A stretch of 64,000 nt of DNA. It comes from Terriglobia bacterium (GTDB lineage Bacteria; Acidobacteriota; Terriglobia; Bryobacterales; Bryobacteraceae). The notes under the pieces were generated by a model. The model searched no databases and was not told the DNA's origin. It saw only the letters and a program-made list of their open reading frames with translations. Positions 1 to 64,000 of the stretch are shown here, piece after piece. The translations under genes were made by a program, and so were the position numbers. Location of the stretch: NCBI GenBank assembly GCA_020073345.1, contig JAIQFI010000003.1:1-64000 (forward strand). Reading direction: 5' to 3'. Within the stretch, counting starts at the first letter, position 1. The number at the start of each line of letters is the position of its first letter.

Positions 1-1363
1 TCAGCAGCTTGCCGCCGTGGTTCTTGAAGGCTGAGAGATCCGTCGAGCTAGCCATCATGAAATCCCAGACGGCTTCGGTGAATTCGCCGGACTTGGCGTA
101 TAGTTTCGCGGCATCGCGTTCGAAATCGACGCCCAGGAGATACGCCACGGGACCAGCTCCGGCGGTCGGTACGGCAATGGGTGGCGTTACAAACAGGGCG
201 GAGGCCGAAGCGCTCCCCAAGGTCGCGATGATGGAAGCATTGTTGGCGGCATCGAAGGCGCCCAGCTTCCACGATCGCCACCCTTGGTTGTAGGTTTCGC
301 CGATCTTGCCGCCGATGCCGCGGTCCCAGGCCCAGTCGGCATAGAGCAGCTCGCCTTGGGCGCTCCTGGCGCCCGCGAAGATCTTTTGGAGCGCCGCCAC
401 TTGCACAGCCGAAAGGCAGGTGTTGCGCTTGGGTCCCTTACACGTGATCGCCGTGAACTTGGGCGTCACAACCGCTGGAGTGCAGGCTGGGAAACTGTCG
501 ATGATCCCGTCCGCGAGCCCATCCAGCGAATCGCACGCTGATAGGATGGCCTGCGAGGCGAGATCCAGATCCTCGTCAGTAAAGGTCTTGTTTAAGAGCG
601 GTTGTCCGAAACGGTCGAAGATTCCGGACGTCTTGGCCACTTCACTCAATGCCTGGGCATCCGCGGCGTGACCAAAGAGCGCCGCTTTGGCAAGCTTGAA
701 ACCGGGAGAACACGCCAGGATCCCATCGAAATACGACGGGAATCGCTGCGACATCATCATCGCTTCCCGGCCACCCTCGGAGCAGCCAACGTAGTAGGAA
801 CGCTCGGGCGCCCGGCCGTAGTAGGCGCGGATGATCGCCTTGGCGGCCTGGGTAACCTGATCGTAGGAGTTGTATCCAAAGTCGCGGCGCGCTTGTGGAT
901 CAAAGCCGAAGGTCACCGTACCATTGCGGTTGGGATCGTTGTTGGCGGCGTTGTCGTGGCCGGAGTCTGTCGATACGACCGCGAATCCCATCGCAAGAGC
1001 ATTGGTTCGTTGTTGACCTTGCAGGTTGCCCAGCGCATTGCCGAGATTTCCGTTGGATCCGCCGCCGCCCTCAAAGAAGAAACGGCCGTTCCAATCCGTG
1101 GGCAGCCGCAGATGAAGCCGGATGGCATAGCGTTGCGCGTTGACGCCAGTGCGTTCGTTCATCCTGCCCTGGACTTCGCAATGCTCGGGCAGGGCGGGCG
1201 CGTTGCCTTGCGCTGCCCGCGGCGCATTCAGTGTGGCCGAGTTGATTACCGTGGTTGGGTTCGGTAGGCCGGTGAGTGAATTGAGGCTCGGGCACTTGGA
1301 TGCGATGCTCTGGCCGATACACGGGAGAGCCGCGGTTAATACGAACAAGATCCGGTGTCTCAT
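1..1363 (-). CDS. Tannase/feruloyl esterase family protein, C-terminus cut by window edge
   Basis: Secreted serine esterase of the tannase/feruloyl esterase family, which hydrolyses ester bonds of plant phenolics. About 454 codons are visible, starting with a signal peptide (MRHRILFVLTAALPCIGQS). The nucleophile motif GCSEGGRE puts the serine at residue 195 next to Cys194, the Cys-Ser arrangement typical of this family; the matching Asp, His and second Cys would lie beyond base 1. The N-terminal part also has the family's WNGRFFFEGGGGSNG stretch (residues 91-105). The ATG at 1363 sits 9 bases after the stop of the upstream MmgE/PrpD gene, so the two are probably one transcript. Family is clear; substrate is not. 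Confidence 0.9.
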   Translation of the reverse strand, partial: MRHRILFVLTAALPCIGQSIASKCPSLNSLTGLPNPTTVINSATLNAPRAAQGNAPALPEHCEVQGRMNERTGVNAQRYAIRLHLRLPTDWNGRFFFEGGGGSNGNLGNALGNLQGQQRTNALAMGFAVVSTDSGHDNAANNDPNRNGTVTFGFDPQARRDFGYNSYDQVTQAAKAIIRAYYGRAPERSYYVGCSEGGREAMMMSQRFPSYFDGILACSPGFKLAKAALFGHAADAQALSEVAKTSGIFDRFGQPLLNKTFTDEDLDLASQAILSACDSLDGLADGIIDSFPACTPAVVTPKFTAITCKGPKRNTCLSAVQVAALQKIFAGARSAQGELLYADWAWDRGIGGKIGETYNQGWRSWKLGAFDAANNASIIATLGSASASALFVTPPIAVPTAGAGPVAYLLGVDFERDAAKLYAKSGEFTEAVWDFMMASSTDLSAFKNHGGKLL

Positions 1364-1372
1364 GGTTATATA

Positions 1373-2767
1373 TTATGTCGCGAGTTCCAGCAGAACCTTG
1401 GCATCCGGGAGCAACTCCAGTCGCTGGACCGCGTCCGCCACACGGCCGCGCGCATCCGCGGACAAAAACGCGCTGGCGTTTTCCTCGAACTTGGCGCGAA
1501 GTTCCTCGTAAGTCATCGGATTCTCGGCCGAGCCGCGATTGTACTCTTCCACGTCTGTAAACTGCCGTCCGTCGTTCAGCGTAACCTTGACGGCTCCCTT
1601 GAAGCGCCCCGGACCGGGATAATCCGGATCGACGCGATAGCGAACTTTTCCAGCCAGCGCCAGAATCTCGGGATTCCGGCGACTCTGGTCGCTGTAGGCG
1701 TGCTTCCCCAGTTCTCCGAAAAACAGCGCTTCGGCGACGCTGTACTGCAAGCTCACACGGCCGTGCGAGTCCGATGCGGGCGCGTGTTTCTCCGCGATCG
1801 GCTCGCAGACGATCGACACGATGAATCCGGTGACAGGGCACTCGACGCTTTCGATATCGGCGGCCTGGATCGCGTGCTGGTTCCGCAGCCGAATGGCGGC
1901 GCTGATGTAAGGATGAATCACGTGCGCGGCCGGAAACGGTTTGAAGGACGAGTTGCGGCTTTCCCAGTGCGAGCCTAGATCCGCTTTGATGCGCGCGAAA
2001 TCGCGATGAGCGGCCTGATCCTGCACATGGCTCGCGAACAAGCCCCAGCGACCCTCGAATACCTGCGCAGGACCTGTGACTCCCGAGCGCGCGAGCATCG
2101 CGGCGGTGATCCCGCTCTGCGCCGACCATCCGGGGTGGAGAAATTTCGTCTGCGTCCCATCCACCCAGCATTCGAGCAGGCCCGAGGCGAAGCTGCCGGC
2201 GATGCCCGCAGCGCGGGCCATGGATTCCGCGTCCACCCCCAGAAGCTTCGCGGCCAGAAACGCCGCCCCGAAGGTCGCGAACAACCCGGTGGGGTGGAAC
2301 CCGCGCTTGTGCAGCTCGCCGGAAGATACGCTGCCTACGCGGCAGGAAATCTCGTTGCCCAATGCGACCGCTGTGATCAAGTCACGTCCGGTAATAGCGG
2401 TGAACTCGGAGAGCGCTAACGCCGCGGCCACGGCCGGGCTGCTCATATGCACGATCGACTCATTATGGGTATCGTCGTACTCGAGCGCCTGCGAAAGAGC
2501 TCCGTTGGCGAACGCGGCTGCGGTCACACCAACGCGGTCTCCGAAACCAAGAATGCGGCAAGGGCCGGTGGGAAACATGGCCACCACTGCCTCGCGGGTC
2601 GATTTTCCGAAAGGGGTTTCCGCCCCGGCCAGCGACAATCCGATCACGTCCATCACGCGCAGTTTGGTGGCTTCGACGACGTCGGCCGGCAGATCTTCGA
2701 ATCGGAGGCGCGAGGCCCACGCGGCAAGGTCAGTAGATAGTGGCAGGCTCACGGCACTACTGTACAA
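1373..2767 (-). CDS. MmgE/PrpD family protein (2-methylcitrate dehydratase-like)
   Basis: A 464-residue member of the MmgE/PrpD fold, which includes 2-methylcitrate dehydratase, cis-aconitate decarboxylase and iminodisuccinate epimerase. It covers the whole family length. Recognisable blocks are the N-terminal helix (LPADVVEATKLRVMDVIGLS), ALEYDDTHNESIVHMSSPAVAAALAL near residue 95, and KFLHPGWSAQSGITAAMLA. I chose the TTG at 2767 because GGGGAG lies 9-10 bases upstream; a GTG at 2752 is the alternative. It diverges from a second PrpD-family gene whose ATG is only 21 bases away and is followed by the tannase gene. Soluble, no signal peptide. True substrate unknown. Confidence 0.85.
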   Translation of the reverse strand: MYSSAVSLPLSTDLAAWASRLRFEDLPADVVEATKLRVMDVIGLSLAGAETPFGKSTREAVVAMFPTGPCRILGFGDRVGVTAAAFANGALSQALEYDDTHNESIVHMSSPAVAAALALSEFTAITGRDLITAVALGNEISCRVGSVSSGELHKRGFHPTGLFATFGAAFLAAKLLGVDAESMARAAGIAGSFASGLLECWVDGTQTKFLHPGWSAQSGITAAMLARSGVTGPAQVFEGRWGLFASHVQDQAAHRDFARIKADLGSHWESRNSSFKPFPAAHVIHPYISAAIRLRNQHAIQAADIESVECPVTGFIVSIVCEPIAEKHAPASDSHGRVSLQYSVAEALFFGELGKHAYSDQSRRNPEILALAGKVRYRVDPDYPGPGRFKGAVKVTLNDGRQFTDVEEYNRGSAENPMTYEELRAKFEENASAFLSADARGRVADAVQRLELLPDAKVLLELAT

Positions 2768-2817
2768 TGAGTTTCACTCCCCAAAGCAATGCTGGAAACG
2801 CAAACACTGGCATCATA
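2740..2817. promoter_or_regulatory. Candidate overlapping divergent promoters between two PrpD genes
   Basis: The two divergent PrpD genes leave only 21 bases between start codons, so each promoter must fall inside the other gene or on its start. On the plus strand TACAAT (2763-2768) fits a -10 box about 20 bases before the ATG at 2789 and covers the TTG start of the minus gene. On the minus strand TATGAT (2817-2812) is a second -10 candidate lying inside the plus gene. Both -35 boxes are weak, so this is inference from -10 similarity and spacing. Confidence 0.35.
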
Positions 2818-4120
2818 CATAGTTACTAACCGGATCGAAAGCGTCCCCGAGGACGTCCGTCACGAAGCCCGCCGGGCGATTGTAAATTATGTGGGCTGCG
2901 CCCTGGGCGGCAGCATCGACACCGCGGTGGATCGCGCGATCCAGGCTCTGAGTCCATATTCCGGAAGGCCCACCGCGAGCGTTCTGGGACGCAGCGAACG
3001 CATGGACCCGCTGCATGCTTCCCTGATGAACGGGATCAGCTCGCATGTATACGATTACGACGACACCACGCCGAAGAACTACATCCATCCCACCTCGCCG
3101 GTAGCGTCGGCGCTGTTCGCCTACGCCAGCGTGCATCCAGTGCGGGGACGCGACTTCATGGAGGCGTTCATCCTGGGGTTCGAAGCGGAATCGCGCATCG
3201 GCAACGCGGTGTATCCGGCGCATTACGACGTCGGCTGGCACATCACCGGAACAGCCGGGGTGTTCGGCGCGGCCACGGCGATCGGCAAGCTCCTGGTGCT
3301 GGAGGGTCATGAGATGATCTGGGCGATCGGGCTCGCCGCAACGCAGGCCGCGGGCCTGCGCGAAATGTTCGGGTCCATGGCCAAAGCGTTTCATCCGGGC
3401 CGCGCGGCGCAAAACGGATACGCCGCAGCGCTGCTGGCGCAAGCTGGCTTCACTGCGGGCGAACATTCCCTAGAGGGTCCGCGGGGCTTCGCGGCGGTCC
3501 AGGCCGCCAAGTATGATCTTTCGAAAATCACAGCGCGACTGGGTGAGGATTTCGACCTCCGCGCGAATACCTACAAGCCGTTTCCATGCGGCATCGTGAA
3601 TCATCCCACCATCGACGGCTGCATTCAGATTCATCGGCAGAATCAACTGGCGCCGGAACAGATCGCGGCTGTACGCCTCCGCGTTGCGCCCCTGGTGATG
3701 GATCTCTGCAATCAACAGGGCATCACCAAGGGACTGCAGGGAAAGTTCTCGGTTTACCATGGCGCGGCCATCGGGCTGGTGCGCGGCAAGGCGGGGATTC
3801 AGGAATACACAGACGAAGCCGTGAACGATCCGCTGATTAAGCGCGTGCGCGAGCTGGTCGCGGCCGTGGGTGATCCGTCGATCACCGAAGATCAGGCTCG
3901 GATCGAAGTGGACCTGGTAACCGGGGTGACCCTCACCCGATTCGTCGAACAGTCACTGGGAAACGTTCATCGCCCCATGACCGACAAACAACTGGAGGAT
4001 AAGTTTCGCGATCAGGCTGTGGCGGCGCTGCCGGCGACGCAAGTGGAGAAAGCGATCGAGCTGTGCTGGAGGATCGACGAGCTGGAGGATGTGGGGGAAT
4101 TGATTCGGGTATGCGGCTAA
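2789..4120 (+). CDS. MmgE/PrpD family protein, second paralogue
   Basis: A 443-residue full-length MmgE/PrpD protein, clearly diverged from its neighbour on the other strand. It has the same architecture: N-terminal helical domain (VPEDVRHEARRAIVNYVGCALGG), VYDYDDTTPKNYIHPTSPVASALFA around residue 90, KAFHPGRAAQNGYAAALLAQAG, and a C-terminal domain with the NTYKPFPCG block. Its last 10 bases overlap the start of an ABC-transporter lipoprotein gene, so it is co-transcribed with a complete importer. That suggests it processes the imported compound, possibly a hydroxy acid or other carboxylate. The substrate cannot be deduced from the sequence. Confidence 0.85.
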   Translation: MLETQTLASYIVTNRIESVPEDVRHEARRAIVNYVGCALGGSIDTAVDRAIQALSPYSGRPTASVLGRSERMDPLHASLMNGISSHVYDYDDTTPKNYIHPTSPVASALFAYASVHPVRGRDFMEAFILGFEAESRIGNAVYPAHYDVGWHITGTAGVFGAATAIGKLLVLEGHEMIWAIGLAATQAAGLREMFGSMAKAFHPGRAAQNGYAAALLAQAGFTAGEHSLEGPRGFAAVQAAKYDLSKITARLGEDFDLRANTYKPFPCGIVNHPTIDGCIQIHRQNQLAPEQIAAVRLRVAPLVMDLCNQQGITKGLQGKFSVYHGAAIGLVRGKAGIQEYTDEAVNDPLIKRVRELVAAVGDPSITEDQARIEVDLVTGVTLTRFVEQSLGNVHRPMTDKQLEDKFRDQAVAALPATQVEKAIELCWRIDELEDVGELIRVCG

Positions 4121-5112
4121 CGATCGCGCTGGTGTTTTTACTCTTAACCGCATGCGGCGGCGCGAACAAGCGCGAAGTCCGGATTCCCAAAGGCGCGGGC
4201 GGCGTCGGATTTCTTCCGCTGCTGGTGATGGAGAAATATCGCCTGATCGAGAAGCACGCGGCGGAGTCGGGCTTCGGCGACCTGACGGTCCGGTGGATGG
4301 ATCTGGGCGGACCGGCAGCGATGAACGATGCGCTCTTGTCTTCGTCGGCCGATTTCATCTCGGCGGGCCCGCCTGCGTTTCTAACGTTATGGGATAAGAC
4401 TCGCGGCTCGGCCAATTCGATCAATGTTGAGGGAGTCGCCGCAATGACCTCGATGCCGATGTACCTCAATACCAACTCTGCACGTCTTAAAAAGCTGGAC
4501 GACATTACCGATCAGGACAAGATCGCCATGACTTCCATCAAGGTCTCCATCCCGGCGATCATCATGCAGATGTACGCACAGGAGAAGTACGGTGCGGCGC
4601 AAGCCACGCGCTTCGACAAATTTACCGTTTCGATGGCGCATCCCGATGCCGTGGTGGCGTTGCTTTCCGGCTCGGCCGGCATCAGCGGACACTTCAGCTC
4701 GCCGCCATTCCACCAGCGCGAGCGTAAAGACCCGCGCATTCGCACGATCCTGACTTCCGACGACGTCATGGGAGGCTCCACGACGTTCACCATGATTTCC
4801 ACGACCAGCAAGTTCCGGCAGGAGAATCCGCAGATCTTCGCCGCGGTGCTGAAAGCGCTGGAGGAAGCCAACCGCATGATTGTCGCCGATAGGAAAATGG
4901 CTGCGGACCTTCTGGTGACCTCCGAGGGCGGAGGCTTAACACGCGAGGAAATTGTCGAAGTCCTGAGCGATCCACACGTGAAGTTCACCACCACTCCGGA
5001 GAACGTCATGAAGTACGTCGAGTTCATGTACGGCGCGGGTTCCATCAAGAACCGGCCCGGATCGTGGAAGGATCTGTTCTTTTCCGAGATCCACGGAGTT
5101 TCGGGAAGCTGA
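4111..5112 (+). CDS. ABC transporter substrate-binding lipoprotein, NitT/TauT (NMT1-like) type
   Basis: Solute-binding protein of a NitT/TauT-type importer. The ATG at 4111 gives a clean lipoprotein signal (MRLTIALVFLLLTACGG, lipobox LTAC), so the mature protein would be tethered by Cys16; a longer reading frame from 4063 lacks this feature and is not preferred. The body has the NMT1/SsuA-like features GGVGFLPLLVMEKYRLIEKHA, SADFISAGPPAFL and SVSIPAIIMQMYA. The gene overlaps the preceding PrpD gene by 10 bases and is followed after 7 bases by the ATPase gene. Ligand unknown; this type binds nitrate, sulfonates, thiamine precursors or aromatic acids. Confidence 0.88.
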   Translation: MRLTIALVFLLLTACGGANKREVRIPKGAGGVGFLPLLVMEKYRLIEKHAAESGFGDLTVRWMDLGGPAAMNDALLSSSADFISAGPPAFLTLWDKTRGSANSINVEGVAAMTSMPMYLNTNSARLKKLDDITDQDKIAMTSIKVSIPAIIMQMYAQEKYGAAQATRFDKFTVSMAHPDAVVALLSGSAGISGHFSSPPFHQRERKDPRIRTILTSDDVMGGSTTFTMISTTSKFRQENPQIFAAVLKALEEANRMIVADRKMAADLLVTSEGGGLTREEIVEVLSDPHVKFTTTPENVMKYVEFMYGAGSIKNRPGSWKDLFFSEIHGVSGS

Positions 5113-5119
5113 TTCGACA

Positions 5120-5896
5120 ATGGTTCCGCTTCTTTCGGTAGAAGGCGTGACGCTCCGTTACCGGACGAGAGATCATCTCGTCACGGCTACGTATCGTGTC
5201 AGCTTCAATCTGTTCCAGTCGGACCGATTTGTCGTGCTGGGCCCGTCCGGGTGCGGTAAATCGACTTTGCTGAAGGCCGTCGGCGGGTATATCCAACCGA
5301 CGGAGGGACGCATCCGGTTGAACACTACAAACATCACGGGTCCAGGGCCGGATCGCGTGTTCGTGTTCCAGGAATTCGACCAGCTCCTGCCCTGGAAAAC
5401 CGTCAAGGAGAACATCGTCTTTGCGCTGACCGCAAGCGGGAAACTGCCGCGTCCTCAGGCGGAGGAGCGCGCTGTGCACTACATCGCCAAGGTGAATCTA
5501 ACGGAATTCGCTTTGAGTTACCCCCACACGCTTTCCGGCGGGATGAAACAGCGCGTCGCGATTGCGCGGGCGATGGCCATGGAACCTCAGATCCTGCTGA
5601 TGGATGAGCCATTCGCCGCGCTCGACGCGCTCACGCGCGCCAAGATGCAGGAAGAGCTGCTGCAGCTATGGGAGGAGACTAAGTTCACGGTGCTGTTCGT
5701 CACGCATTCGATTCCGGAAGCGATTCGCGTCGGCAACCGCGTTCTGCTGATGAGCGCGCATCCCGGGCAAGTAAGAGCCGAAGTCAACAGCCGGGGCGCG
5801 GACGTTCCGGACGCTTCCGGGAAAGCGCTCTCGGCACGGATCCACGAACTCCTGTTCGGCGAAGGAACGCAGCAAGGAGTGGCGAATCATGGTTGA
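5120..5896 (+). CDS. ABC transporter ATP-binding protein, NitT/TauT type
   Basis: Cytoplasmic ATPase of the importer encoded with its neighbours. All nucleotide-binding motifs are intact: Walker A GPSGCGKST (41-49), Q-loop glutamine at 84 (FVFQEFDQLLPW), signature LSGGMKQ (138-144), Walker B ILLMDE (158-163) and D-loop ALD. Length (258) and the QLLPW segment match the SsuB/TauB/NrtC group. It overlaps the permease gene by 8 bases, indicating translational coupling. Confidence 0.93.
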   Translation: MVPLLSVEGVTLRYRTRDHLVTATYRVSFNLFQSDRFVVLGPSGCGKSTLLKAVGGYIQPTEGRIRLNTTNITGPGPDRVFVFQEFDQLLPWKTVKENIVFALTASGKLPRPQAEERAVHYIAKVNLTEFALSYPHTLSGGMKQRVAIARAMAMEPQILLMDEPFAALDALTRAKMQEELLQLWEETKFTVLFVTHSIPEAIRVGNRVLLMSAHPGQVRAEVNSRGADVPDASGKALSARIHELLFGEGTQQGVANHG

Positions 5897-6743
5897 ACGC
5901 ACGGAGTTGTTCCACGAGGTTTCCACGGCGGGATTCGACGTGGTCGAGAAGCCACTCAGCGCGTGGGAAAAGCTGTACGATAACGGAGCCGTCCGGAAGA
6001 CGGCGCTGCTGGCGATCCTGGCAGGCGCCTGGGAACTGTACGCCAGATGGCTCGGTAATCCGCTGCTGGTGCCGACGTTTTCGGCCACGGTGGGCGCGCT
6101 GTTTGCATCGGTGGCGTCCGGAGCACTGCCGCGGGCGGCCGTCTATACGATTTCGATGCTGCTCAAAGGCTATGCCGCGGGACTGGCGATCGCCGCACTC
6201 CTGACGGCCTTCGCCACCGGCACGCGCATTGGCGCGGATCTGCTGGAAACGCTCACCGCCATGTTCAATCCCCTGCCCTCGATCGCGCTCCTGCCGCTGG
6301 CGCTGGTGTGGTTCGGACTCGGCGCGGGAAGCGTGATATTCGTGCTGATCCACGCGGTGCTGTGGGCCGTGGCGCTGAATACGTTCGCGGGTTTTCGTTC
6401 GGTGAGTCCCACCTGGAAGATGGTGGGCCAGAATTACGGGTTGTCGCGGGCGAGCTACATCGCGCGGATTCTGATACCCGGCGCGTTCCCCAGCATCCTG
6501 ACGGGCCTCAAGGTCGGCTGGGCCTTCGCCTGGCGCACGCTCATCGCGGCCGAGCTGGTCTTCGGCGTCAGCTCCGGATCCGGCGGGCTGGGCTGGTTCA
6601 TTTTCGAACGCAAGAATCAGCTTCTGATCGCCGACGTCTTCGCCGGATTATTGACGGTGATTCTGTTCGGCCTGGCCGTCGAGAATCTGATCTTCAAGAC
6701 CATCGAGAGCCGCACGGTGCGGCGCTGGGGCATGCAGGCCTAA
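5889..6743 (+). CDS. ABC transporter permease, NitT/TauT type
   Basis: Inner-membrane permease of the same importer (284 residues). It has about six hydrophobic segments starting at residue 37 (TALLAILAGAWELYARWL) and a BPD-type coupling loop before ILIPGAFPSILTGLKVGWAFAWRTLIAAELV, the EAA-like region contacting the ATPase. The N-terminal 30 residues are longer than in many homologues. It is the last gene of the run PrpD - binding protein - ATPase - permease; the next gene is convergent. Confidence 0.9.
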   Translation: MVERTELFHEVSTAGFDVVEKPLSAWEKLYDNGAVRKTALLAILAGAWELYARWLGNPLLVPTFSATVGALFASVASGALPRAAVYTISMLLKGYAAGLAIAALLTAFATGTRIGADLLETLTAMFNPLPSIALLPLALVWFGLGAGSVIFVLIHAVLWAVALNTFAGFRSVSPTWKMVGQNYGLSRASYIARILIPGAFPSILTGLKVGWAFAWRTLIAAELVFGVSSGSGGLGWFIFERKNQLLIADVFAGLLTVILFGLAVENLIFKTIESRTVRRWGMQA

Positions 6744-6764
6744 CGCAACGAGCGCTTGTGATCC

Positions 6765-7796
6765 TTACAGCCGTTCCAAATCCGGATCCACGCCCGCAGC
6801 TGCCGGTTTCCCGATATTCTCAAGCTGCGCGCGGATCTCGTCCGCGTCGGGTGCGTTCTTGTCCAGCTCGAGGTAATTCGAAATGTGCGCGCGCGCGCCG
6901 GCGGCGTCCCCTTGCGCCTCGAGAATCCTGCCAAGCACGTACTCCGACCGAGGCGTCCTGTGCTGGGGATCCTGGCGCATGGCTTCCTGCACGCTGGTCA
7001 TCGCGCCATCCAGGTCTTTAAGCCCGTAGCGCGCCACGGCCTGGTGGAGATAAATCTCGGTAACCGTCTTCTTCGAGTCGATCTTAATCAGCGCATCGGC
7101 GTTCTTGGCCGCGCATTGCCAGTCCTTGGTCTTGATACAGAGGCGTGTCAGCGCTATATAAGGCGGCAGGAACTTGGGATCCGCCTCGATGGCATGCTCA
7201 TATGCAGCGCGCGCTTCGGCCGGTTTCAGCAGCTGCCTGTCCTCGACCACCCCCAGCGCGTGCCATCCGATTGCAAATTTCGGAGCCGCCGCGACCGCCG
7301 CCTGCATCTGCGTTTCGGCTTCCGGATAATTGTTCTTGTCGAGCGCCTTCATGGCCGCTTTCCAGGACGAGCTTGCCTTCGACGGCACACCCGAATCGGA
7401 ACTGGTAATAGAGTAAGGATCGGCGGCGCGGCTGCTAATCACGATCGTATCGAGCGTAGTAACGGTACTGATGTATCCATTGAGACCGGAGACATCAATG
7501 TTGGTCGAGGTGTAGCCGGGGTGCGTCGCACGAATGAAGCACGCACGGCTGCGCAAGGGATCCACGTCCATCCGCCACAAATACTCGCCCTTCTTATCCG
7601 TGACGGGCCCCGGGGCCGAGCCCTGGAGATCGCTACAGACACGTTCGATGCCCACACTGAACGGCGGCGGTGAGCCGTCGGGCAGAGTCACTTTTCCTTT
7701 GATGATGAGCGGGTAGACCTCGGCAACAGCCGGTTGAACAGAAAATAAGAAAGTGATGGTGAGGCAAGCACCAAGAAACGCTCGCAAGGCGGCCAT
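6765..7796 (-). CDS. Secreted TPR-repeat protein with N-terminal carboxypeptidase-regulatory-like domain
   Basis: A 343-residue exported protein. The ATG at 7796 is preceded by AGGAGG at ideal spacing and starts a signal peptide (MAALRAFLGACLTITFLFSVQPAVA). Residues roughly 25-110 form a beta-rich module (GKVTLPDGSPPPFSVGIERVC, then KKGEYLWRMDVDP) resembling the carboxypeptidase regulatory/SpaA-like fold. From about residue 135 onward come four to five tetratricopeptide repeats (NYPEAETQMQAAVAAAPKFAIGW, EARAAYEHAIEADPKFLPPY and so on). This combination is frequent in Acidobacteriota; the function is presumably extracytoplasmic protein-protein interaction. No catalytic motif is seen. Confidence 0.8.
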   Translation of the reverse strand: MAALRAFLGACLTITFLFSVQPAVAEVYPLIIKGKVTLPDGSPPPFSVGIERVCSDLQGSAPGPVTDKKGEYLWRMDVDPLRSRACFIRATHPGYTSTNIDVSGLNGYISTVTTLDTIVISSRAADPYSITSSDSGVPSKASSSWKAAMKALDKNNYPEAETQMQAAVAAAPKFAIGWHALGVVEDRQLLKPAEARAAYEHAIEADPKFLPPYIALTRLCIKTKDWQCAAKNADALIKIDSKKTVTEIYLHQAVARYGLKDLDGAMTSVQEAMRQDPQHRTPRSEYVLGRILEAQGDAAGARAHISNYLELDKNAPDADEIRAQLENIGKPAAAGVDPDLERL

Positions 7797-7816
7797 AAGT
7801 CCTCCTGACAAATAGT

Positions 7817-7981
7817 CTATCGCTTAGTTTGTTTGTCGTACCAGGCCTGGAAGAACTCCACCTGCGCCGGAGTCAGCCCTGGGCCGGAGATCATTCCGGT
7901 ATCCACCCGGACGGGATCGTTGATGGCGGCGGAGACGGCAGAGGTTAGGGCGAGGACGATGAACAGGCCGACACGTGGCAT
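7817..7981 (-). pseudogene. Minigene: signal peptide plus what look like both ends of a carboxylesterase
   Basis: A 54-codon frame with a good ribosome site (GGGAG before ATG 7981) and a signal peptide (MPRVGLFIVLALTSAVSAA). The mature start NDPVRVDTGMISG resembles the first strand of type B carboxylesterases, and the last 20 residues, LTPAQVEFFQAWYDKQTKR, resemble their C-terminal helix; everything between is absent. I read it as the in-frame remnant of a carboxylesterase after a large internal deletion. It could also be a genuine small secreted peptide. Family similarity is from memory of the motifs, not a search. Confidence 0.45.
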
Positions 7982-8034
7982 ATGATCTCCCAGGGGCAAT
8001 CATATCCTACCCACTCGAACTTCGCCGTTGTCTA

Positions 8035-8094
8035 TCAGAACGTAATGCGCGTACCCAGCTCGATCTGACGGCGTTTACCCTTCCGGCGGAGACA
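8035..8094 (-). pseudogene. Second in-frame C-terminal beta-strand behind the Oar-like receptor stop
   Basis: Directly after the TGA of the receptor gene the same frame continues for 19 codons and ends in RRQIELGTRITF followed by TGA. This has the hallmarks of an outer-membrane barrel C-terminus (alternating polar/hydrophobic residues, terminal Phe), parallel to the receptor's own ending AQFAVRYTF. The two ends also share 10 bases of DNA around the stop. It is probably the leftover tail of a former tandem receptor, or an old C-terminal extension cut off by a stop mutation. Confidence 0.45.
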
Positions 8095-11064
8095 TCAGAA
8101 CGTGTACCGCACGGCAAACTGCGCCTGAATCGGCGAACTGACGCTCGCTCCTCCGATATTCAAGCTTCCGTCCGGCAGACGGAAAGTCGCAAATGCCGCA
8201 GCCGGCGTCTGACCCGTTCCCCAAATCGATCCCTTCGCGGTAGTCGTCGATTCGTTGCTGGACACCGAAAAGAAGTGATTCTCGTGATTGAATGCGTTGA
8301 ACAAATCGACCATCAACTCTACTTGGTGTGTTTCTGCAATGCGGAAGGTCTTGGTGATGCGCAGGTCGGTGTTCCAGAAGTTGGGCTGGCGGAAGCTGTT
8401 GCGCTCCAGCAAGGCACCATTGATAATCGGCCGGTCGGTGAAATTTCCGTCTTTGTTGGAATCCGAATTGGTATAGGCCGAAAACGGCAATCCGGTACGC
8501 CAGGTCATGATTCCGGAGATCTGGAAGCCGAGCGGCAGATCGTACAGCGCGGACGCAATCAAACGCCTGCGGATGTCGTCACGGGACCATGAGTACTCCT
8601 GCTGAAAGTTGAAGGCATCCTGGTAAGTGATACCCGAGAAATTGCGCTCGTTGCTGTCGTCATCGTGATTCCACGAAAGCGTTCCGTTAATCTGAAACTG
8701 GAGGCGGCGGCTCAAGCGCTGAGTGAACGCCAGCGTCAAGCCGTCATAGTTCGAGCGCGCCGAGCTTTCTTGCGAAAGTAGCTTCCCGAAATTCGCGTTC
8801 GGACGGCTGGCTGTGTTAAAAATCGGTCGCTGTTGCGGTGGCACACCAGTGTCATTGCCGACCACCGGCTGGAACAAGTTGGTATCCCGAATGCGCTCCA
8901 GATGAACCGTGTTGGAGTGCACAAAATCCAAGGAAACCGACATCGCGTGGGTTAGCTCGCGCTCCAAGCCCAACGTATAGTTCACACTGCGAGGATTCCG
9001 AAAGTCTGGCGCGAAGAACGATGCATCCGGCTTCAGACCAGCCACGCCCGAGTTCGAGAAGAAGACGGAATCGGCGGCATTATTGGTGTTGGGCACAAAG
9101 GGATACACGAACTCGGGATGAACCTTCTGTACCGCTGCAATCTGAGTCGCGTTCAACGTGAAACTCACGCCTACGTTCGGATTGCCGGTTGAGTTAAACA
9201 CCTGATTGAGCAGCAGGGCAGGCGTTCCGGCATAGAAGATTCCCGTGGCGGCGCGGAATACAGTTTTATTGTCACCGGTGAGGTCGATCGCCAAGCCAAT
9301 CCGGGGCTGGAACTCCTTGGTGTCTGATGGGATCTGCGCTGAAAGCGGCAGGGCCGGATTCGGACGCGGTGGCGTCGGCATGATGGATGCTTCATACCGG
9401 AGGCCCCCGGACAGTGTCACGCGACGGTTGATCTTCCACGAATCCTGAACGAAAACCGCGGGGTTGTTTACCACGGCATCGAAATTGCCGTCGCCGTAAA
9501 AGATCCGGAACTGGTCGGGAACCGCGTTCTGTTTTTTGTTTAGGACGTCAAGGAAAGTCGAGAGATTGTTGAAGATGTAAACGCCGCGCCAGTTGCCGCG
9601 GAAAATCTCACTGGTGTGGTAGCGGTTGACGTCGACCCCGAACTTGACCGCGTGCCCGCCGTGAATCCATGTGGCGGCGTCGCTAAATTGCAGGGACTTG
9701 GAGGTTACGGGAATCGGCAGGAAGGAAACTCCCCCGAAGAAGCAGCAGCCGCTGACCTGAGTCTGCGGTCCGGCCAGATTCACAAAGTCCGATCCTTCCC
9801 CATTATTCACGCGAGGCCTGTCCTCCACGCGGTCCTGGAAGCGGAGTTCATTGAGGAATACCGGCGAGAATACGGAGGTGAGAGTGGCGACGCCGCCTTT
9901 GTTGAAATCCTGCTCCGTTCCGTTATTCAAGAGAACGCCGCTCTGCACGCCGGTGAACGTTCCGTTCAGAGCATCATTGCCGCTCTGGTTGTAGCGCAAC
10001 GTCAGGCGGTGCTTGTCGGTGATCTGATAGTCGCTCTTTATTAGGAACGTGTTGATGTTATTGGTGGACTGAAACACCCCTTGCTGATCGAGGTAGCTTT
10101 GGGGCAGCCCGGCGGTGGTATTGAAACGGATGGTGAGCGGCGCATGCTCGCGCTGCCCGTCGTAGACCCCGAAGAAGAACAACTTGTCCTTGACAATCGG
10201 TCCACCCAGGGCGCCACCATATTGATTGCGGAAATCCGTGACGCGGTCGCCGAAGATGGTCTTCGGCGAGATATTTGCGAGCCGAAGGTAGTCAAACGCC
10301 TCGCCATGGAACTCATTCGAGCCGGACTTGGTGATGACATTCACCGAACCGCCCGTGGCCCGGCCGTATTCCGGATCGAAGGTGCCTCTCACCACCTGGA
10401 ACTGGCTGACGGCCGCTTGGCTTACCACGAAGGCCGATCCCGAACGTTCGCCGCCCGCCTGGCCTCCGAAAAAGGGCTCATTAAAGTTCGCTCCATCAAT
10501 ATTGATCGCCGAGTTGATTCCGCGGCTGCCGGCGAAGCTGATCTGGCCGCGTTCCGGCTCCACCATGACACCGGGAGTCAACTGCGCAAGATCCAGGAAT
10601 CGGCGGCCGTTGATCGGCAGGCTGGCCACCGACCTGCTGTCGACCAGCGCCGCGGTTTGCGAACTGCTGGTTTCCACAACCGGGGCCGCGCTTTCCACGG
10701 TCACTGTTTCAGCAGCCGCCGATACGCGCAGCGAAATATTCGCCGTGATGGTTTGACCCAGCGTGAGTGTGTACCCTTTGTTGATAGTGGTGGCAAAGCC
10801 TGGCGCCGATGCCGTGACCTCATAGTCCCCAACCCCCAGCAACGGCACCAAGAACCGTCCTTCGCCATCGGACACGACGCTACGCTCGTTGCCGGTATTC
10901 TCACTCTTCACGACGACCTTCGCGTTGGGAATGGCAGCTCCCGAGGGATCCTGAACCGTTCCCTGGATCGTACCGGTCGTGGCTTGAGACTGAGCCAAAA
11001 GAACTCCCGCCAAGAAGGCGAAAAGTAAAGCTAAAGCCAGTCCGCGCTTCGGCTTTGTGGTCAT
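8095..11064 (-). CDS. TonB-dependent-receptor-like outer-membrane protein (Oar family)
   Basis: A 989-residue outer-membrane protein of the carboxypeptidase-regulatory/TonB type abundant in Acidobacteriota. Order of parts: signal peptide (MTTKPKRGLALALLFAFLAG), carboxypeptidase-regulatory Ig-like domain about residues 28-115 (TGTIQGTVQDPSGAAIPNAKV), plug domain about 130-260 (SVASLPINGRRFLDLAQLTPG), then a long beta-barrel ending in RYTF. Presumed role: uptake of large polymers or glycans across the outer membrane. AAGGAGG lies 4 bases before the ATG at 11064, which overlaps the stop of an upstream small ORF in an ATGA arrangement. Confidence 0.9.
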   Translation of the reverse strand: MTTKPKRGLALALLFAFLAGVLLAQSQATTGTIQGTVQDPSGAAIPNAKVVVKSENTGNERSVVSDGEGRFLVPLLGVGDYEVTASAPGFATTINKGYTLTLGQTITANISLRVSAAAETVTVESAAPVVETSSSQTAALVDSRSVASLPINGRRFLDLAQLTPGVMVEPERGQISFAGSRGINSAINIDGANFNEPFFGGQAGGERSGSAFVVSQAAVSQFQVVRGTFDPEYGRATGGSVNVITKSGSNEFHGEAFDYLRLANISPKTIFGDRVTDFRNQYGGALGGPIVKDKLFFFGVYDGQREHAPLTIRFNTTAGLPQSYLDQQGVFQSTNNINTFLIKSDYQITDKHRLTLRYNQSGNDALNGTFTGVQSGVLLNNGTEQDFNKGGVATLTSVFSPVFLNELRFQDRVEDRPRVNNGEGSDFVNLAGPQTQVSGCCFFGGVSFLPIPVTSKSLQFSDAATWIHGGHAVKFGVDVNRYHTSEIFRGNWRGVYIFNNLSTFLDVLNKKQNAVPDQFRIFYGDGNFDAVVNNPAVFVQDSWKINRRVTLSGGLRYEASIMPTPPRPNPALPLSAQIPSDTKEFQPRIGLAIDLTGDNKTVFRAATGIFYAGTPALLLNQVFNSTGNPNVGVSFTLNATQIAAVQKVHPEFVYPFVPNTNNAADSVFFSNSGVAGLKPDASFFAPDFRNPRSVNYTLGLERELTHAMSVSLDFVHSNTVHLERIRDTNLFQPVVGNDTGVPPQQRPIFNTASRPNANFGKLLSQESSARSNYDGLTLAFTQRLSRRLQFQINGTLSWNHDDDSNERNFSGITYQDAFNFQQEYSWSRDDIRRRLIASALYDLPLGFQISGIMTWRTGLPFSAYTNSDSNKDGNFTDRPIINGALLERNSFRQPNFWNTDLRITKTFRIAETHQVELMVDLFNAFNHENHFFSVSSNESTTTAKGSIWGTGQTPAAAFATFRLPDGSLNIGGASVSSPIQAQFAVRYTF

Positions 11065-11201
11065 GCAGCCTCCTTACCCAAATTCACAACTGACGTGGAC
11101 AGACCGCCGACGGTTGATGTACCGTACGCCGCTTGGCCAAGCAGCGATGCACTCGCTGCGAAAACCAACGCACAAAGACGGAGAAGCCAAGCTTTTCTCA
11201 T
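11061..11201 (-). CDS. Small secreted ORF coupled to the receptor gene
   Basis: A 46-codon frame starting MRKAWLLRLCALVFAASASLLG, a convincing signal peptide, followed by only about 20 residues. Its stop codon overlaps the receptor ATG (ATGA), and the receptor's AAGGAGG site lies inside its last codons, so translation of the two is likely linked. It may be a leader peptide controlling receptor translation or a trimmed remnant of another secreted protein. No homologue is recognised. Confidence 0.4.
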   Translation of the reverse strand: MRKAWLLRLCALVFAASASLLGQAAYGTSTVGGLSTSVVNLGKEAA

Positions 11202-11369
11202 AAGTTTTCTGACCTCTTTGGACTGAGAAGATGCGAGAACCTTGAACGTTAAAAATACCAGAATCAATGTTTCAAAGGAATGAAAATGTTGTAAACACTG
11301 CAAGGTGCGGGCGCTGGAGCGTAACTTAAGCCTCATCAATGAGATAGCAGGAGCATACTCGAGTCCGCC

Positions 11370-11659
11370 TTAGGAATCGATGGAAGCAATAACACTGCAG
11401 TTCCGACCGCTTGCTTTCGCTTGATACAACGCCCGGTCGGCTAACCGGTGAGTTCCGCGGTGGAGGTCACTCCTGGCTGAATGAGGGCAGCTCCCACGCT
11501 CACCGTAACAGTCTGCTCGCCACTGGATAGATCGAAGGCCTGATCCGAGATGGCGCCCCGCAAACGCTCCGCGGCGGCCTTCAGGGTCGCCGCATTCGCG
11601 TTCTCGACCACGAACTCCTCCCCTCCGTAGGAGGAGCGGACCAGATGCCCACCTTCTCG
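11370..11659 (-). pseudogene. GGDEF (diguanylate cyclase) C-terminal remnant with frameshift
   Basis: Reading the minus strand just after the cupin stop gives HLVRSSYGGEEFVVENAN, the second half of a GGDEF domain including the active-site GGEEF, then AAERLRGAIS and TVTVSVGAAL. The frame stops near 11452, but the next frame continues with ADRALYQAKASGRNC, the family's last helix. So the piece lacks its N-terminal half and carries one frameshift. It is a dead fragment butted against the cupin gene. The 170 bases between it and the next upstream-facing ORF show nothing recognisable. Confidence 0.8.
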
Positions 11660-12046
11660 CTAGCGATGTGGGTGTGCCGGCACGCCGAGCCGGTTTACCG
11701 TGTCGCCTTCGAAATCGAACTCGATCAGCACGGCGGGTTCGTCGCCCACGACCCATCCTTGATGACCGGGTTCGACGGCGACGAACTGGGGCGCCTTGTA
11801 TTCGATCACACATCCATCGGCAAACCGCACGTTGATTTGGCCTTGCGCCATGAATCCTACGTGGGCATGCATGCACAAATCCGTTCCGACCACGGTTTTC
11901 AGATGGGCGTTCCAATTGAATCCAGGCGGGTAGATCATGCGCTTCACCCTGACGTTCCCGGCCCTCGCGATATCGACCAGAACACCGCCCACTTCGCGAT
12001 GCTCGTCGGCTTTCATCGGGCCAAGGAGCGGATTGGTTGTGCTCAT
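11660..12046 (-). CDS. Cupin-domain protein
   Basis: A 128-residue single-domain cupin: KRMIYPPGFNWNAHLKTVVGTDLCMHAHVGFMAQGQINVRFADG forms the first cupin motif (with HAH as metal ligands), and PQFVAVEPGHQGWVVGDEPAVLIEF the second. GGAGGAAG precedes the ATG at 12046, and a small inverted repeat CTCCA-N5-TGGAG lies at 12067-12081 upstream. Function unassigned; such small cupins bind metals and may be sugar-modifying enzymes or regulators. It stands alone between a pseudogene and a tRNA fragment. Confidence 0.8.
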   Translation of the reverse strand: MSTTNPLLGPMKADEHREVGGVLVDIARAGNVRVKRMIYPPGFNWNAHLKTVVGTDLCMHAHVGFMAQGQINVRFADGCVIEYKAPQFVAVEPGHQGWVVGDEPAVLIEFDFEGDTVNRLGVPAHPHR

Positions 12047-12127
12047 GGTTGCTTCCTCCAGACATTCTCCAGACTATGGAGAGCATAGGGCATCTTGGGG
12101 GGCGGACACAATGTGGCGATTCAGGAA

Positions 12128-12156
12128 GGCGTCACCAGGGGGATTCGAACCCCCGT
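12128..12156 (-). repeat. Copy of the tRNA-Glu 3' end (putative att site)
   Basis: 29 bases match the acceptor/T-arm end of the intact tRNA-Glu at 13264-13292 with a single mismatch, in the same orientation. Weaker similarity continues into the anticodon stem up to about 12163. There is no 5' half, so it is not a tRNA. It lies on the 3' side of the tRNA, the position where the far end of an element integrated in a tRNA 3' end is expected. Confidence 0.75.
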
Positions 12157-12171
12157 CCGCCGGAGCCGCCT

Positions 12172-12699
12172 ATGATGGAGTCTATGGAACCGCTTGCAGG
12201 CGCGCACTTGCTCACTGATTCATTGATTGAGTCGGTAGTTGAGAAGGCTAAGCACTCCCCGAGGCTTCGGATGAACTACAACTTCCATACGGGCCCCGAA
12301 GACAACCCGCATCGCTTTCTCAATGTCTTGGCCTACGGCACATATGTGATGCCCCACCGTCACAAGAATCCCCCGAAGGCGGAGTCCTTCATCGTGTTGG
12401 ACGGCTACGTAGCCGTCTTTCTCTTCAAGGATGACGGAACTCTAGGCAACACTCTCATCCTGGGCTCGGGACCTCTTCCTGAAAAGCTTCCCGCCACCGC
12501 CGCTGGAAAGCCAGTGGCCCGCGGTATCGACCTCGCTCCAGGCATTTGGCATAGCATCACCGCCTTGACCCCCCACGCTGTCTGCTACGAAGTGAAGCCT
12601 GGCCCTTGGGACCCGGTCACCGACAAGGAATTTGCTCCCTGGGCACCATCGGAGGGAAGCGCAACAGCTTCAGAGTATCTCGGCAACCTCCTTCGTTGA
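12172..12699 (+). CDS. WbuC-family cupin-fold metalloprotein
   Basis: About 175 residues. Core features are LRMNYNFHTGPEDNPHRFLNVL, YVMPHRHKNPPKAESFIVLDG (metal-binding H-x-H and Glu of the cupin) and GIDLAPGIWHSITALTPHAVCYEVKPGP, matching the WbuC group found in O-antigen clusters. I start it at ATG 12172 (GGAG 7 bases upstream); the longer frame from 12037 runs through the tRNA remnant and is artefactual. It lies inside the block bounded by tRNA-Glu repeats and looks somewhat less GC-rich than its surroundings, consistent with acquisition. Substrate unknown. Confidence 0.8.
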   Translation: MMESMEPLAGAHLLTDSLIESVVEKAKHSPRLRMNYNFHTGPEDNPHRFLNVLAYGTYVMPHRHKNPPKAESFIVLDGYVAVFLFKDDGTLGNTLILGSGPLPEKLPATAAGKPVARGIDLAPGIWHSITALTPHAVCYEVKPGPWDPVTDKEFAPWAPSEGSATASEYLGNLLR

Positions 12700-12791
12700 C
12701 CTTGCGCCAAGGCCAATGAGTCCAGTTCACTAGAAGTCCCTCCCTATCTCCTGCGCGCAATACCTAGTATGCTCGCCTTGAGGAGAATCGC

Positions 12792-13247
12792 ATGCTGTTC
12801 CAACGATTACTCGTGGTTCTGTTGAGTGCATCAGGCATCTGGGCGGCAGATGCCAGCATAGGAACCTGGAAGCTCAACGTCGCCAAATCCACGTTCAGAC
12901 CCGGCCCCCCACCTGTAACTGAGACGCGGACATACAAAGCGCAGCCTAAGGGAGTGCAGACCACAGTAAAGACAACTTGGGCCGATAGGTTGTCCACAAC
13001 TGTCGAATACCCAGCAAACTACGATGGCAAGGATTATCCAGTCGATGGATCTCGTGAAGTTGACGTAGTAGTACTTACGCGGATTGACGACTTCACCTCC
13101 GCAGCAACCCTGAAGCACTTTGGCAAGGAGATTGGCGTAGCCCGCCGCGTGGTCTCACCAGATGGGAAGACCATGACGATCAGCTATAAGGGCATCAACA
13201 CGAGAGGCGACCAAGTTGATAACGTGGCGGTCTACGACAGACGCTAA
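12792..13247 (+). CDS. Small secreted beta-rich protein, conserved-hypothetical type
   Basis: 151 residues with signal peptide (MLFQRLLVVLLSASGIWA) and mature start ADASIGTWKLNVAKSTFRPGPPP, a module recurrent in Acidobacteriota secretomes and resembling small lipocalin-like folds. It ends ISYKGINTRGDQVDNVAVYDRR. GAGGAG sits 6 bases before the ATG. Second cargo gene between the tRNA-Glu repeats. No catalytic motif recognised. Confidence 0.75.
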   Translation: MLFQRLLVVLLSASGIWAADASIGTWKLNVAKSTFRPGPPPVTETRTYKAQPKGVQTTVKTTWADRLSTTVEYPANYDGKDYPVDGSREVDVVVLTRIDDFTSAATLKHFGKEIGVARRVVSPDGKTMTISYKGINTRGDQVDNVAVYDRR

Positions 13248-13265
13248 CTACTCGATTTGGTTTGG

Positions 13266-13340
13266 CGTCCCCAGGGGGATTCGAACCCCCGTTACCGCCG
13301 TGAAAGGGCGATGTCCTAGGCCGGGCTAGACGATGGGGAC
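13266..13340 (-). tRNA. tRNA-Glu (anticodon TTC)
   Basis: A complete cloverleaf on the minus strand: acceptor GTCCCCA pairs with TGGGGAC, D-arm TCGTCTAGCCCGG, anticodon loop CTTTCAC with TTC, and T-arm GGGGGTTCGAATCCCCC. The discriminator is G, and CCA is encoded at 13265-13263. Its 3' end is duplicated at 12128-12156. Confidence 0.96.
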
Positions 13341-13368
13341 AGCTGGTGCAACCACTACGCGGACAAAC

Positions 13369-13686
13369 TTACAGGCTCTTCAGATATGCGACGATGTCGT
13401 CTTTCTCCGCCTTGGTGAGCGCGTCGGCGAACGGAGGCATTCCGTTTCCACCTTCGTTGATCATGGTCGTCACGTTGGCGTCGTTCACAGCCTTGCCGTT
13501 GGCGAGCTTGTCGTGCTTGAACAAGCCCTTCAGTCCGGGGCCCACTTTCTGATCTGTACTATCCGCATTGTGGCAGACCGAGCAGTTATCGTCGAAGTTG
13601 GATTTACCCTTCTTGGCATCGGCCGCAAAAGCCTGCGCTGCCATCAGGAGTCCCATGGCACCCACTGCAGTTAGTGACGTCTTCAT
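13369..13686 (-). CDS. Small c-type cytochrome
   Basis: 105 residues: signal peptide (MKTSLTAVGAMGLLMAAQAFA), heme site CSVCH at 35-39, and a distal-Met region EGGNGMPPFADALTKAEKDDIVAYLKSL, i.e. a mono-heme class I cytochrome c of the periplasm. The true ATG is 13686; longer frames are read-through of the divergent gene. Start codons of this gene and of the peroxiredoxin are 25 bases apart, so the promoters are shared or overlapping. Confidence 0.9.
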   Translation of the reverse strand: MKTSLTAVGAMGLLMAAQAFAADAKKGKSNFDDNCSVCHNADSTDQKVGPGLKGLFKHDKLANGKAVNDANVTTMINEGGNGMPPFADALTKAEKDDIVAYLKSL

Positions 13687-13711
13687 GCTTTCTAGTTTAC
13701 AATCTCGGCAT

Positions 13712-14158
13712 ATGAGTCTCCAAGCAGGCGATCGCGCCCCCGAAATTAAGGGCGGTTCCTTCCAGCTCTCCAAGCTCAAGGGTAAGACAGTGGTTGTGTT
13801 CTTCTTTCCCAAGGCCGACACGCCCGGGTGCACCAAGGAATCGTGCGAATTCCGCGATTCCGCGAAGAAATTCGCCAAGAAGAATGCCGAGATCGTGGGC
13901 CTCTCGCCGGACAAGCCCGAAGCCCAGGCCAAGTTCGCCGAGAAGTACGGTCTTCCCTATACCTTCGTCCCCGATCCCGACCATAAGATCGCGGAAGCCT
14001 ATGGCGTGTGGAAGGAAAAGAGCATGTATGGGCGGAAGTACATGGGTATCGAGCGCACGACTTTCGTGATCGACCCGCAGGGGAAGATCGCCACGGTGTT
14101 CGAGAAGGTGAAGGTCGCCGGGCACGCGGAAGCCGTGCTGGAATCGTTGGCTACGTAA
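13712..14158 (+). CDS. bcp: Thiol peroxidase, Bcp/PrxQ type peroxiredoxin
   Basis: 148 residues reducing hydroperoxides with thioredoxin. The peroxidatic motif PGCTKESC contains Cys40 and the resolving Cys45 five residues on, diagnostic for Bcp/PrxQ. FFPKADTP and the C-terminal Arg (GIERTTFVIDPQGKI) complete the active site. Start ATG 13712. Divergent from the cytochrome c gene; convergent with the SLC13 transporter. Confidence 0.93.
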   Translation: MSLQAGDRAPEIKGGSFQLSKLKGKTVVVFFFPKADTPGCTKESCEFRDSAKKFAKKNAEIVGLSPDKPEAQAKFAEKYGLPYTFVPDPDHKIAEAYGVWKEKSMYGRKYMGIERTTFVIDPQGKIATVFEKVKVAGHAEAVLESLAT

Positions 14159-14161
14159 GAT

Positions 14162-15577
14162 CTACCAGATCCCGATCAGCTTCCACCACGCGAATCCCGC
14201 CGTGGTCCAGATCAGAAGATGGGCCACACTCGCCAGCGCGCCGGCCTGCCACCATTTCTTGAGCGATACGTAATCCTGCGCGAAGTAGACCGGCGCGGGC
14301 GTGGTCCCGTAGTGCGTCAGGCACGCGGAAAGATTGGCGAGGCAGGCAAAGGTCCATACGGCCAGCCCGATCGGGGCGCCCTTCATCAGCAGCACCGCCA
14401 GGAACGCGGGAAACATCGACAACATGTGCGCCGTAATGCTGGCGAAGGCATAGTGCGCATAGAAATAGATCACGATGGTAATGGCAAACAGCGTCGTCCA
14501 TCCGTAGCCTTCCAGATGTGTCCCGACCGAGTTGGCGAAGGCCTTGGTCACTCCGGCATCGTTCAAGCCCTGGGCCAGGCGATACAGACCTCCGTACCAG
14601 ATGAAGATCCCCCAGCCCGCTCTTTCTCCCCGAATGTCTTCCCAGGTCAGCACGCCTGTGAGAAGCAGCACCATGCAACCCAGCAAGGCGGTGACGGTGA
14701 TATCGGCGCCCCACGCAGTCCGCGAGGTCACCCAGAAAAAACAGACCGTCGCGAACACGCCGGCAAGAATCCACTCTGCTGATCGCAGCGGTCCCATCTT
14801 CGCGAGCTCTGCAGCCGCGAACTCGCGGGCTTCGGGAGTCTTCTGGATACTGGGCCGGATGACGCGCATGGTCAGCCAGGGCACCACGGCCATGGAGAGC
14901 AACCCGGGCACGATAGTGGCCCGAATCCAGCCCGCCGGAGAGATTTCGTAGCCCGCCTGATGGGCCAGATCGCGGGCGATAAAGTTGCTCACCTGCCCGG
15001 TGATGAACATGGCGGAGGTGACGCACACGGCCTGATAGACGGCGCTCATCAGATAGGCTCCCAAGCGGCTGGCGGTCTCGCCCGGATGCGAGCCGTAGAG
15101 CTCGGCGATCGACCGCACCACGGGCAGCACCACGCCGGCGCTGCGCGCGCCGTTCGACGGGATCATTCCCGCCAGCACCATGTCGGACGCGGCCAGCGAG
15201 TACGCCACGCCCAGCGAACTGTGCCCGAACGCGCGGACAAAGAAGAGCGCGATGCGACGGGCAAGCCCGGTCTGGATGAGCGCGCGCGAGATGAAGAACG
15301 CAACCAAAACCAGCCAGACCGAGGAGTTCGAGTAGCCAGACAGCGCCTCGGTGATGGTGAGGCCGCCCATCAGCGCCGAGAGCGTCACCGCCAGCAAGAC
15401 CAGCGCGCCGGCGGGAATCGGCTCGATGATCGAGCCGACGATGGTGGCGGCGAAAATTCCGGCGAGCCTCCAGCCTTCTGGTTTCACGGCCGCGGGCCTG
15501 GGGATGGCGTACACCACCACCAGATACACGGCCACCAGAATCGCGAAGCCACGGAGCATGCGCTTTCGGCCGGACAT
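14162..15577 (-). CDS. SLC13/DASS-type anion symporter
   Basis: An integral membrane protein (about 471 residues, roughly 12 hydrophobic segments) of the divalent anion:Na+ symporter superfamily, nearest in feel to 2-oxoglutarate/malate translocators. Characteristic stretches are SSVWLVLVAFFISRALIQTGLARRIAL, DMVLAGMIPSNGARSAGVVLPV (the SNT-like carboxylate-binding loop) and VTSAMFITGQVSN. ATG 15577 is chosen because it starts just before the first membrane helix; the frame extends 20 codons further upstream but overlaps the MFS gene. It is the last gene of a three-gene minus-strand run. Confidence 0.85.
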   Translation of the reverse strand: MSGRKRMLRGFAILVAVYLVVVYAIPRPAAVKPEGWRLAGIFAATIVGSIIEPIPAGALVLLAVTLSALMGGLTITEALSGYSNSSVWLVLVAFFISRALIQTGLARRIALFFVRAFGHSSLGVAYSLAASDMVLAGMIPSNGARSAGVVLPVVRSIAELYGSHPGETASRLGAYLMSAVYQAVCVTSAMFITGQVSNFIARDLAHQAGYEISPAGWIRATIVPGLLSMAVVPWLTMRVIRPSIQKTPEAREFAAAELAKMGPLRSAEWILAGVFATVCFFWVTSRTAWGADITVTALLGCMVLLLTGVLTWEDIRGERAGWGIFIWYGGLYRLAQGLNDAGVTKAFANSVGTHLEGYGWTTLFAITIVIYFYAHYAFASITAHMLSMFPAFLAVLLMKGAPIGLAVWTFACLANLSACLTHYGTTPAPVYFAQDYVSLKKWWQAGALASVAHLLIWTTAGFAWWKLIGIW

Positions 15578-15600
15578 GGGCAAAGGACAGGATACGCCAT

Positions 15601-16845
15601 TTAGGCTTGCCGTTCCGGCCGTATGAGCAACCAGCACGCCGCGGCGATGAGATACAGACCTGATAGCACGTGGAGCGGTAGACTCCAGCTACCGGTGCGA
15701 TCCACCAGCAGCGCCAGTACCAGCGGGCCGAAGAACGCGCCCACCTGGCCTGAAGTGTTCATGACGGAACTCAGCAGCGCCGTGTTGCGGCCGCCCAGAC
15801 CGATGGCCGTCGACCAGCTGGGCGCCAGCGTGAACATCGAAAATGCGCCGCCCAACGCGATCAGCGTTCCGCCGATGCGCGGATTGGACGCCAAAGTTCC
15901 CGCCAGCATCGCCGCGGCCGCGAGTAAATACGCCACGACCCCGACTCCGCACGTTCCCACTCGCACGCCCAGCCGGCGGCACAGAGCGTCGGTGGTAAAC
16001 CCGCCGGTTACATCGGCGATGGCGCTCAACGTAAGAGGAAGTCCCGAGAAAATCGCCAGCTCAGCCGATGACATGCCGCGCGCCTTGGCCAGATACGTCG
16101 GCAGCCAGGTGATGAAGAAATAGTATCCGTAGCTGTTGGCCACGTACTGAAGGCAGAGAGGCAGCAAGCTGGGGACCCGGAAGACTTCCGTCCATGCCCG
16201 GCCGCGTTCGTGCGCCGGAGGCAGGCCGCGCGTTTTCTCGATCAGGTCGGCCTCCGCGGCATTCACCGAAGGATGCTCGCGCGGCTCGTCGCGAAACCAC
16301 CCATACCAAAACGCGGCCCAGGCGAGCCCGATGAATCCCAGGGCGACGAACACCATCCGCCAGGGCAGATACAGCGCGATCAACGCCACCAATCCCGGCG
16401 TGAGACCGCCGGCCAGGTGCGCGCCGGCAAAGAATATTCCTTGGACCTGTCCGCGCTCTTTCAGGGGGATCCAGCGAGAGAATACGCGTGCGGCATTGGG
16501 CCAGGCTCCGGCTTCTCCCGCGCCGAACAGGAAACGGACCACCAGCATCACGGCGTAGCTGGTAGCGGCAGCCGTCAGCATCGTAAAAGCCGACCACCAC
16601 AACACGATGCGCGTCAGCACCCGACGGCTTCCGATTCGGTCCGCCCACCAGGCCGTGGGCATTTCGAACAGCGCGTAGGCGGCGGTGAAGGCGCTGAACA
16701 CCCAGCCCATCTGAAGCTGGGTGATGTTCAGATCCGCCATGATGGAAGGCGCCAGCACGCCGACGCACACCCGATCGAGATACGTTACGCCGGCCAGGGC
16801 CACTGCGGCCCCAACGACGCGGTAACGCACACGCGTCGCGGTCAT
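15601..16845 (-). CDS. MFS transporter, anion:cation symporter type
   Basis: 414 residues, 12 predicted helices. It has MFS loop motifs WWADRIGSRRVLTR (between helices 2 and 3) and an ALFEMPTAWWADRIG context like ACS-family (hexuronate/phthalate) carriers, plus FGAGEAGAWPNAARVFSRWIPLKERG, the family hallmark. It probably imports a sugar acid or aromatic acid. Its ATG overlaps the stop of the upstream dehydrogenase gene (ATGA). Confidence 0.88.
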   Translation of the reverse strand: MTATRVRYRVVGAAVALAGVTYLDRVCVGVLAPSIMADLNITQLQMGWVFSAFTAAYALFEMPTAWWADRIGSRRVLTRIVLWWSAFTMLTAAATSYAVMLVVRFLFGAGEAGAWPNAARVFSRWIPLKERGQVQGIFFAGAHLAGGLTPGLVALIALYLPWRMVFVALGFIGLAWAAFWYGWFRDEPREHPSVNAAEADLIEKTRGLPPAHERGRAWTEVFRVPSLLPLCLQYVANSYGYYFFITWLPTYLAKARGMSSAELAIFSGLPLTLSAIADVTGGFTTDALCRRLGVRVGTCGVGVVAYLLAAAAMLAGTLASNPRIGGTLIALGGAFSMFTLAPSWSTAIGLGGRNTALLSSVMNTSGQVGAFFGPLVLALLVDRTGSWSLPLHVLSGLYLIAAACWLLIRPERQA

Positions 16846-17675
16846 GAGCGTCGCAGCTTCTTAAAAACCTCTTCGATCGATTGAGGAGCCGCGTCCTTGA
16901 AATCGCGGAGCATCTCGTAGACCTCAGCGGCGGCCTGATGGAACTCGGGCGGCATCCCCGCGGCTTCCAGCGTCGCGGCGATTTCGCGCATCTCCGGGGC
17001 CCACCGCCAAGCCTTGGGCGTCGCACGCAGGATGTGGCCGTCGGTCTTCTCAGGCCCACCGGGACGGGACCACGTGCGTCGGAGGTCATCCAGCACCCCC
17101 AGGCGATCCGCCGCGCCCATCACAGCGATCAGCAATGCAATCGATCCCTTGTTCTGCGCTGCGTAACACATCTTGAGCGCCGACGCCTTGCCGATCTCGG
17201 TCCCAATGACCTCCGCTTCCAGTGGTCCGGCCTGGAAATAACAGGCGATGGTATCGGCGTGCTCGCCGCTCAAGTACAACCAGGTCTGGCCGCGGGCTTT
17301 GGGAGGCAATCCAATGATCCCTCCGTCGATGAAATGGATGCCACTCGGCCGCATTTGTGCAGCGATCTGTTGCTTGTGCGTGGGTGAAATTGCGTTGGCA
17401 TCGAGATACGTTCCGCGGAATCCTTGGGCGAGCACCTGCGCGGCCAGATCGGCGGCGAACTCCGGCGGGCAAACACTGAAGATGACCGGGCAGGTTTCGC
17501 AAAGATTCGCCAGGGTGCCCGCGTCAGTGAACCCGGCGCTTTCGGCGCGCGCCCGGCTGTGATGACTGCGTCCTTCGGCAACCCAGCAGACTTCGTAGCC
17601 GCTGTTTCGAGCAGTAGCGGCGACCGCACTGCCCATCTCACCCGGATGCAGGATACCGACGCGCTGAGCAGTCAT
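16842..17675 (-). CDS. NAD(P)-dependent oxidoreductase, 6PGDH-like with DUF1932 C-terminus
   Basis: 277 residues: N-terminal Rossmann fold beginning VGILHPGEMGSAVAA (GxxGxG-like), DANAISPTHKQQIA and GIIGLPPK, as in beta-hydroxyacid dehydrogenases; a Lys is present in the GKASALKMCYAAQNKG helix where the catalytic Lys is expected. The C-terminal domain matches DUF1932 in layout. First gene of the operon with two carriers, so it likely oxidises an imported hydroxy acid. Substrate unknown. Start ATG 17675. Confidence 0.82.
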   Translation of the reverse strand: MTAQRVGILHPGEMGSAVAATARNSGYEVCWVAEGRSHHSRARAESAGFTDAGTLANLCETCPVIFSVCPPEFAADLAAQVLAQGFRGTYLDANAISPTHKQQIAAQMRPSGIHFIDGGIIGLPPKARGQTWLYLSGEHADTIACYFQAGPLEAEVIGTEIGKASALKMCYAAQNKGSIALLIAVMGAADRLGVLDDLRRTWSRPGGPEKTDGHILRATPKAWRWAPEMREIAATLEAAGMPPEFHQAAAEVYEMLRDFKDAAPQSIEEVFKKLRRS

Positions 17676-17703
17676 GAACCCATACGAGTTTATCGTACGG
17701 GGT

Positions 17704-17988
17704 TCACTTTTTGGACCGGTCCTGCTCCGCTTCCCCCTCAACGGCGGCTCGAGGCCCGGCCTTCTTGGCTTCCTCAATCACCTGCAAGGCGCGCGGGGCA
17801 TCCGCTTTCGACACCGCGACGGACCAAGGGAGGTTCGGGAAGCTGGTTTCACCACCGACCACCACGCGAATTCCCTCCGTTTCGAGTACGGCTTGGATTC
17901 CGAGCGCCTCGATCTCGGCGGTCGTACCCGACCCTTCGAACACGATCACCGAATCCAGGGCGTGGGAGATTTTCTGCTCTTCTTTCAT
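17704..17988 (-). CDS. DUF2007-type putative signal-transducing protein
   Basis: 94 residues. The core VIVFEGSGTTAEIEALGIQAVLETEGIRVVVGGETSFPNLPWSVAVSKADAPRALQVIEEAKKAG is the small alpha/beta fold of DUF2007 proteins. The acidic/basic tail EGEAEQDRSKK is probably disordered. It lies 28 bases upstream of the dehydrogenase operon on the same strand. Function unknown. Confidence 0.75.
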   Translation of the reverse strand: MKEEQKISHALDSVIVFEGSGTTAEIEALGIQAVLETEGIRVVVGGETSFPNLPWSVAVSKADAPRALQVIEEAKKAGPRAAVEGEAEQDRSKK

Positions 17989-18041
17989 GCCCTGAGCATA
18001 GCGCGGAGCATGGGGCGTCTGGGGATCGGTAGAATGAGGAT

Positions 18042-18299
18042 ATGGAAAAGACAGACAGCCTGGTATGGTTTCTGACGGGTGCGGCGGTCGGCGCCGCAGT
18101 CGCGTTGCTCTACGCTCCGCAATCCGGCAAGGATACACGGCGTTATCTAGGCAAGAAAGCAAAGCAGGGTCGAGAAGCGGTCGGCGACGTGAGCCGCGAA
18201 GCACTCGACAAAGGCCGCGAGCTGTATGAAAAAGGCCGCAAGATGGCGGACGACGCCGCGGATCTGTTTGAACGCGGCCGGCGGTTGGTAGAGGGCTAG
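18042..18299 (+). CDS. YtxH-domain small membrane protein
   Basis: 85 residues with one N-terminal membrane helix (LVWFLTGAAVGAAVALLYAPQSGKDTR), the YtxH signature, and then a charged amphipathic helix (AKQGREAVGDVSREALDKGRELYEKGRKMADDAADLFERGRR) likely coiled-coil. Related proteins are stress-associated; the exact role is unknown. A short AT-poor spacer separates it from the divergent DUF2007 gene. Confidence 0.8.
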   Translation: MEKTDSLVWFLTGAAVGAAVALLYAPQSGKDTRRYLGKKAKQGREAVGDVSREALDKGRELYEKGRKMADDAADLFERGRRLVEG

Positions 18300-18324
18300 C
18301 CTGGCGTCGACTCGGCCGGGCCAG

Positions 18325-19515
18325 TTGGATACCGAGACCCAGCTCCCGGCCCGCCTTGTCGGGCTGATGGCCGCCAGCGTCGGCGCCATCGTAGCCAACA
18401 TTTACTACGCCCAGCCGCTGCTGCCCGACATCGCCCGAGCCTTCGGCCTGAGCGCAACCGGGATCGGCGTGTTTGCCATGCTCAATCCCGCGGGCGCCGG
18501 CCTCGGACAACTCCTGTTCGTTCCCTTGGGCGATATCCGCGAACGCCGCGGAATGATCACCGTCATGATCCTGGGAGCCGCGGTCGCGCTGGCGCTGACG
18601 GCCACTGCTCAAAATACCGCTTGGCTGATGGCTTCGGCGCTGCTGGTGGGCATGACGGCGTCCATCAACCACGTGATCATTCCGTTCGCGGCTCAGTTGG
18701 CCCCGCCCGCCCAGCGCGGCCGCGCGGTGGGGATCGTCATCAGCGGGTTGCTCGTCGGCGTCCTGGTGGCGCGGACCTTCAGCGGCTACCTGGGCGCCAT
18801 GTTCGGCTGGCGCGTCGTGTTCGCGACGGCCAGCGTGTTCATGCTGATGCTGGCGATCCTGCTGCGCACCTCGCTGCCACAAAGCCGTCCGACGGTGAAA
18901 CTGAGCCGGCCCCAACTGATCGCTTCCGCCGTGCCGCTTTGGCACGGATTGCCGGTATTGCGCGAGGCAGTCTTTACCAGCGCACTGATGTTCGCCGTTT
19001 TTAGCGGATTCTGGACCGCCATGGTCTTTTTCGTCGAGGGACCGCCGTACTATTTCACCAGCCGCGGCGCGGGGCTGTTCAGCCTCATCGGGGCCGCCGG
19101 GGCCTTGATCGCTCCCTGGGCCGGTCGCGTCGCGGATCGCCGTGGAGGACGCAGCAGCGTGCTGGCAGGCATGGCGACCATGGCCGTCTCCTTCGCCGTG
19201 CTGGGCTTGCTGGGCGTGAAATTATGGGGACTCATCGCGGGGGTAATTCTGCTCGACTTGGCGATGCAGGTCTGTCATGTGACCAACCAGACGCGCATCT
19301 ACGCGCTGGTACCGGAGGCGCGCAGCCGCTTGAATATGATATATATGACGTCGACGTTTACCTGTGGCTCGCTCGGTTCGTACCTGGCCACGTACTGGTG
19401 GCATCGTTCAGGCTGGTGGGGTGTGTGCGGGTTCTCACTGGCGATTTCGGCGATTGCGCTGATCGGGGGTTGGCGTCTGGGACGGCATGCGCCCGGGACT
19501 AAAGCTCTCCCGTGA
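18325..19515 (+). CDS. MFS transporter, drug-efflux-like
   Basis: 396 residues, 12 helices. Family signs are VGAIVANIYYAQPLLPDIARAFGLS at the first helix and PLGDIRERRGMITVMILG after the second, a motif A variant. The annotated start is a TTG at 18325 without an obvious ribosome site; ATG 18367 is possible but would shorten helix 1. Closest to exporters of the YNFM type. Substrate unknown. Confidence 0.82.
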   Translation: MDTETQLPARLVGLMAASVGAIVANIYYAQPLLPDIARAFGLSATGIGVFAMLNPAGAGLGQLLFVPLGDIRERRGMITVMILGAAVALALTATAQNTAWLMASALLVGMTASINHVIIPFAAQLAPPAQRGRAVGIVISGLLVGVLVARTFSGYLGAMFGWRVVFATASVFMLMLAILLRTSLPQSRPTVKLSRPQLIASAVPLWHGLPVLREAVFTSALMFAVFSGFWTAMVFFVEGPPYYFTSRGAGLFSLIGAAGALIAPWAGRVADRRGGRSSVLAGMATMAVSFAVLGLLGVKLWGLIAGVILLDLAMQVCHVTNQTRIYALVPEARSRLNMIYMTSTFTCGSLGSYLATYWWHRSGWWGVCGFSLAISAIALIGGWRLGRHAPGTKALP

Positions 19516-19671
19516 ACCCGCGAGTCCCCCGCGAATCTGCGCGGTATGGCGCGAAATGCCCCTGCCCAACCAGGAAATAAGACCGGCCCGCACGACTAAG
19601 TCCCGTAGAATCATCTTGCGCCGTTTGGCAGCCGGTTTGCATCTCACAAAGACAGAGAGTGAGAGACGGTT

Positions 19672-20085
19672 ATGAACATGTTGCCGCTAACCGAGCCCTT
19701 CCGGCCTCATCCGAACTTTGACGACGCCATCAATCGCGCTATCTGCCAGTCGGAGATAGAGGGTGGCGTGAGTCTCGATGAACTTCCCGTGGGCGCCGTC
19801 CTGGAGGTCCAGACGGCGAATACTCTGTATCGGATCGAAAACCGCGGAGACGGTGAAGTTCTCATTTCTGGTCATCCGGGAATCTGCCCCACGCCGGTGC
19901 TGGTGAACTTTCACGGATCGACCTGGGGGACGCCCATGCTCAAGCTGCGGTTCATCGGACGCGATATGAGGATGGAATTCCACCATCCCGAAAAAGGCGT
20001 CGTGCGCACGTCGCGCGTCAGCGATATCCGGGAACAGAACGCATCCAGTATGACTGGGACCGCCTTGATGCGGAAAGCATCTTAA
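19672..20085 (+). CDS. Conserved hypothetical protein
   Basis: 137 residues, soluble and beta-rich. The central stretch VGAVLEVQTANTLYRIENRGDGEVLISGHPGICPTPVLV looks like a compact barrel domain; two Met starts (19672 and 19678) are possible, with GAGAGA upstream. I do not recognise a named family. The 156 bases before it show no clear promoter or repeat. Confidence 0.65.
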   Translation: MNMLPLTEPFRPHPNFDDAINRAICQSEIEGGVSLDELPVGAVLEVQTANTLYRIENRGDGEVLISGHPGICPTPVLVNFHGSTWGTPMLKLRFIGRDMRMEFHHPEKGVVRTSRVSDIREQNASSMTGTALMRKAS

Positions 20086-20141
20086 GGCATCGTTGCGCGC
20101 TGACGAGGATCCGATTTCCGACGCTGGGTCTCCCGATCTGG

Positions 20142-20630
20142 CTAGTGCAAGATCTGCCCAAGTATGTAGTTCATATCCTGCGGGGTCCCGCCTTGAGAGA
20201 CTCGGGTCTGCAGGTCCAATATGTTCACGTTCCCGTCCACGTTCACGTCCGCTGGATTCGGTCGAGTGGAGTTATGGACAGCACTACCCAGGTGATAGGC
20301 ACTCAGTCCGAAATTGACGACGGTAAAGAGGCGTCGGGTCTTCGGATACTTCTTCACAAGGAAATGTTCGGCCACAATGATGCCGGCGTTCATGGAAGAT
20401 TCAAGCGCCGCCTGTTTCGCTCCGTACACGCCTTGCCCCATTCGATAGCTGTCCCACTTAGAAACAACATCGAAGGTAGTAAACGCGGCCACGGAGACAA
20501 CCGACGCTCTGAATATTTCGTTTGCGGAGCGGCTCTCAATGCGTCCGGGCTGCTGTTGGGCGAAGCATCCGGATGCAAATAGAAGTACTCCGCCCGCCAG
20601 CGTACTAAAGCGGCGTTCAGAGAAACACAT
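20142..20630 (-). CDS. Hypothetical secreted/anchored protein with a single dockerin-like calcium motif
   Basis: 162 residues from ATG 20630 (GAGGA 8 bases upstream). N-terminal hydrophobic signal (LAGGVLLFASGCFAQQQPG) contains a possible lipobox ASGC. The middle is unrecognised. The C-terminus contains NPADVNVDGNVNILDLQTRV, one copy of the D-x-N-x-D-G-x5-D loop of type I dockerins or EF-hand-like repeats. True cellulosomal dockerins have two copies, so this may just be a calcium loop. Confidence 0.6.
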   Translation of the reverse strand: MCFSERRFSTLAGGVLLFASGCFAQQQPGRIESRSANEIFRASVVSVAAFTTFDVVSKWDSYRMGQGVYGAKQAALESSMNAGIIVAEHFLVKKYPKTRRLFTVVNFGLSAYHLGSAVHNSTRPNPADVNVDGNVNILDLQTRVSQGGTPQDMNYILGQILH

Positions 20631-20780
20631 AGAGAGAGTCCTCTTCACGAAAGAACAAATCATTGTGGCGTTTCCAGGATTCGAGTTTCGCGCGAAGAAT
20701 AGCGGCTGTCCATGGTACGGTAGACCTGGACCTAACACGCAAGGAGTTCCGGTTTTACTCTAAGGTCGCCCGCAGCTTGG

Positions 20781-20800
20781 AGCTTTCGAGATCGAAAGCT
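20781..20800. terminator. Perfect stem-loop after the efflux operon
   Basis: AGCTTTCG-AGAT-CGAAAGCT is a perfect 8-bp inverted repeat with a 4-base loop, 19 bases beyond the stop of the last efflux gene. There is no T-run, so it is either a weak terminator or an RNA-stabilising hairpin. Confidence 0.5.
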
Positions 20801-20818
20801 GATCGCACTGAACGAAAG

Positions 20819-21916
20819 TTATTTTCCCGGCGCTGGCAACGAAGAACCTTCGCGGATTTCGTCGGTGGCACGCCGGACGATGAGGTCACCTGCCTTCAGA
20901 TCGCCAAGAACTTCGATCAGCTCGCCGTCCGTAGCGCCTCTTCGAACATCCACCCATTCCGCTCTTCCGTTCTGATTGCGCACGACGAAGGTCCGCTCGG
21001 TGGTCGTCACGACGCTGGTCTTCGGAACGAACAATGCCGGACGCGATCGCCGGATGGGCCACTTGACGCTCGGATACATTCCTGGAGCCAGAGAACCATC
21101 GCGATTCGCAACGTCCAGCTCGACCGCCATGGTGCGGCTAGCCTTATCGAGGGCATGGGAAACCCGCGCGAGCGTTCCCGAATACATCCGCTCCGGATAA
21201 GCAGGCACTTGAAATGCCACTTTCGCCCCTTCCATAATGCCGCCGACATACTCCTCCGGCACCGCAACCACAAGTCTGAGTTGCGAGATTTGCTGGATGG
21301 TCAGAAGTACGGGATTGGCACCGGGGCCGACCAGCGCGCCAGGATGGACCAACCGCTCGGTCACGACGCCGTCAAAGGGGGCGGTGATGCGGAGATAGGA
21401 TTGCATCTCCTTTTCCGCGTTCACGGACGCTTCCGCGGCACGTTTACCTTGCTCGCGTGAACGGACCAGGGACTGAGCCGCCTCCACTTGCTTTTCCATC
21501 TGAACGAGTTCATTGCCGGCAATCGCTCCGGGGGTCTCCGCAGCCTTCTTCAACCCGTCATAAGTGCTTTGCGCAGCGGCAAGCTGCGCCTCAGCCTGGA
21601 GCCGTTCCGATTCGATGGCCTGAACCTTGGACTCACCTTCCGCGATCTGGGCGGCCATTTCGGGCGCACTCAACTCTGCCAGAAGCTGCCCGCCCTCGAC
21701 TCTGCTTCCCCGGTCCACCAGGATTCGTTCGACATAACCCGGCACTTTAGCGTGCAAAGAAACACTGAGGAACGGCAGAAACTCGCCCGGCAGATCGGCC
21801 AGCCGGGATATCGGCTTCGAAACCACCGGGACAAGATCGGGGGCTTGCCCAAAGACCAGCGACGCGAGGGCGAGCGCCCCTGCGGCCGAAATCGACGATC
21901 TACTAAGTCTTCTCAT
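20819..21916 (-). CDS. RND efflux periplasmic adaptor (membrane fusion protein)
   Basis: 365 residues: signal sequence, lipoyl half-motif ([32 protein letters not shown]), alpha-helical hairpin (about residues 75-165: [27 protein letters not shown]), second lipoyl half ([21 protein letters not shown]), beta-barrel and membrane-proximal domain. It bridges the inner-membrane pump and TolC. It overlaps the permease gene by 14 bases and is the last gene of the operon. Confidence 0.9.
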
Positions 21917-24900
21917 AATATCGGCTCGTGGGATCCAGAGGATTGAGGGATGCGGACGCTACGGACGCTCTGGCTTGCAGGATCGCGTAGATCGAAGGCA
22001 GGATCGTGAGTGTGGCGAAGGTCGACACGATCAGTCCGCCGATGACCGCCCGGCCCAGCGGCTCGGAAGGTGAGACGCCTTCACCGAGTCCGATCGCCAT
22101 CGGCACCATACCGAAGATCATCGCGGTGGCCGTCATCAAAATGGCACGCAGGCGGCCGGTGGCTCCTTCCCGGACGGCTTCGAGCAACGGCCTGCCCTCA
22201 TACCGGAAGCGCTCGGCAAAGGATACCAGCAGGATGGAATTCGCCACGGCAATGCCGATCGCCATGATCGCGCCCATGAACGACTGAATGTTCAAGGTTG
22301 TGCCTGTCAGCCGGAGCATGAGCAGAACACCGCAGAGCGCCGCGGGGATGGTCAGAATGATGGCCAGCGATAGCCGGATCGACTGAAAGTTTGCCGCAAG
22401 CAGAAGGAAGATCACCAGAATTGCGAGAAGCAAGCCGGTTCGCAAGCCGGAGATGGTCTGTTCCAGCGGCGGAATCTGGCCCCGGAACGCCACGGTCACC
22501 CCGCGCGGCGGCGCTCCCGCTTTCGCGACAGCTGCGTTCAATTGGCCCGCCGCTTCCCCGAGAGTAACGCCATGGATGTTCGCCGTCAGACTGACCACGC
22601 GCTGGCCGTTATAGCGCTCGATCAATCCAGGCATGGTTCCAGGACTCAGGGCCGCGACGTCGGTAAGTCTCGGCTCGGAGCGGCCGTTTTGCATCACCGG
22701 AAGATCTCCCAGCTGGTCGATGCCTTGCATCCGATTCTGGGGCAGCTCCACCTGGATCTGGAATGCGTTGCCGGAGTTCGGGTCGCGCCAGTAGTTCGGC
22801 TGTGTGAATCGCGACGACGACGTTGCCGGGACCACCGAGCGGACCACGTCGGCCATGGTCAAGCCGAATTGCCCGGCCCGGTCCCGGCTGATATTAATGT
22901 CGAGCGTCGGGTAGTTGAGTTCCTGCGCGAACTGCAGATCCCGCAAGAAAGGAAGCGGCGCAAGCTGCGCCTGAATCTTCTGCGCGAAGGCGCTGGTGTC
23001 CTGCAGGCTATTTCCCAGAACGGCGATCTCAACAGGAGTGGCGGATCCGAAGCTCATTACTTGCCCGACAATATCCCCGGGCTCAAACGAGAACTGACAG
23101 GCCGGAAGTTCGCTCCGCAGACTCTTTCGCAATCTCTCGGGCAACAGGTCGCCTCTGATTTCATCCTTGTCCGCCTTGGAATTGAGGGCAACCTGGATCA
23201 GGGCTTCCTGCGGGCCACTCGTGAACAAATGGATTAGGTCGACTGGATAGCTGGACGGCACGACGCCCACAAAATCACTGGTGATCTCGACTTTGTCTGC
23301 ACCTGCTTCGCGCTGGATCACGTTGAGCGCCCGAAGGACAATGCGTTCGGTCTCCTCCACTCGAGTACCCGAAGGAGCCCGCAGCCGCAGTCTTAAGATC
23401 GAGGCTTTGGATTTTGGGAAGATCTCTGTCCCCATGCGCGGCGCCAGGACGTAAATCAATCCTATCGATGCCGCCAGATAGCCGAGGACTACCGGCCAGC
23501 GGAATCGCAGCACGAAGCCCAAATACTTCGAGTAAACGGAACGCAGACGGTCAAACATCCCTTCCCTTGGCTCGCCGCGGGCTTCTTTCAGGAGCCACGT
23601 CGAAAACACGGGAACCAGGGTGCTGGAGAGCAGATAGGACGCAACCATCGAGAAGGCCACGGCCAGCGAGAGCGGAACAAAGAGCTGCCGGCTCACACCG
23701 GTCATGAAGAACGACGGAACGAACACCGCCAGAACGCACAGCATGGCTAACAGTCGCGCTACCGCAGTCTGGCGCGAAGCCTCCAGAACCGCCCGGGCCT
23801 TCGAGCGCACAGCGCGGGGCGCGCTCCCTAAGTTTGGAATGCTATCGCGCCCCGCTGCGTTGTGCGCGGTTTCAAGTGAGGATGCCTCCGGGCGCATCTG
23901 AGTGTGAATATTTTCGATCGACACGGTCGCCTCATCCACCAGGATTCCGACCGCCAGCGCCAGGCCCCCGAGCGTCATCATGTTGATGGTCTGGCCGGTG
24001 AACCACAACAGAATCACAGCCGCTAGCAACGCGAACGGAATGTTCAGAACGACAACCAAAGCACTGCGCCAGTCACGCAAAAAGATCAACACCATCAACC
24101 CGGTGAGAACCGCGCCCAGCAAACCCTCGGTCGCTAGATTGTTGATTGAACTAGTCACCGTAGGCGACTGATCGAATTGCAGGCTCACGCCGACGTCTTC
24201 CGGCACCACATTCCTGAACCTGGGAAGCGCTGCCTTCACGGCGTTGATGACCGCTAGCGTCGATGCATCGGAGCGCTTGGTCACCGGAATATACACAGTT
24301 CGTTTTCCATTGACGTGCGCATACGCGGTAACCAGATCCGTGCTGTTCTCGATGGTTCCGATGTCGCGTAGATACACCGTGGCACCCGCGCTGGGCCGGA
24401 TAGGCATGCTCAACAGCTCGGCCAGATTGCCGCCCAGGGCGGCGTTGGTTCTCGCAATGCGATTGAGTGTTCCCGTCCACATGTTGCCGGACGGCATCAC
24501 CAGGCTGCCCGTGCTGACAGCCGCGATCGCTTCATCTGGTGAGATTTGATATTGGTGCAGCTTGTCCGGATCGAGCGTGACGACAATGGTCCGCTGGTTC
24601 CCTCCGAACGGCGGGGGAGCGGAAACGCCGGGAAGGGTCGCAAACAGCGGCCGAACCCGATTCAGCGCGTAATCCTGCAGCTCACCCTGTGTATGCGTCG
24701 TGCTGGCGAACACCAACTGGCCCACGGCTACGCTTCCCGCGTCGAAACGGGTGACAAAGGGCGGCACGGTTCCGGGGGGCATGAAGGCGCGAGCGCGGTT
24801 CACATAGCCGATGGTCTCCGCCATCGCCTGGTTCATGTCGGTACCCTCGTAAAACGTCAGCTTCATCAAGGCCGCGCCCTGGATGCTCTTGCTTTCGACG

Positions 24901-25136
24901 TGTTCGATTCCCGTGATGTAGAGAAAGTGATACTCGTAGTAATATGTCAGGTAGCCTTCCATCTGAGCGGGATCCATTCCACCGTAAGGCTGCGCGACGT
25001 AAATGGCCGGATCCCCGCCTTTGGGAAAAATGTCGATCGGCATCCTCTGGAGCGCAAGAAACGCCCCCAGCGCAATGGCGACCAGCGCCACCACAATCGT
25101 GATCGGCCTGCTGAGAGCGGCTAAAACCAGACGCAT
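21903..25136 (-). CDS. RND-family efflux pump, inner-membrane transporter
   Basis: 1077 residues from ATG 25136 (AGGAGG 8 bases upstream; the frame extends further but overlaps tolC). It has N-terminal helix ITIVVALVAIALGAFLALQRMPIDIFP, two large periplasmic loops, and membrane helix 4 GGLALAVGILVDEATVSIENI, with the acidic residues of proton relay (motif with Asp-Glu). The second half repeats the pattern (GAIMAIGIAVANSILLVSFAERFR). It belongs to the HAE1/multidrug-like RND group; substrate not predictable. A 34-residue insert-like segment (near 23800-23900) extends the loop after helix 4. Confidence 0.92.
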   Translation of the reverse strand: MRLVLAALSRPITIVVALVAIALGAFLALQRMPIDIFPKGGDPAIYVAQPYGGMDPAQMEGYLTYYYEYHFLYITGIEHVESKSIQGAALMKLTFYEGTDMNQAMAETIGYVNRARAFMPPGTVPPFVTRFDAGSVAVGQLVFASTTHTQGELQDYALNRVRPLFATLPGVSAPPPFGGNQRTIVVTLDPDKLHQYQISPDEAIAAVSTGSLVMPSGNMWTGTLNRIARTNAALGGNLAELLSMPIRPSAGATVYLRDIGTIENSTDLVTAYAHVNGKRTVYIPVTKRSDASTLAVINAVKAALPRFRNVVPEDVGVSLQFDQSPTVTSSINNLATEGLLGAVLTGLMVLIFLRDWRSALVVVLNIPFALLAAVILLWFTGQTINMMTLGGLALAVGILVDEATVSIENIHTQMRPEASSLETAHNAAGRDSIPNLGSAPRAVRSKARAVLEASRQTAVARLLAMLCVLAVFVPSFFMTGVSRQLFVPLSLAVAFSMVASYLLSSTLVPVFSTWLLKEARGEPREGMFDRLRSVYSKYLGFVLRFRWPVVLGYLAASIGLIYVLAPRMGTEIFPKSKASILRLRLRAPSGTRVEETERIVLRALNVIQREAGADKVEITSDFVGVVPSSYPVDLIHLFTSGPQEALIQVALNSKADKDEIRGDLLPERLRKSLRSELPACQFSFEPGDIVGQVMSFGSATPVEIAVLGNSLQDTSAFAQKIQAQLAPLPFLRDLQFAQELNYPTLDINISRDRAGQFGLTMADVVRSVVPATSSSRFTQPNYWRDPNSGNAFQIQVELPQNRMQGIDQLGDLPVMQNGRSEPRLTDVAALSPGTMPGLIERYNGQRVVSLTANIHGVTLGEAAGQLNAAVAKAGAPPRGVTVAFRGQIPPLEQTISGLRTGLLLAILVIFLLLAANFQSIRLSLAIILTIPAALCGVLLMLRLTGTTLNIQSFMGAIMAIGIAVANSILLVSFAERFRYEGRPLLEAVREGATGRLRAILMTATAMIFGMVPMAIGLGEGVSPSEPLGRAVIGGLIVSTFATLTILPSIYAILQARASVASASLNPLDPTSRYYEKT

Positions 25137-25149
25137 TTTCTCTGCCTCC

Positions 25150-26502
25150 TCACCGGCTAGCCTCGGCAACGAACGGTCCAATATCGCCCGCGGCAGTCGC
25201 GACTCCCAGTAGCCCGCGCCAAACACCGAGACGGGCCAGCGCGTCGTCGATCTCGGACTGTGTCAACAAGCGTTGCGCTTCCGCGACTTCATCGATATTT
25301 CCAAGGCCCGCCTGATATCGAGCTGTGGCCTGTTCCGTCGCCGCGCGCGCGGCCGCGACTTGGACCGGTGTGTTGGCGGCCACGTTCCTGGCGCCTCCTA
25401 GCATCGCGACCGATCGATTCCACGCGGCCGTCAGGTCCGTCGCAATCTGCTGATACCGAGCTGTCTCCGCCCGGATCGTGGCCGATTGCCCGGCTTCCTT
25501 GGCGCGAATCGCCGGCCGGTCGAACGCCGAAAACTGTACAGTAAATCCCAGCGCGGAATTCTGAATCGTAGGAGCAAGACCGTTCACTCCCCCCAGGTTG
25601 TTTCCATTAATCTCAGCCCCGGTCCCTCGTGCATAGGTCGACGCCTGCGCGAAAAAGCGCGGGAAATACGATCGCTCGAAGACCTTGAGCTGCGCTTTCA
25701 GTTGCTCGACGACGGCGTTCTGCTCCACGGCCACGGGATTTGCAGCCGTGTCCAACGGCGCCACAGCCGTCTCTGGCGGCAACTGAAGTAACCGGGCTGA
25801 GGCGACTGTGATCTGGGCCGGAGGGAGCCCTACGAATTGGGAGACGTTCACCCGCGCGATTTCAACCGCCTGCTGCGCCTGAATCAGTAAGGTGCGTGCC
25901 GCTGCCACCTCCGCATCCACCCGGGATGCGTCCGCTCCGGGCCGCAACTGCGCGTTCACCTGTGCGTGAATCGTCCGCGAAATTGCTTCGGCTCGATCCA
26001 CCCCGGCTTGCGCGGCCCGCACTGTCTCCTGTGCCGCCACCAGCGTGACGTAAGCATCCGCTGCCGCCACTGACACATCGAACTGTGTTTTCTTGAGAGC
26101 GGCTTCCGACTCGGTACGCGCCGCCGCAGTGGCATCCACGTTCGCCTTCCGTAGACCGAAATCAAAAGGTTCCCAGGTCACCAGCACCCCCATCGCGCTG
26201 CCCCAAGCCGTTCCGAAGTTATTCGTCCCCAATACCGGACCCGAGATAGACGGGATCACGCTCTGCGGCAGCAGCAGGCCGAAGACGTTGTTTCTGGTGG
26301 CGCGATTCACTTGGGCTATAGCGTCCACTCTCGGCAGGTAGGCCGTTCGCGCCAGCTGAATCCCGGCCGCGGCGGCGTTGATCTGTTCCTGGGACACACG
26401 CACGGAAGGATAGTTGCGGAGAGCGCTGTCCACCGCCTCCGACAGTGTCATTTGTGCCGGCAGATTCATCGCAAACATCAAGACCACGACAAGCCTTGTC
26501 AT
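25150..26502 (-). CDS. TolC-family outer-membrane efflux channel
   Basis: 450 residues: signal peptide (MTRLVVVLMFAMNLPAQ) and two OEP repeats rich in Ala/Gln helices (AVDSALRNYPSVRVSQEQINAAAAGIQLARTAYLPRVDA; ATEQATARYQAGLGNIDEVAEAQRLLTQSE). It forms the exit duct of the tripartite pump. The ATG overlaps the padR stop (ATGA), and the RND gene follows after 13 bases. Confidence 0.9.
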   Translation of the reverse strand: MTRLVVVLMFAMNLPAQMTLSEAVDSALRNYPSVRVSQEQINAAAAGIQLARTAYLPRVDAIAQVNRATRNNVFGLLLPQSVIPSISGPVLGTNNFGTAWGSAMGVLVTWEPFDFGLRKANVDATAAARTESEAALKKTQFDVSVAAADAYVTLVAAQETVRAAQAGVDRAEAISRTIHAQVNAQLRPGADASRVDAEVAAARTLLIQAQQAVEIARVNVSQFVGLPPAQITVASARLLQLPPETAVAPLDTAANPVAVEQNAVVEQLKAQLKVFERSYFPRFFAQASTYARGTGAEINGNNLGGVNGLAPTIQNSALGFTVQFSAFDRPAIRAKEAGQSATIRAETARYQQIATDLTAAWNRSVAMLGGARNVAANTPVQVAAARAATEQATARYQAGLGNIDEVAEAQRLLTQSEIDDALARLGVWRGLLGVATAAGDIGPFVAEASR

Positions 26503-26837
26503 TCGCCCTCGATGAGCTCTCGGAGCAGCTCCAGCACTTTGCTCCGCGCAGCCTTTAACGCTTTCTTCCCGAGCGGCGTCGCCCGGTAGACTTTGCGCAG
26601 CGACTTTCCATTTCGCTTCTCGCGCGAAGTCAAATAGCCCTTTTTTTCGAGGCCATGCAGTAACGGGTAAAGACTTCCCGGACTGATCCGATATCCGTGG
26701 CGCGCCAGCTCGTCCATCATGCCGAGCCCGAAGATCGGCTCTTCGACCGCGTGATGCATGACGTGCAGCCGGATGAGGCCCGAGTACAAGTCCCGGTCGG
26801 CGTCGATGAGCTCCTGATCTGTCTTCGTTCTCGACAT
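26499..26837 (-). CDS. PadR-family transcriptional regulator
   Basis: 112 residues: winged helix with EEPIFGLGMMDELARHGYRISPGSLYPLLHGLEKKGYLTSREKRNGKSLRKVYRATPLGKKAL, the PadR signature, and a C-terminal dimerisation helix. First gene of the efflux operon, so probably a ligand-released repressor of padR-tolC-rnd-mfp. A palindrome lies just upstream of its start (separate entry). Confidence 0.9.
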   Translation of the reverse strand: MSRTKTDQELIDADRDLYSGLIRLHVMHHAVEEPIFGLGMMDELARHGYRISPGSLYPLLHGLEKKGYLTSREKRNGKSLRKVYRATPLGKKALKAARSKVLELLRELIEGE

Positions 26838-26841
26838 ACGT

Positions 26842-26884
26842 CTACGAAAACACGTAGTGTAGGGCAGCTTGAGGCCCGTGTCAA
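26842..26884 (-). promoter_or_regulatory. Promoter of the efflux operon with PadR-type operator
   Basis: On the minus strand TTGACA (26884-26879) and TACACT (26861-26856) are separated by exactly 17 bases, a near-consensus sigma-70 promoter. An inverted repeat CTACG-N6-CGTAG (26857-26842) begins at the end of the -10 box and covers the expected transcription start, ideally placed for repression by the PadR protein encoded next. Confidence 0.7.
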
Positions 26885-26910
26885 CGGGTACTGTGGAATC
26901 GAAAAGGGGG

Positions 26911-26937
26911 ATGGCGGAGAGACGGGATTCGAACCCT
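26911..26937 (-). repeat. Copy 1 of the tRNA-Ser 3' end (putative att site)
   Basis: 27 bases match the CCA/acceptor/T-arm end of tRNA-Ser at 35804 onward, with one single-base deletion, in the same orientation; includes GGGATTCGAACCC. The left-most copy of four; it abuts the promoter of the efflux operon and so marks the left boundary of the accretion zone. Confidence 0.75.
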
Positions 26938-27047
26938 ATCTTAGATCCACGTTCTTATTTCAACGAGATGCACGGTATACGGAAACTCTGATATCTTGTG
27001 GATCGGTCCTTGGAGTTAATTGTTCCGCCGAATGAGGCGCCCATGCT

Positions 27048-29771
27048 ATGAACTCCGATGAATGGAGCATCACAGACGGTACGGGGCAACAACGAAGAGC
27101 CTCGGGTACGCTGATTGGCTCCTATCGCCTTGAATCTCAGCTAGGCGAGGGCGGCATGGGCACGGTGTACCGCGCGCTGGATACGAAGCTGAACCGGCCC
27201 GTCGCGATCAAGTTTCTCTCGGACGATTTGGCCGATGTGGCAGCGCGTCGTCGGTTCCAGCGCGAGGCCCAGCTGGTCTCTTCATTGAACCATCCGCATA
27301 TTCTCACGGTCCACGATGTAGGGGAATTCGAAGGACGCCAATACCTGGTAACGGAATATGTCGACGGCGGGACGCTGAAGGATTGGGCGCAGCGTGAAAA
27401 GCGCGAGTGGCGGGATGTAGTTGAACTACTGGTGGGCGTCGCCGACGGCTTGGCGGCCGCGCATGATGCCGGGATTCTGCATCGCGACATCAAGCCCACC
27501 AATATTCTGATCACCAAGAGCGGCTATGCCAAGCTGTCGGATTTCGGTTTGGCGAAGCTGGCGGAACAGCCAGCTCGCGAGGACGGGTCGACGCGAACCC
27601 TAACCGACGAGCTCACCCGGAGGGGCGCAGTAGTCGGAACCATCGCGTACATGTCGCCCGAGCAGGCCTCAGGGAAAGCTTTGGACGCCCGCAGCGACGT
27701 TTTTTCGTTCGCTGTGGTGCTGTATCAGATGCTAACCGGCCGGCGGCCGTTCGAGGGTGCGACCGATTTGGAGACTCTACAGACGATCATCCACGGCTCG
27801 CTCCGGCCGCTGGGAGACGAGATCCCGGCGGGGGTTCGCGCCCTGGTGGAAAAGGCGTTGGTGAAGGACCCCGCTCAACGCTATCAGTCGATGCGCGAAA
27901 TGGTGACGGACCTGCGCCGCTTGCTGCGCCAAGACGCGGAGACGTCAGCGGAGCGCGCTCCCGCGTCCCCGCCGCATCCCGCGCAGCGATTCAAGTGGGC
28001 CGCGGCCGGGGCACTCATTGTGTTGGCGCTGGCTGTCGGCATCGGGTTCGCCGTGCTCCGATCGAAACCGGCCGCGCAGCTGGGGGCCGCGCAGTATACC
28101 CAGCTCACCAATTTCGATTCGGCGCTCGATCCCGCGCTCTCCCCGGACGGCCGCATGCTGGCTTTCGTCCGCGGCGTGGGGATCGGAGTCCAATCCACGG
28201 GCGATCCTACCGAGATTTACGTGAAGCTTCTGCCGGATGGAGATCCGGTGCAACTTACGCATGACGGCCTGCCCTACAAGGGCCGCCCGCGATTCTCACC
28301 CGACGGCGCACGCATTGCGTACTCGACCCTCGAAACCTCTGGTTTCAACACTTATGTGGTTCCCGTACTGGGAGGGCAGGAGCCGCGCCGCCTTCTCACC
28401 AACGGCATGGGCCTTAACTGGATCGATGAGAAGGACATCCTCTTTTCCTATATGACGGGCAAGGGAGTCACGATGGCCGTCGCGACTTCCACCGAGAGCC
28501 GCTCCAATGAGCGCACTGTGTTTGTTCAGGACGGCTACATGGATCATTACTCGTATCTGTCGCCGGACAGCAAGCAGCTTCTGCTGGCAGAAATGGGACC
28601 TACTAACTTGACGTGGGAGGCCTGCCGGGTGGCGCCGTTTGATGGTAGTTCGAAAGGCAGGAAGGTTGGCCCCGAGCCGGCACAATGTGTGAGCGCGGCC
28701 TGGTCTCCCGATGGGAAGTGGATGTATTTCTCCGCTGATACGGGCAGCGGGTTTCATATCTGGCGCCAGCGCTTCCCGGACGGAAAGCCGGAGCAGCTTA
28801 CCTCCGGCACTACGGAGGAAGAGGGGGTGTACGTCGCCCCCGACGGCCGCTCCCTGCTCTCATCCATCGGAACATTCCAGAACAAGATCTGGGTTCACGA
28901 CTCGCGCGGCGACCGGCAGGTTACTTCGGAGTCCTACAGCTTGCTTCCGACGTTTTCCGCCGACGGCACGAAATTGTATTACATCGCACGCACCGGCGGC
29001 GGGCTCCTGGCCGCATACGGCGGCCTGTGGCTGCTGGATGTGGAATCGGGACAACGCCAGCGGCTCCTCCCTGAGTTTCAGATGTGGCAGTACAGCATTT
29101 CTCGCGACGGAAAGCGCGTCGTCTTCGCCGCTCCGAAAGAAACGGGACGTCAGGGAGTCTGGCTGGCGGCGCTGGACGGCAGCTCAGCCCCACGCCAGTT
29201 CACGTCCGGTTTCAGCTCTTCAGCTTTCTTCAGTGCGGACGGCGACGTGTTTTATTCGACCATTGACAAGGACGCCAGAGACCTGGGTTCCGTGTATCGC
29301 GTGAAGGAAGACGGTAGCGAGTTACGAAAGGCGATTCCACAACCCGTGTATGTTCTCAACGGTGTTTCCCCGGACGGAAACAATTTAGCCGTCTCGGTAC
29401 CGGCTTCCACCATGGAAACTGGCAGTGGCGCGACGGAGTTGATTCCCTTGGATGGTGGTTCTCCCACGACGATATGTATCTGCGGCAACCGCGGTCCCGA
29501 CGCTCCACAGCCGGTGAGCTGGTCGCCAGATGGAAAACTGTTCTACATAAGTTTGGTGGGAGGGCAGACTGTCTATTCAGTTCCACTGCGCCCGGGCGAG
29601 GTTCTCCCGCCGCTTCCACCCGAAGGGATTCACTCGGCTGAGGAAGCGGCCAAGTTGCCGGGAGCGAAACTGCTCCCCGCTCCCGGAGAGTTTCCCGGAC
29701 CCGACCCGTCGGTCTACGCGTTCCCGAAATTTACATCTCAGCGCAACATCTATCGGGTTCCCGTGCCGTAG
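27048..29771 (+). CDS. Serine/threonine protein kinase with extracytoplasmic PD40 propeller (module 1 cargo)
   Basis: 907 residues. Cytoplasmic Hanks-type kinase at about 24-290: glycine loop LGEGGMGTVY (32-41), Lys55, HRDIKPTN with catalytic Asp147, DFG 165-167 and SPEQ. One membrane helix at about 317-337, then roughly 550 residues of WD40-like PD40/TolB-type repeats (LSPDGRMLAFVRG, FSPDGARIAYS, WSPDGKWMYFS). It likely senses an outside ligand and phosphorylates cytoplasmic targets. It is the sole gene between tRNA-Ser repeat copies 1 and 2, transcribed opposite to its neighbours. Confidence 0.9.
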   Translation: MNSDEWSITDGTGQQRRASGTLIGSYRLESQLGEGGMGTVYRALDTKLNRPVAIKFLSDDLADVAARRRFQREAQLVSSLNHPHILTVHDVGEFEGRQYLVTEYVDGGTLKDWAQREKREWRDVVELLVGVADGLAAAHDAGILHRDIKPTNILITKSGYAKLSDFGLAKLAEQPAREDGSTRTLTDELTRRGAVVGTIAYMSPEQASGKALDARSDVFSFAVVLYQMLTGRRPFEGATDLETLQTIIHGSLRPLGDEIPAGVRALVEKALVKDPAQRYQSMREMVTDLRRLLRQDAETSAERAPASPPHPAQRFKWAAAGALIVLALAVGIGFAVLRSKPAAQLGAAQYTQLTNFDSALDPALSPDGRMLAFVRGVGIGVQSTGDPTEIYVKLLPDGDPVQLTHDGLPYKGRPRFSPDGARIAYSTLETSGFNTYVVPVLGGQEPRRLLTNGMGLNWIDEKDILFSYMTGKGVTMAVATSTESRSNERTVFVQDGYMDHYSYLSPDSKQLLLAEMGPTNLTWEACRVAPFDGSSKGRKVGPEPAQCVSAAWSPDGKWMYFSADTGSGFHIWRQRFPDGKPEQLTSGTTEEEGVYVAPDGRSLLSSIGTFQNKIWVHDSRGDRQVTSESYSLLPTFSADGTKLYYIARTGGGLLAAYGGLWLLDVESGQRQRLLPEFQMWQYSISRDGKRVVFAAPKETGRQGVWLAALDGSSAPRQFTSGFSSSAFFSADGDVFYSTIDKDARDLGSVYRVKEDGSELRKAIPQPVYVLNGVSPDGNNLAVSVPASTMETGSGATELIPLDGGSPTTICICGNRGPDAPQPVSWSPDGKLFYISLVGGQTVYSVPLRPGEVLPPLPPEGIHSAEEAAKLPGAKLLPAPGEFPGPDPSVYAFPKFTSQRNIYRVPVP

Positions 29772-29842
29772 CCACCATAGGCGTACCCGTGTCAGGTCCC
29801 CAATCGACACCAGAAGTCAGCAAATACTGGATAAGAAAACGG

Positions 29843-29859
29843 TGGCGGAGAGACAGGGA
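29843..29859 (-). repeat. Copy 2 of the tRNA-Ser 3' end (putative att site)
   Basis: 17 bases are identical to the tRNA-Ser 3' terminus (TGGCGGAGAGACAGGGA), then a 3-base gap and GAACC again match. Same orientation as the tRNA. It separates the kinase module from the arsenic operon. A nearby segment at 29788-29811 (GTGTCAGGTCCCCAATCGAC region) loosely resembles, in reverse, the 34679 repeat. Confidence 0.65.
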
Positions 29860-29901
29860 GAACCGGCGACGCGGGGATTAGGCAGCCCCAGGTCGAGGGA
29901 T

Positions 29902-30360
29902 CTACTGGCCCCGCTTTTTGCTGTCATAAGTGCCTTCACCCAAAAACACCATTACGCGCGAATGGATTCGATCGCGCAATCGTCGGAAGGCGTGGAGACG
30001 TTCTTTGCCGACCTCGATGAAACTAGCTGGGTCTTCGAATGGCCAGTGGAGCCATTTCGTTTCCCCGGAGAAAACTGGACACTCTTCGCGCGCCTTGTCA
30101 CAAACAGTAATTATGAAATCGAATTGCTGCCCTTGAAACTCCGCTATCGGCTTGGACCGCTGCGTGGAGATGTCGACGCTGATCTCACGCATGACCGTCA
30201 CAGCTTCCGGACGGACAGCAGCCGGATGGGTGCCCGCCGAGAAGACCTCGTAAAAGTCACCAGCCTCGTGCCGAAGCAAGGCCTCGGCCATCTGACTCCG
30301 GGCCGAGTTGCCGGTGCAAATGATCAGCACTCGTTTCTTCTTCACAAGAGACTCTTTCAC
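29902..30360 (-). CDS. arsC: Arsenate reductase, LMW phosphatase type (second copy)
   Basis: 152 residues reducing arsenate to arsenite. The P-loop CTGNSAR (C15-R21) is the C-x5-R oxyanion site; further cysteines at 87 and 94 (VCDKAREECPVFSG) could form the redox relay of thioredoxin-coupled enzymes; catalytic acid Asp110 sits in HWPFEDPASF. Last gene of the ars operon, 9 bases after arsJ. It differs clearly from the first ArsC (separate lineage, not a recent duplicate). Confidence 0.88.
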   Translation of the reverse strand: MKESLVKKKRVLIICTGNSARSQMAEALLRHEAGDFYEVFSAGTHPAAVRPEAVTVMREISVDISTQRSKPIAEFQGQQFDFIITVCDKAREECPVFSGETKWLHWPFEDPASFIEVGKERLHAFRRLRDRIHSRVMVFLGEGTYDSKKRGQ

Positions 30361-30369
30361 GACGAGCGC

Positions 30370-31611
30370 TTATTCGCTGCTCCCGACGTGCGCGGATGCG
30401 AGCGATACGGCGCGCCCGCGGGGTAAGCTGAGCGACAAAACAGCCGCCGTGAGTACGAGTACAGCGGACCCCCAAAGACATCCTTGAAACCCGGCAAACT
30501 GGAATACAACGCCAGACAAAAGCGTTCCGAGAAGACGCCCGCAAGCGTTCGCCATGTAGTAGAACCCGACATTCAGCGCGACGCTATCCTCGTCGGTGTA
30601 GGCCAGTACCAGATAGGAATGGACCGCCGAGTTGATGGCGAAAACCGCTGCGAAGACGGCGAGGCCCACTATGAGTGCGACACCAGGATTGACACCGAGT
30701 CGCAGCGCGCCCGCCAAACCGATCGGCGCGAGAAGCAGCACGAACGCCCACCGGCAGGCAGCGGTGCCGTCAACCGTGCCTCCCTTGCCGAATACTCGGA
30801 GAATCTCCGGTACTCCCGCCTGGATGAAGCCGTAGCCAATGACCCAAAGCGCTAAGAACGCTCCAACCGCATAAAAGGACCATCCCAGTTGACTTAGGAA
30901 CACCGGCAGACCGACGACGAACCAGACATCCCGGGCCGCGAACAAGAACAGGCGTGCGGCGGAAAGCCAATTGATCTCGGAACTCTTTGAGAGGATCGAC
31001 GAGAATTTGACTTTCTTTTTGGAGCGTCCCAAGTCACCAGAGAGAGAAGCTGCGGTAGCAAGGAGTACCACAACCAGTGCACCAGCCATTCCAACCAAAG
31101 CGCCAACGAACCCGAATGCCGCGAGCAACGCCCCGCCGACGAAAAAGCCCACGCCTTTGAGCGCGTTCTTGGAACCCGTCAGACGCGCGACCCATTTGAA
31201 TAGTGTGCCGTCAGCACCGTCAGGCACGATGACCTTGATGGCACTCTTGGCGCTCATCTTGGTCAAGTCCTTCGCAATGCCGGACAGCGCCTGTGCCGCC
31301 ATCACGTAGGCCACCGAAACGATCTCGGGCCACTGCTGGTTAAGGAGCGCAAGCATGAGGAGCGCGATGATCTGCAACACGAGCCCGCCGTAGAGTGTGA
31401 CCTTCACGCCCGAGCGTGCCGCGATCCATCCGCCAAAGAGATTCGTTACGATCCCAAAGAACTCATAGAACAGGAAGAGGAACGCGATCGAAATGCTGTC
31501 GTAGCCAAGTTGGTAGAAGTGCAGGACAACCAGCATCCGGAGTGCGCCGTCGGTGATGGTGAAACCCCAATAGGCTCCCGTAACCAACGCGTAACTGCGA
31601 ATTCTGTTCAT
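30370..31611 (-). CDS. arsJ: ArsJ organoarsenical efflux permease (MFS)
   Basis: 413 residues, about 12 helices. The N-terminus YALVTGAYWGFTITDGALRMLVVLHFYQLGY and EFFGIVTNLFGGWIAARSG are the ArsJ fingerprint. Known role of the family: export of 1-arseno-3-phosphoglycerate made by a partner GAPDH, giving arsenate resistance without reduction. The partner gene ends 14 bases upstream, as in described arsJ clusters. Confidence 0.92.
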   Translation of the reverse strand: MNRIRSYALVTGAYWGFTITDGALRMLVVLHFYQLGYDSISIAFLFLFYEFFGIVTNLFGGWIAARSGVKVTLYGGLVLQIIALLMLALLNQQWPEIVSVAYVMAAQALSGIAKDLTKMSAKSAIKVIVPDGADGTLFKWVARLTGSKNALKGVGFFVGGALLAAFGFVGALVGMAGALVVVLLATAASLSGDLGRSKKKVKFSSILSKSSEINWLSAARLFLFAARDVWFVVGLPVFLSQLGWSFYAVGAFLALWVIGYGFIQAGVPEILRVFGKGGTVDGTAACRWAFVLLLAPIGLAGALRLGVNPGVALIVGLAVFAAVFAINSAVHSYLVLAYTDEDSVALNVGFYYMANACGRLLGTLLSGVVFQFAGFQGCLWGSAVLVLTAAVLSLSLPRGRAVSLASAHVGSSE

Positions 31612-31625
31612 TCAGAAACGGTAGA

Positions 31626-32663
31626 TCAGGCTGCGGTCGCCCGGCGTGGTAGCTGCGCTGCCACCTTTCGCGCGAGCTCGACCATGCGATTCACGTAGCC
31701 CCATTCGTTGTCGTACCAGGCGAGGATCTTCACTTGGGTTCCGTCGATAACCATCGTGGATGGCGCATCGATAATCGCTGAGTGTGGGTCGTTCAGGAAA
31801 TCGATGGAAACAAGTGGACGTGCCTCATACGCGAGAATGCCGCGAAGGGTTGTCTCGGCGGCCTGCTGGAAGAGCTGGTTCACTTCTGCAACACTGGTGG
31901 TCCTCTCCACCTCGAACACACAATCCGTCAGCGAAGCATTAAGCAGCGGCACGCGGATCGCGACGCCATTGAGTTTGCCTTGCAACTCGGGATAGATCAG
32001 TCCAATGGCGGTCGCAGAACCCGTGGTTGTGGGGATGAGCGACATCAGAGCTGACCGGGCGCGCCGTAGGTCTTTGTGAGGGAGATCGACAATCACCTGC
32101 GTGTTCGTCACGTCGTGCACGGTGGTGATCACGCCGTGTCGAATCCCGATTCCTTCGTGTATAACCTTCACCACAGGAGCCAGACAATTGGTAGTGCACG
32201 ACGCCGCAGTAATAATGTGATGGTCAGCAGGTGAGTAGAGCCCGTCGTTCACGCCCATGACGATGTTCAGCACGCCCTGTTTTACCGGCGCGGCAACGAT
32301 CACTTTACGCACCCCGCGTTCGAAGAACGGCTGGAGCGCGTCAAGCGTCAACAGTTTTCCGGAACACTCCAGCACGATATCGACGTTGCTGCTTTCCCAG
32401 GGAACGTCATTCGGCTTTGACTCAGCGGTGAACTTGATCGAACGCCCTTCGACGGTCAGCTCGTCTTCCACGGCCTTCATCGGCTTTGACCAACGCCCAT
32501 GCACACTATCGAATTCCAACAGATGCGCGGCGGTCGCCGATCCTGCCTTAATTTCATTGATGTGTACCACCCCCACATCGGTGCAATCCCACGCGGCGCG
32601 AAACGCAAGTCGACCCATCCGGCCAAATCCGTTAATTCCAATACGAATCATCTGTTGTGTCAT
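31626..32663 (-). CDS. ArsJ-associated glyceraldehyde-3-phosphate dehydrogenase
   Basis: 345 residues. NAD site [15 protein letters not shown], catalytic [10 protein letters not shown] (Cys156) and [15 protein letters not shown] confirm [30 protein letters not shown] is typical of the arsenic-cluster subclass rather than housekeeping Gap (expected LLKYDSTHG). With arsenate in place of phosphate it makes 1-arseno-3-phosphoglycerate for ArsJ. Two starts are possible (32663 and 32651); AAGGA directly abuts the first. Confidence 0.9.
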
Positions 32664-32721
32664 TCCTTCGGGGATTGTTTTCAGCGTGGAAACAGGAGTC
32701 GTGGGCTCAGGCGTAGGAGCC

Positions 32722-33579
32722 TTAGCTACAGCAGGTCGGACCGCAGCACGCCTCTCGCGAACCGGTGATGGACGACGGTTTTTCAGCGCGGATAAAGGCG
32801 CTTATGAACCTTCCTTCTACTTGCTTACTGATGGCGTCCACGTCGATGCCTTTACCGGAAAGGAAGTGCCGAGCATCGTCTATGCTATAGACTCGCGTCG
32901 GTTCGATCTGGATGGATGCAAAACCCGCTGCAGTCAATTTCTTGACGTAGTCCGTTTCTTCGAGGGCGCCCGCAATGCACCCGACCCACAATTCCATGTT
33001 ATGGCGAATTTGCTCCGGGACATCGCCGCGTACGACCACATCGGAAACCGCCAGGCGGCCTCCCGGCTTGAGCACACGCAACGCCTCACGGAACACGCTG
33101 TCTTTGTCCGCAGAAAGGTTGATCACACAGTTTGAAATAATGACGTCGACGGAGTTATCCGGAAGCGGGATGTGTTCGATGTCGCCCTTGAGAAACGCCA
33201 CATTCTGCACCCCAGCCTTGCGCTGGTTTTCCCGTGCAAGCGTCAACATTTCATCGGTCATATCCAAACCGTACGCCTTGCCCGTCGGCCCGACGCGCTT
33301 CGCCGACAGCAACACGTCGATACCGCCGCCAGAACCAAGATCAAGCACGGTTTCGCCGGACTTCAACTGAGCCAGGGCCGTGGGATTCCCGCACCCGAGA
33401 GACGCAAGGACGGCCTCTGCCGGAATCTCAGTTGTTTGGCTCGCGTCATAGAGTCGGGATGTGATCGGATCGACGCTCCCGAGTGAGCTTGGGGACGAGC
33501 CGCAGCAGGAACTGCCGCCGGATTGGGCGCGGAGCGCCGCCGCACCGTATTTCTCTCGAACTGTTTCCTTTACGTCCAT
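32722..33579 (-). CDS. arsM: Arsenite S-adenosylmethionine methyltransferase
   Basis: 285 residues from ATG 33579. SAM motif [15 protein letters not shown] (78-91). The three conserved arsenite-binding cysteines are in place: C63 (LGCGNP), C151 (SNCVINLS) and C201 ([10 protein letters not shown]). An additional N-terminal CC (25-26) and C-terminal cysteine clusters (ACCGPTCC) may help bind As(III). It converts arsenite to methylated, volatile arsenic. It overlaps the arsC stop by 10 bases. Confidence 0.93.
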
Positions 33580-34031
33580 GCTGATTTCCCTTTCCCTGAC
33601 TTGGTGTGATGGTGTTCTTTCACAAACTCGCCGACGTGACGGCGAATCGCATCGCGAGCATGGCGCACTGCGACGCCATGATCGATACCCTCTGTTTCCA
33701 ACGCGAGCGGGCTTTCGATCGACCATTTCTGTCGCCAGATGGCGCCAGGGAACACTGGGCACGCCCCTTCCTGGTCCCGATCGCACAGCGTGATGACGTA
33801 GTGAAAGCGTTGGCGGAGGTATGGATCAACCACCTTGGTTTGGGCCGAGGAGATGTCGATGCCGACCTCCCGCATCGCACTTACCGCTTCCGGGTCCAAG
33901 CGACCGGCTTTTGCTCCGGCGCTCACGATCTCAATCTCATCGCCAACCAACTCGCGAAGAAATGCCTCCGCCATCTGAGTACGGCAGGAGTTCTCCGTGC
34001 AGAGAAACAAGACTTTCGGTCTAATCGCCAT
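33570..34031 (-). CDS. arsC: Arsenate reductase, LMW phosphatase/thioredoxin type (first copy)
   Basis: 153 residues. P-loop CTENSCR (C11-R17, with C16 inside it) plus C83 and C91 (LCDRDQEGACPVFPG) match the thioredoxin-coupled class. Oddity: where the general-acid Asp-Pro is expected (as EDPAS in the second copy) this protein has SIESPLAL, so the Asp appears replaced by Ser. Second gene of the operon, 12 bases after arsR. Confidence 0.85.
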   Translation of the reverse strand: MAIRPKVLFLCTENSCRTQMAEAFLRELVGDEIEIVSAGAKAGRLDPEAVSAMREVGIDISSAQTKVVDPYLRQRFHYVITLCDRDQEGACPVFPGAIWRQKWSIESPLALETEGIDHGVAVRHARDAIRRHVGEFVKEHHHTKSGKGKSAWT

Positions 34032-34043
34032 CGCTTCGTTCTC

Positions 34044-34406
34044 CTATCTACAAAGTTGCGTGATCTTGGCCGGTTTGATGGCCTTGTTGCGGGTACAGCA
34101 CTCGGCGTACAGAAACCCGAGCAACTCCTCCAGCGCGGTCGTATTTGCGGTGTACCGGAGAAACGTGCTTTCCCGCCGCACCGCAATGAGATCTTCGTGC
34201 TTGAGTTTTTCTAAGTGATGCGACAACGTGGAGGGTGCAATCCCCAACTCATTCTGAATCTCGCCGACTACCAGTCCTTCGGGATGCGCGGCGAGGAGCA
34301 CGCGCAAAATGCGCAAACGCGGCTCCGCCCCCAGAGCGGCAAACATATCCGCATAAGTTGCCGTCCGGTCGGTTTCGGGCGCAAGTTGCAATCGTGACGG
34401 TTCCAT
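34044..34406 (-). CDS. arsR: ArsR-family arsenic-responsive repressor
   Basis: 120 residues: winged helix PRLRILRVLLAAHPEGLVVGEIQNELGIAPSTLSHHLEKLKHEDLIAVRR. Candidate As(III) ligands are Cys103-Cys104 and Cys119 near the C-terminus, an arrangement like the Acidithiobacillus-type ArsR rather than the classical CVC helix. First gene of the operon; ATG 34406 coincides with the predicted transcription start, so its mRNA may be leaderless. An internal Met at residue 21 is the alternative start. Confidence 0.88.
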   Translation of the reverse strand: MEPSRLQLAPETDRTATYADMFAALGAEPRLRILRVLLAAHPEGLVVGEIQNELGIAPSTLSHHLEKLKHEDLIAVRRESTFLRYTANTTALEELLGFLYAECCTRNKAIKPAKITQLCR

Positions 34407-34408
34407 AG

Positions 34409-34440
34409 TTCCAGCATACTGGAAGTATCAAATCAGTCAA
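34409..34440 (-). promoter_or_regulatory. ars operon promoter and ArsR operator
   Basis: Minus strand: TTGACT (34440-34435), 16-base spacer, TATGCT (34418-34413). The perfect inverted repeat TTCCAG-TATG-CTGGAA (34424-34409) spans the -10 box, the expected place for ArsR blocking. The start codon of arsR begins 6 bases after the -10. The 140 bases further upstream, to 34581, hold nothing I recognise. Confidence 0.7.
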
Positions 34441-34581
34441 GCGATTTGCGAAACGTTTCCAAGATTCGCGTACGGATACGCGGTGATGCTGGTCCTCTCG
34501 AACCAGCCCTTGGGTTCTGCTGGCACCGCTTAGAGAGGGGTTAAATAGACACCAAGGCTTGTAACTGATTGATTCTAAAGC

Positions 34582-34603
34582 ATGGCGGAGAGACAGGGAT
34601 TCG
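34582..34603 (-). repeat. Copy 3 of the tRNA-Ser 3' end (putative att site)
   Basis: 22 bases identical to the tRNA-Ser 3' end (35804-35825), including GGCGGAGAGACAGGGATTCG, same orientation. It is preceded by TTGATTCTAAAG; a similar TTGATTCTAAAA occurs 60 bases further on. It separates the arsenic operon from module 3. Confidence 0.78.
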
Positions 34604-34678
34604 GAGCTATGCCGCCCGCTGATTCCGCGTAAGTTATTGATTCTAAAATACGCAGCATACTCCCAATAATCAGCTTCG

Positions 34679-34712
34679 CGGGTTTCTTGGTACAAAATCG
34701 GGGACAGGTCAC
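34679..34712 (+). repeat. Direct repeat A inside module 3
   Basis: 34 bases containing GGTTTCTTGGTACAAAATCG match 35728-35759 with two 1-base gaps and two substitutions. Together the pair lies just inside both tRNA-Ser repeat ends of module 3, so it may be a subterminal element, for example a recombination-accessory site. Confidence 0.6.
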
Positions 34713-34855
34713 CAGTGGATCTCGCCGCGAACGATGGCAACGAGAAGGTAGATGAAACCGATCAATCCTGCGATCTCCAGGAGGAGAAGTTTTATGGAAA
34801 GGATCGCGTGATGAACTTGGCGGATGGATATCCCTCGGCGGTGGCTTGTCTGCAC
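34709..34855 (-). CDS. Possible 48-residue single-helix membrane peptide
   Basis: From GTG 34855 (GGAG 6 bases upstream) a short frame gives a basic N-terminus and then LLLLEIAGLIGFIYLLVAIV, a convincing membrane helix, ending GEIHW. It runs opposite to the hypothetical gene at 34811, and only one of the two may be real. No family recognised. Confidence 0.3.
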   Translation of the reverse strand: MQTSHRRGISIRQVHHAILSIKLLLLEIAGLIGFIYLLVAIVRGEIHW

Positions 34856-35113
34856 GAAAAACTCCGTGATCCCGGGGGAGAGGACTCCATCGTATCACAA
34901 AGAGTGGTGGAAATGTTTTTTCGTGATATTCTGGTGCCGGTGGTCACGCCGGAACTCATCGCCGCAATCCAGGTGTTCGGTGCGACGCTCTCGTTCGTGA
35001 GCATCTGCCTCGGCCTGACGAAGACGCTCGTTGACGTGGGCGTTTTTAAAAAAGCTCTGCCCGTGCTAAAGTCAGCACACCCCCATTCCTTCACCCTTTT
35101 TAAAAAACTCTAA
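34811..35113 (+). CDS. Hypothetical protein, module 3
   Basis: 100 residues from ATG 34811 with AAGGA 7 bases upstream. A 5-codon frame with a strong GGAGGAG site (ATG 34794) ends TGATG on this start, suggesting coupled initiation. The sequence has one hydrophobic segment (PELIAAIQVFGATLSFVSICLG). No family recognised. The frame extends upstream to 34715 without support. A long hairpin follows the stop immediately. Confidence 0.4.
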   Translation: MNLADGYPSAVACLHEKLRDPGGEDSIVSQRVVEMFFRDILVPVVTPELIAAIQVFGATLSFVSICLGLTKTLVDVGVFKKALPVLKSAHPHSFTLFKKL

Positions 35114-35114
35114 A

Positions 35115-35153
35115 AAATGTGAGCGTTTGCTCTCAGAGCAAAGGGTCACATTT
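35115..35153. terminator. Long interrupted inverted repeat, probable terminator
   Basis: AAATGTGA-GCG-TTTGCTCT-C-AGAGCAAA-GGG-TCACATTT: two perfect 8-bp stems separated by a 3/3 internal loop with a 1-base apex, so effectively a 39-base near-palindrome. It starts two bases after the stop of the 34811 gene and lies in AT-rich DNA. It could end transcription from either side; the symmetry also allows a protein-binding site. Confidence 0.55.
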
Positions 35154-35187
35154 CATTTCGATCGGAAGATAACCACCATCGAAGAGA

Positions 35188-35649
35188 ATGGGGCGGCGTT
35201 GTTGCTTCCATTCATTTTGGTCCCTCGCAATAGTGGGCGACAATAGGCTTGACTCATCATTCAGCGACTGCCATCATGAACCCTACAGGACATGGAGCCT
35301 GTGGGAAATGCTTCAATGCGCGGCCGGTAACTTTATTGACGCTGGGCGGAGACTGAATGAGCTAGAGGGGCGATTCGCCTTCGTGCGGCCAGAGCGTCGC
35401 GATGACGTGATGGAACCCAATGAGCTCCATCCATTTGATGGGGCGTTTGGGCATCTGCGCGGTCTTTGTCGCTACCTTTCCCTTCCCGTAACATCTTTAG
35501 TGGTAGCCGAGATCGATGATCTGGTGGATCGGGCAAAACACATAGGTTTAGAGACCATCACCTGGGGCCAGCTTTTCGACCTAGTAAAATACTGCATAAA
35601 TCAGCAACTTACGCATGTTGCGCTGGATGATCTTAATTTGAACCCATGA
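35188..35649 (+). CDS. Hypothetical protein, module 3
   Basis: Up to 153 residues; the C-terminal 110 (from Met 35308) look like a genuine small acidic helical protein (FIDAGRRLNELEGRFAFVRPERRDDVMEPNELHPF; ITWGQLFDLVKYCINQQLTHVALDDLN). No signal peptide or known motif. Codon usage and AT content differ from the core genes around it, fitting acquired DNA. Start uncertain. Confidence 0.5.
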   Translation: MGRRCCFHSFWSLAIVGDNRLDSSFSDCHHEPYRTWSLWEMLQCAAGNFIDAGRRLNELEGRFAFVRPERRDDVMEPNELHPFDGAFGHLRGLCRYLSLPVTSLVVAEIDDLVDRAKHIGLETITWGQLFDLVKYCINQQLTHVALDDLNLNP

Positions 35650-35727
35650 GGGTGGGAGTCTGTGAAGAGTGGATATGCTGCGCCGAAAACAGCGTTTTGC
35701 AAGGTGCTGAAATTAAATAACTTAGAC

Positions 35728-35759
35728 CGGGTTTCTTGTACAAAATCGTGTACAGTCAC
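35728..35759 (+). repeat. Direct repeat B inside module 3
   Basis: Partner of 34679-34712; lies 45 bases before the tRNA-Ser CCA end. It is followed by a small perfect hairpin CGACTGCGAAGTCG (35761-35774). Confidence 0.6.
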
Positions 35760-35807
35760 ACGACTGCGAAGTCGCTAACTTGTTGAGCTACAAGGAGTTA
35801 TTTATGG

Positions 35808-35894
35808 CGGAGAGACAGGGATTCGAACCCTGGTTAGAGTTTCCCCTAAACACGCTTTCCAAGCGTGCGCCTTCAGCCACTCGGCCATCTCTCC
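35808..35894 (-). tRNA. tRNA-Ser (anticodon GGA)
   Basis: Minus-strand class II tRNA: acceptor GGAGAGA/TCTCTCC, D-arm TGGCCGAGTGGCTGAAGGC, anticodon stem-loop GCACGCTTGGAAAGCGTG with GGA, long variable arm TTTAGGGGAAACTCTAA, and T-arm CAGGGTTCGAATCCCTG. Discriminator G, and CCA is encoded (35807-35805). Its 3' end is the source of the repeats at 34582, 29843 and 26911. Confidence 0.97.
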
Positions 35895-35915
35895 GCGCGA
35901 GTTAGCTTTCCCAGT

Positions 35916-36638
35916 CTAACGCAGGCGAAGCAAATAGTCGCGGATGCGCAGGTACCACTCGGCATCGGAAGGTATGGGCGTTCGGCACGAACCGAAGACG
36001 TCCTGAAGCTCTGCCCGGGGAGCACGTCTGGCGAGCGTTAGATCTTGCAATGCATTGCGCAAGCGCATGCCGCGTATGGTGACGCCCGGCGGAACCGCGC
36101 CGTAATCGATTACTGGTCCCAGGTTGCAGAGGAAGATTCTCATCACGTCGGCAGGTGGCGTGTCTCCCCCGACTCCACTCCCGACTTCTCCCGCTGTGGC
36201 ACTCATTACCCGAGCTTCCATCGGATAAATCACCCAGTCATTGTTCACGTGCAACTGCGGCTCGACCTTGATCCGCTGGACCGGCGCGTCGCGGGCCGTC
36301 CACAGGTCCATCCAGAAGACTTGCGTGCCGTTGCCGCTGACCGGCTGTTGCACGCGTTCCAGCCGCTCTCCGTTTTCGCGATACAAAGTGACTTCCACCG
36401 CATTCTCCGGGTTCTGGGCGACGTAAAGCTGATAGGGAGTCCCCGACGGCACGTCCACCACCACCTGGAACGATGAAAAGGCGTTCCGTGCAATCGCAGG
36501 AGAGAGAATCTCGCGCGGCTCTTCAGGCGCGGTCATTCGTCCGGCAGCGTCAATCTTGGCAAACTCGGAGTACACTCGCAGCGGCTGCGCGGAAAGCGCA
36601 GCTGCCAACGTGACGAGCAAAAACACCGCCGCTTTCAC
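35916..36638 (-). CDS. Conserved hypothetical secreted protein
   Basis: 240 residues with signal peptide (MKAAVFLLVTLAAALSAQ). Mature part is beta-rich (AFSSFQVVVDVPSGTPYQLYVAQNPENAVEVTLYRE) and ends with a helical C-terminus ending DYLLRLR. It resembles unnamed secreted Acidobacteriota proteins; function unknown. Divergent from rbfA, with start codons 22 bases apart. Confidence 0.7.
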   Translation of the reverse strand: MKAAVFLLVTLAAALSAQPLRVYSEFAKIDAAGRMTAPEEPREILSPAIARNAFSSFQVVVDVPSGTPYQLYVAQNPENAVEVTLYRENGERLERVQQPVSGNGTQVFWMDLWTARDAPVQRIKVEPQLHVNNDWVIYPMEARVMSATAGEVGSGVGGDTPPADVMRIFLCNLGPVIDYGAVPPGVTIRGMRLRNALQDLTLARRAPRAELQDVFGSCRTPIPSDAEWYLRIRDYLLRLR

Positions 36639-36660
36639 GAACGTATTGTATCCTGAAGAC

Positions 36661-37035
36661 GTGGACCCCCATCGGCACGAACGCGTCGCCGAAAGCCTCC
36701 GTGAAGAGCTGGAAGAGCTGATCGGTTACGAGCTCGCCGACCCGCGAGTTGGCAGCGCTTCGATCACGGAAGTCCTTCTTTCGCCCGATTTTCGCCAAGC
36801 TCACATACGTGTCTCGCTGCACGGAACTCCGGAAGAGCAGGAACAGACACTGGCGGGGATCAATCACGCTAAGCCATTCTTAAAGCGCGAGTTAACTGAA
36901 AGGCTCCAGCTATTCCGCATGCCTGAGCTGCACTTCGAAGCCGATCTTCCCGCAGCATTGGCAGCCAGAGCACCCCAAATCCTCAAGAGAATCAAGCGCG
37001 GAAGGCCAAAGGAAGAAAAAAACCCGATTTCCTGA
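36661..37035 (+). CDS. rbfA: Ribosome-binding factor A
   Basis: 124 residues. KH-type fold with HERVAESLREELEELIGYELADPRV and ITEVLLSPDFRQAHIRVSLHG, the RbfA hallmark (xxVxxSxDxxxAxV); needed for maturation of the 30S subunit in the cold. A GTG at 36661 is chosen because the sequence before it codes the divergent gene's signal peptide on the other strand. Here it is not next to infB/nusA. Confidence 0.85.
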   Translation: MDPHRHERVAESLREELEELIGYELADPRVGSASITEVLLSPDFRQAHIRVSLHGTPEEQEQTLAGINHAKPFLKRELTERLQLFRMPELHFEADLPAALAARAPQILKRIKRGRPKEEKNPIS

Positions 37036-37165
37036 TCCGAGTCGTGCTAACTTGGTGAAAGGAACAGGCCAACGGGTCTAGCCAGCTTTTCTTTCCGGGC
37101 GCCACACTTCATACGACAGCGCCTACAACCGTTTAGCCGCAACAACAGGGAGTTAATTAAGATCG

Positions 37166-38203
37166 ATGCGCGTGGCTCCAATGACAAGCCGCTTTCTCGA
37201 CGCATGCCGCCGGCGGCCGACCGACGTTCGGCCGGTATGGTTCATGCGGCAGGCCGGACGCTATCTGAAGCAGTACCGTGACATCCGTCAGCATCATGGG
37301 CTGCTGGAAATCTGCAAGCGCCCCGACCTCGCGGCTCAGGTAACGCTCCAGCCGGTAGAAATCCTGGACGTGGACGCGGCCATCATCTTCGCCGATCTGT
37401 TGCTTCCCGTGGAGCCGATGGGATTGAAACTGCGCTTCGCCGCGGGCGAAGGGCCGGTGATCGATAATCCCGTGCGGACTTCGAACGATATCGACAGCCT
37501 CTCGATTTCGAATACCGACGATCTGGGCTACGTAGGCGAAACGATCCAGCGAGTGGTCACGGCCCTGGCCGGACGAGTTCCCGTGATCGGATTCGTCGGC
37601 GCTCCGTTCACCATGGCCAGCTACATGATCGAAGGCGGCCCATCGCGGAATTACATCAAGACCAAACAGATGATGTACCACGATGAAACGCTGTGGCGGC
37701 GCCTGATGGGCAAGCTGGTGGACGTTCTGGGCGCGTTCGCGGTGCTGCAGGTTTCCGCGGGCGCGAGGATCGTGCAGGTGTTCGACAGCTGGGTGGGCGC
37801 TCTGGGACCGGACGATTACGTTCGCTTCGTGGCCCCGTATTCGCGGGCCCTGATCGAACGCATCCGTACGGCCAGCGTTCCGGTGATCCACTTCGGAACC
37901 GGCGCGGCGGGCTTTTTCCGCGAACTGCACGCCGCCGGCGGCGACGTGATGGGCGTCGACTGGCGTGTCAACATCGACCAAGCCTGGATGGACATCAGCT
38001 ACCGGTCCGCCGTACAGGGCAATCTGGATCCGGCCGTGCTGTTTGCGCCGCTTCCCGAGCTTCGTATGCGCGTGCATGAGCTGCTGAAGCGTACCGGCTC
38101 GCGTCCGGGGCACATCTTCAATCTCGGCCACGGTATCCTTCCGGAAACACCGGTCGAAAACGTGAAGGCGTGCGTCGAGATCGTACGCGAATTCAAAATC
38201 TAG
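37166..38203 (+). CDS. hemE: Uroporphyrinogen decarboxylase
   Basis: 345 residues. Signature RPVWFMRQAGRYLKQYR (N-terminal UROD motif with catalytic Arg), IIFADLLLPVEPMGL, GFVGAPFTMASYMIEGG and GHGILPETPVENV. Converts uroporphyrinogen III to coproporphyrinogen III in heme synthesis. Followed after 7 bases by protoporphyrinogen oxidase. The alternative start ATG 37181 is possible; GGGAG is 13 bases before the first ATG. Confidence 0.95.
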   Translation: MRVAPMTSRFLDACRRRPTDVRPVWFMRQAGRYLKQYRDIRQHHGLLEICKRPDLAAQVTLQPVEILDVDAAIIFADLLLPVEPMGLKLRFAAGEGPVIDNPVRTSNDIDSLSISNTDDLGYVGETIQRVVTALAGRVPVIGFVGAPFTMASYMIEGGPSRNYIKTKQMMYHDETLWRRLMGKLVDVLGAFAVLQVSAGARIVQVFDSWVGALGPDDYVRFVAPYSRALIERIRTASVPVIHFGTGAAGFFRELHAAGGDVMGVDWRVNIDQAWMDISYRSAVQGNLDPAVLFAPLPELRMRVHELLKRTGSRPGHIFNLGHGILPETPVENVKACVEIVREFKI

Positions 38204-38210
38204 GGGCCCA

Positions 38211-39569
38211 GTGCCAGCGGTTCGAGGCCAGGTCGTCATCATCGGCGGAGGGATCTCCGGATTATCCGCTGCGTACGATCTGGCGAACGCGGGCGTGCCC
38301 CATACCCTGATCGAGAAGCAACCGCGCTTGGGCGGGGTCATCGAGACCCGGCAGTGGGACGACTGCGTGATGGAATGCGGTCCGGATAGTTTCATCTCAG
38401 CCAAGCCCGAAGCGATGACGTTGATCCGCGAGCTGGGCCTGGCCGGCGAGGTCATCGGCTCGAAAGACGAAGAGCGCGTCACCTACATTCAACGCCACGG
38501 GAAGCTGGTCCGGCTGCCCGAGGGGACCACGATGTTCGTGCCCACCCGGCCCAGCTCGATGCTGGCATCGCCACTGGTGGGCTGGGGCACGAAAGTTCGC
38601 ATGGGCCTGGAACTCTTGCGCGGACCGAAGACGTATCCGGATCGCAGCGTCTCGGAATTCGTGACGGATCACTTCGGACGCGAGACGCTGGATTACCTCG
38701 CCGAGCCGCTGCTTTCAGGCGTGTACGGCGGCGATCCCGACCAGCTCAGCGCGGCTAGTGTTCTTCCGCGGTTTGTGGAGATGGAGCGCACCAAGGGCAG
38801 TCTGGCGCGCGCGCTCATGGCAGCACGCCGCGGCGCCACGCGGAGCGAACCCCTTTTCCGCACTTTGAAGGGTGGCCTCGGATGCCTGGTCGAGAGGCTC
38901 GCCGCGAAGGCCAATGTGACGCATGGCGCGGCGGAAGCGATCGAGCGGCAAGGCGAGGGGTTTCGGGTGCGCGTGAACGGCGATTGGATGGACACCGATC
39001 ATTTGGTCGTCGCTTGCCCGGCATGGGCGGCCGGGGAATTGCTCTGTGATATCGACGGCCGTCTGGCATCGCTGCTGCGGATGATTCCCTACACCTCATC
39101 GGCGATTGCACAAATGGTGTTTCGCGCATCCGAATTCGACGGCCAGCGCGCCGGCACGGGTTTCCTGGTTCCGCGGGCTGAACGGAAGCGGCTGATGGCA
39201 TGCACGTTTGTGGGGACCAAGTTCCCCCATCGGGTTCCCTCGGATAAAATCACTCTGCGCTGTTTCTTCGGCGGCGCGGGCAATGACGCTGTTCTCGGAG
39301 AGCCGGATGATGCGTTGATCGCCATCGCACGCGAAGAACTCGCGGCGATACTCGGCCTGACGGCCGCACCCATCTTTACCGGAGTCTACCGCTGGCCGCG
39401 GTCGATGGCGCAATACATCGTCGGGCACGGCGCGCGGTTGAAAGAAATCGAAACGCACGCGTCGGCCGTGCCGGGACTGCACCTGGCGGGCAACGCCTAC
39501 ACAGGCATCGGCATCCCGGATTGCATCCGCATGGGGCGGCAGGCTGCCGCAAAAATCATTACTTCTTGA
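38211..39569 (+). CDS. hemY: Protoporphyrinogen oxidase (HemY type, FAD)
   Basis: 452 residues starting with GTG 38211. FAD-binding VVIIGGGISGLSAAYDLANAGVPHTLIEKQPRLGG at the N-terminus, EPLLSGVYGGDPDQLS in the middle, and C-terminal GLHLAGNAYTGIGIPDCIRMGRQAA typical of the oxygen-type enzyme. Oxidises protoporphyrinogen IX (or coproporphyrinogen III) to the porphyrin. Operon with hemE; the 3' end overlaps the convergent gene by 11 bases. Whether it is the coproporphyrin-dependent or classical form cannot be told. Confidence 0.92.
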   Translation: MPAVRGQVVIIGGGISGLSAAYDLANAGVPHTLIEKQPRLGGVIETRQWDDCVMECGPDSFISAKPEAMTLIRELGLAGEVIGSKDEERVTYIQRHGKLVRLPEGTTMFVPTRPSSMLASPLVGWGTKVRMGLELLRGPKTYPDRSVSEFVTDHFGRETLDYLAEPLLSGVYGGDPDQLSAASVLPRFVEMERTKGSLARALMAARRGATRSEPLFRTLKGGLGCLVERLAAKANVTHGAAEAIERQGEGFRVRVNGDWMDTDHLVVACPAWAAGELLCDIDGRLASLLRMIPYTSSAIAQMVFRASEFDGQRAGTGFLVPRAERKRLMACTFVGTKFPHRVPSDKITLRCFFGGAGNDAVLGEPDDALIAIAREELAAILGLTAAPIFTGVYRWPRSMAQYIVGHGARLKEIETHASAVPGLHLAGNAYTGIGIPDCIRMGRQAAAKIITS

Positions 39570-40137
39570 TCAGGACCCGCACACCGGTGGGCTGTATTTC
39601 AATGCGATCGATGTTGAAATCCAGATCGAACGGCTCGTTAATCTTGATGTCGGGATAACGCGGCTGCACGAAGTGCTTGATGAGAAAATCGAGGATCGAT
39701 CCGTCGATTGCCACTCCGGAGAGTTCCACGTGGGTCAAAAAGACCGTGGCGCGCCCGTTCGCCGATTCGACGCGGATCGCGACTCTTAGCGGCCGCTCGC
39801 CTTCGATCAGCCGGGCGATCAGGGGATTCACGCCATTCTTGGATTTGCTGATTTTCGTCAGGTCGACCAGCGCGTTCCCGTCCGCCATGCCGGGGCCGAG
39901 ATCCACGTGCTCATTCCGAATCCCATCGGGGAACGCTTTGACGGCCTTCTCGTGGATCCAGGCGTTTATTTCGCGTGCGCTGAGAGTGACTACCGCGCCG
40001 GGCTTCAGCTTCTGATCCGAAATCGAGTCAAGCTTCTGCTGCGCGCTGTCGGCAAGCGGGTCGGCGGCCCGCAACACCAAAGCCGTGACGGCGATCGACA
40101 GCAACCATCGCACGCTTCTAGTGTAGTTGAGTCTCAA
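39559..40137 (-). CDS. Hypothetical secreted/exported protein
   Basis: 192 residues. TTG 40137 overlaps the stop of the helicase gene (TTGA); GTG 40113 is an alternative. N-terminal signal (VRWLLSIAVTALVLRAADP). The body reads like a LEA/DUF2993-like beta sandwich (VALVDLTKISKSKNGVNPLIARLIEGERPLRVAIRVES..GRATVFLTHVELSGVAID). Function unknown. Translationally coupled to the Lhr-type helicase, perhaps only by position. Confidence 0.65.
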   Translation of the reverse strand: MRLNYTRSVRWLLSIAVTALVLRAADPLADSAQQKLDSISDQKLKPGAVVTLSAREINAWIHEKAVKAFPDGIRNEHVDLGPGMADGNALVDLTKISKSKNGVNPLIARLIEGERPLRVAIRVESANGRATVFLTHVELSGVAIDGSILDFLIKHFVQPRYPDIKINEPFDLDFNIDRIEIQPTGVRVLIKK

Positions 40138-43100
40138 AAGCCCACGGCCTGTGGAACTCCGTCCAGAAGACGCAACGGGATCTGCGTCAATGCGCCCGTT
40201 CGGGGCCCGGGCAGGAGGATGCCAGTCAAGTTGAGCGGATCGGCGGGCGCGATCTCAAGCTGTTCCCCGGTCTTGGCCGAGCGCCGGAGATGACGCAGCA
40301 GATCGAGCGCCTCAGGACGCGCAAACTGCTCGCCAACAAACCCACTGACGAACCGGCCGCCGCGGATCTCGCCGCGCGCTTCCATGCGGCGATACACCTG
40401 CAACAGATCGCGCCAAGCCGGCGCCAGGGTTTCGCGCGACAGCACGTCACGGAACACCACGCCCCAGCGGTCCAAGAGCTGTCCGGCGAAGAATTCGATC
40501 TCGGTTGCGACTTCTGCTCTATTGAGTAACGCCCAGCGCCCAGCCGCATGGCGGGGTCGCGCGCTTCTCCCACGGCCTTCTCCACGGCGACGCTTTGGAT
40601 CGATCAGCGCGCGCACGTTCTCAAAGCCGTCTCCGGTGACGAGCCCCGCCGCGACCAGTTCCCACAGACCGTCCTCGACTTCACTGGCGAGTCGCCCTGT
40701 GGCGCGCACAAGTTCGTTGAAGAAGGACGCCCCGTGCGATTCGAGGGCCACGAACACGTCGCGGGCAGGATGCGAGAGAAGAGGCATTTGCGAGGAAGCA
40801 GGCGACAGCAGCCGCTTGGCGTCGTCGCGCAGGAACAGCGCCAGCGGCGCCACGCGGGTGGGGCGCACCCGACGGCCTCCTTCGGTCTCCAGCGCCGGAT
40901 GCGGCGAAAGCCGTCCCCACATGACTTCTCCGGACAGGCATAGGCGGTCGAGCAGCTCGGGATCGTAGTTGGCCACGCGCCGCGGCAGGACGCTCGACTC
41001 CCACGCAGCCGCCGAAATCTCGTAGCCCTGAAGTTGGCGCAGGACCTGGAACAATCCGTCGGCTCCATGGAGCTGCGTCCCGGGCGCAAGGTGCTGCCAG
41101 CGGCCCAGAAACCGCATGAAGTCGGCGGCAGTCACCGGCTCGATCTCTTTTCGAAGACGTCCGAGCGTCATGCGATGAATGCGGGCCAAGACGCGGCGGT
41201 GACAAAACTCATCTTCTTCGGACGCGAAGCGCCCGCGAAGAATCAGACCCTCCGATTCGAGCTTGGCCAGCGCAATATCGATGGCTTCCAGTGGCAGCGA
41301 CAGCCGCGTCGCCAGAGCCGCTGGCGTTATGGGCCCGATTGAATCCGACCATCCTCGTAAAACGGCCGCCGTCGCGGCCTCCTCCGGAAGATTCCGCGCG
41401 ATCTCCAGACGCTCGGTCGCGACCCACTGTCCGTTGACCGTGGATGCCCGCCCGGCGCGTTCCAGCGCTTCATACCAGCCGCGCCATTCGTCATTATTAG
41501 ATTCGGCCGGAGGCAGCACGATCAGCGTCAGCAGTGCATCGTGGAGCTCGTGTTCGTCGCGCACCACCGGCCAGGATTCTTCGGCTACTTGTGCGATGGC
41601 CGCGGGATCGAGCGTCCCCAGTTCCTTCGCATCTTCCACCGACAGACTCCGCCGCATCTGCACCGCGCGTGTGCGGCGTTCCTCTAGTGGAGCATCGTCC
41701 AGAAACGCATAAGGATTGGCGTTCAACAGTTCATGACTGAAAGGCGACGGCTCGCGCGTGTCCACGGCAACGGTTCGGAGCGTGCCTTCGCCCATGCGGT
41801 CCAATATGTCCTTCAGTCCTTCCAGATCCATCGCCTCGTGCAGGCAGTTGTCGATGGTCTCCTTCACCAGGGGATGATCGGGAATCCGGATTTCGCCGGT
41901 AAGGTTTTCAGCGCAGGCGACCTGGTCGGGAAAAACGCTGGCGAGCAGGTCGTCCGAGCGCATGCGTTGAATGGGAGGCGGGACCTTACGACCACCAGAG
42001 AACCGCGGAACGGCCAAGGCCCGCGCGGCGTTCCATTTCCAGCGAGCCCCGAACATGGGCGCGTCGAACATAGCCTGCGTCAACACGTGCTCCACCGTCG
42101 CCGGCTTCAGGAAACTGAAAACCAGATCCAACGGGAATGAATGCTGATCGCTCAAGGAGAGCACGATCCCGTTGTCGGTCGCAGCAGCTTGCAGCTCGAA
42201 GTTGAACGTGCGGCAGAAACGTTTGCGCAGTGCGAGCCCCCACGCCTTGTTGATCCGAGCCCCGAACGGCGCGTGGATCACCAGCTGCATGCCTCCAGCT
42301 TCATCGAAGAAGCGCTCGGCGATCACGGTGTCTTGCGTCGGCATGGCGCCCAATGCTTTGAAACCGGCCTGAACGTATTCGACGGCTTGTTCCGCGCCGC
42401 GCTGGTCTAGCCCGCAATCGGCGAGGCCAGCTTGACCCAACTTCGCAATCTCTTCCCGCACAGCCGAAATTTCTTGCGACAGCTCGCGCGTGCGTCCCGG
42501 CGCTTCGCCTAGCCAGAACGGGATGGTCGGCGCCGCCCCCTTCGCATTGTCGACGCGAACTCGCCCGGTCTCCACGCGACGAATTCTCCAGGACGTGGTT
42601 CCCAGCAGAAACACATCGCCGACCATGCTCTCAATCGCGAAATCTTCGTCGAGCGAACCGATCACGGTGCCTTCGGGCTCGGCGATCACCTGATATTGTG
42701 CCGTATCTGGAATGGCGCCCCCGCTGGTAATCGCCGCAAGACGCGCTCCCCGGCGGCCTCGCACCCGATGATTCACCTGGTCGCGATGAAGATACGCCCC
42801 GCTGCGACCTCGAGAGTGTGCGATGCCCTCGCTCAGCATCGTGACGACAGCGTCGAAGTCCGCTCGGTCCAGATCGCGATACGGCATCGCGCGCCGGACC
42901 ATGGCAAACAAATCGTCTTCCGCAAACTCCTCGCAGGCCGAGGCCGCGACAATCTGTTGCGCCAGGATGTCGAGCGGAGCCCTCGGAATCTCCAGGCGGT
43001 CCAGCTCGCCGCGGCGGATGGCGCGCACCAGCGCAGCGCATTCGACTAGTTCGTCACGAGTCGTCGCGAACAGCCGGCCTTTCGGCAACGCGCCGACCCA

Positions 43101-44168
43101 ATGCCCCGCCCGGCCGACTCTTTGCAGCGCCACGGCAATCGAACGCGGCGAACCGATCTGGCACACCAGATCCACGGTACCGATATCGATTCCCAGTTCG
43201 AGTGACGCCGTAGCCACTACCGCCCGCAACTCGCCGTTCTTCAGGCGTTGCTCGGCTTGGAGCCGCAGGGCGCGCGAAAGGCTGCCATGATGGGGAAGAA
43301 CTGCGTTCTCGCCCAGCCGCTCCGCCAGCTTGTGAGCCACCCGCTCGGACAGACGGCGCGTATTGACGAACACCAGCGTGGTGCGGTTCTCCTGCGCCAG
43401 GGCTGCGATGCGGTCGTAGACCTCGTCCCACATCTCCATGCTGGCGACGGCTCCCAGCTCGTCGCGAGGAACTTCGACGGCTAGATCCATCGCCCGCCGA
43501 TGCCCGACTTGCACGATGCGGGCGTCATCGCTCAAGAACCGCGCCACATCTTCGATGGGGCTGACGGTCGCCGATAGTCCGATTTTCTGCAGCCGCGCAC
43601 CCGTAAGCGCTTCCAACCTTGCGATTGAAAGCGCCAGATGCGATCCGCGCTTGTCATCGGCTACCGCATGAATTTCGTCGACGATCAGGGTGCGCACGGA
43701 CGAGAGCATTTTTCGCGGCCCTTCGGCCGTCAGGAGAATATAGAGTGATTCGGGCGTCGTTACCAATATGTGCGGCGCTTCTTTGCCCATGCGCTGGCGT
43801 TCCGACGCAGGGGTGTCCCCTGTGCGCACGGCCGTGCGGATGGGCGCCAGCGCGATGCCCTGGGAAGCAGCCAGTTTCGACACGCCCGCCAGAGGGATAT
43901 CCAGATTCTTGTGGATGTCGTTACTCAGCGCCTTGAGGGGCGAAACATACAGGATCTGAGTCTGATTCGGCAGGTCACCCGCGCGCGCCTGGCGAACCAG
44001 AGAATCGATAGCAGTCAGAAACGCCGCCAGCGTCTTGCCGGAACCCGTGGGTGCTGAAATAAGGACATCGTTACCGGCCTGGATCTCCGGCCAGCCCAAC
44101 CGCTGGGGTTCTGTTACAGCGGCGAATTTCCCGGTGAACCATTCCTGAATGAGCGGATCGAACGGCAC
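40134..44168 (-). CDS. lhr: Large DEAD/DEAH-box helicase, Lhr family
   Basis: 1344 residues. Q-motif region WFTGKFAAVTEPQRLGWPEIQAG, Walker A APTGSGKT at about 39-46, DEIH Walker B (IVDEIHAVADDKRGSHLALSIARLEAL), and C-terminal RecA2 motifs (TLVFVNTRRLSERVAHKLAERL; VGRAGH). These are followed by the Lhr winged-helix and beta-barrel core and a long C-terminal domain. A superfamily 2 helicase acting on DNA:RNA hybrids in repair. It is somewhat shorter than E. coli Lhr but of normal length for this lineage. The upstream gene ends 12 bases before its start, on the same strand. Confidence 0.9.
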   Translation of the reverse strand: MPFDPLIQEWFTGKFAAVTEPQRLGWPEIQAGNDVLISAPTGSGKTLAAFLTAIDSLVRQARAGDLPNQTQILYVSPLKALSNDIHKNLDIPLAGVSKLAASQGIALAPIRTAVRTGDTPASERQRMGKEAPHILVTTPESLYILLTAEGPRKMLSSVRTLIVDEIHAVADDKRGSHLALSIARLEALTGARLQKIGLSATVSPIEDVARFLSDDARIVQVGHRRAMDLAVEVPRDELGAVASMEMWDEVYDRIAALAQENRTTLVFVNTRRLSERVAHKLAERLGENAVLPHHGSLSRALRLQAEQRLKNGELRAVVATASLELGIDIGTVDLVCQIGSPRSIAVALQRVGRAGHWVGALPKGRLFATTRDELVECAALVRAIRRGELDRLEIPRAPLDILAQQIVAASACEEFAEDDLFAMVRRAMPYRDLDRADFDAVVTMLSEGIAHSRGRSGAYLHRDQVNHRVRGRRGARLAAITSGGAIPDTAQYQVIAEPEGTVIGSLDEDFAIESMVGDVFLLGTTSWRIRRVETGRVRVDNAKGAAPTIPFWLGEAPGRTRELSQEISAVREEIAKLGQAGLADCGLDQRGAEQAVEYVQAGFKALGAMPTQDTVIAERFFDEAGGMQLVIHAPFGARINKAWGLALRKRFCRTFNFELQAAATDNGIVLSLSDQHSFPLDLVFSFLKPATVEHVLTQAMFDAPMFGARWKWNAARALAVPRFSGGRKVPPPIQRMRSDDLLASVFPDQVACAENLTGEIRIPDHPLVKETIDNCLHEAMDLEGLKDILDRMGEGTLRTVAVDTREPSPFSHELLNANPYAFLDDAPLEERRTRAVQMRRSLSVEDAKELGTLDPAAIAQVAEESWPVVRDEHELHDALLTLIVLPPAESNNDEWRGWYEALERAGRASTVNGQWVATERLEIARNLPEEAATAAVLRGWSDSIGPITPAALATRLSLPLEAIDIALAKLESEGLILRGRFASEEDEFCHRRVLARIHRMTLGRLRKEIEPVTAADFMRFLGRWQHLAPGTQLHGADGLFQVLRQLQGYEISAAAWESSVLPRRVANYDPELLDRLCLSGEVMWGRLSPHPALETEGGRRVRPTRVAPLALFLRDDAKRLLSPASSQMPLLSHPARDVFVALESHGASFFNELVRATGRLASEVEDGLWELVAAGLVTGDGFENVRALIDPKRRRGEGRGRSARPRHAAGRWALLNRAEVATEIEFFAGQLLDRWGVVFRDVLSRETLAPAWRDLLQVYRRMEARGEIRGGRFVSGFVGEQFARPEALDLLRHLRRSAKTGEQLEIAPADPLNLTGILLPGPRTGALTQIPLRLLDGVPQAVGF

Positions 44169-44180
44169 ACTTCCATTATC

Positions 44181-46388
44181 TCAGGCGGATTTTGCACCGT
44201 TGAGTGCGGCGAGCACGCGAGCCGGCGTGAACGGGAACTGTTTCATCCGCACTCCCGTGGCATCGAAAAACGCGTTGGCGATGGCCGCCGCAGCGGCCGC
44301 CATGACCTCTTCGCCCGCGCCCGTGGATCTCTGATCCAAGCGCTGCACCACAACGGCCGTCACTTCGGGACATTCGTCGAACCGCAGGATTGGATAGCTC
44401 GCCCAATCGAGACTGGTCACGCCGTTTTGATCGAACTTCACTTCCTCTTTGAACATGCGGCTAGCGGTCTGCACCAGCTGCCCCATGATCTGGCTTTCGA
44501 CGAACCCGGGATTCACGACCTGGCCCGCATCGATCGCGCCGTAGAGATGTTTCGCCACCACGCGGCCGGTTTCCTTGTTGACCTCGATCTCGGCAACCGC
44601 GCCGCCGTAGGATGTAAGATGCGTGCCGACCCCAATGCCGCGTCCCGTCACAAGGTTCGCTTTCGAGAGATTTGCCGCAGCCTTGCGAGGCGTCCACTTG
44701 GCGGCTTGGGCGGCCGCGTCAAGAACCCCCAGCCAGCGCATATCGGTCATGTTGCGCTTGCGAAATTCATAAGAATCGGTTCCCGTGAGATACGCGAGTT
44801 GATCGATTGCCTGTTCGGATGCGAACGCGAACGAAAGATCCAGCGGCGAGCGCAACCATCCACCCTTCAGGTAAGCCGTCACTGGCAGCTTGTGATTCAC
44901 CAGCTTCAGATTCGGGATGTCGTACATGCCGCCGCACGTCAGCCGGTTCACGCCCTGGACACCTCCTCCGGGCCATTCCGAAGTCGGCGTGCCGATTAAC
45001 TGGGCGGACGTTTCGGTGTTGCTCCAGCCATGCTGCCAGCCTTGATACTCGTAGGCCGCGATCTTGCCGTTAGCGTCGGCGGCGGCGCGCACTTCGCCGA
45101 GATGCGCCGGGCCATAGTTGTCCCAGCCGTGCTCATCCCAGCGCATGAACTGCAATCGCACCGGCTTCCCGGCGAGCTGCGACAGCAGCGTAACGGCCTG
45201 CGCGACGTCGTCGTAGCAACTGTGACCGTAGGTACCCGACCCTTCGTAATACTGCACGCGAATCTTCTCCGCTGGCATACCCAGCAGACGCGACAAGCTG
45301 TTGCGCGTTCCGTAGACATCTTGCGTCGAGCACATGACTAAGGCGGAATCCGGCTTCACGTCCGCCAGCGCGCAGTTCGGTCCGAAGGGCGCATGCGCGT
45401 GGTAGGGGCCCAGGCACGTCTGCGAAACCGTGTGCGCGGCCCCACTCAGCCCTGTTGTCACGTTACCGCGCTCCAGCACGATACTGTCTTCCGTCTTCGC
45501 GGTACGCATGTGTTCGTGCAGCCCCGCGTTACCCGGAAGCGCGGGGGGCGTCTCCCAGATAACCTTCAACTGTTGCGCGGCGCGAACGGCGTCCCACTCG
45601 TTCTCCGCGACCACGCCCAGGAAATCGCCCTTGCGAAGCACACGCGCGCTGGGAATCGCGCGGATAGAAGCTTCGTCGACGCTAACGATCTTCGCTCCGG
45701 CTCCATACATCCGCTGGCCCCGCGGACGAACCACGCGGCCATGCAGCATCCCGGGCACACGCACGTATTGCATGTAGGTGTATTGAGCGCTGACCTTGGC
45801 AGGAGTATCGTTGCGCGGGAACTTGGTCCCGACGATCTTGTACTCAGTCGTCGGTTTCACCGGCGCGGTTCCAGTGAAAGTCACATTGAACGGCTTGTCG
45901 CCGACCAGCTCGCCGTACGTGACGGATCGGCCTGAACCCGATACGACGCCTTTCGACACGCTGAGCTGATCTTGCGGAGCGTTCAGCTTCGCCGACGCGA
46001 GCTTGAGTAGCGCGAGTCGCGCCTCGGCCGCCGCCGTGCGGACCTGTGGCCCGCCGCGATTGATCGACGCACTGGAGTACGTCCCACCTTGGTTAGGCGT
46101 GACGTTGGTATCGAGCCGCACCGTCTTAATCTGGCTCATGTCGAGATCGAGCTCCTCGGCCGCGATCTGCAGCAGCGCCGTCGAGGCACCCTGCCCCAGT
46201 TCGGCGAAACCTATATATACGGTCGCGGTATTATCGGCGTGGATCGCGAGCCAGGTGTCGACCTGCCGCGCATCGGGCGGACCAGCTTTGGTTCCGCGAA
46301 CGACCTGTTCTTGCGCGACCAACGAGTCGCGCAAACTGAAACCGACGACGAGCGCCCCACCCGCCTTGAGGAAATCGCGCCTGATCAT
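44181..46388 (-). CDS. Molybdenum hydroxylase large subunit (isoquinoline 1-oxidoreductase beta-like)
   Basis: 735 residues from ATG 46388. Twin-arginine signal RRDFLKAGGALVVGFSLRDS exports it folded with cofactor. Molybdopterin-binding features: GFAELGQGASTALLQIAAEELD, GTYSSASINRGGP, and catalytic Glu in the C-terminal STGAGEE. Oxidises aldehydes or N-heterocycles. The ATG overlaps the stop of the iron-sulfur subunit gene (ATGA). IorB-like: large subunit without separate FAD subunit; electrons probably leave through a periplasmic cytochrome. Substrate unknown. Confidence 0.9.
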   Translation of the reverse strand: MIRRDFLKAGGALVVGFSLRDSLVAQEQVVRGTKAGPPDARQVDTWLAIHADNTATVYIGFAELGQGASTALLQIAAEELDLDMSQIKTVRLDTNVTPNQGGTYSSASINRGGPQVRTAAAEARLALLKLASAKLNAPQDQLSVSKGVVSGSGRSVTYGELVGDKPFNVTFTGTAPVKPTTEYKIVGTKFPRNDTPAKVSAQYTYMQYVRVPGMLHGRVVRPRGQRMYGAGAKIVSVDEASIRAIPSARVLRKGDFLGVVAENEWDAVRAAQQLKVIWETPPALPGNAGLHEHMRTAKTEDSIVLERGNVTTGLSGAAHTVSQTCLGPYHAHAPFGPNCALADVKPDSALVMCSTQDVYGTRNSLSRLLGMPAEKIRVQYYEGSGTYGHSCYDDVAQAVTLLSQLAGKPVRLQFMRWDEHGWDNYGPAHLGEVRAAADANGKIAAYEYQGWQHGWSNTETSAQLIGTPTSEWPGGGVQGVNRLTCGGMYDIPNLKLVNHKLPVTAYLKGGWLRSPLDLSFAFASEQAIDQLAYLTGTDSYEFRKRNMTDMRWLGVLDAAAQAAKWTPRKAAANLSKANLVTGRGIGVGTHLTSYGGAVAEIEVNKETGRVVAKHLYGAIDAGQVVNPGFVESQIMGQLVQTASRMFKEEVKFDQNGVTSLDWASYPILRFDECPEVTAVVVQRLDQRSTGAGEEVMAAAAAAIANAFFDATGVRMKQFPFTPARVLAALNGAKSA

Positions 46389-46882
46389 CGCCCACCCCCT
46401 GCCATCGCCACGGAGGCTCGTTGGATGGCCTTCATGATCCTGGGATACGTCCCGCAGCGGCACAGATGCCCGTTCATTTGGGTGCGGATTTGCGCTTCGG
46501 TGGGTCGCGGGGTTTTCGAGAGCAGCTCGGCACTCTTGATGATCATCCCGTTGAAGCAATAACCGCACTGGACCGCCTGTTCGTCGATCATGGCTTGCTG
46601 CACGGGATGGAGCGCGGGCGCTTTCGCCAGCTTCTTCTGCGCCGCATACCAGGCCGGCAGCCCTTCCAGAGTCGTGACCGATTTACCCTCGACTCCGGAC
46701 ACCGGAGTCACGCACGAGCGGGTTTCGACGCCGTTTACCAGCACCGAACACGACCCGCACTGGGCCAAGCCGCACCCGAATCGCGGGCCCTGGAGCTGCA
46801 GCTCATTCATCAACACATACAGGAGCCGCGTATCTGGAGCGGCATTGACCGTCCACGACCGTTCGTTCACTCGGATTTGCAT
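46385..46882 (-). CDS. Molybdenum hydroxylase (2Fe-2S) small subunit
   Basis: 165 residues. First ferredoxin-type cluster: C37, C42, C45 and C57 (FGCGLAQCGSCSVLVNG..SC); second four-helix cluster: QCGYCFNGM and CRCGTY. Partner of the Mo subunit, IorA-like. First gene of the pair; a divergent cytochrome c gene starts 97 bases away. Confidence 0.93.
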   Translation of the reverse strand: MQIRVNERSWTVNAAPDTRLLYVLMNELQLQGPRFGCGLAQCGSCSVLVNGVETRSCVTPVSGVEGKSVTTLEGLPAWYAAQKKLAKAPALHPVQQAMIDEQAVQCGYCFNGMIIKSAELLSKTPRPTEAQIRTQMNGHLCRCGTYPRIMKAIQRASVAMAGGGR

Positions 46883-46979
46883 CGGTTGTCCTCTCGCCTG
46901 TTAAAACAGCTTATCAGGATTGCCGGCCGCCACAGGTCCTCAGATTAGGTTAGAATCAACGCGAGAATCAGGAGGAACC

Positions 46980-47975
46980 ATGAAGCTTCCACAGTTGCGT
47001 TACGGAGCAGTCGCAGCCGGGGCCGGCATCATCACCATGTCGATTTTGGCCCAAAATCAGACCACCCCGCCCTGGGCCTACGCTCTGAATCCGCCTGCAA
47101 CCCAAGGAGCCCCCGCTCCGGCGCCCGCAGCGCCCGATACTTCCCTGAAGCATGTGCCCGGTAGCAGCGTGGGCCTCACGCTCCCCCAGACTCGCGATCT
47201 ATTTAATCCGCCGGACTGGTACCCCGACGATCACCCCGCGATGCCCGAGGCAGTCATGCACGGACGGCGGCCAGATGTCCGCGCCTGCGGATACTGCCAT
47301 CTGCCCAACGGGCAAGGTCGTCCGGAAAACGCGAGCCTCGCGGGACTTCCCGCAGGATACATCGTGCAGCAGATGGCAGACTACAAGAACGGCCTGCGCA
47401 AGACTTCCGAATCGAAGATGGGACCTCCGACCACTATGCTCGCCATCGGCAAAGCCGCCAACGATGCCGAGGTGAAAGCGGCCGCCGAATATTTCGCCAG
47501 CATCAAGCCGAAGCCCTGGATCAAAGTGATGGAGACCAAGATGGTCCCCAAGACGCATGTCTCCGGATGGATGTTCGTCGAAACAGAAGGCCCCGAAAAA
47601 GGCATGGAGCCGATCGGCTCGCGCGTGATTGAGATGCCGGTGGATCTGGAACGCACCGAACTCCGCGACTCGAAGTCGGGTTTCATCGCCTACGCGCCCA
47701 TCGGCAGCATCAAGAAAGGTGAAGCGCTGGTTACCACTGGAGGCGCGGGCAAAACCATCAAATGCAGCATCTGCCACGGCGCCGATCTGAAGGGCATCGG
47801 TAACGTGCCGTCGATCTCCGGCCGCTCGCCGAGCTACATTGCGCGCCAGCTCTACGACATCCAGCAAGGGAACCGCAACGGGCCATGGACCCAACTGATG
47901 AAAGAAGCCGTGGCCAAGCTTACCGTCGACGACATGGTATCGATCACGGCTTACCTGGCGTCCCGCACTCCGTAA
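46980..47975 (+). CDS. Secreted di-heme cytochrome c
   Basis: 331 residues: signal peptide after ATG 46980 (AGGAGG 4 bases upstream), two heme sites CGYCH (about residue 101) and CSICH (about 263), each followed by cytochrome c folds of the class I/c4 style. A Pro/Ala-rich linker (ATQGAPAPAPAAPD) follows the signal. Probable electron acceptor for the divergently encoded molybdenum hydroxylase. Starts a plus-strand run of five genes. Confidence 0.88.
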   Translation: MKLPQLRYGAVAAGAGIITMSILAQNQTTPPWAYALNPPATQGAPAPAPAAPDTSLKHVPGSSVGLTLPQTRDLFNPPDWYPDDHPAMPEAVMHGRRPDVRACGYCHLPNGQGRPENASLAGLPAGYIVQQMADYKNGLRKTSESKMGPPTTMLAIGKAANDAEVKAAAEYFASIKPKPWIKVMETKMVPKTHVSGWMFVETEGPEKGMEPIGSRVIEMPVDLERTELRDSKSGFIAYAPIGSIKKGEALVTTGGAGKTIKCSICHGADLKGIGNVPSISGRSPSYIARQLYDIQQGNRNGPWTQLMKEAVAKLTVDDMVSITAYLASRTP

Positions 47976-47993
47976 CGCTTAGGAGGTTTCAAC

Positions 47994-48956
47994 GTGCTCA
48001 GTCGCACAATTGTTGTTCTCGCGATTTCGGTTTCGATTGCGTTCGCGCAGTCGAAACCCCAGTCGAAGCAATGGACCCCGCCTCGAACCGCCGACGGCCA
48101 ACCGGATCTGCAGGGGGTCTGGACCAACGCCACCATCACGCCCTTCGAGCGTCCCGCGCAGCTCGCCGGGAAAGCGTTCCTGACGGAACAGGAAGCGGCG
48201 CAGCTCGAGAAGGAGTCGGCTCAGAGCAAGGTCGATCGTCCTCCCTCCGCAGGCGACGTCGGCACCTACAACCAGGTCTGGTTCGATTCAGGGACGAAGG
48301 TTGTTGGCACCCGGCAGACCTCGCTGGTGGTGGATCCGCCGGACGGAAGAGTTCCCGTTAAACCAGCGGCCGAAGCCAAGCGCGACTACGATCTGGCGCA
48401 CATCGGCGATTCCTACGAGCACATGAGCGTCTGGGATCGCTGCATCACGCGCGGTGTGCCGGCGCGGATGTTCCCGGCCGGATACAACAACGCCTACCAG
48501 ATCGTGCAGACCCCCGGATACGTCGTGATCATGTCGGAAATGATTCACGACGCCCGCGTGATCCCGCTCGACGGACGCGCCCATGCTCCAGCCGAAGTCC
48601 GCAGTTGGGACGGCGATTCACGCGGCCACTGGGACGGCAACACGCTGGTGGTCGACACCACTAATTTCAACGGCAAGGGCTGGATCGCCACCAGCGCCGC
48701 CACCGGACGAATCAAAGGCATCCCCCAGAGTGAGGCCCTGCACGTCGTCGAGCGATTCACTCGCACTGACCCGGGCGCTATCCTTTACGAGGCCACCATC
48801 GAAGATTCGAACGTGTACACCAAACCCTGGAAGGTGTCGATCCCGTTGACCCGCGATCCGCAATACGTGGTCTATGAGTACGCCTGCCAGGAAGGCAATG
48901 CAGCTGTCGAGAACATCCTTCGGGGGGCCCGCGCAAAGGATCAGGCTGCTCGATGA
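47994..48956 (+). CDS. Conserved secreted protein of a family enriched in Acidobacteriota
   Basis: 320 residues from GTG 47994 (GGAGG 7 bases upstream). Signal peptide, then TPPRTADGQPDLQGVWTNATITPFERP and, in the C-terminal half, HDARVIPLDGRAHAPAEVRSWDGDSRGHWDGNTLVVDTTNFNGKGW and ALHVVERFTRTDPGAILYEATIED. The same family occurs at the right window edge (63220). No assigned function; presumably a beta-rich domain binding or modifying plant-derived compounds. Its last bases overlap the cyclase start (ATGA). Confidence 0.75.
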   Translation: MLSRTIVVLAISVSIAFAQSKPQSKQWTPPRTADGQPDLQGVWTNATITPFERPAQLAGKAFLTEQEAAQLEKESAQSKVDRPPSAGDVGTYNQVWFDSGTKVVGTRQTSLVVDPPDGRVPVKPAAEAKRDYDLAHIGDSYEHMSVWDRCITRGVPARMFPAGYNNAYQIVQTPGYVVIMSEMIHDARVIPLDGRAHAPAEVRSWDGDSRGHWDGNTLVVDTTNFNGKGWIATSAATGRIKGIPQSEALHVVERFTRTDPGAILYEATIEDSNVYTKPWKVSIPLTRDPQYVVYEYACQEGNAAVENILRGARAKDQAAR

Positions 48957-49948
48957 GCCGGGGGATTGTCTACGGTGCAGTCCTGCTTTTAGCCGCAGCG
49001 GTCGTTGGCAAAGTGTCGATTTCAAGAGCGCAGTCTACGCCTTCCCATCCGCTCACGACAGCAGCCGAATACCAGCGCTGGCAAACCGAGCTTTCCAATT
49101 GGGGACGTTGGGGCAAGGACGATGAACTGGGCACGCTCAACCTGGTTACGCCCGCGAAGCGCAAGCAGGCAGCAGCTTTGGTAAAGGAAGGATTCTCGGT
49201 ATCGCTCGCCCGCGATGCCAGCAAGGACAAGGAAATCGACAATCCGTGCCCCATCGAGTGGGCCATGTACATGGATACGCCCGGCATGGTGATGGACAGG
49301 ATTTCTTACCCGTGCATCCATGGCCCGGGGACGACGCATCTGGATTCATTCGCGCACGTCTTCTTCGACGGCAAGATGTGGAACGGTTATTCCCACAGCC
49401 TGGTCACCAAGGAAACCGGCGCCACCAAGAGTTCCATCATGACGATGAAGAACGGCATCGTCACCCGTGGCGTTCTTTATGACATCCCCAAACTGAAAGG
49501 GCTGCCCTATCTCGAGCCCGAAACACGGATCTATCCCGAAGATCTGGAAGCCTGGGAAAAGAAGACCGGCGTGAAGGCCGGCCCGGGGGACGCCCTCCTG
49601 TTGCGGTGGGGCAAGTGGGCTCGACGGGCCAAGCTCGGGCCTTGGGCCAATGACGAAGCTGCGGGTTTCGATAATTCCGTCATGCCGTGGCTCAAGAAAC
49701 GCGATATCGCGCTGCTGGGGTGGGAGACGGCCGGCTATGCGCCAGCGCCGCCCGGCGATATTCCTAAGGCGTCGCTGCATAATTTTGTTTTGGAAATCCT
49801 GGGCGTCCACATTCTGGATCGCGCGGATTTCGAAGCCTTGAGTGAAGCCGCCGCCACGCGCAACCGCTGGGAGTTTATGCTGACAGTGGCGCCACTGCCG
49901 ATCCCTAACGGGACCGGCTCACCCGTCAATCCCCTGGCAGTATTCTAG
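48953..49948 (+). CDS. Secreted putative cyclase/kynurenine-formamidase-like hydrolase
   Basis: 331 residues. N-terminal signal/anchor (IVYGAVLLLAAAVVGKVSISRAQS). The metal site HGPGTTHLDSFAHVFFDGKMWNG contains the family's H-G-x-x-T-H-x-D. Members hydrolyse formamides or cyclic amides with Zn or Mn. Genes around (amidohydrolase, alpha/beta hydrolase) suggest stepwise degradation of an N-containing ring compound. Confidence 0.85.
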   Translation: MSRGIVYGAVLLLAAAVVGKVSISRAQSTPSHPLTTAAEYQRWQTELSNWGRWGKDDELGTLNLVTPAKRKQAAALVKEGFSVSLARDASKDKEIDNPCPIEWAMYMDTPGMVMDRISYPCIHGPGTTHLDSFAHVFFDGKMWNGYSHSLVTKETGATKSSIMTMKNGIVTRGVLYDIPKLKGLPYLEPETRIYPEDLEAWEKKTGVKAGPGDALLLRWGKWARRAKLGPWANDEAAGFDNSVMPWLKKRDIALLGWETAGYAPAPPGDIPKASLHNFVLEILGVHILDRADFEALSEAAATRNRWEFMLTVAPLPIPNGTGSPVNPLAVF

Positions 49949-49959
49949 GAGGTCACCTT

Positions 49960-50949
49960 ATGAAGGTTTCACGACGCAAGGTAATGGCAGGCGCACTGAT
50001 CGCACCCGCGGCCGCGTTCGCGCAGAGCGGCGCACAGAAGTCTCCGAAGCTTTGGTCCAACGAATACTGGGCCCAAAAGGGCGGCGTGAAGCTGTACATG
50101 TTCCGCAAGCGATCTACTCCGCCCAGGCCCGGAGAAAAGACGCGACCGGTGCTGCTGCTAATCCACGGCTCCTCGAATTCCAGCCGTTCTTCATTCGACC
50201 TCGCGACGCCGGGCAAGGGCGAATACTCCGTGATGAATGTTTTCGCCCAGCTCGGCTACGACGTGTGGACCATGGATCACGAGAACTACGGCCGGTCGAG
50301 CCAGACACAGGCCAATTCCGACATCGCCAGCGGCGTCAAGGACATTCAGGCGGGCATGGAAGTCATCGCGCGCGAAACCGGCCAACAAAAAGTGCACCTG
50401 TTCGGCGAATCGTCGGGGGGCCTGCGCGCTGGCGCGTACGCCGTGGCCGAACCGAAACGCGTCGACCGCCTGGTCCTGGGAGCGTTCACCTACAAAGGCG
50501 ACAACTCGCCGACTCTGGCCGAACGCGCCAAGAACCTGGATTACTACCGCACCCACAATCGCCGCCTGCGCGACCGCGACATGATCCGCAGCATTTTTAC
50601 GCGCGACAAGTCGGGCACCACCGATCCTGCCATCGCCGAATTCCTCGCCGACGAGGAGCTGAAGTTCGGCGACCAGGTCCCGACAGGAACGTATCTCGAT
50701 ATGACCGCGAACCTGCCCATCGTGGATCCCAAGAGAGTGACCGCGCCGGTGCTGCTGGTTCGCGGCGAGTATGACGGCATCGCCACCGTGAGCGATTTGA
50801 CCGACTTCTTCTCTCAACTCCCCAGCGGCGACCGCCAGTTCGTGGTGCTCCCGGGAATGGCTCACTCCGTGGTGATGGGCCTGCATCGGCAAACATTCTG
50901 GCACGTCATGCACTCGTTCCTCTCGATGCCATCGACTCCTCTTGGGTGA
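49960..50949 (+). CDS. Secreted alpha/beta hydrolase
   Basis: 329 residues with Tat-like signal (SRRKVMAGALIAPAAAFAQ). Nucleophile elbow LFGESSGGLRAG (G-x-S-x-G), oxyanion LLIHGSSNSSRS, acid LLVRGEYDGIATVSDL, His in PGMAHSVVMG. AGGAGG 8 bases before the ATG. Same run as the cyclase. Substrate unknown; esterase or amidase. Confidence 0.87.
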   Translation: MKVSRRKVMAGALIAPAAAFAQSGAQKSPKLWSNEYWAQKGGVKLYMFRKRSTPPRPGEKTRPVLLLIHGSSNSSRSSFDLATPGKGEYSVMNVFAQLGYDVWTMDHENYGRSSQTQANSDIASGVKDIQAGMEVIARETGQQKVHLFGESSGGLRAGAYAVAEPKRVDRLVLGAFTYKGDNSPTLAERAKNLDYYRTHNRRLRDRDMIRSIFTRDKSGTTDPAIAEFLADEELKFGDQVPTGTYLDMTANLPIVDPKRVTAPVLLVRGEYDGIATVSDLTDFFSQLPSGDRQFVVLPGMAHSVVMGLHRQTFWHVMHSFLSMPSTPLG

Positions 50950-50952
50950 ATT

Positions 50953-52272
50953 ATGAAAACTTTGCCTCTCTTTTTGTCGCTGATTCTCGCCGGTTGTTCG
51001 GCCGCTAAACAGGAAACGCCCGCGGCTGCGACCCTTTTCGAAGGCGCTCGACTCATTACCGACGGGAGCACCGTCGTCGAAAATTCCGCATTCGTCATCG
51101 AGAACGCGAAAATCTCGAGCGTGGGTCGCAAGGGCGAGATCACAGCACCTGCGGGTGCCGCGCGCGTCGATCTGACCGGCAAAACGGTAATTCCCGCGCT
51201 GGTCGATACGCACACCCATCTCGGCTGGGCGATTATCAAGACCGGCCGCATCGACAAGGACACCTATACCAAGGACAACCTCATCGATCACCTGCATAGG
51301 CTGGCTTACTACGGCGTCGCCGCGACCCAGAGCATGGGAATCGATCCGGGCGACACGCCCTACGAGGTCCGGGCCAATCCGGTTCCCGACGCCGCCCTGT
51401 TCCACATCGCCGGGCGCGGGATGGGGCGTCCCAACGCCGGTCCCGGTCAGCCGTACTGGAAGCCCGTGGCGTACGCGATCGATTCGGAAGCCGACGGCCG
51501 AAAAGCCGTCCAAGAACTCGCAGAAAAGCATGTCGACTGGGTCAAAATCTGGGTGGACGACCGCAACGGAACCGTTCCCAAGCTCACCCCACCGCTCTAT
51601 CGCGCCATTATCGATGAAGCCCACAAGCACGATCTTCGCGTGGTTGCGCACATCTACTATCTGGCCGACGCCAAGGAACTGCTCCGCGCCGGAATCGACG
51701 GCTTCGCCCACGGCGTCCGCGACAAGGACATCGACGATGAGTTCATGAAGCTGATCAAGGAGCGGCCCAACGTCTTCGTGATTCCCAATCTTCCGGATAT
51801 CGGGACTGGATTGCAGGATCCGGCGTGGATCGGCGAAACGGTTCCCGCGGCCGAGGTAAAGCGGCTGACGGACGCTCTCCAGAACCGATCAGCCGAGGAT
51901 AAGAAGAAGGCGACAGACTTTTTCGCCGTACAAGCCCGCAATCTGAAGAAGCTGAACGACGCCGGCGTCCGGATCGGCTTCGGTACGGATTCCGGGGTCA
52001 CCGTCGGATGGCCCGCGCACGAAGAGCTGACAGACATGGTTACGGCCGGCATGACTCCGGCTCAGGTGCTTACGGCGGCGACCAAAACCGCCGCTGAAAT
52101 CCTGAAGATGGATCAGCTCGGCTCGGTCGCGGCCGGAAAGAGCGCCGACTTCATCGTGCTGGATGCAAATCCGCTGGACAACATCACCAATTCCAGGAAA
52201 ATCGCGAAAGTGTATCTGCGCGGGAAGGAAGTCGACCGGGCGGGATTGAAGGCCGGTTTTGTTGGCCCGTAG
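50953..52272 (+). CDS. Amidohydrolase lipoprotein
   Basis: 439 residues. Lipoprotein signal MKTLPLFLSLILAGCSAAKQ (lipobox LAGC). TIM-barrel amidohydrolase of the imidazolonepropionase/prolidase-like group: DTHTHLGW (H-x-H), metal-Lys region (DWVKIWVDDRNG), HAHGV-like FAHGVRDKD and GTDSGVTVGWPAHEEL. Final residues YLRGKEVDRAGLKAGFVGP recur in a fragment at 55114. Fourth catabolic gene of the run. Confidence 0.87.
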   Translation: MKTLPLFLSLILAGCSAAKQETPAAATLFEGARLITDGSTVVENSAFVIENAKISSVGRKGEITAPAGAARVDLTGKTVIPALVDTHTHLGWAIIKTGRIDKDTYTKDNLIDHLHRLAYYGVAATQSMGIDPGDTPYEVRANPVPDAALFHIAGRGMGRPNAGPGQPYWKPVAYAIDSEADGRKAVQELAEKHVDWVKIWVDDRNGTVPKLTPPLYRAIIDEAHKHDLRVVAHIYYLADAKELLRAGIDGFAHGVRDKDIDDEFMKLIKERPNVFVIPNLPDIGTGLQDPAWIGETVPAAEVKRLTDALQNRSAEDKKKATDFFAVQARNLKKLNDAGVRIGFGTDSGVTVGWPAHEELTDMVTAGMTPAQVLTAATKTAAEILKMDQLGSVAAGKSADFIVLDANPLDNITNSRKIAKVYLRGKEVDRAGLKAGFVGP

Positions 52273-52343
52273 CTGTTTGAGTGAGTCAGTGGGCGGGCTT
52301 CCACTTTCCCTTAACGTCTCGCTGATGTAGACTGTGTAGACTA

Positions 52344-55067
52344 ATGCGGTTCTCCGCCGGAGATAAGCTTGGTCCCTACGAGATCACGGGGCTGATCGGC
52401 AAGGGCGGTATGGGCGAGGTGTACCGCGGTACCGACACGCGCCTCGGCCGGTCCGTCGCGATCAAGGTTTCCTCGCGCGAGTTCAACGATCGTTTTGAAC
52501 GCGAGGCGCGCGCCATCTCCACGCTCAATCATCCCAACATTTGCACGCTGCACGACATCGGGCCGAATTACCTGGTGATGGAGTACATTGAGGGCGACCT
52601 GCTGTCGAAGATCATCGAACAAGGTCCCCTGCCACTCGACAAGGCCCTGAGTTACGCCGTGCAAATCGTCGACGCGCTGGCCGCCGCGCATGCCAAAGGC
52701 GTGATCCACCGCGATCTCAAGCCCGGTAACATCATCATTACCAGCAACGGGGTCAAGGTTCTGGATTTTGGCCTCGCCAAGCTCAGCGGCGAAAAGGCCA
52801 GTGACGAATCGGCGGCCCATATCGAAACTGTCACCGAGCCCATCACCCGCGCCGGCGCCATCCTCGGAACGCTGTACTACATGGCGCCCGAGCAGGTGGA
52901 AGGCAAGGAAGCCGACGAGCGGAGCGACATCTTCTCCTTCGGCGTCGTGTTCTATGAAATGATCACCGGCCAGCGTCCCTTCAGCGGCGACACGCAGGCC
53001 GCCGTCCTGGCCTCGCTTCTCAAAGATCAACCGCCGCCGTTGAGTCAGCGCCAGCCGGCAACCCCGCGAGCCCTCGAGCGCGTGGTCAGAAAGTGCCTGG
53101 AGAAAAAGCCCGACGACCGTTGGCAATCCGCGCGGGATCTCAAGCCGACGCTGGAGCTGATCGATCTGGATGCGCCACCGTCCACCTCCACCAGCAGCGC
53201 CTCCGTACCGATTCAGGTCCCGTCGCGGAAACGGTGGTTGTGGCCGTCCGTAGCCGCAGCAGCGTTGATGATCGTCGGCGCGGTGCTGGCGCTCTGGGCG
53301 CCCTGGCGGCCGCGGAACAACCAGGAAGCCGTCCGCTTCCAGATCCCGTCCACCAGCGACATTCGATTCATCCTCGGCGGCTTTCCCGCTATTTCACCCA
53401 ATGGCAAGTGGATTGTGTTCCCCGCCACCGGTTCGGACAACGTGACGCGCATGTATCTTCGCGCGCTGGATTCGGTGGAGGTCAGGCCCCTGGCCGGAAC
53501 CGAGAGTCCCGCCAGTCTTCCGGCGCCTGTGTTCTGGTCGCCGGACAGCCGATTCATCGCCTTTTCGGCGACCGTCGCATCTACTCCAGGAAAGTTGAAG
53601 AAGCTCGATATCTCCGGCGGGCCGCCCCAGGTTGTGTGCGATGTGCCGTCGGCAGTGCCTGGCGCCGGGTGGAACCGCGATGGCGTGATGGTCCTGGGAA
53701 CGAATACGGGACCGCTGCTGAAGGTCCCGGCGGCCGGCGGTGTGGCGACTCCCATCACGGCGATCGACTCATCCCGCAAGGAGACTGCCCATCGTTTTGC
53801 GCAGTTCCTTCCGGACCAGAAGCACTTCATCTACTACCGCTCCTCCTCCGATCCGCAATTCAGCGGCGTTTATGTGGGCTCCATGGATGCCAAGCCGGCC
53901 GGGCAGAGCTTGACACCGGTCCTGCTCACCGACCGCCAGGCCGTGTACTCTCCTTCGGTCATCGGCGGCACCGGATGGCTGCTGTTCATGCGCAATGACA
54001 CGCTCTTCGCACAGCCGTTCGATCTCAGCAGCCTGAAACTCTCAGGAGAAGCCGTTCCGGTGGCCGATCAGGTGGGCTCCTTCCAGCTCGCTAACGCCGC
54101 CTTGTTCTCGGCTTCTGAAAACGGCAACCTGGCATATCGGATTGGAGGCGGTGGAAGCGGGGGCCGCCTGAATCAGCTCACCTGGTTTGACGCTGCAGGA
54201 AAACCTACCGGCAATCTGGGGGAGGCGGGAATTTACGACAGCTTGGCGATATCACCGGATGGCATCCGCGTGGCTATCACTAAGTTTGAAGCGTCATTGG
54301 CCAGCAGCAACATCTGGGTGATCGATGGGGCGCGCGGAACCAGTGCGCCCCTGACGTTTGACCGCAGCAGCAGCGATAACGCTGTCTGGTCGGCCGATGG
54401 GAAGAACATCGTCTATGCTTCCAACCGTGCTGGACACTACGACTTGTATGAGAAATCGGCGGATGGTTCGGGCGAGGAGCGCCTCCTGCTGAAGTCGGAT
54501 CAGGACAAGCGGCCAACGAGTTGGTCTCGGGACGGGCGCTTCCTGCTGTACACAAATTTCGATGCCAAGACAAGCCAGGACCTGTGGATCCTGCCGATGG
54601 AAGGCGACCGGAAGCCCTTCCTGTTCCTGCAGACCGAGTTTGCGGAAGGCCAAGGCCGCTTCTCTCCGGATGGGAAATGGATTGCGTATGTCTCCAACGA
54701 ATCCGGCCAAAACCAGGTATGGGTCCGTCCCTTTACACCCAACCAAAACGAGGGATCCGCGGGTGGCGGTAAGTGGCTCGTGTCCCGAGGCGCCGGAGCG
54801 GCGCCGCGCTGGCGGGCCGACGGCAAGGAACTCTTCTATGGAGATGTCCAGGCATTCGCCGAGATGGCTGTGGACGTCACAACAGACAGCAGCATTCAAC
54901 TCGGAGTTCCCCATCGTCTTTTTGGCGCGCTCCAAACCCTAAGCCCGCCGGAAGCCAGCGCGGACGGAAAGCGCTTCTTGATCGCCGTCATCGGCGGATC
55001 TGCAACGGCTACGACGGACACGCCCTTCAACGTCGTCCTGAACTGGCAGGCTGCGTTGAGAAAGTAG
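52344..55067 (+). CDS. Serine/threonine protein kinase with PD40 propeller
   Basis: 907 residues, the same architecture as the gene at 27048 but well diverged: glycine loop LIGKGGMGEVYRGTD (17-31), Lys41, HRDLKPGN with Asp124, DFG 141-143, APEQ. A transmembrane helix is at about 295-315, and then PD40 repeats (AISPNGKWIVFPATG, VFWSPDSRFIAFS, FSPDGKWIAYVSN). It is located between an intact amidohydrolase gene and the tail of a second amidohydrolase (55114), an interruption-like setting. Targets unknown. Confidence 0.9.
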   Translation: MRFSAGDKLGPYEITGLIGKGGMGEVYRGTDTRLGRSVAIKVSSREFNDRFEREARAISTLNHPNICTLHDIGPNYLVMEYIEGDLLSKIIEQGPLPLDKALSYAVQIVDALAAAHAKGVIHRDLKPGNIIITSNGVKVLDFGLAKLSGEKASDESAAHIETVTEPITRAGAILGTLYYMAPEQVEGKEADERSDIFSFGVVFYEMITGQRPFSGDTQAAVLASLLKDQPPPLSQRQPATPRALERVVRKCLEKKPDDRWQSARDLKPTLELIDLDAPPSTSTSSASVPIQVPSRKRWLWPSVAAAALMIVGAVLALWAPWRPRNNQEAVRFQIPSTSDIRFILGGFPAISPNGKWIVFPATGSDNVTRMYLRALDSVEVRPLAGTESPASLPAPVFWSPDSRFIAFSATVASTPGKLKKLDISGGPPQVVCDVPSAVPGAGWNRDGVMVLGTNTGPLLKVPAAGGVATPITAIDSSRKETAHRFAQFLPDQKHFIYYRSSSDPQFSGVYVGSMDAKPAGQSLTPVLLTDRQAVYSPSVIGGTGWLLFMRNDTLFAQPFDLSSLKLSGEAVPVADQVGSFQLANAALFSASENGNLAYRIGGGGSGGRLNQLTWFDAAGKPTGNLGEAGIYDSLAISPDGIRVAITKFEASLASSNIWVIDGARGTSAPLTFDRSSSDNAVWSADGKNIVYASNRAGHYDLYEKSADGSGEERLLLKSDQDKRPTSWSRDGRFLLYTNFDAKTSQDLWILPMEGDRKPFLFLQTEFAEGQGRFSPDGKWIAYVSNESGQNQVWVRPFTPNQNEGSAGGGKWLVSRGAGAAPRWRADGKELFYGDVQAFAEMAVDVTTDSSIQLGVPHRLFGALQTLSPPEASADGKRFLIAVIGGSATATTDTPFNVVLNWQAALRK

Positions 55068-55113
55068 GTTCGGTCCGTCGTGGCGCTTTTCTTAGCCGGG
55101 CGCGCGCTATTTT

Positions 55114-55167
55114 CGCGGGAAGGAAGTCGACCGGGCGGGGTTGAAAGCCGGCTTCGTTGGTCCCTAG
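55114..55167 (+). pseudogene. 3' tail of a lost amidohydrolase paralogue
   Basis: 17 codons plus stop encode RGKEVDRAGLKAGFVGP, identical in protein to the end of the amidohydrolase at 52219-52272, yet six of its codons differ from that copy, all at synonymous third positions. So it derives from a once-functional diverged paralogue, not from a fresh duplication. Nothing else of that gene remains; the kinase gene takes up the space. Preceding bases still read YF as in related proteins. Confidence 0.75.
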
Positions 55168-55224
55168 TCCATTGACACCCTGATACAGGGCATCTAGAAT
55201 CTAGGCGAGATACAGGAGGCATCC

Positions 55225-56541
55225 ATGAAGAAATTCGGCATTTTGCTGGTGGTCTCTTTTTCCGCTTTCGCCGCCGATTTAGGCAGCGACCGGCCGGTGA
55301 CGTTCACCAAGGACGTCGCGCCCATCCTGCAGGCAAAATGCCAGGAGTGCCACCGCGCCGGAGCCATGGCGCCGATGTCGCTGGTGACCTGGGAAGAAGT
55401 GCGACCGTGGGCGAAGTCCATCCGCCAGCGCGTTGTCACGCGCCAGATGCCGCCCTGGCACATCGATATGACGGTGGGCGTCCACAAATTCAAGAACGAC
55501 ATGTCCCTGTCGGACGACCAGATCAACATCATCACTCGCTGGGTGGATTCCGGCGCGCCCCAAGGCGACCCCAAGGACATGCCTCCGCCCAAACAGTGGC
55601 CCAAGGCGGACGAGTGGCAGGCGGCCCAGGAGATCGGCGCACAGCCCGATCTGATCATCAAAGCGACCTCTTACACTATGCCTCCCAAGAGCCAGGACGT
55701 CTGGTGGCGGCCTCTGGCCGACATTCCGTTAACCGAGCCGCGCTGGGTTCGTGCCGTCGAAGTCCGTCCCACGACGGCCGATGCGCGCAAGACCGTTCAT
55801 CATGCGGTCGCGTACCTGGTTCAGGACGATGGAGACGCCCCTGCCGCGAGTTCAACCAACGATGCCGATCGGCAAGGAGTTCTGATGGAGTGGGCCATTG
55901 GAAAATCCTACGACCTGTTCACTCCCAATACGGGCAAACTTCTGCTGCCGGGATCGAAGATTTCCTGGGATGTCCACATTCACGCGGTGGGTGAAGCAAT
56001 TCCCACGGGCGTCGAACTGGGCTTGTGGCTGTATCCGAAAGGCCAGGAGCCGAAGTATCGCACGCATCTGACCGCATTTCCCGGCAAGACCGGGCCGAAT
56101 CTCGACATCCCGCCCAACAGCGTGATCGAGAGCCAGGGCTTCACTGTGCTGAAGCAGGCGGCCATTCTCGAGAACATCCAGCCGCACATGCACCTGCGCG
56201 GGAAGGCGATGTCCCTGGAAGCGATTCTGCCGGATGGGACCAGCCAGATGCTCAGCTACGTCGGCAACTTCAACTTCAACTGGATGACCAACTACATCTA
56301 CGATGAAGACGCAGCGCCCGTGCTGCCCAAGGGCACCGTCATCAAAGTCACCACCTGGCATGACAATACGATTAATAATCCGCACAACCCGGACCCGGAA
56401 CAATGGGTCGGCTACGGGCATCGCACCGTCGACGAAATGGCGCACGCCTGGGTCAATGTCACCTACATCAGCGATGAAGACTACAGCGCCTGGGCCTCGA
56501 AGCATAAGCCGCCTCGCGAGACGGCCAGCGCCGGACGGTAG
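55225..56541 (+). CDS. Secreted heme c / PHM-like copper fusion protein
   Basis: 438 residues. Signal peptide, then a cytochrome c domain with CQECH (C39-H43), then a C-terminal domain with histidine clusters of the copper type II ascorbate-dependent monooxygenase fold (TVHHAVAYL, HIHAVGE, QPHMHLRGK). AGGAGG 5 bases before the ATG. Plausibly a periplasmic oxidoreductase/oxygenase fed electrons by its own heme. Known in Acidobacteriota genomes as an uncharacterised protein; activity unproven. Confidence 0.8.
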   Translation: MKKFGILLVVSFSAFAADLGSDRPVTFTKDVAPILQAKCQECHRAGAMAPMSLVTWEEVRPWAKSIRQRVVTRQMPPWHIDMTVGVHKFKNDMSLSDDQINIITRWVDSGAPQGDPKDMPPPKQWPKADEWQAAQEIGAQPDLIIKATSYTMPPKSQDVWWRPLADIPLTEPRWVRAVEVRPTTADARKTVHHAVAYLVQDDGDAPAASSTNDADRQGVLMEWAIGKSYDLFTPNTGKLLLPGSKISWDVHIHAVGEAIPTGVELGLWLYPKGQEPKYRTHLTAFPGKTGPNLDIPPNSVIESQGFTVLKQAAILENIQPHMHLRGKAMSLEAILPDGTSQMLSYVGNFNFNWMTNYIYDEDAAPVLPKGTVIKVTTWHDNTINNPHNPDPEQWVGYGHRTVDEMAHAWVNVTYISDEDYSAWASKHKPPRETASAGR

Positions 56542-57348
56542 ATGAAGCCCTTACTCTTGTTCGCTTTCGGCGTGCTGGCGGGCGCGCAGTCGCTGCCGCT
56601 CGAACCGTCGCACGAATCGGGCACCAACATCACCGGCGCGTTCGAAGGATGGTATAAGAATCCCGACGGCAGCTTCAATCTTCTGTTGGGCTATTTCAAT
56701 CGGAACACCCGGCAGGACCTGGATATCCCCATCGGGCCCAACAATCGGATTGAGCCGGGCGGGCCGGATCGCGGACAGCCGGCGCACTTCCTGGCCGGCC
56801 GCCAGTGGGGCATGTTCGTAGTCAAGGTACCCGCCGATTTCGGTTCCAACAAGGTGACCTGGACACTCACCGTCAACGGCAAGACGACTACGATCCCCGC
56901 TAGCCTGCACCCGGATTACGAAATCTCTCCGCTAAAAGAAGAGGCCGTGGGCAATACCCCACCGGTGCTGCGCTTCGAACCACAAGGTCCGTCGGCGCAA
57001 GGGCCGCAAGGGCTGATCGTGGAGCGTACCGCGACCTTGGCGAATCCATTGACGCTATCCGCATGGGTGACCGACGACGGCAAGTTCACCAGCTCATCCA
57101 GTAACCGGCCCAAGAACCTGGGCCCTCCGATCAGGCTGCGATGGACCAAGTATCGCGGTCCTGGAACGGTGACGTTCGCGAAGGACCGTCCGCCGGTCGA
57201 GAACGGGAGTGCGACCACCACGGCCCGATTCAGTGAACCAGGAGACTACGTGCTGCACCTGGTGGTGAACGACTATTCCGGCGATGGCGGCGGCGGGTTC
57301 CAGTGCTGCTGGACCAACGGCGAAGTCAAGGTTTCCGTCAAACCCTAA
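56542..57348 (+). CDS. Conserved secreted beta-rich protein
   Basis: 268 residues immediately downstream of the heme-copper gene (start codon adjoining its stop), so an operon partner. Signal peptide (MKPLLLFAFGVLAGAQS), N-terminal domain with FEGWYKNPDGSFNLLLGYFNRN, and C-terminal segment LRWTKYRGPGTVTFAKDRPPVENGSATTTARFSEPGDYVLHLVVND, reminiscent of PKD/Ig-like folds. Two Cys near the end (FQCCWTNG). Probably an accessory to the monooxygenase-like protein. Confidence 0.7.
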   Translation: MKPLLLFAFGVLAGAQSLPLEPSHESGTNITGAFEGWYKNPDGSFNLLLGYFNRNTRQDLDIPIGPNNRIEPGGPDRGQPAHFLAGRQWGMFVVKVPADFGSNKVTWTLTVNGKTTTIPASLHPDYEISPLKEEAVGNTPPVLRFEPQGPSAQGPQGLIVERTATLANPLTLSAWVTDDGKFTSSSSNRPKNLGPPIRLRWTKYRGPGTVTFAKDRPPVENGSATTTARFSEPGDYVLHLVVNDYSGDGGGGFQCCWTNGEVKVSVKP

Positions 57349-58100
57349 GGCCGCTCCATCCCCTTGGCTTTGAGCGTCGGCGCCACTGCGGGGCTCGAGA
57401 AAAACTTCATCAGCGCTTTTCCGGCGTCGGTATTCTTGCTGTTCGGACCGATTCCCTCGGCGAAGTTCACATAGTGCTGGACCTCGGCGGGTAGCGGCCC
57501 CACCAAGTCGACTCCAGGCGCAGGCAGGATTTCGCTCACCAGAGTCAGCACCATCCCCGCCGAACCGTCGGCCACGCGCGCATTCGACCGGACGGATCCC
57601 TGCTCCAGGATCGTCTTCGATTTCATTTGGCTGGCGATTCCTAACTTGTCTTCCATTTGCACAATGTAGGCGGCACTTGCACCATCCTGCGCGTAGGTAA
57701 TCGATTTCGACGCGAGCAATGCTTTCTTTAGAGCATCGACAGTCTTGATGTCGGGCTTCGCGGCGCCGGCGCGAACGCCGATGCCGATCCCGCAGCGGGC
57801 AATTTCGGTTTGTGTTCCAGCGGCAATCTTCCCTGCTTTTGCCAGGTCGCCGATCACGTCGGAGGTGAGAATCGCCACATCGAACGCCGCCCCGCCCTCA
57901 ATCTGCTTCTTAACCGCGGACGAAGTGCCAAACTCGATGGTCAGCGGACGTCCGGTGGCCTTCTCGGCCTGTGGTTTCAGTTCGTCGATCACGGCTTTGA
58001 CGCCGTTCGATGCCAGCACATGTACGGGGGCGTTCTGTGCCGCCGCTGAGTACGCCGCCAAAACGAAGAGAGCGCTAATGGCTAGAGTTCGTGTTCGCAT
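57345..58100 (-). CDS. Orphan extracellular solute-binding protein (ModA-like)
   Basis: 251 residues: signal peptide and ModA-like fold (VHVLASNGVKAVIDELKPQAEKATGRPLTIEFGTSS; DVAILTSDVIGDLAKAGKI). Such proteins bind oxyanions or small anions for ABC import, but no permease or ATPase lies nearby, so it may act in sensing or with a distant transporter. Convergent overlap with the preceding gene by 3 bases. Confidence 0.8.
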   Translation of the reverse strand: MRTRTLAISALFVLAAYSAAAQNAPVHVLASNGVKAVIDELKPQAEKATGRPLTIEFGTSSAVKKQIEGGAAFDVAILTSDVIGDLAKAGKIAAGTQTEIARCGIGIGVRAGAAKPDIKTVDALKKALLASKSITYAQDGASAAYIVQMEDKLGIASQMKSKTILEQGSVRSNARVADGSAGMVLTLVSEILPAPGVDLVGPLPAEVQHYVNFAEGIGPNSKNTDAGKALMKFFSSPAVAPTLKAKGMERP

Positions 58101-58142
58101 GTGGCATATTCTACAGGAGAATTCGCTGATACGATAGGTCTG

Positions 58143-59603
58143 ATGAAAAACCTGAATCGTCGCGAAATGCTGTACTACACGGGCGGGCTGCTAACGGCGT
58201 CGATTGCCAGAGCTCAAACCAAGGGGCCTGCCGTCAGCCCGGTCATGACCCGGCTGAGCACCTTCATGGCTGCGGCTGCCGCTGCGAACCTTCCCGCCGA
58301 TGTCGTCGAGAAAACCAAGCATATGATTCTCGACACGCTGGCGGCCATGATCTCGGGCTCCGAGCTGCCTCCCGGCCGTTTCGCGATCAACTTCGCCCGC
58401 GCATACAAAGGCGACAGGGTCGCGACCGTCGCCGGTTCCAACGTCCTGTGCGGGCCGATAGAAGCCGCCCTGGTTAACGGGATGCTGGCGCATTCAGACG
58501 AGACCGACGATACCCATCCGCCCTCGCAATCACATCCCGGGTGCTCTACGGTCCCGGCTGCGCTCGCCGCTGGAGAACGGTTCAACATCAGCGGCCGCCA
58601 GTTCTTGCGAGCCGTGACGCTGGGTTATGACGTCGGCACGCGTGTGACCGCCACGCTGGGCCGGCTGGAATACATGTTTGACAGCCATCGGAGCACGCAT
58701 TCGATCGCCGGGACCTTCTGCGCGGCGGCGGCCGCCGGATGCGCCGCTAGCCTCAATGCCCAACAGATGCGCTGGCTGCTTTCTTATACCGCGCAGCAGG
58801 CCTCCGGAACCGCCGCCTGGCAGCGCGACACGGATCACATCGAAAAGGCGTTCGATTTCGCCGGGATGCCCGCTCGCAACGGTGTTACCGCGGCATTGCT
58901 GGTTCAAGCCGGAGGCACAGGCGTCGAGGACATCTTCAGCGGAACCGATAACTTCTTCGACGCGTTCATGCCCAAAAACAAGCCAGACATGGTGATCGAT
59001 AAGCTCGGCGAACGGTACGAGATTTCGCGGACCAACATCAAGAAGTGGACCGTTGGCTCGCCCATACAGGCGCCTCTCGACGCACTCGAGATCTTGCTCA
59101 AGCGATACAAGTTCCAGCCCGATCAAGTGAAGCAGATCGTGGTTCGCGACGCGACCAACGAAGCCAAAATCGTCGACAACCGCGAAATCCCCGATATCTG
59201 CCTGCAGCACATGATCGCGGTGATGCTGATCGACAAGACGGCCTCGTTCAAATCGGCGCACGACGTGGCCCGCATGAAGGATCCAGAAATCCTGCGGCAG
59301 CGCGCCAAAGTCCAGCTGGTGGGCGACGAGGCACTGGAGAAGCTGATGCCACGCCGGGTGGGGATCGTCGAAGTGACACTCAACGATGGGATGAAGTACA
59401 CGGAGCGCGTCGACAACGTGCGCGGCACCTTTGAAAATCCCATGCCGCGCGAGGAAGTGATCGCCAAGGCGCGCGACCTGATCACACCGGTCCTCGGCGC
59501 TGCAACATCGCAGAAGCTGATCGATAAGGTCTTCGACATCGAGAACGTCAAGAGCGTTCTCGAATTGCGGCCCTTGTTACAAAAAGTGCCACAGAAAGCT
59601 TAG
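58143..59603 (+). CDS. MmgE/PrpD family protein with export signal
   Basis: 486 residues from ATG 58143. NRREMLYYTGGLLTASIARAQ is a twin-arginine-like signal, unusual for a PrpD protein. Family body: LPADVVEKTKHMILDTLAAMIS, HSDETDDTHPPSQSHPGCSTVPAALA, GMPARNGVTAALLVQAG. Third PrpD in the window; likely acts on an extracytoplasmic carboxylate. Confidence 0.83.
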   Translation: MKNLNRREMLYYTGGLLTASIARAQTKGPAVSPVMTRLSTFMAAAAAANLPADVVEKTKHMILDTLAAMISGSELPPGRFAINFARAYKGDRVATVAGSNVLCGPIEAALVNGMLAHSDETDDTHPPSQSHPGCSTVPAALAAGERFNISGRQFLRAVTLGYDVGTRVTATLGRLEYMFDSHRSTHSIAGTFCAAAAAGCAASLNAQQMRWLLSYTAQQASGTAAWQRDTDHIEKAFDFAGMPARNGVTAALLVQAGGTGVEDIFSGTDNFFDAFMPKNKPDMVIDKLGERYEISRTNIKKWTVGSPIQAPLDALEILLKRYKFQPDQVKQIVVRDATNEAKIVDNREIPDICLQHMIAVMLIDKTASFKSAHDVARMKDPEILRQRAKVQLVGDEALEKLMPRRVGIVEVTLNDGMKYTERVDNVRGTFENPMPREEVIAKARDLITPVLGAATSQKLIDKVFDIENVKSVLELRPLLQKVPQKA

Positions 59604-60427
59604 AGCTTCCGCGACCACGCCACAACGGCGTCCGCGACCGCATTGGGCTGCTCCACGATGATCGCGTGCGCGGCGTGCGGCACACGCACCACCGTAACCC
59701 GCTTGGCTCCGAACTCATCCACCAGCTCGTTCTTTGCGGACGGAGGCTTGTACGGGTCGTTTTCGCCCTGGATATCGAGCAGTGGCACATTACCCGCCGC
59801 GTAGTATTCCTTCTGCGGAGTCGCATCGCGCGCGATGATCTCGGCTGCGCGCACGCTCGCATGGAACCCGGCGAGCCACGGCCGCGCGTCATTGCCGGGT
59901 GCGAAAAACACGATCTTCAGATGCTTCAGACGCTCGGCTTCAGGCTGCGACGGGTCCGACGCGATCGCGACCGATCGCTGCACCTCCGGGTCGGGCGTCT
60001 TCTGCGCCGCGCCGATCAGGATTACGCCCCGGACCAGTCTCGGGAAATCCACTGCCGTCATCTTGGCGACAAAATGCCCGAAAGCATGCCCCGCCAGGAT
60101 CGCTGGACCTGAGTTCTCACGCTCGATCACGGCGGCGACATCCTTGGCCAGATCGTGCAGCGTCAGGTTCTCCATGGGCCCCGCACTGCGGCCATACCCG
60201 CGTGGCTGCGGCCGGAGCACCCGGAAGCCCGCTGCGGCGATGCGTGCTGCCGCCGGATCGAACTCCTCGGAATCGCGCCCGAGCGAAGGCAGCATCACGA
60301 TCAGCGGCCCGCGCCCTTCGGCGATCACCTCGATGGTGACGTTGTCGCGACGAACGATATCCCTTGTTCGGGCTTGGGAGAACGCCACGCCTGCAAACAG
60401 CAGCGCCACTGCAATCACCGTTTTCAC
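59600..60427 (-). CDS. Alpha/beta-fold hydrolase-like protein lacking the nucleophile Ser
   Basis: 275 residues with signal (MKTVIAVALLFAGVAFSQ). Fold features: IVMLPSLGRDSEEF (oxyanion loop), LAGHAFGHFVAKMTA at the nucleophile elbow with Ala in place of Ser, acid IQGENDPYKPP, and PHAAHAIIVEQP. Without the nucleophile it should not be a classical esterase. Some members of this subfamily carry GHAFG, so this is likely a lineage feature. Role unknown. Confidence 0.75.
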   Translation of the reverse strand: MKTVIAVALLFAGVAFSQARTRDIVRRDNVTIEVIAEGRGPLIVMLPSLGRDSEEFDPAAARIAAAGFRVLRPQPRGYGRSAGPMENLTLHDLAKDVAAVIERENSGPAILAGHAFGHFVAKMTAVDFPRLVRGVILIGAAQKTPDPEVQRSVAIASDPSQPEAERLKHLKIVFFAPGNDARPWLAGFHASVRAAEIIARDATPQKEYYAAGNVPLLDIQGENDPYKPPSAKNELVDEFGAKRVTVVRVPHAAHAIIVEQPNAVADAVVAWSRKL

Positions 60428-60451
60428 GGATATGAGTTTATCATTGCGTCT

Positions 60452-61450
60452 ATGGATAACTCCAAGGCGCGAAATCGCAGAGCGTTTCTACGGGCAGCCG
60501 GCGGAGCCTTGGCGGGCGGTCTGGCTCCGTTGCCCCAACTCCTGGCGCAGGCCGCGCGTTCCGTGCAGACGCCGGTCCTGAACATCGCCTATGAAGAGAG
60601 CGGGCCATCCCAAGGATTTCCCGTCATCCTGCTGCACGGCTTCCCCGACGACGTTCGTGCGTTCGATGAAGTTGCGCCGCCGCTGGCGAAGGCCGGATAT
60701 CGCGTTCTGGTTCCCTATTTGCGCGGGTACGGGCCGACGCGCTTTCGCGATCCGGCTGCTCCCCGCATGGCCGAGCAAGCCGCGATCGGCCAGGATGTGA
60801 TCGACTTTGCGGACGCCCTGCGGCTCCCCCGCTTCGCGGTTTCCGGATTCGACTGGGGCGGACGGGCGGCGGCGATCGCGGCGGCGCTTCACCCGGATCG
60901 CGTGCGTGCGGTGGTTCTAGCCGGCGGCTACACGATACAAGATACCGTCAACGCCTCTCAGCCGGGATCGCCAGAAGCCGAGCAGCGGATCTGGTATCAG
61001 TACTACTTCAACACCGAGCGCGGGCGTGCGGGCCTGAAAGCAAATCGGCGGGCACTCTGCCGCTTCCTGTGGCAAACGTGGTCCCCCAACTGGCATTTCA
61101 CCGACGAGACCTACGACCGCACGGCAATTTCTTTTGACAATCCCGATTTCGTCGATGTAGTCATCCATTCCTATCGCCACCGGATCGGCAACGCGCCGGG
61201 AGAGAAGCGCTTTGAGGCGGTGGAGCAGCAACTGGCCAAGCGGCCCAAGATCCAATGCCCTTCGATCACCCTTTACGGCGCGGACGATGGGATTGCACGG
61301 CCACCCATAGAATCTCCGCCTGCCGAGCGGGCTGCGTTTGCTTCGCTGGTCGCACGCCGCGTGATCAACGGCGTCGGACACTTCATGCCCCGGGAAAAAC
61401 CGGACGAAGTGTCCTCGGCACTGCTGGAATTGCTGGCGTCGACCAAGTAA
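60452..61450 (+). CDS. Epoxide-hydrolase-like alpha/beta hydrolase, Tat-exported
   Basis: 332 residues from ATG 60452. Twin-arginine signal (ARNRRAFLRAAGGALAGG). Oxyanion motif HGFPD, nucleophile elbow SGFDWGG with Asp as nucleophile, as in epoxide hydrolases/haloalkane dehalogenases, and His in GVGHFMPREKP. Divergent neighbour of the Ser-less hydrolase; starts are 24 bases apart. Substrate unknown. Confidence 0.85.
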   Translation: MDNSKARNRRAFLRAAGGALAGGLAPLPQLLAQAARSVQTPVLNIAYEESGPSQGFPVILLHGFPDDVRAFDEVAPPLAKAGYRVLVPYLRGYGPTRFRDPAAPRMAEQAAIGQDVIDFADALRLPRFAVSGFDWGGRAAAIAAALHPDRVRAVVLAGGYTIQDTVNASQPGSPEAEQRIWYQYYFNTERGRAGLKANRRALCRFLWQTWSPNWHFTDETYDRTAISFDNPDFVDVVIHSYRHRIGNAPGEKRFEAVEQQLAKRPKIQCPSITLYGADDGIARPPIESPPAERAAFASLVARRVINGVGHFMPREKPDEVSSALLELLASTK

Positions 61451-61459
61451 GTCCAGGCG

Positions 61460-63223
61460 CTACGGAAGACTGTACGTCAGCAGCTTCGGCAAAACCGGCG
61501 GAGTTACGGGCGGCGTCGCAGCCTGCCCGTTACGAGGTTGCACCGGACCCGTTCCACCCATCACAGCAACGTACTGTTTCCCATCAAGTTGATACGTGAC
61601 CGGCGGTCCCATGCCGCCGCGCAGCCCGGTCTGGATCTCCAGGAGCTTCTCGCCCTTGTCGGCGCTGTAAGCGACCAGACGTCCGTCGTTGATCGCCTGG
61701 AAAACCAGATTCCCGGCCGTTGTCACAGTGCCTCCGCCGATTCCGCCTCCGCCCGGCATGCGCCACTTCATGGTCTGAGAAACCGGGTCCCAAGCCACCA
61801 GCGCACCGCGATTGCCCTGTCCCTCCGACAAAGGCGCCGGACCGATCGCCGGCGGAGATGGAAGTGGATTGGGAGGCGCCGGACGCGCAGTGCCGGTGCC
61901 CGTTCCCGGATACGTGTCAGCGGCCGCGTAGGTGAACGGGCTCGAAGTGGTCGACGTGGGAATGTATACCAACCCCGTGTTCGGATTGAAGGACATGGGC
62001 GACCAATTATGCGCCCCGCCGCCGCCAGGCGAAATCGAAATCGCTTCTTTCCCGTACCACGCTTCGGGGTTTACAATGGGCCGCCCCGTCTTCTGATCGA
62101 TGCCCTTGGCCCAGTTGACGGTCGAGAAAGGTTGCGCCGAGATGAACTGTCCTGTGACGCGATCTATAACGTAGTAGAACCCATCTTTGTTCGCCTGCAT
62201 GATCACCTTGCGCTGCTTCCCGCCGATGTTCAAGTCGGCCAGGATCAGGTGCTGCACGCTGTCGTAGTCCCAGGAATCGCCCGGCGCCATCTGGTAGTGC
62301 CATTTCAACTCACCGGTCTCCGGTTGCACCGCGACGATGGACGCTGTGTACAAATTGTCCTTGCCCTGCGCGTCTTTGCTGCGAAGCGTTCCCGGCCACG
62401 GCTCCGCATTGCCGGTGCCGGCGTAAATCAAATCCGCTTCCGGATCGTACGCCATTCCGTCCCATACGGCCCCGCCGCCGCCGAGCTTCCACCATTCGTT
62501 GTCCCAGGTTTCGGCCGCTTTGCGCATGGCCGAACTCTCGAAGCCCTTGGAAGGATCGCCTGGCACGGTGTAAAAGCGCCATGCCTTCTTCCCGGTCATC
62601 GCGTCATAGGCGTCGAAATATCCGCGCGTGGGACGATCGCCGCCGCTCACGCCGATGATCACTTTGCCCTTGGCGATGCGCGGAGCCATGGTGATGGTCT
62701 GCTGGTCCTGCGGATACGCCACGCGCGCTTCCCAGATCGGCTTGCCAGTTTCGGCATTGAGTGCGAATAGCCGTCCGTCGATCGCGGGAGCGAGAATCAT
62801 GCCCTGGTAGATCGCAATGCCCCGGTTGACGACGCCGCAGCAGATTCTCGGGAAGACCGCAGTCTGGTTGACTTCGGGATCCCAACGCCAGCGCTCTTTG
62901 CCGGTGCGGGCGTCCACTGCGAACACCACGCTCCAGTTGGTGATGCCATAGATCGTTCCATTCGAAACCAGCGGAGTGGCTTCCTGCGCCCCGCCTCCAG
63001 CTCCCAGATCGTAGGTCCAGCCCGGAGTCAGACGGCTCACATTCGTGGTGTCGATCTGCTTCAGCGGGCTGTAGCGCGTTTCGCTCTGCGTCAGCCCGTA
63101 GGTCAGCCATTCTTCGCCCGCTTTACCCGCGGACTTCAGTGTGTTGTCGTCGACGCGCCGCGCCTGCTGCGCGGGAATGACCGAAACCACCAGGAGGAAT
63201 GGCGCTACTACGCGTCGAATCAT
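61460..63223 (-). CDS. PQQ-dependent alcohol dehydrogenase, lanthanide-type signature
   Basis: 587 residues: signal, eight-blade propeller with W-docking repeats (GRLFALNAETGKPIWEA), vicinal disulfide Cys128-Cys129 (RICCG), catalytic Asp319 in SWDYDS with Asp321 two residues on, the pattern of lanthanide-dependent enzymes (calcium enzymes have Ala or Ser there). No C-terminal cytochrome domain. Oxidises primary alcohols or aldehydes in the periplasm, passing electrons to a cytochrome. It overlaps the downstream-read neighbour by 4 bases. Confidence 0.88.
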   Translation of the reverse strand: MIRRVVAPFLLVVSVIPAQQARRVDDNTLKSAGKAGEEWLTYGLTQSETRYSPLKQIDTTNVSRLTPGWTYDLGAGGGAQEATPLVSNGTIYGITNWSVVFAVDARTGKERWRWDPEVNQTAVFPRICCGVVNRGIAIYQGMILAPAIDGRLFALNAETGKPIWEARVAYPQDQQTITMAPRIAKGKVIIGVSGGDRPTRGYFDAYDAMTGKKAWRFYTVPGDPSKGFESSAMRKAAETWDNEWWKLGGGGAVWDGMAYDPEADLIYAGTGNAEPWPGTLRSKDAQGKDNLYTASIVAVQPETGELKWHYQMAPGDSWDYDSVQHLILADLNIGGKQRKVIMQANKDGFYYVIDRVTGQFISAQPFSTVNWAKGIDQKTGRPIVNPEAWYGKEAISISPGGGGAHNWSPMSFNPNTGLVYIPTSTTSSPFTYAAADTYPGTGTGTARPAPPNPLPSPPAIGPAPLSEGQGNRGALVAWDPVSQTMKWRMPGGGGIGGGTVTTAGNLVFQAINDGRLVAYSADKGEKLLEIQTGLRGGMGPPVTYQLDGKQYVAVMGGTGPVQPRNGQAATPPVTPPVLPKLLTYSLP

Positions 63224-64000
63224 CGAGTCACTTTAGCCCCTTCTTGCACGCGCGCGCCGGACAGAACACCCGTCATGCCGTAGTTGCCTTCGTGGCAGGC
63301 GAATTCGTACATCACGCCTTCGGCTCTCGTGGTCGGGATCTTGACGGTCCAGGGCTTGCCGAATGTCGCCGGATCGTCCACTGTGAATTCGTACAGCAGT
63401 GAATCGGTGCCGGTGCGGGTGAAGCGTTCGATCAAGCGCATCTTGTCGCTCGATCCGCGAAAGGCAGTCTTATCGCTGAAGTTCGTGGTCTCCACCACCA
63501 GCGTGTTGCCTTCCCAATGGCCGCGAGCGTCGCCCATCCATTGGCGGATTTCCTGCGGAACATGCGGACGACCGTCCAGCGGAATGACGCGAGCGTCGTG
63601 AGCCATTTCGTTCACCAGAATCACCCATCCGGGGCCCTGCGCGATCTGATAATTGGCGCTGTAATTGGCCGGCGTCATGGGGGGACCGGCGTTCGTCGCC
63701 AGCAGGCAGCGTTCCTGCAGGCTGCGATTCTCGGGGCCATCGAACTCGTGCCCTCGAGCGGCAGCCGCGCGATCCGCTTGCCGTTTCCGCGCTTCCGGCG
63801 TCAGTGGCGGAATCTTCCCATCCGGCGGATCGGTAATCAGCGACGTGCGCAAGTCGGGCACCACCTGGCCGCGCTCGCGCCAGAACTCGTTGTAAGCGCG
63901 ACCGACGTCGGCTGCACCGCCGCCATCGCGCCGGTCGCCGTTGACGTCGTAAATCGCCTTCTTCTGATACTCGGCGGCTTCCGCGGCAGTCAGCGTGGAT
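63220..64000 (-). CDS. Conserved secreted protein, N-terminus beyond window
   Basis: Same family as the gene at 47994 (HDARVIPLDGRPHVPQEIRQWMGDARGHWEGNTLVVETTNFSDKTAF; RLIERFTRTGTDSLLYEFTVDD). The frame runs open to base 64000 (AAEAAEYQKKAIYDVNGDRRDGGGAADVGRAYNEFW), so the start is outside; the ATG at 63864 is internal. Coupled to the PQQ dehydrogenase by ATGA overlap, implying a common function. Confidence 0.75.
   Translation of the reverse strand, partial: STLTAAEAAEYQKKAIYDVNGDRRDGGGAADVGRAYNEFWRERGQVVPDLRTSLITDPPDGKIPPLTPEARKRQADRAAAARGHEFDGPENRSLQERCLLATNAGPPMTPANYSANYQIAQGPGWVILVNEMAHDARVIPLDGRPHVPQEIRQWMGDARGHWEGNTLVVETTNFSDKTAFRGSSDKMRLIERFTRTGTDSLLYEFTVDDPATFGKPWTVKIPTTRAEGVMYEFACHEGNYGMTGVLSGARVQEGAKVTR

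Follow-up and report, generated by a model that had tools for sequence, protein, structure and literature searches.

Elements that have lost their genes for integration and transfer but have kept both attachment sites, attL and attR, are described as cis-mobilizable elements (CIMEs) (PMC5704250), and fragments of tRNA genes are an expected trace of integration (PMC9897764). Additive flexible genomic islands are reported at the tRNA genes of Alteromonas and of Candidatus Methylopumilus, the islands of the latter ranging from 330 bp to 42 kb, with repeats that correspond to the last 20 nt of tRNA-Lys (PMC4119200, PMC10872708). Tycheposons span 4 to 200 kb and have a tyrosine recombinase (PMC10872708), and 6.7 kb beside a tRNA-Thr gene of Haloquadratum walsbyi have been read as what is left of a provirus or of an integrative plasmid (PMC3119063). 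Integrase genes are described as numerous in Candidatus Solibacter usitatus, along with candidate islands that have tRNA genes (PMC3174227). Our literature search, by titles and the beginnings of abstracts and mainly in open-access sources, found no description of integrase-free tRNA mini-islands in Acidobacteriota.

Here, we analyzed a 64,000-nt stretch of DNA from a Terriglobia bacterium (the window), in which a 1.1-kb segment lies between an intact tRNA-Glu gene and a partial copy of its 3' end. We consider this distal copy to be, probably, the eroded attR of a tyrosine-integrase element that has decayed to a CIME-like relic. Short segments of similar design were found at other tRNA genes of the same genome.

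The tRNA-Glu gene and its distal copy

A sequence-only reading of the window had described a 29-base direct repeat of the tRNA-Glu 3' end with one mismatch, in a geometry typical of tRNA-integrated elements. The repeat was confirmed, and the geometry fits such elements. Positions 12128-12156 agree with 13264-13292 at 28 of 29 nt and in the same orientation, and the intact tRNA stands at one end of the segment with the same-strand 3' remnant at the other (Table 1). The best match in 60 first-order simulations of window positions 1-13262 was 21/29, and elsewhere in the window itself it was 20 on the plus strand and 18 on the minus strand. When a 2-nt gap is allowed (BLAST within the whole genome), the match extends at 92% over the full remnant and repeated part listed in Table 1, covering 37 nt of the tRNA and reaching the anticodon stem. 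An exact 20-mer core occurs in the genome only at tRNA-Glu and at the remnant, a third place having 2 mismatches. A tmRNA origin of the distal copy was considered and rejected; the Rfam match at 12137-12182 is subthreshold (19.3 bits, against a gathering score of 47), and tRNA-Glu explains the sequence better.

Table 1. Features of the tRNA-Glu locus and of the tRNA-Ser zone, in window positions
Feature	Position	Strand	Basis or remark
Distal flank gene, 128 aa (11660 gene)	11660..12046	-	No family match
Distal remnant of tRNA-Glu 3' end, probable eroded attR	12128..12162	-	
WbuC-family cupin	12172..12699	+	TIGR04366 E=5.2e-38; Pfam DUF6016 E=1.5e-10
151-aa ORF, signal-peptide-like start (by eye)	12792..13247	+	Adjoins tRNA-Glu in G020 too
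Repeated 3' part of tRNA-Glu	13264..13300	-	29-nt near-exact core at 13264-13292
Intact tRNA-Glu(TTC), apparent integration target	13263..13340	-	ARAGORN; Rfam tRNA 56.1 bits
c-type cytochrome	13369..13692	-	Conserved 5' of tRNA-Glu
Peroxiredoxin (Bcp/PrxQ type)	13715..14158	+	Conserved 5' of tRNA-Glu
tRNA-Ser 3'-side zone	about 26912..35804		
Second tRNA-Ser unit, 4.7 kb	about 29843..34583		Arsenic cluster
tRNA-Ser(GGA)	35805..35894	-	Three same-strand copies downstream

Only two ORFs lie between the copies, the WbuC cupin and the 151-aa ORF. The latter found no match in Pfam or NCBIfam, and its product looks like a secreted protein, judged by eye from the N terminus. In comparison with the sister genome G020, third codon positions hold 66 of the 100 differences in WbuC and 38 of the 51 in the 151-aa protein, so that both genes look maintained. 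No integrase trace was detected in the 1.1-kb segment when four integrases of the genus were used as queries in tblastn and in unfiltered hmmsearch, a test that could miss divergent fragments. The GC content of the segment (0.558) is below that of the window (0.606), but the cytochrome and peroxiredoxin genes next to it have much the same value (0.566). Beyond the remnant, positions 11370-11660 appear by eye to hold a disrupted diguanylate-cyclase gene end, adjoining the 11660 gene.

Composite make-up of the segment

In G020, the order from tRNA-Glu is the secreted-protein gene, a glyoxalase-family gene, and the homologue of the 11660 gene at 1.7 kb from the tRNA; a tRNA remnant was looked for at this locus and was not found. 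WbuC of G020 lies on another contig, away from tRNA-Glu, the first 10 kb of which have little else in common with the window's genome. Homology of WbuC between the two genomes sets in near the start codon, which in the window is 9 nt away from the remnant. The secreted-protein gene probably held the same place before the two lineages split. Since this gene occupies a shared place and WbuC different places in the two genomes, the 1.1-kb segment is, on gene order, composite.

The sequence-only reading had treated the 1.1 kb as one mini-island, and this is the part of it that found no support as worded. Its own refuting observation, a conserved gene order without the repeat, was made by half, since G020 keeps that order for the secreted-protein gene and not for WbuC. 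Nor is a single island borne out by the integrase search, by the GC content of the segment, or by the relatives examined, none of which joins tRNA-Glu directly to the distal gene.

The tRNA-Glu locus in related genomes

tRNA-Glu was present in 22 of the 23 genus genomes searched, and clear 3' partial copies of it were found in 5 of these 22 (the window's genome, G001, G005, G011, and G022), leaving out weaker matches (79-86%, or 18-25 nt) that are likely other tRNAs. The pairing of copy and gene is only presumed in G001 and G022, where they lie on different contigs. The tRNA-Glu of G005 borders an integrase-bearing 8.3-kb element that ends in a perfect 47-nt copy and has genes for a tyrosine integrase, a resolvase, an AAA_25 ATPase, and a DnaG-type zinc ribbon; in G001, among the Pfam matches listed, an integrase gene directly adjoins tRNA-Glu. 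Integrase-bearing elements do, then, use this tRNA in relatives, and the window's genome itself has at least 27 Pfam integrase matches. The 5' side of the gene is conserved, with the peroxiredoxin at 14/14 and the cytochrome at 13/14 loci of relatives. The 3' side is not; 24 flanks were compared, from 22 genomes of the genus and two further ones, some of these flanks being short (down to about 155 nt), and similarity was seen in 6 pairs only, so that the content varies from relative to relative. On this comparative evidence, tRNA-Glu is an integration site in the genus.

A 2.4-kb segment at tRNA-Glu of G011 (L045, 6540-9007) encodes an AbiP2-type defense reverse transcriptase (PADLOC E=1.6e-154) and is framed by 141-nt repeats of 98.6% identity, which run on for about 90 nt past the tRNA. 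A simple attL/attR pair fails to account for such repeats, and their reach beyond the tRNA hints at tandem insertion. G018 was rejected as another case and was not counted, since its 98-nt repeat beside tRNA-Glu is a duplicated gene end.

Two short sequences recur near these loci. In G001, G003, G005, G009, and G022 (loci L067, L054, L044, L053, and L056, respectively), a paired GGTGACG...GGTGACG motif or variants of it follow tRNA-Glu after 48-49 nt on the downstream side; in G011 the distance is about 2.2 kb. An AGCAAAA-like sequence was noticed by eye next to the distal copy of G001, G005, G011, and G022. Both are possible candidates for integrase arm sites. The AGCAAAA-like sequence is absent beside the window's remnant. 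We draw nothing from the paired motif, as it is absent from the window and as no element genes were recognized by eye beside it in the stretch read in G003 and G009.

Other tRNA genes of the genome

Rfam gave 48 tRNA matches in the window's genome, of which one, a tRNA-Cys remnant, was dropped, leaving 47. Up to 20 kb downstream of each was scanned for a copy of the gene's own 3' end (3 of 48 flanks were shorter than 3 kb); a 12-nt match at tRNA-Glu(CTC) on contig C26 (E=0.008) was dropped. Same-strand copies were found at 7/47 genes and opposite-strand copies at 0/47, which both bears out and widens the earlier suggestion that tRNA 3'-end capture had occurred at more than one tRNA. The first segments measure about 2.1 kb at tRNA-Met (45-nt repeat, 97.8%), 2.2 kb at tRNA-Arg(ACG), 0.6 kb at tRNA-Thr(TGT), 2.1 kb at tRNA-Cys (66-nt perfect repeat), 14.5 kb at tRNA-Pro(GGG), 1.2 kb at tRNA-Ser(GGA), and 1.1 kb at tRNA-Glu, which has one distal copy. 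Six of the seven are thus 0.6-2.2 kb long, and in none of these six was an integrase trace detectable with the four queries (tblastn and unfiltered hmmsearch). Across 14 segments, these queries matched only the G005 element and a 19-kb segment of G020. No shared ends or genes were found when the segments were compared. The tRNA-Cys segments of the window's genome (2.1 kb) and of G018 (2.8 kb) have similar ends and an unshared interior.

Downstream of tRNA-Ser, same-strand copies of 21, 17, and 27 nt lie at about 1.2, 6.0, and 8.9 kb. The second unit of this zone holds an arsenic cluster with NCBIfam matches to an arsenite methyltransferase, an ArsJ-associated GAPDH, and ArsJ, together with ArsR- and ArsC-like ORFs recognized by eye. 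As a cross-control, the 3' ends of other tRNAs were matched to the flanks, giving 33 matches in 2,256 same-strand pairs and 15 on the opposite strand; some of the same-strand matches were real neighboring tRNA genes, and many were of 14-21 nt. In view of these matches, the 17- and 21-nt tRNA-Ser copies and a 21-nt tRNA-His copy in G020 are less secure than the longer ones.

At tRNA-Thr, G020 looks like a probable empty site: an alignment of the window genome's distal flank with G020 (74% over 223 nt) runs through the 3' half of the intact tRNA-Thr there and continues into the adjoining flank. A caution is that G020 contains, 1.6 kb beyond, another match to the distal gene. The insertion in the window's genome then looks to be about 0.6 kb, with one helix-turn-helix gene. 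A weaker alignment of this kind with G020, over 74 nt, was found at tRNA-Arg. On contig C19, tRNA-Gly (3393) and tRNA-Thr (6009) lie 2.5 kb apart, and the matching pair in G020 lies 25 nt apart, which suggests a possible further insertion between the two.

In G020, 2/46 tRNA genes have same-strand 3' copies, read by eye as those of tRNA-His (2.2 kb) and tRNA-Ala (19 kb), and in the complete genome G178, from the same family, there were none at 25 tRNAs examined out of 46. Pooled, the counts are 9/118 same-strand versus 0/118 opposite-strand (p=0.003); the counts of 7/47, 2/46, and 0/25 do not differ significantly between genomes (p=0.16 and p=0.09, each from a single test).

Origin of the distal copy

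If the distal copy is an eroded attR, an element would have entered the 3' half of tRNA-Glu by means of a tyrosine integrase; the incoming attP would have restored the tRNA, and the original 3' half would have been displaced to the distal end of the insert. An ancestor of the window would have carried such an element, with the integrase and the bulk of the inserted DNA lost later through deletion and gene exchange. The 1.1 kb that remain would be CIME-like, and WbuC, possibly together with the secreted-protein gene, would be a passenger or a later arrival. In support of this origin, we count the near-exact repeat in the same orientation (which the simulations did not approach), the partial copies in 5/22 genomes, the integrases of the G005 element and beside tRNA-Glu in G001, the conserved 5' side with its unconserved 3' side, and the same-strand bias of the copies at the genome's own tRNA genes. 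Against it, we count a segment without integrase trace, the want of a clean empty tRNA-Glu site in the relatives examined, the presence in G020 of the secreted-protein gene at this position with no remnant, the G001 and G022 copies on other contigs than their tRNA, and the window's lack of the AGCAAAA-like sequence.

Two other readings bear on how the copy could have arisen without such a history. Chance similarity, or similarity through the T arm to another tRNA, is hardly credible given the gap between 28/29 and the simulated maximum and given an exact core confined to tRNA-Glu and the remnant, even though the remnant does have matches of 14-18 nt, through the T arm, to the 3' ends of other tRNAs, and the subthreshold tmRNA match overlaps it. 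A local duplication or rearrangement, in which site-specific integration played no part, would suit a composite segment, and the duplicated, non-tRNA gene end in G018 indicates that other rearrangements occur here. We nevertheless regard this as very unlikely; the copy is bounded by the anticodon stem and the tRNA 3' end and has the orientation of an attR, integrase elements insert at tRNA-Glu in relatives, and the copies in the window's own genome are all on the same strand.

Integration could also have been of another kind. A small circle ending in the tRNA-Glu 3' half, natively free of an integrase, might have been inserted by an integrase supplied in trans. Deletion from a larger element would yield the same end state, divergent integrase fragments may escape the four-query test, the segments lack common ends or genes, and neither a circle nor movement in trans has been seen; we therefore consider this origin rather unlikely, despite the recurrence in the same genome of short integrase-free segments with well-kept repeats (tRNA-Cys, tRNA-Met, and tRNA-Thr), the G011 segment with its long repeats, the probable tRNA-Thr empty site in G020, and the plentiful integrase genes. 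Likewise unlikely is a genus-wide extension of the idea, namely, a dispersed system of short integrase-free circles, each with a tRNA 3' half and inserted in trans at many tRNAs. If true, its cargo would include the AbiP2 reverse transcriptase, the arsenic gene cluster, and single regulators, and the Glu segment of the window would be an old member. As a group, the short segments of this genome may be either decayed elements or small cassettes moved in trans, and they offer concrete loci at which such movement can be tested.

Comparison with known systems

Taken together, the Glu scar and the other segments suggest that very short integrase-free tRNA insertions may be common in these soil Acidobacteriota, and that they may go unnoticed wherever an island finder demands an integrase or a minimum size.

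Among the described systems, tycheposons share with the Glu segment the tRNA at the border (PMC10872708), but neither their size range nor the tyrosine recombinase holds for it; the four-integrase search (tblastn and hmmsearch) detected none of the integrases or tyrosine recombinases that tRNA islands and tycheposons have inside. The Haloquadratum case is like ours in its imperfect partial tRNA copy downstream of an intact gene, with no integrase near in the published description (PMC3119063), and differs in being archaeal, longer, and a single case. Additive islands, as described, resemble the present segments in targeting a tRNA, in having its end directly repeated, and in the varying size of their cassettes. 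Here, however, the segments occur at a number of different tRNAs, for the most part singly, and the Glu segment is old and composite; as to the recurring tRNA-end repeats of additive islands, we found one distal copy at tRNA-Glu and three at tRNA-Ser. The closest likeness is to CIMEs (PMC5704250), in that the Glu segment appears to have two att-like ends and to have lost its genes for integration and transfer, although its origin from an ICE or IME is only presumed, 1.1 kb is short, and the distal end is eroded. The scar at tRNA-Glu is thus of a known kind and, taken alone, ordinary; several others, unusually short, accompany it at different tRNA genes of the same genome.
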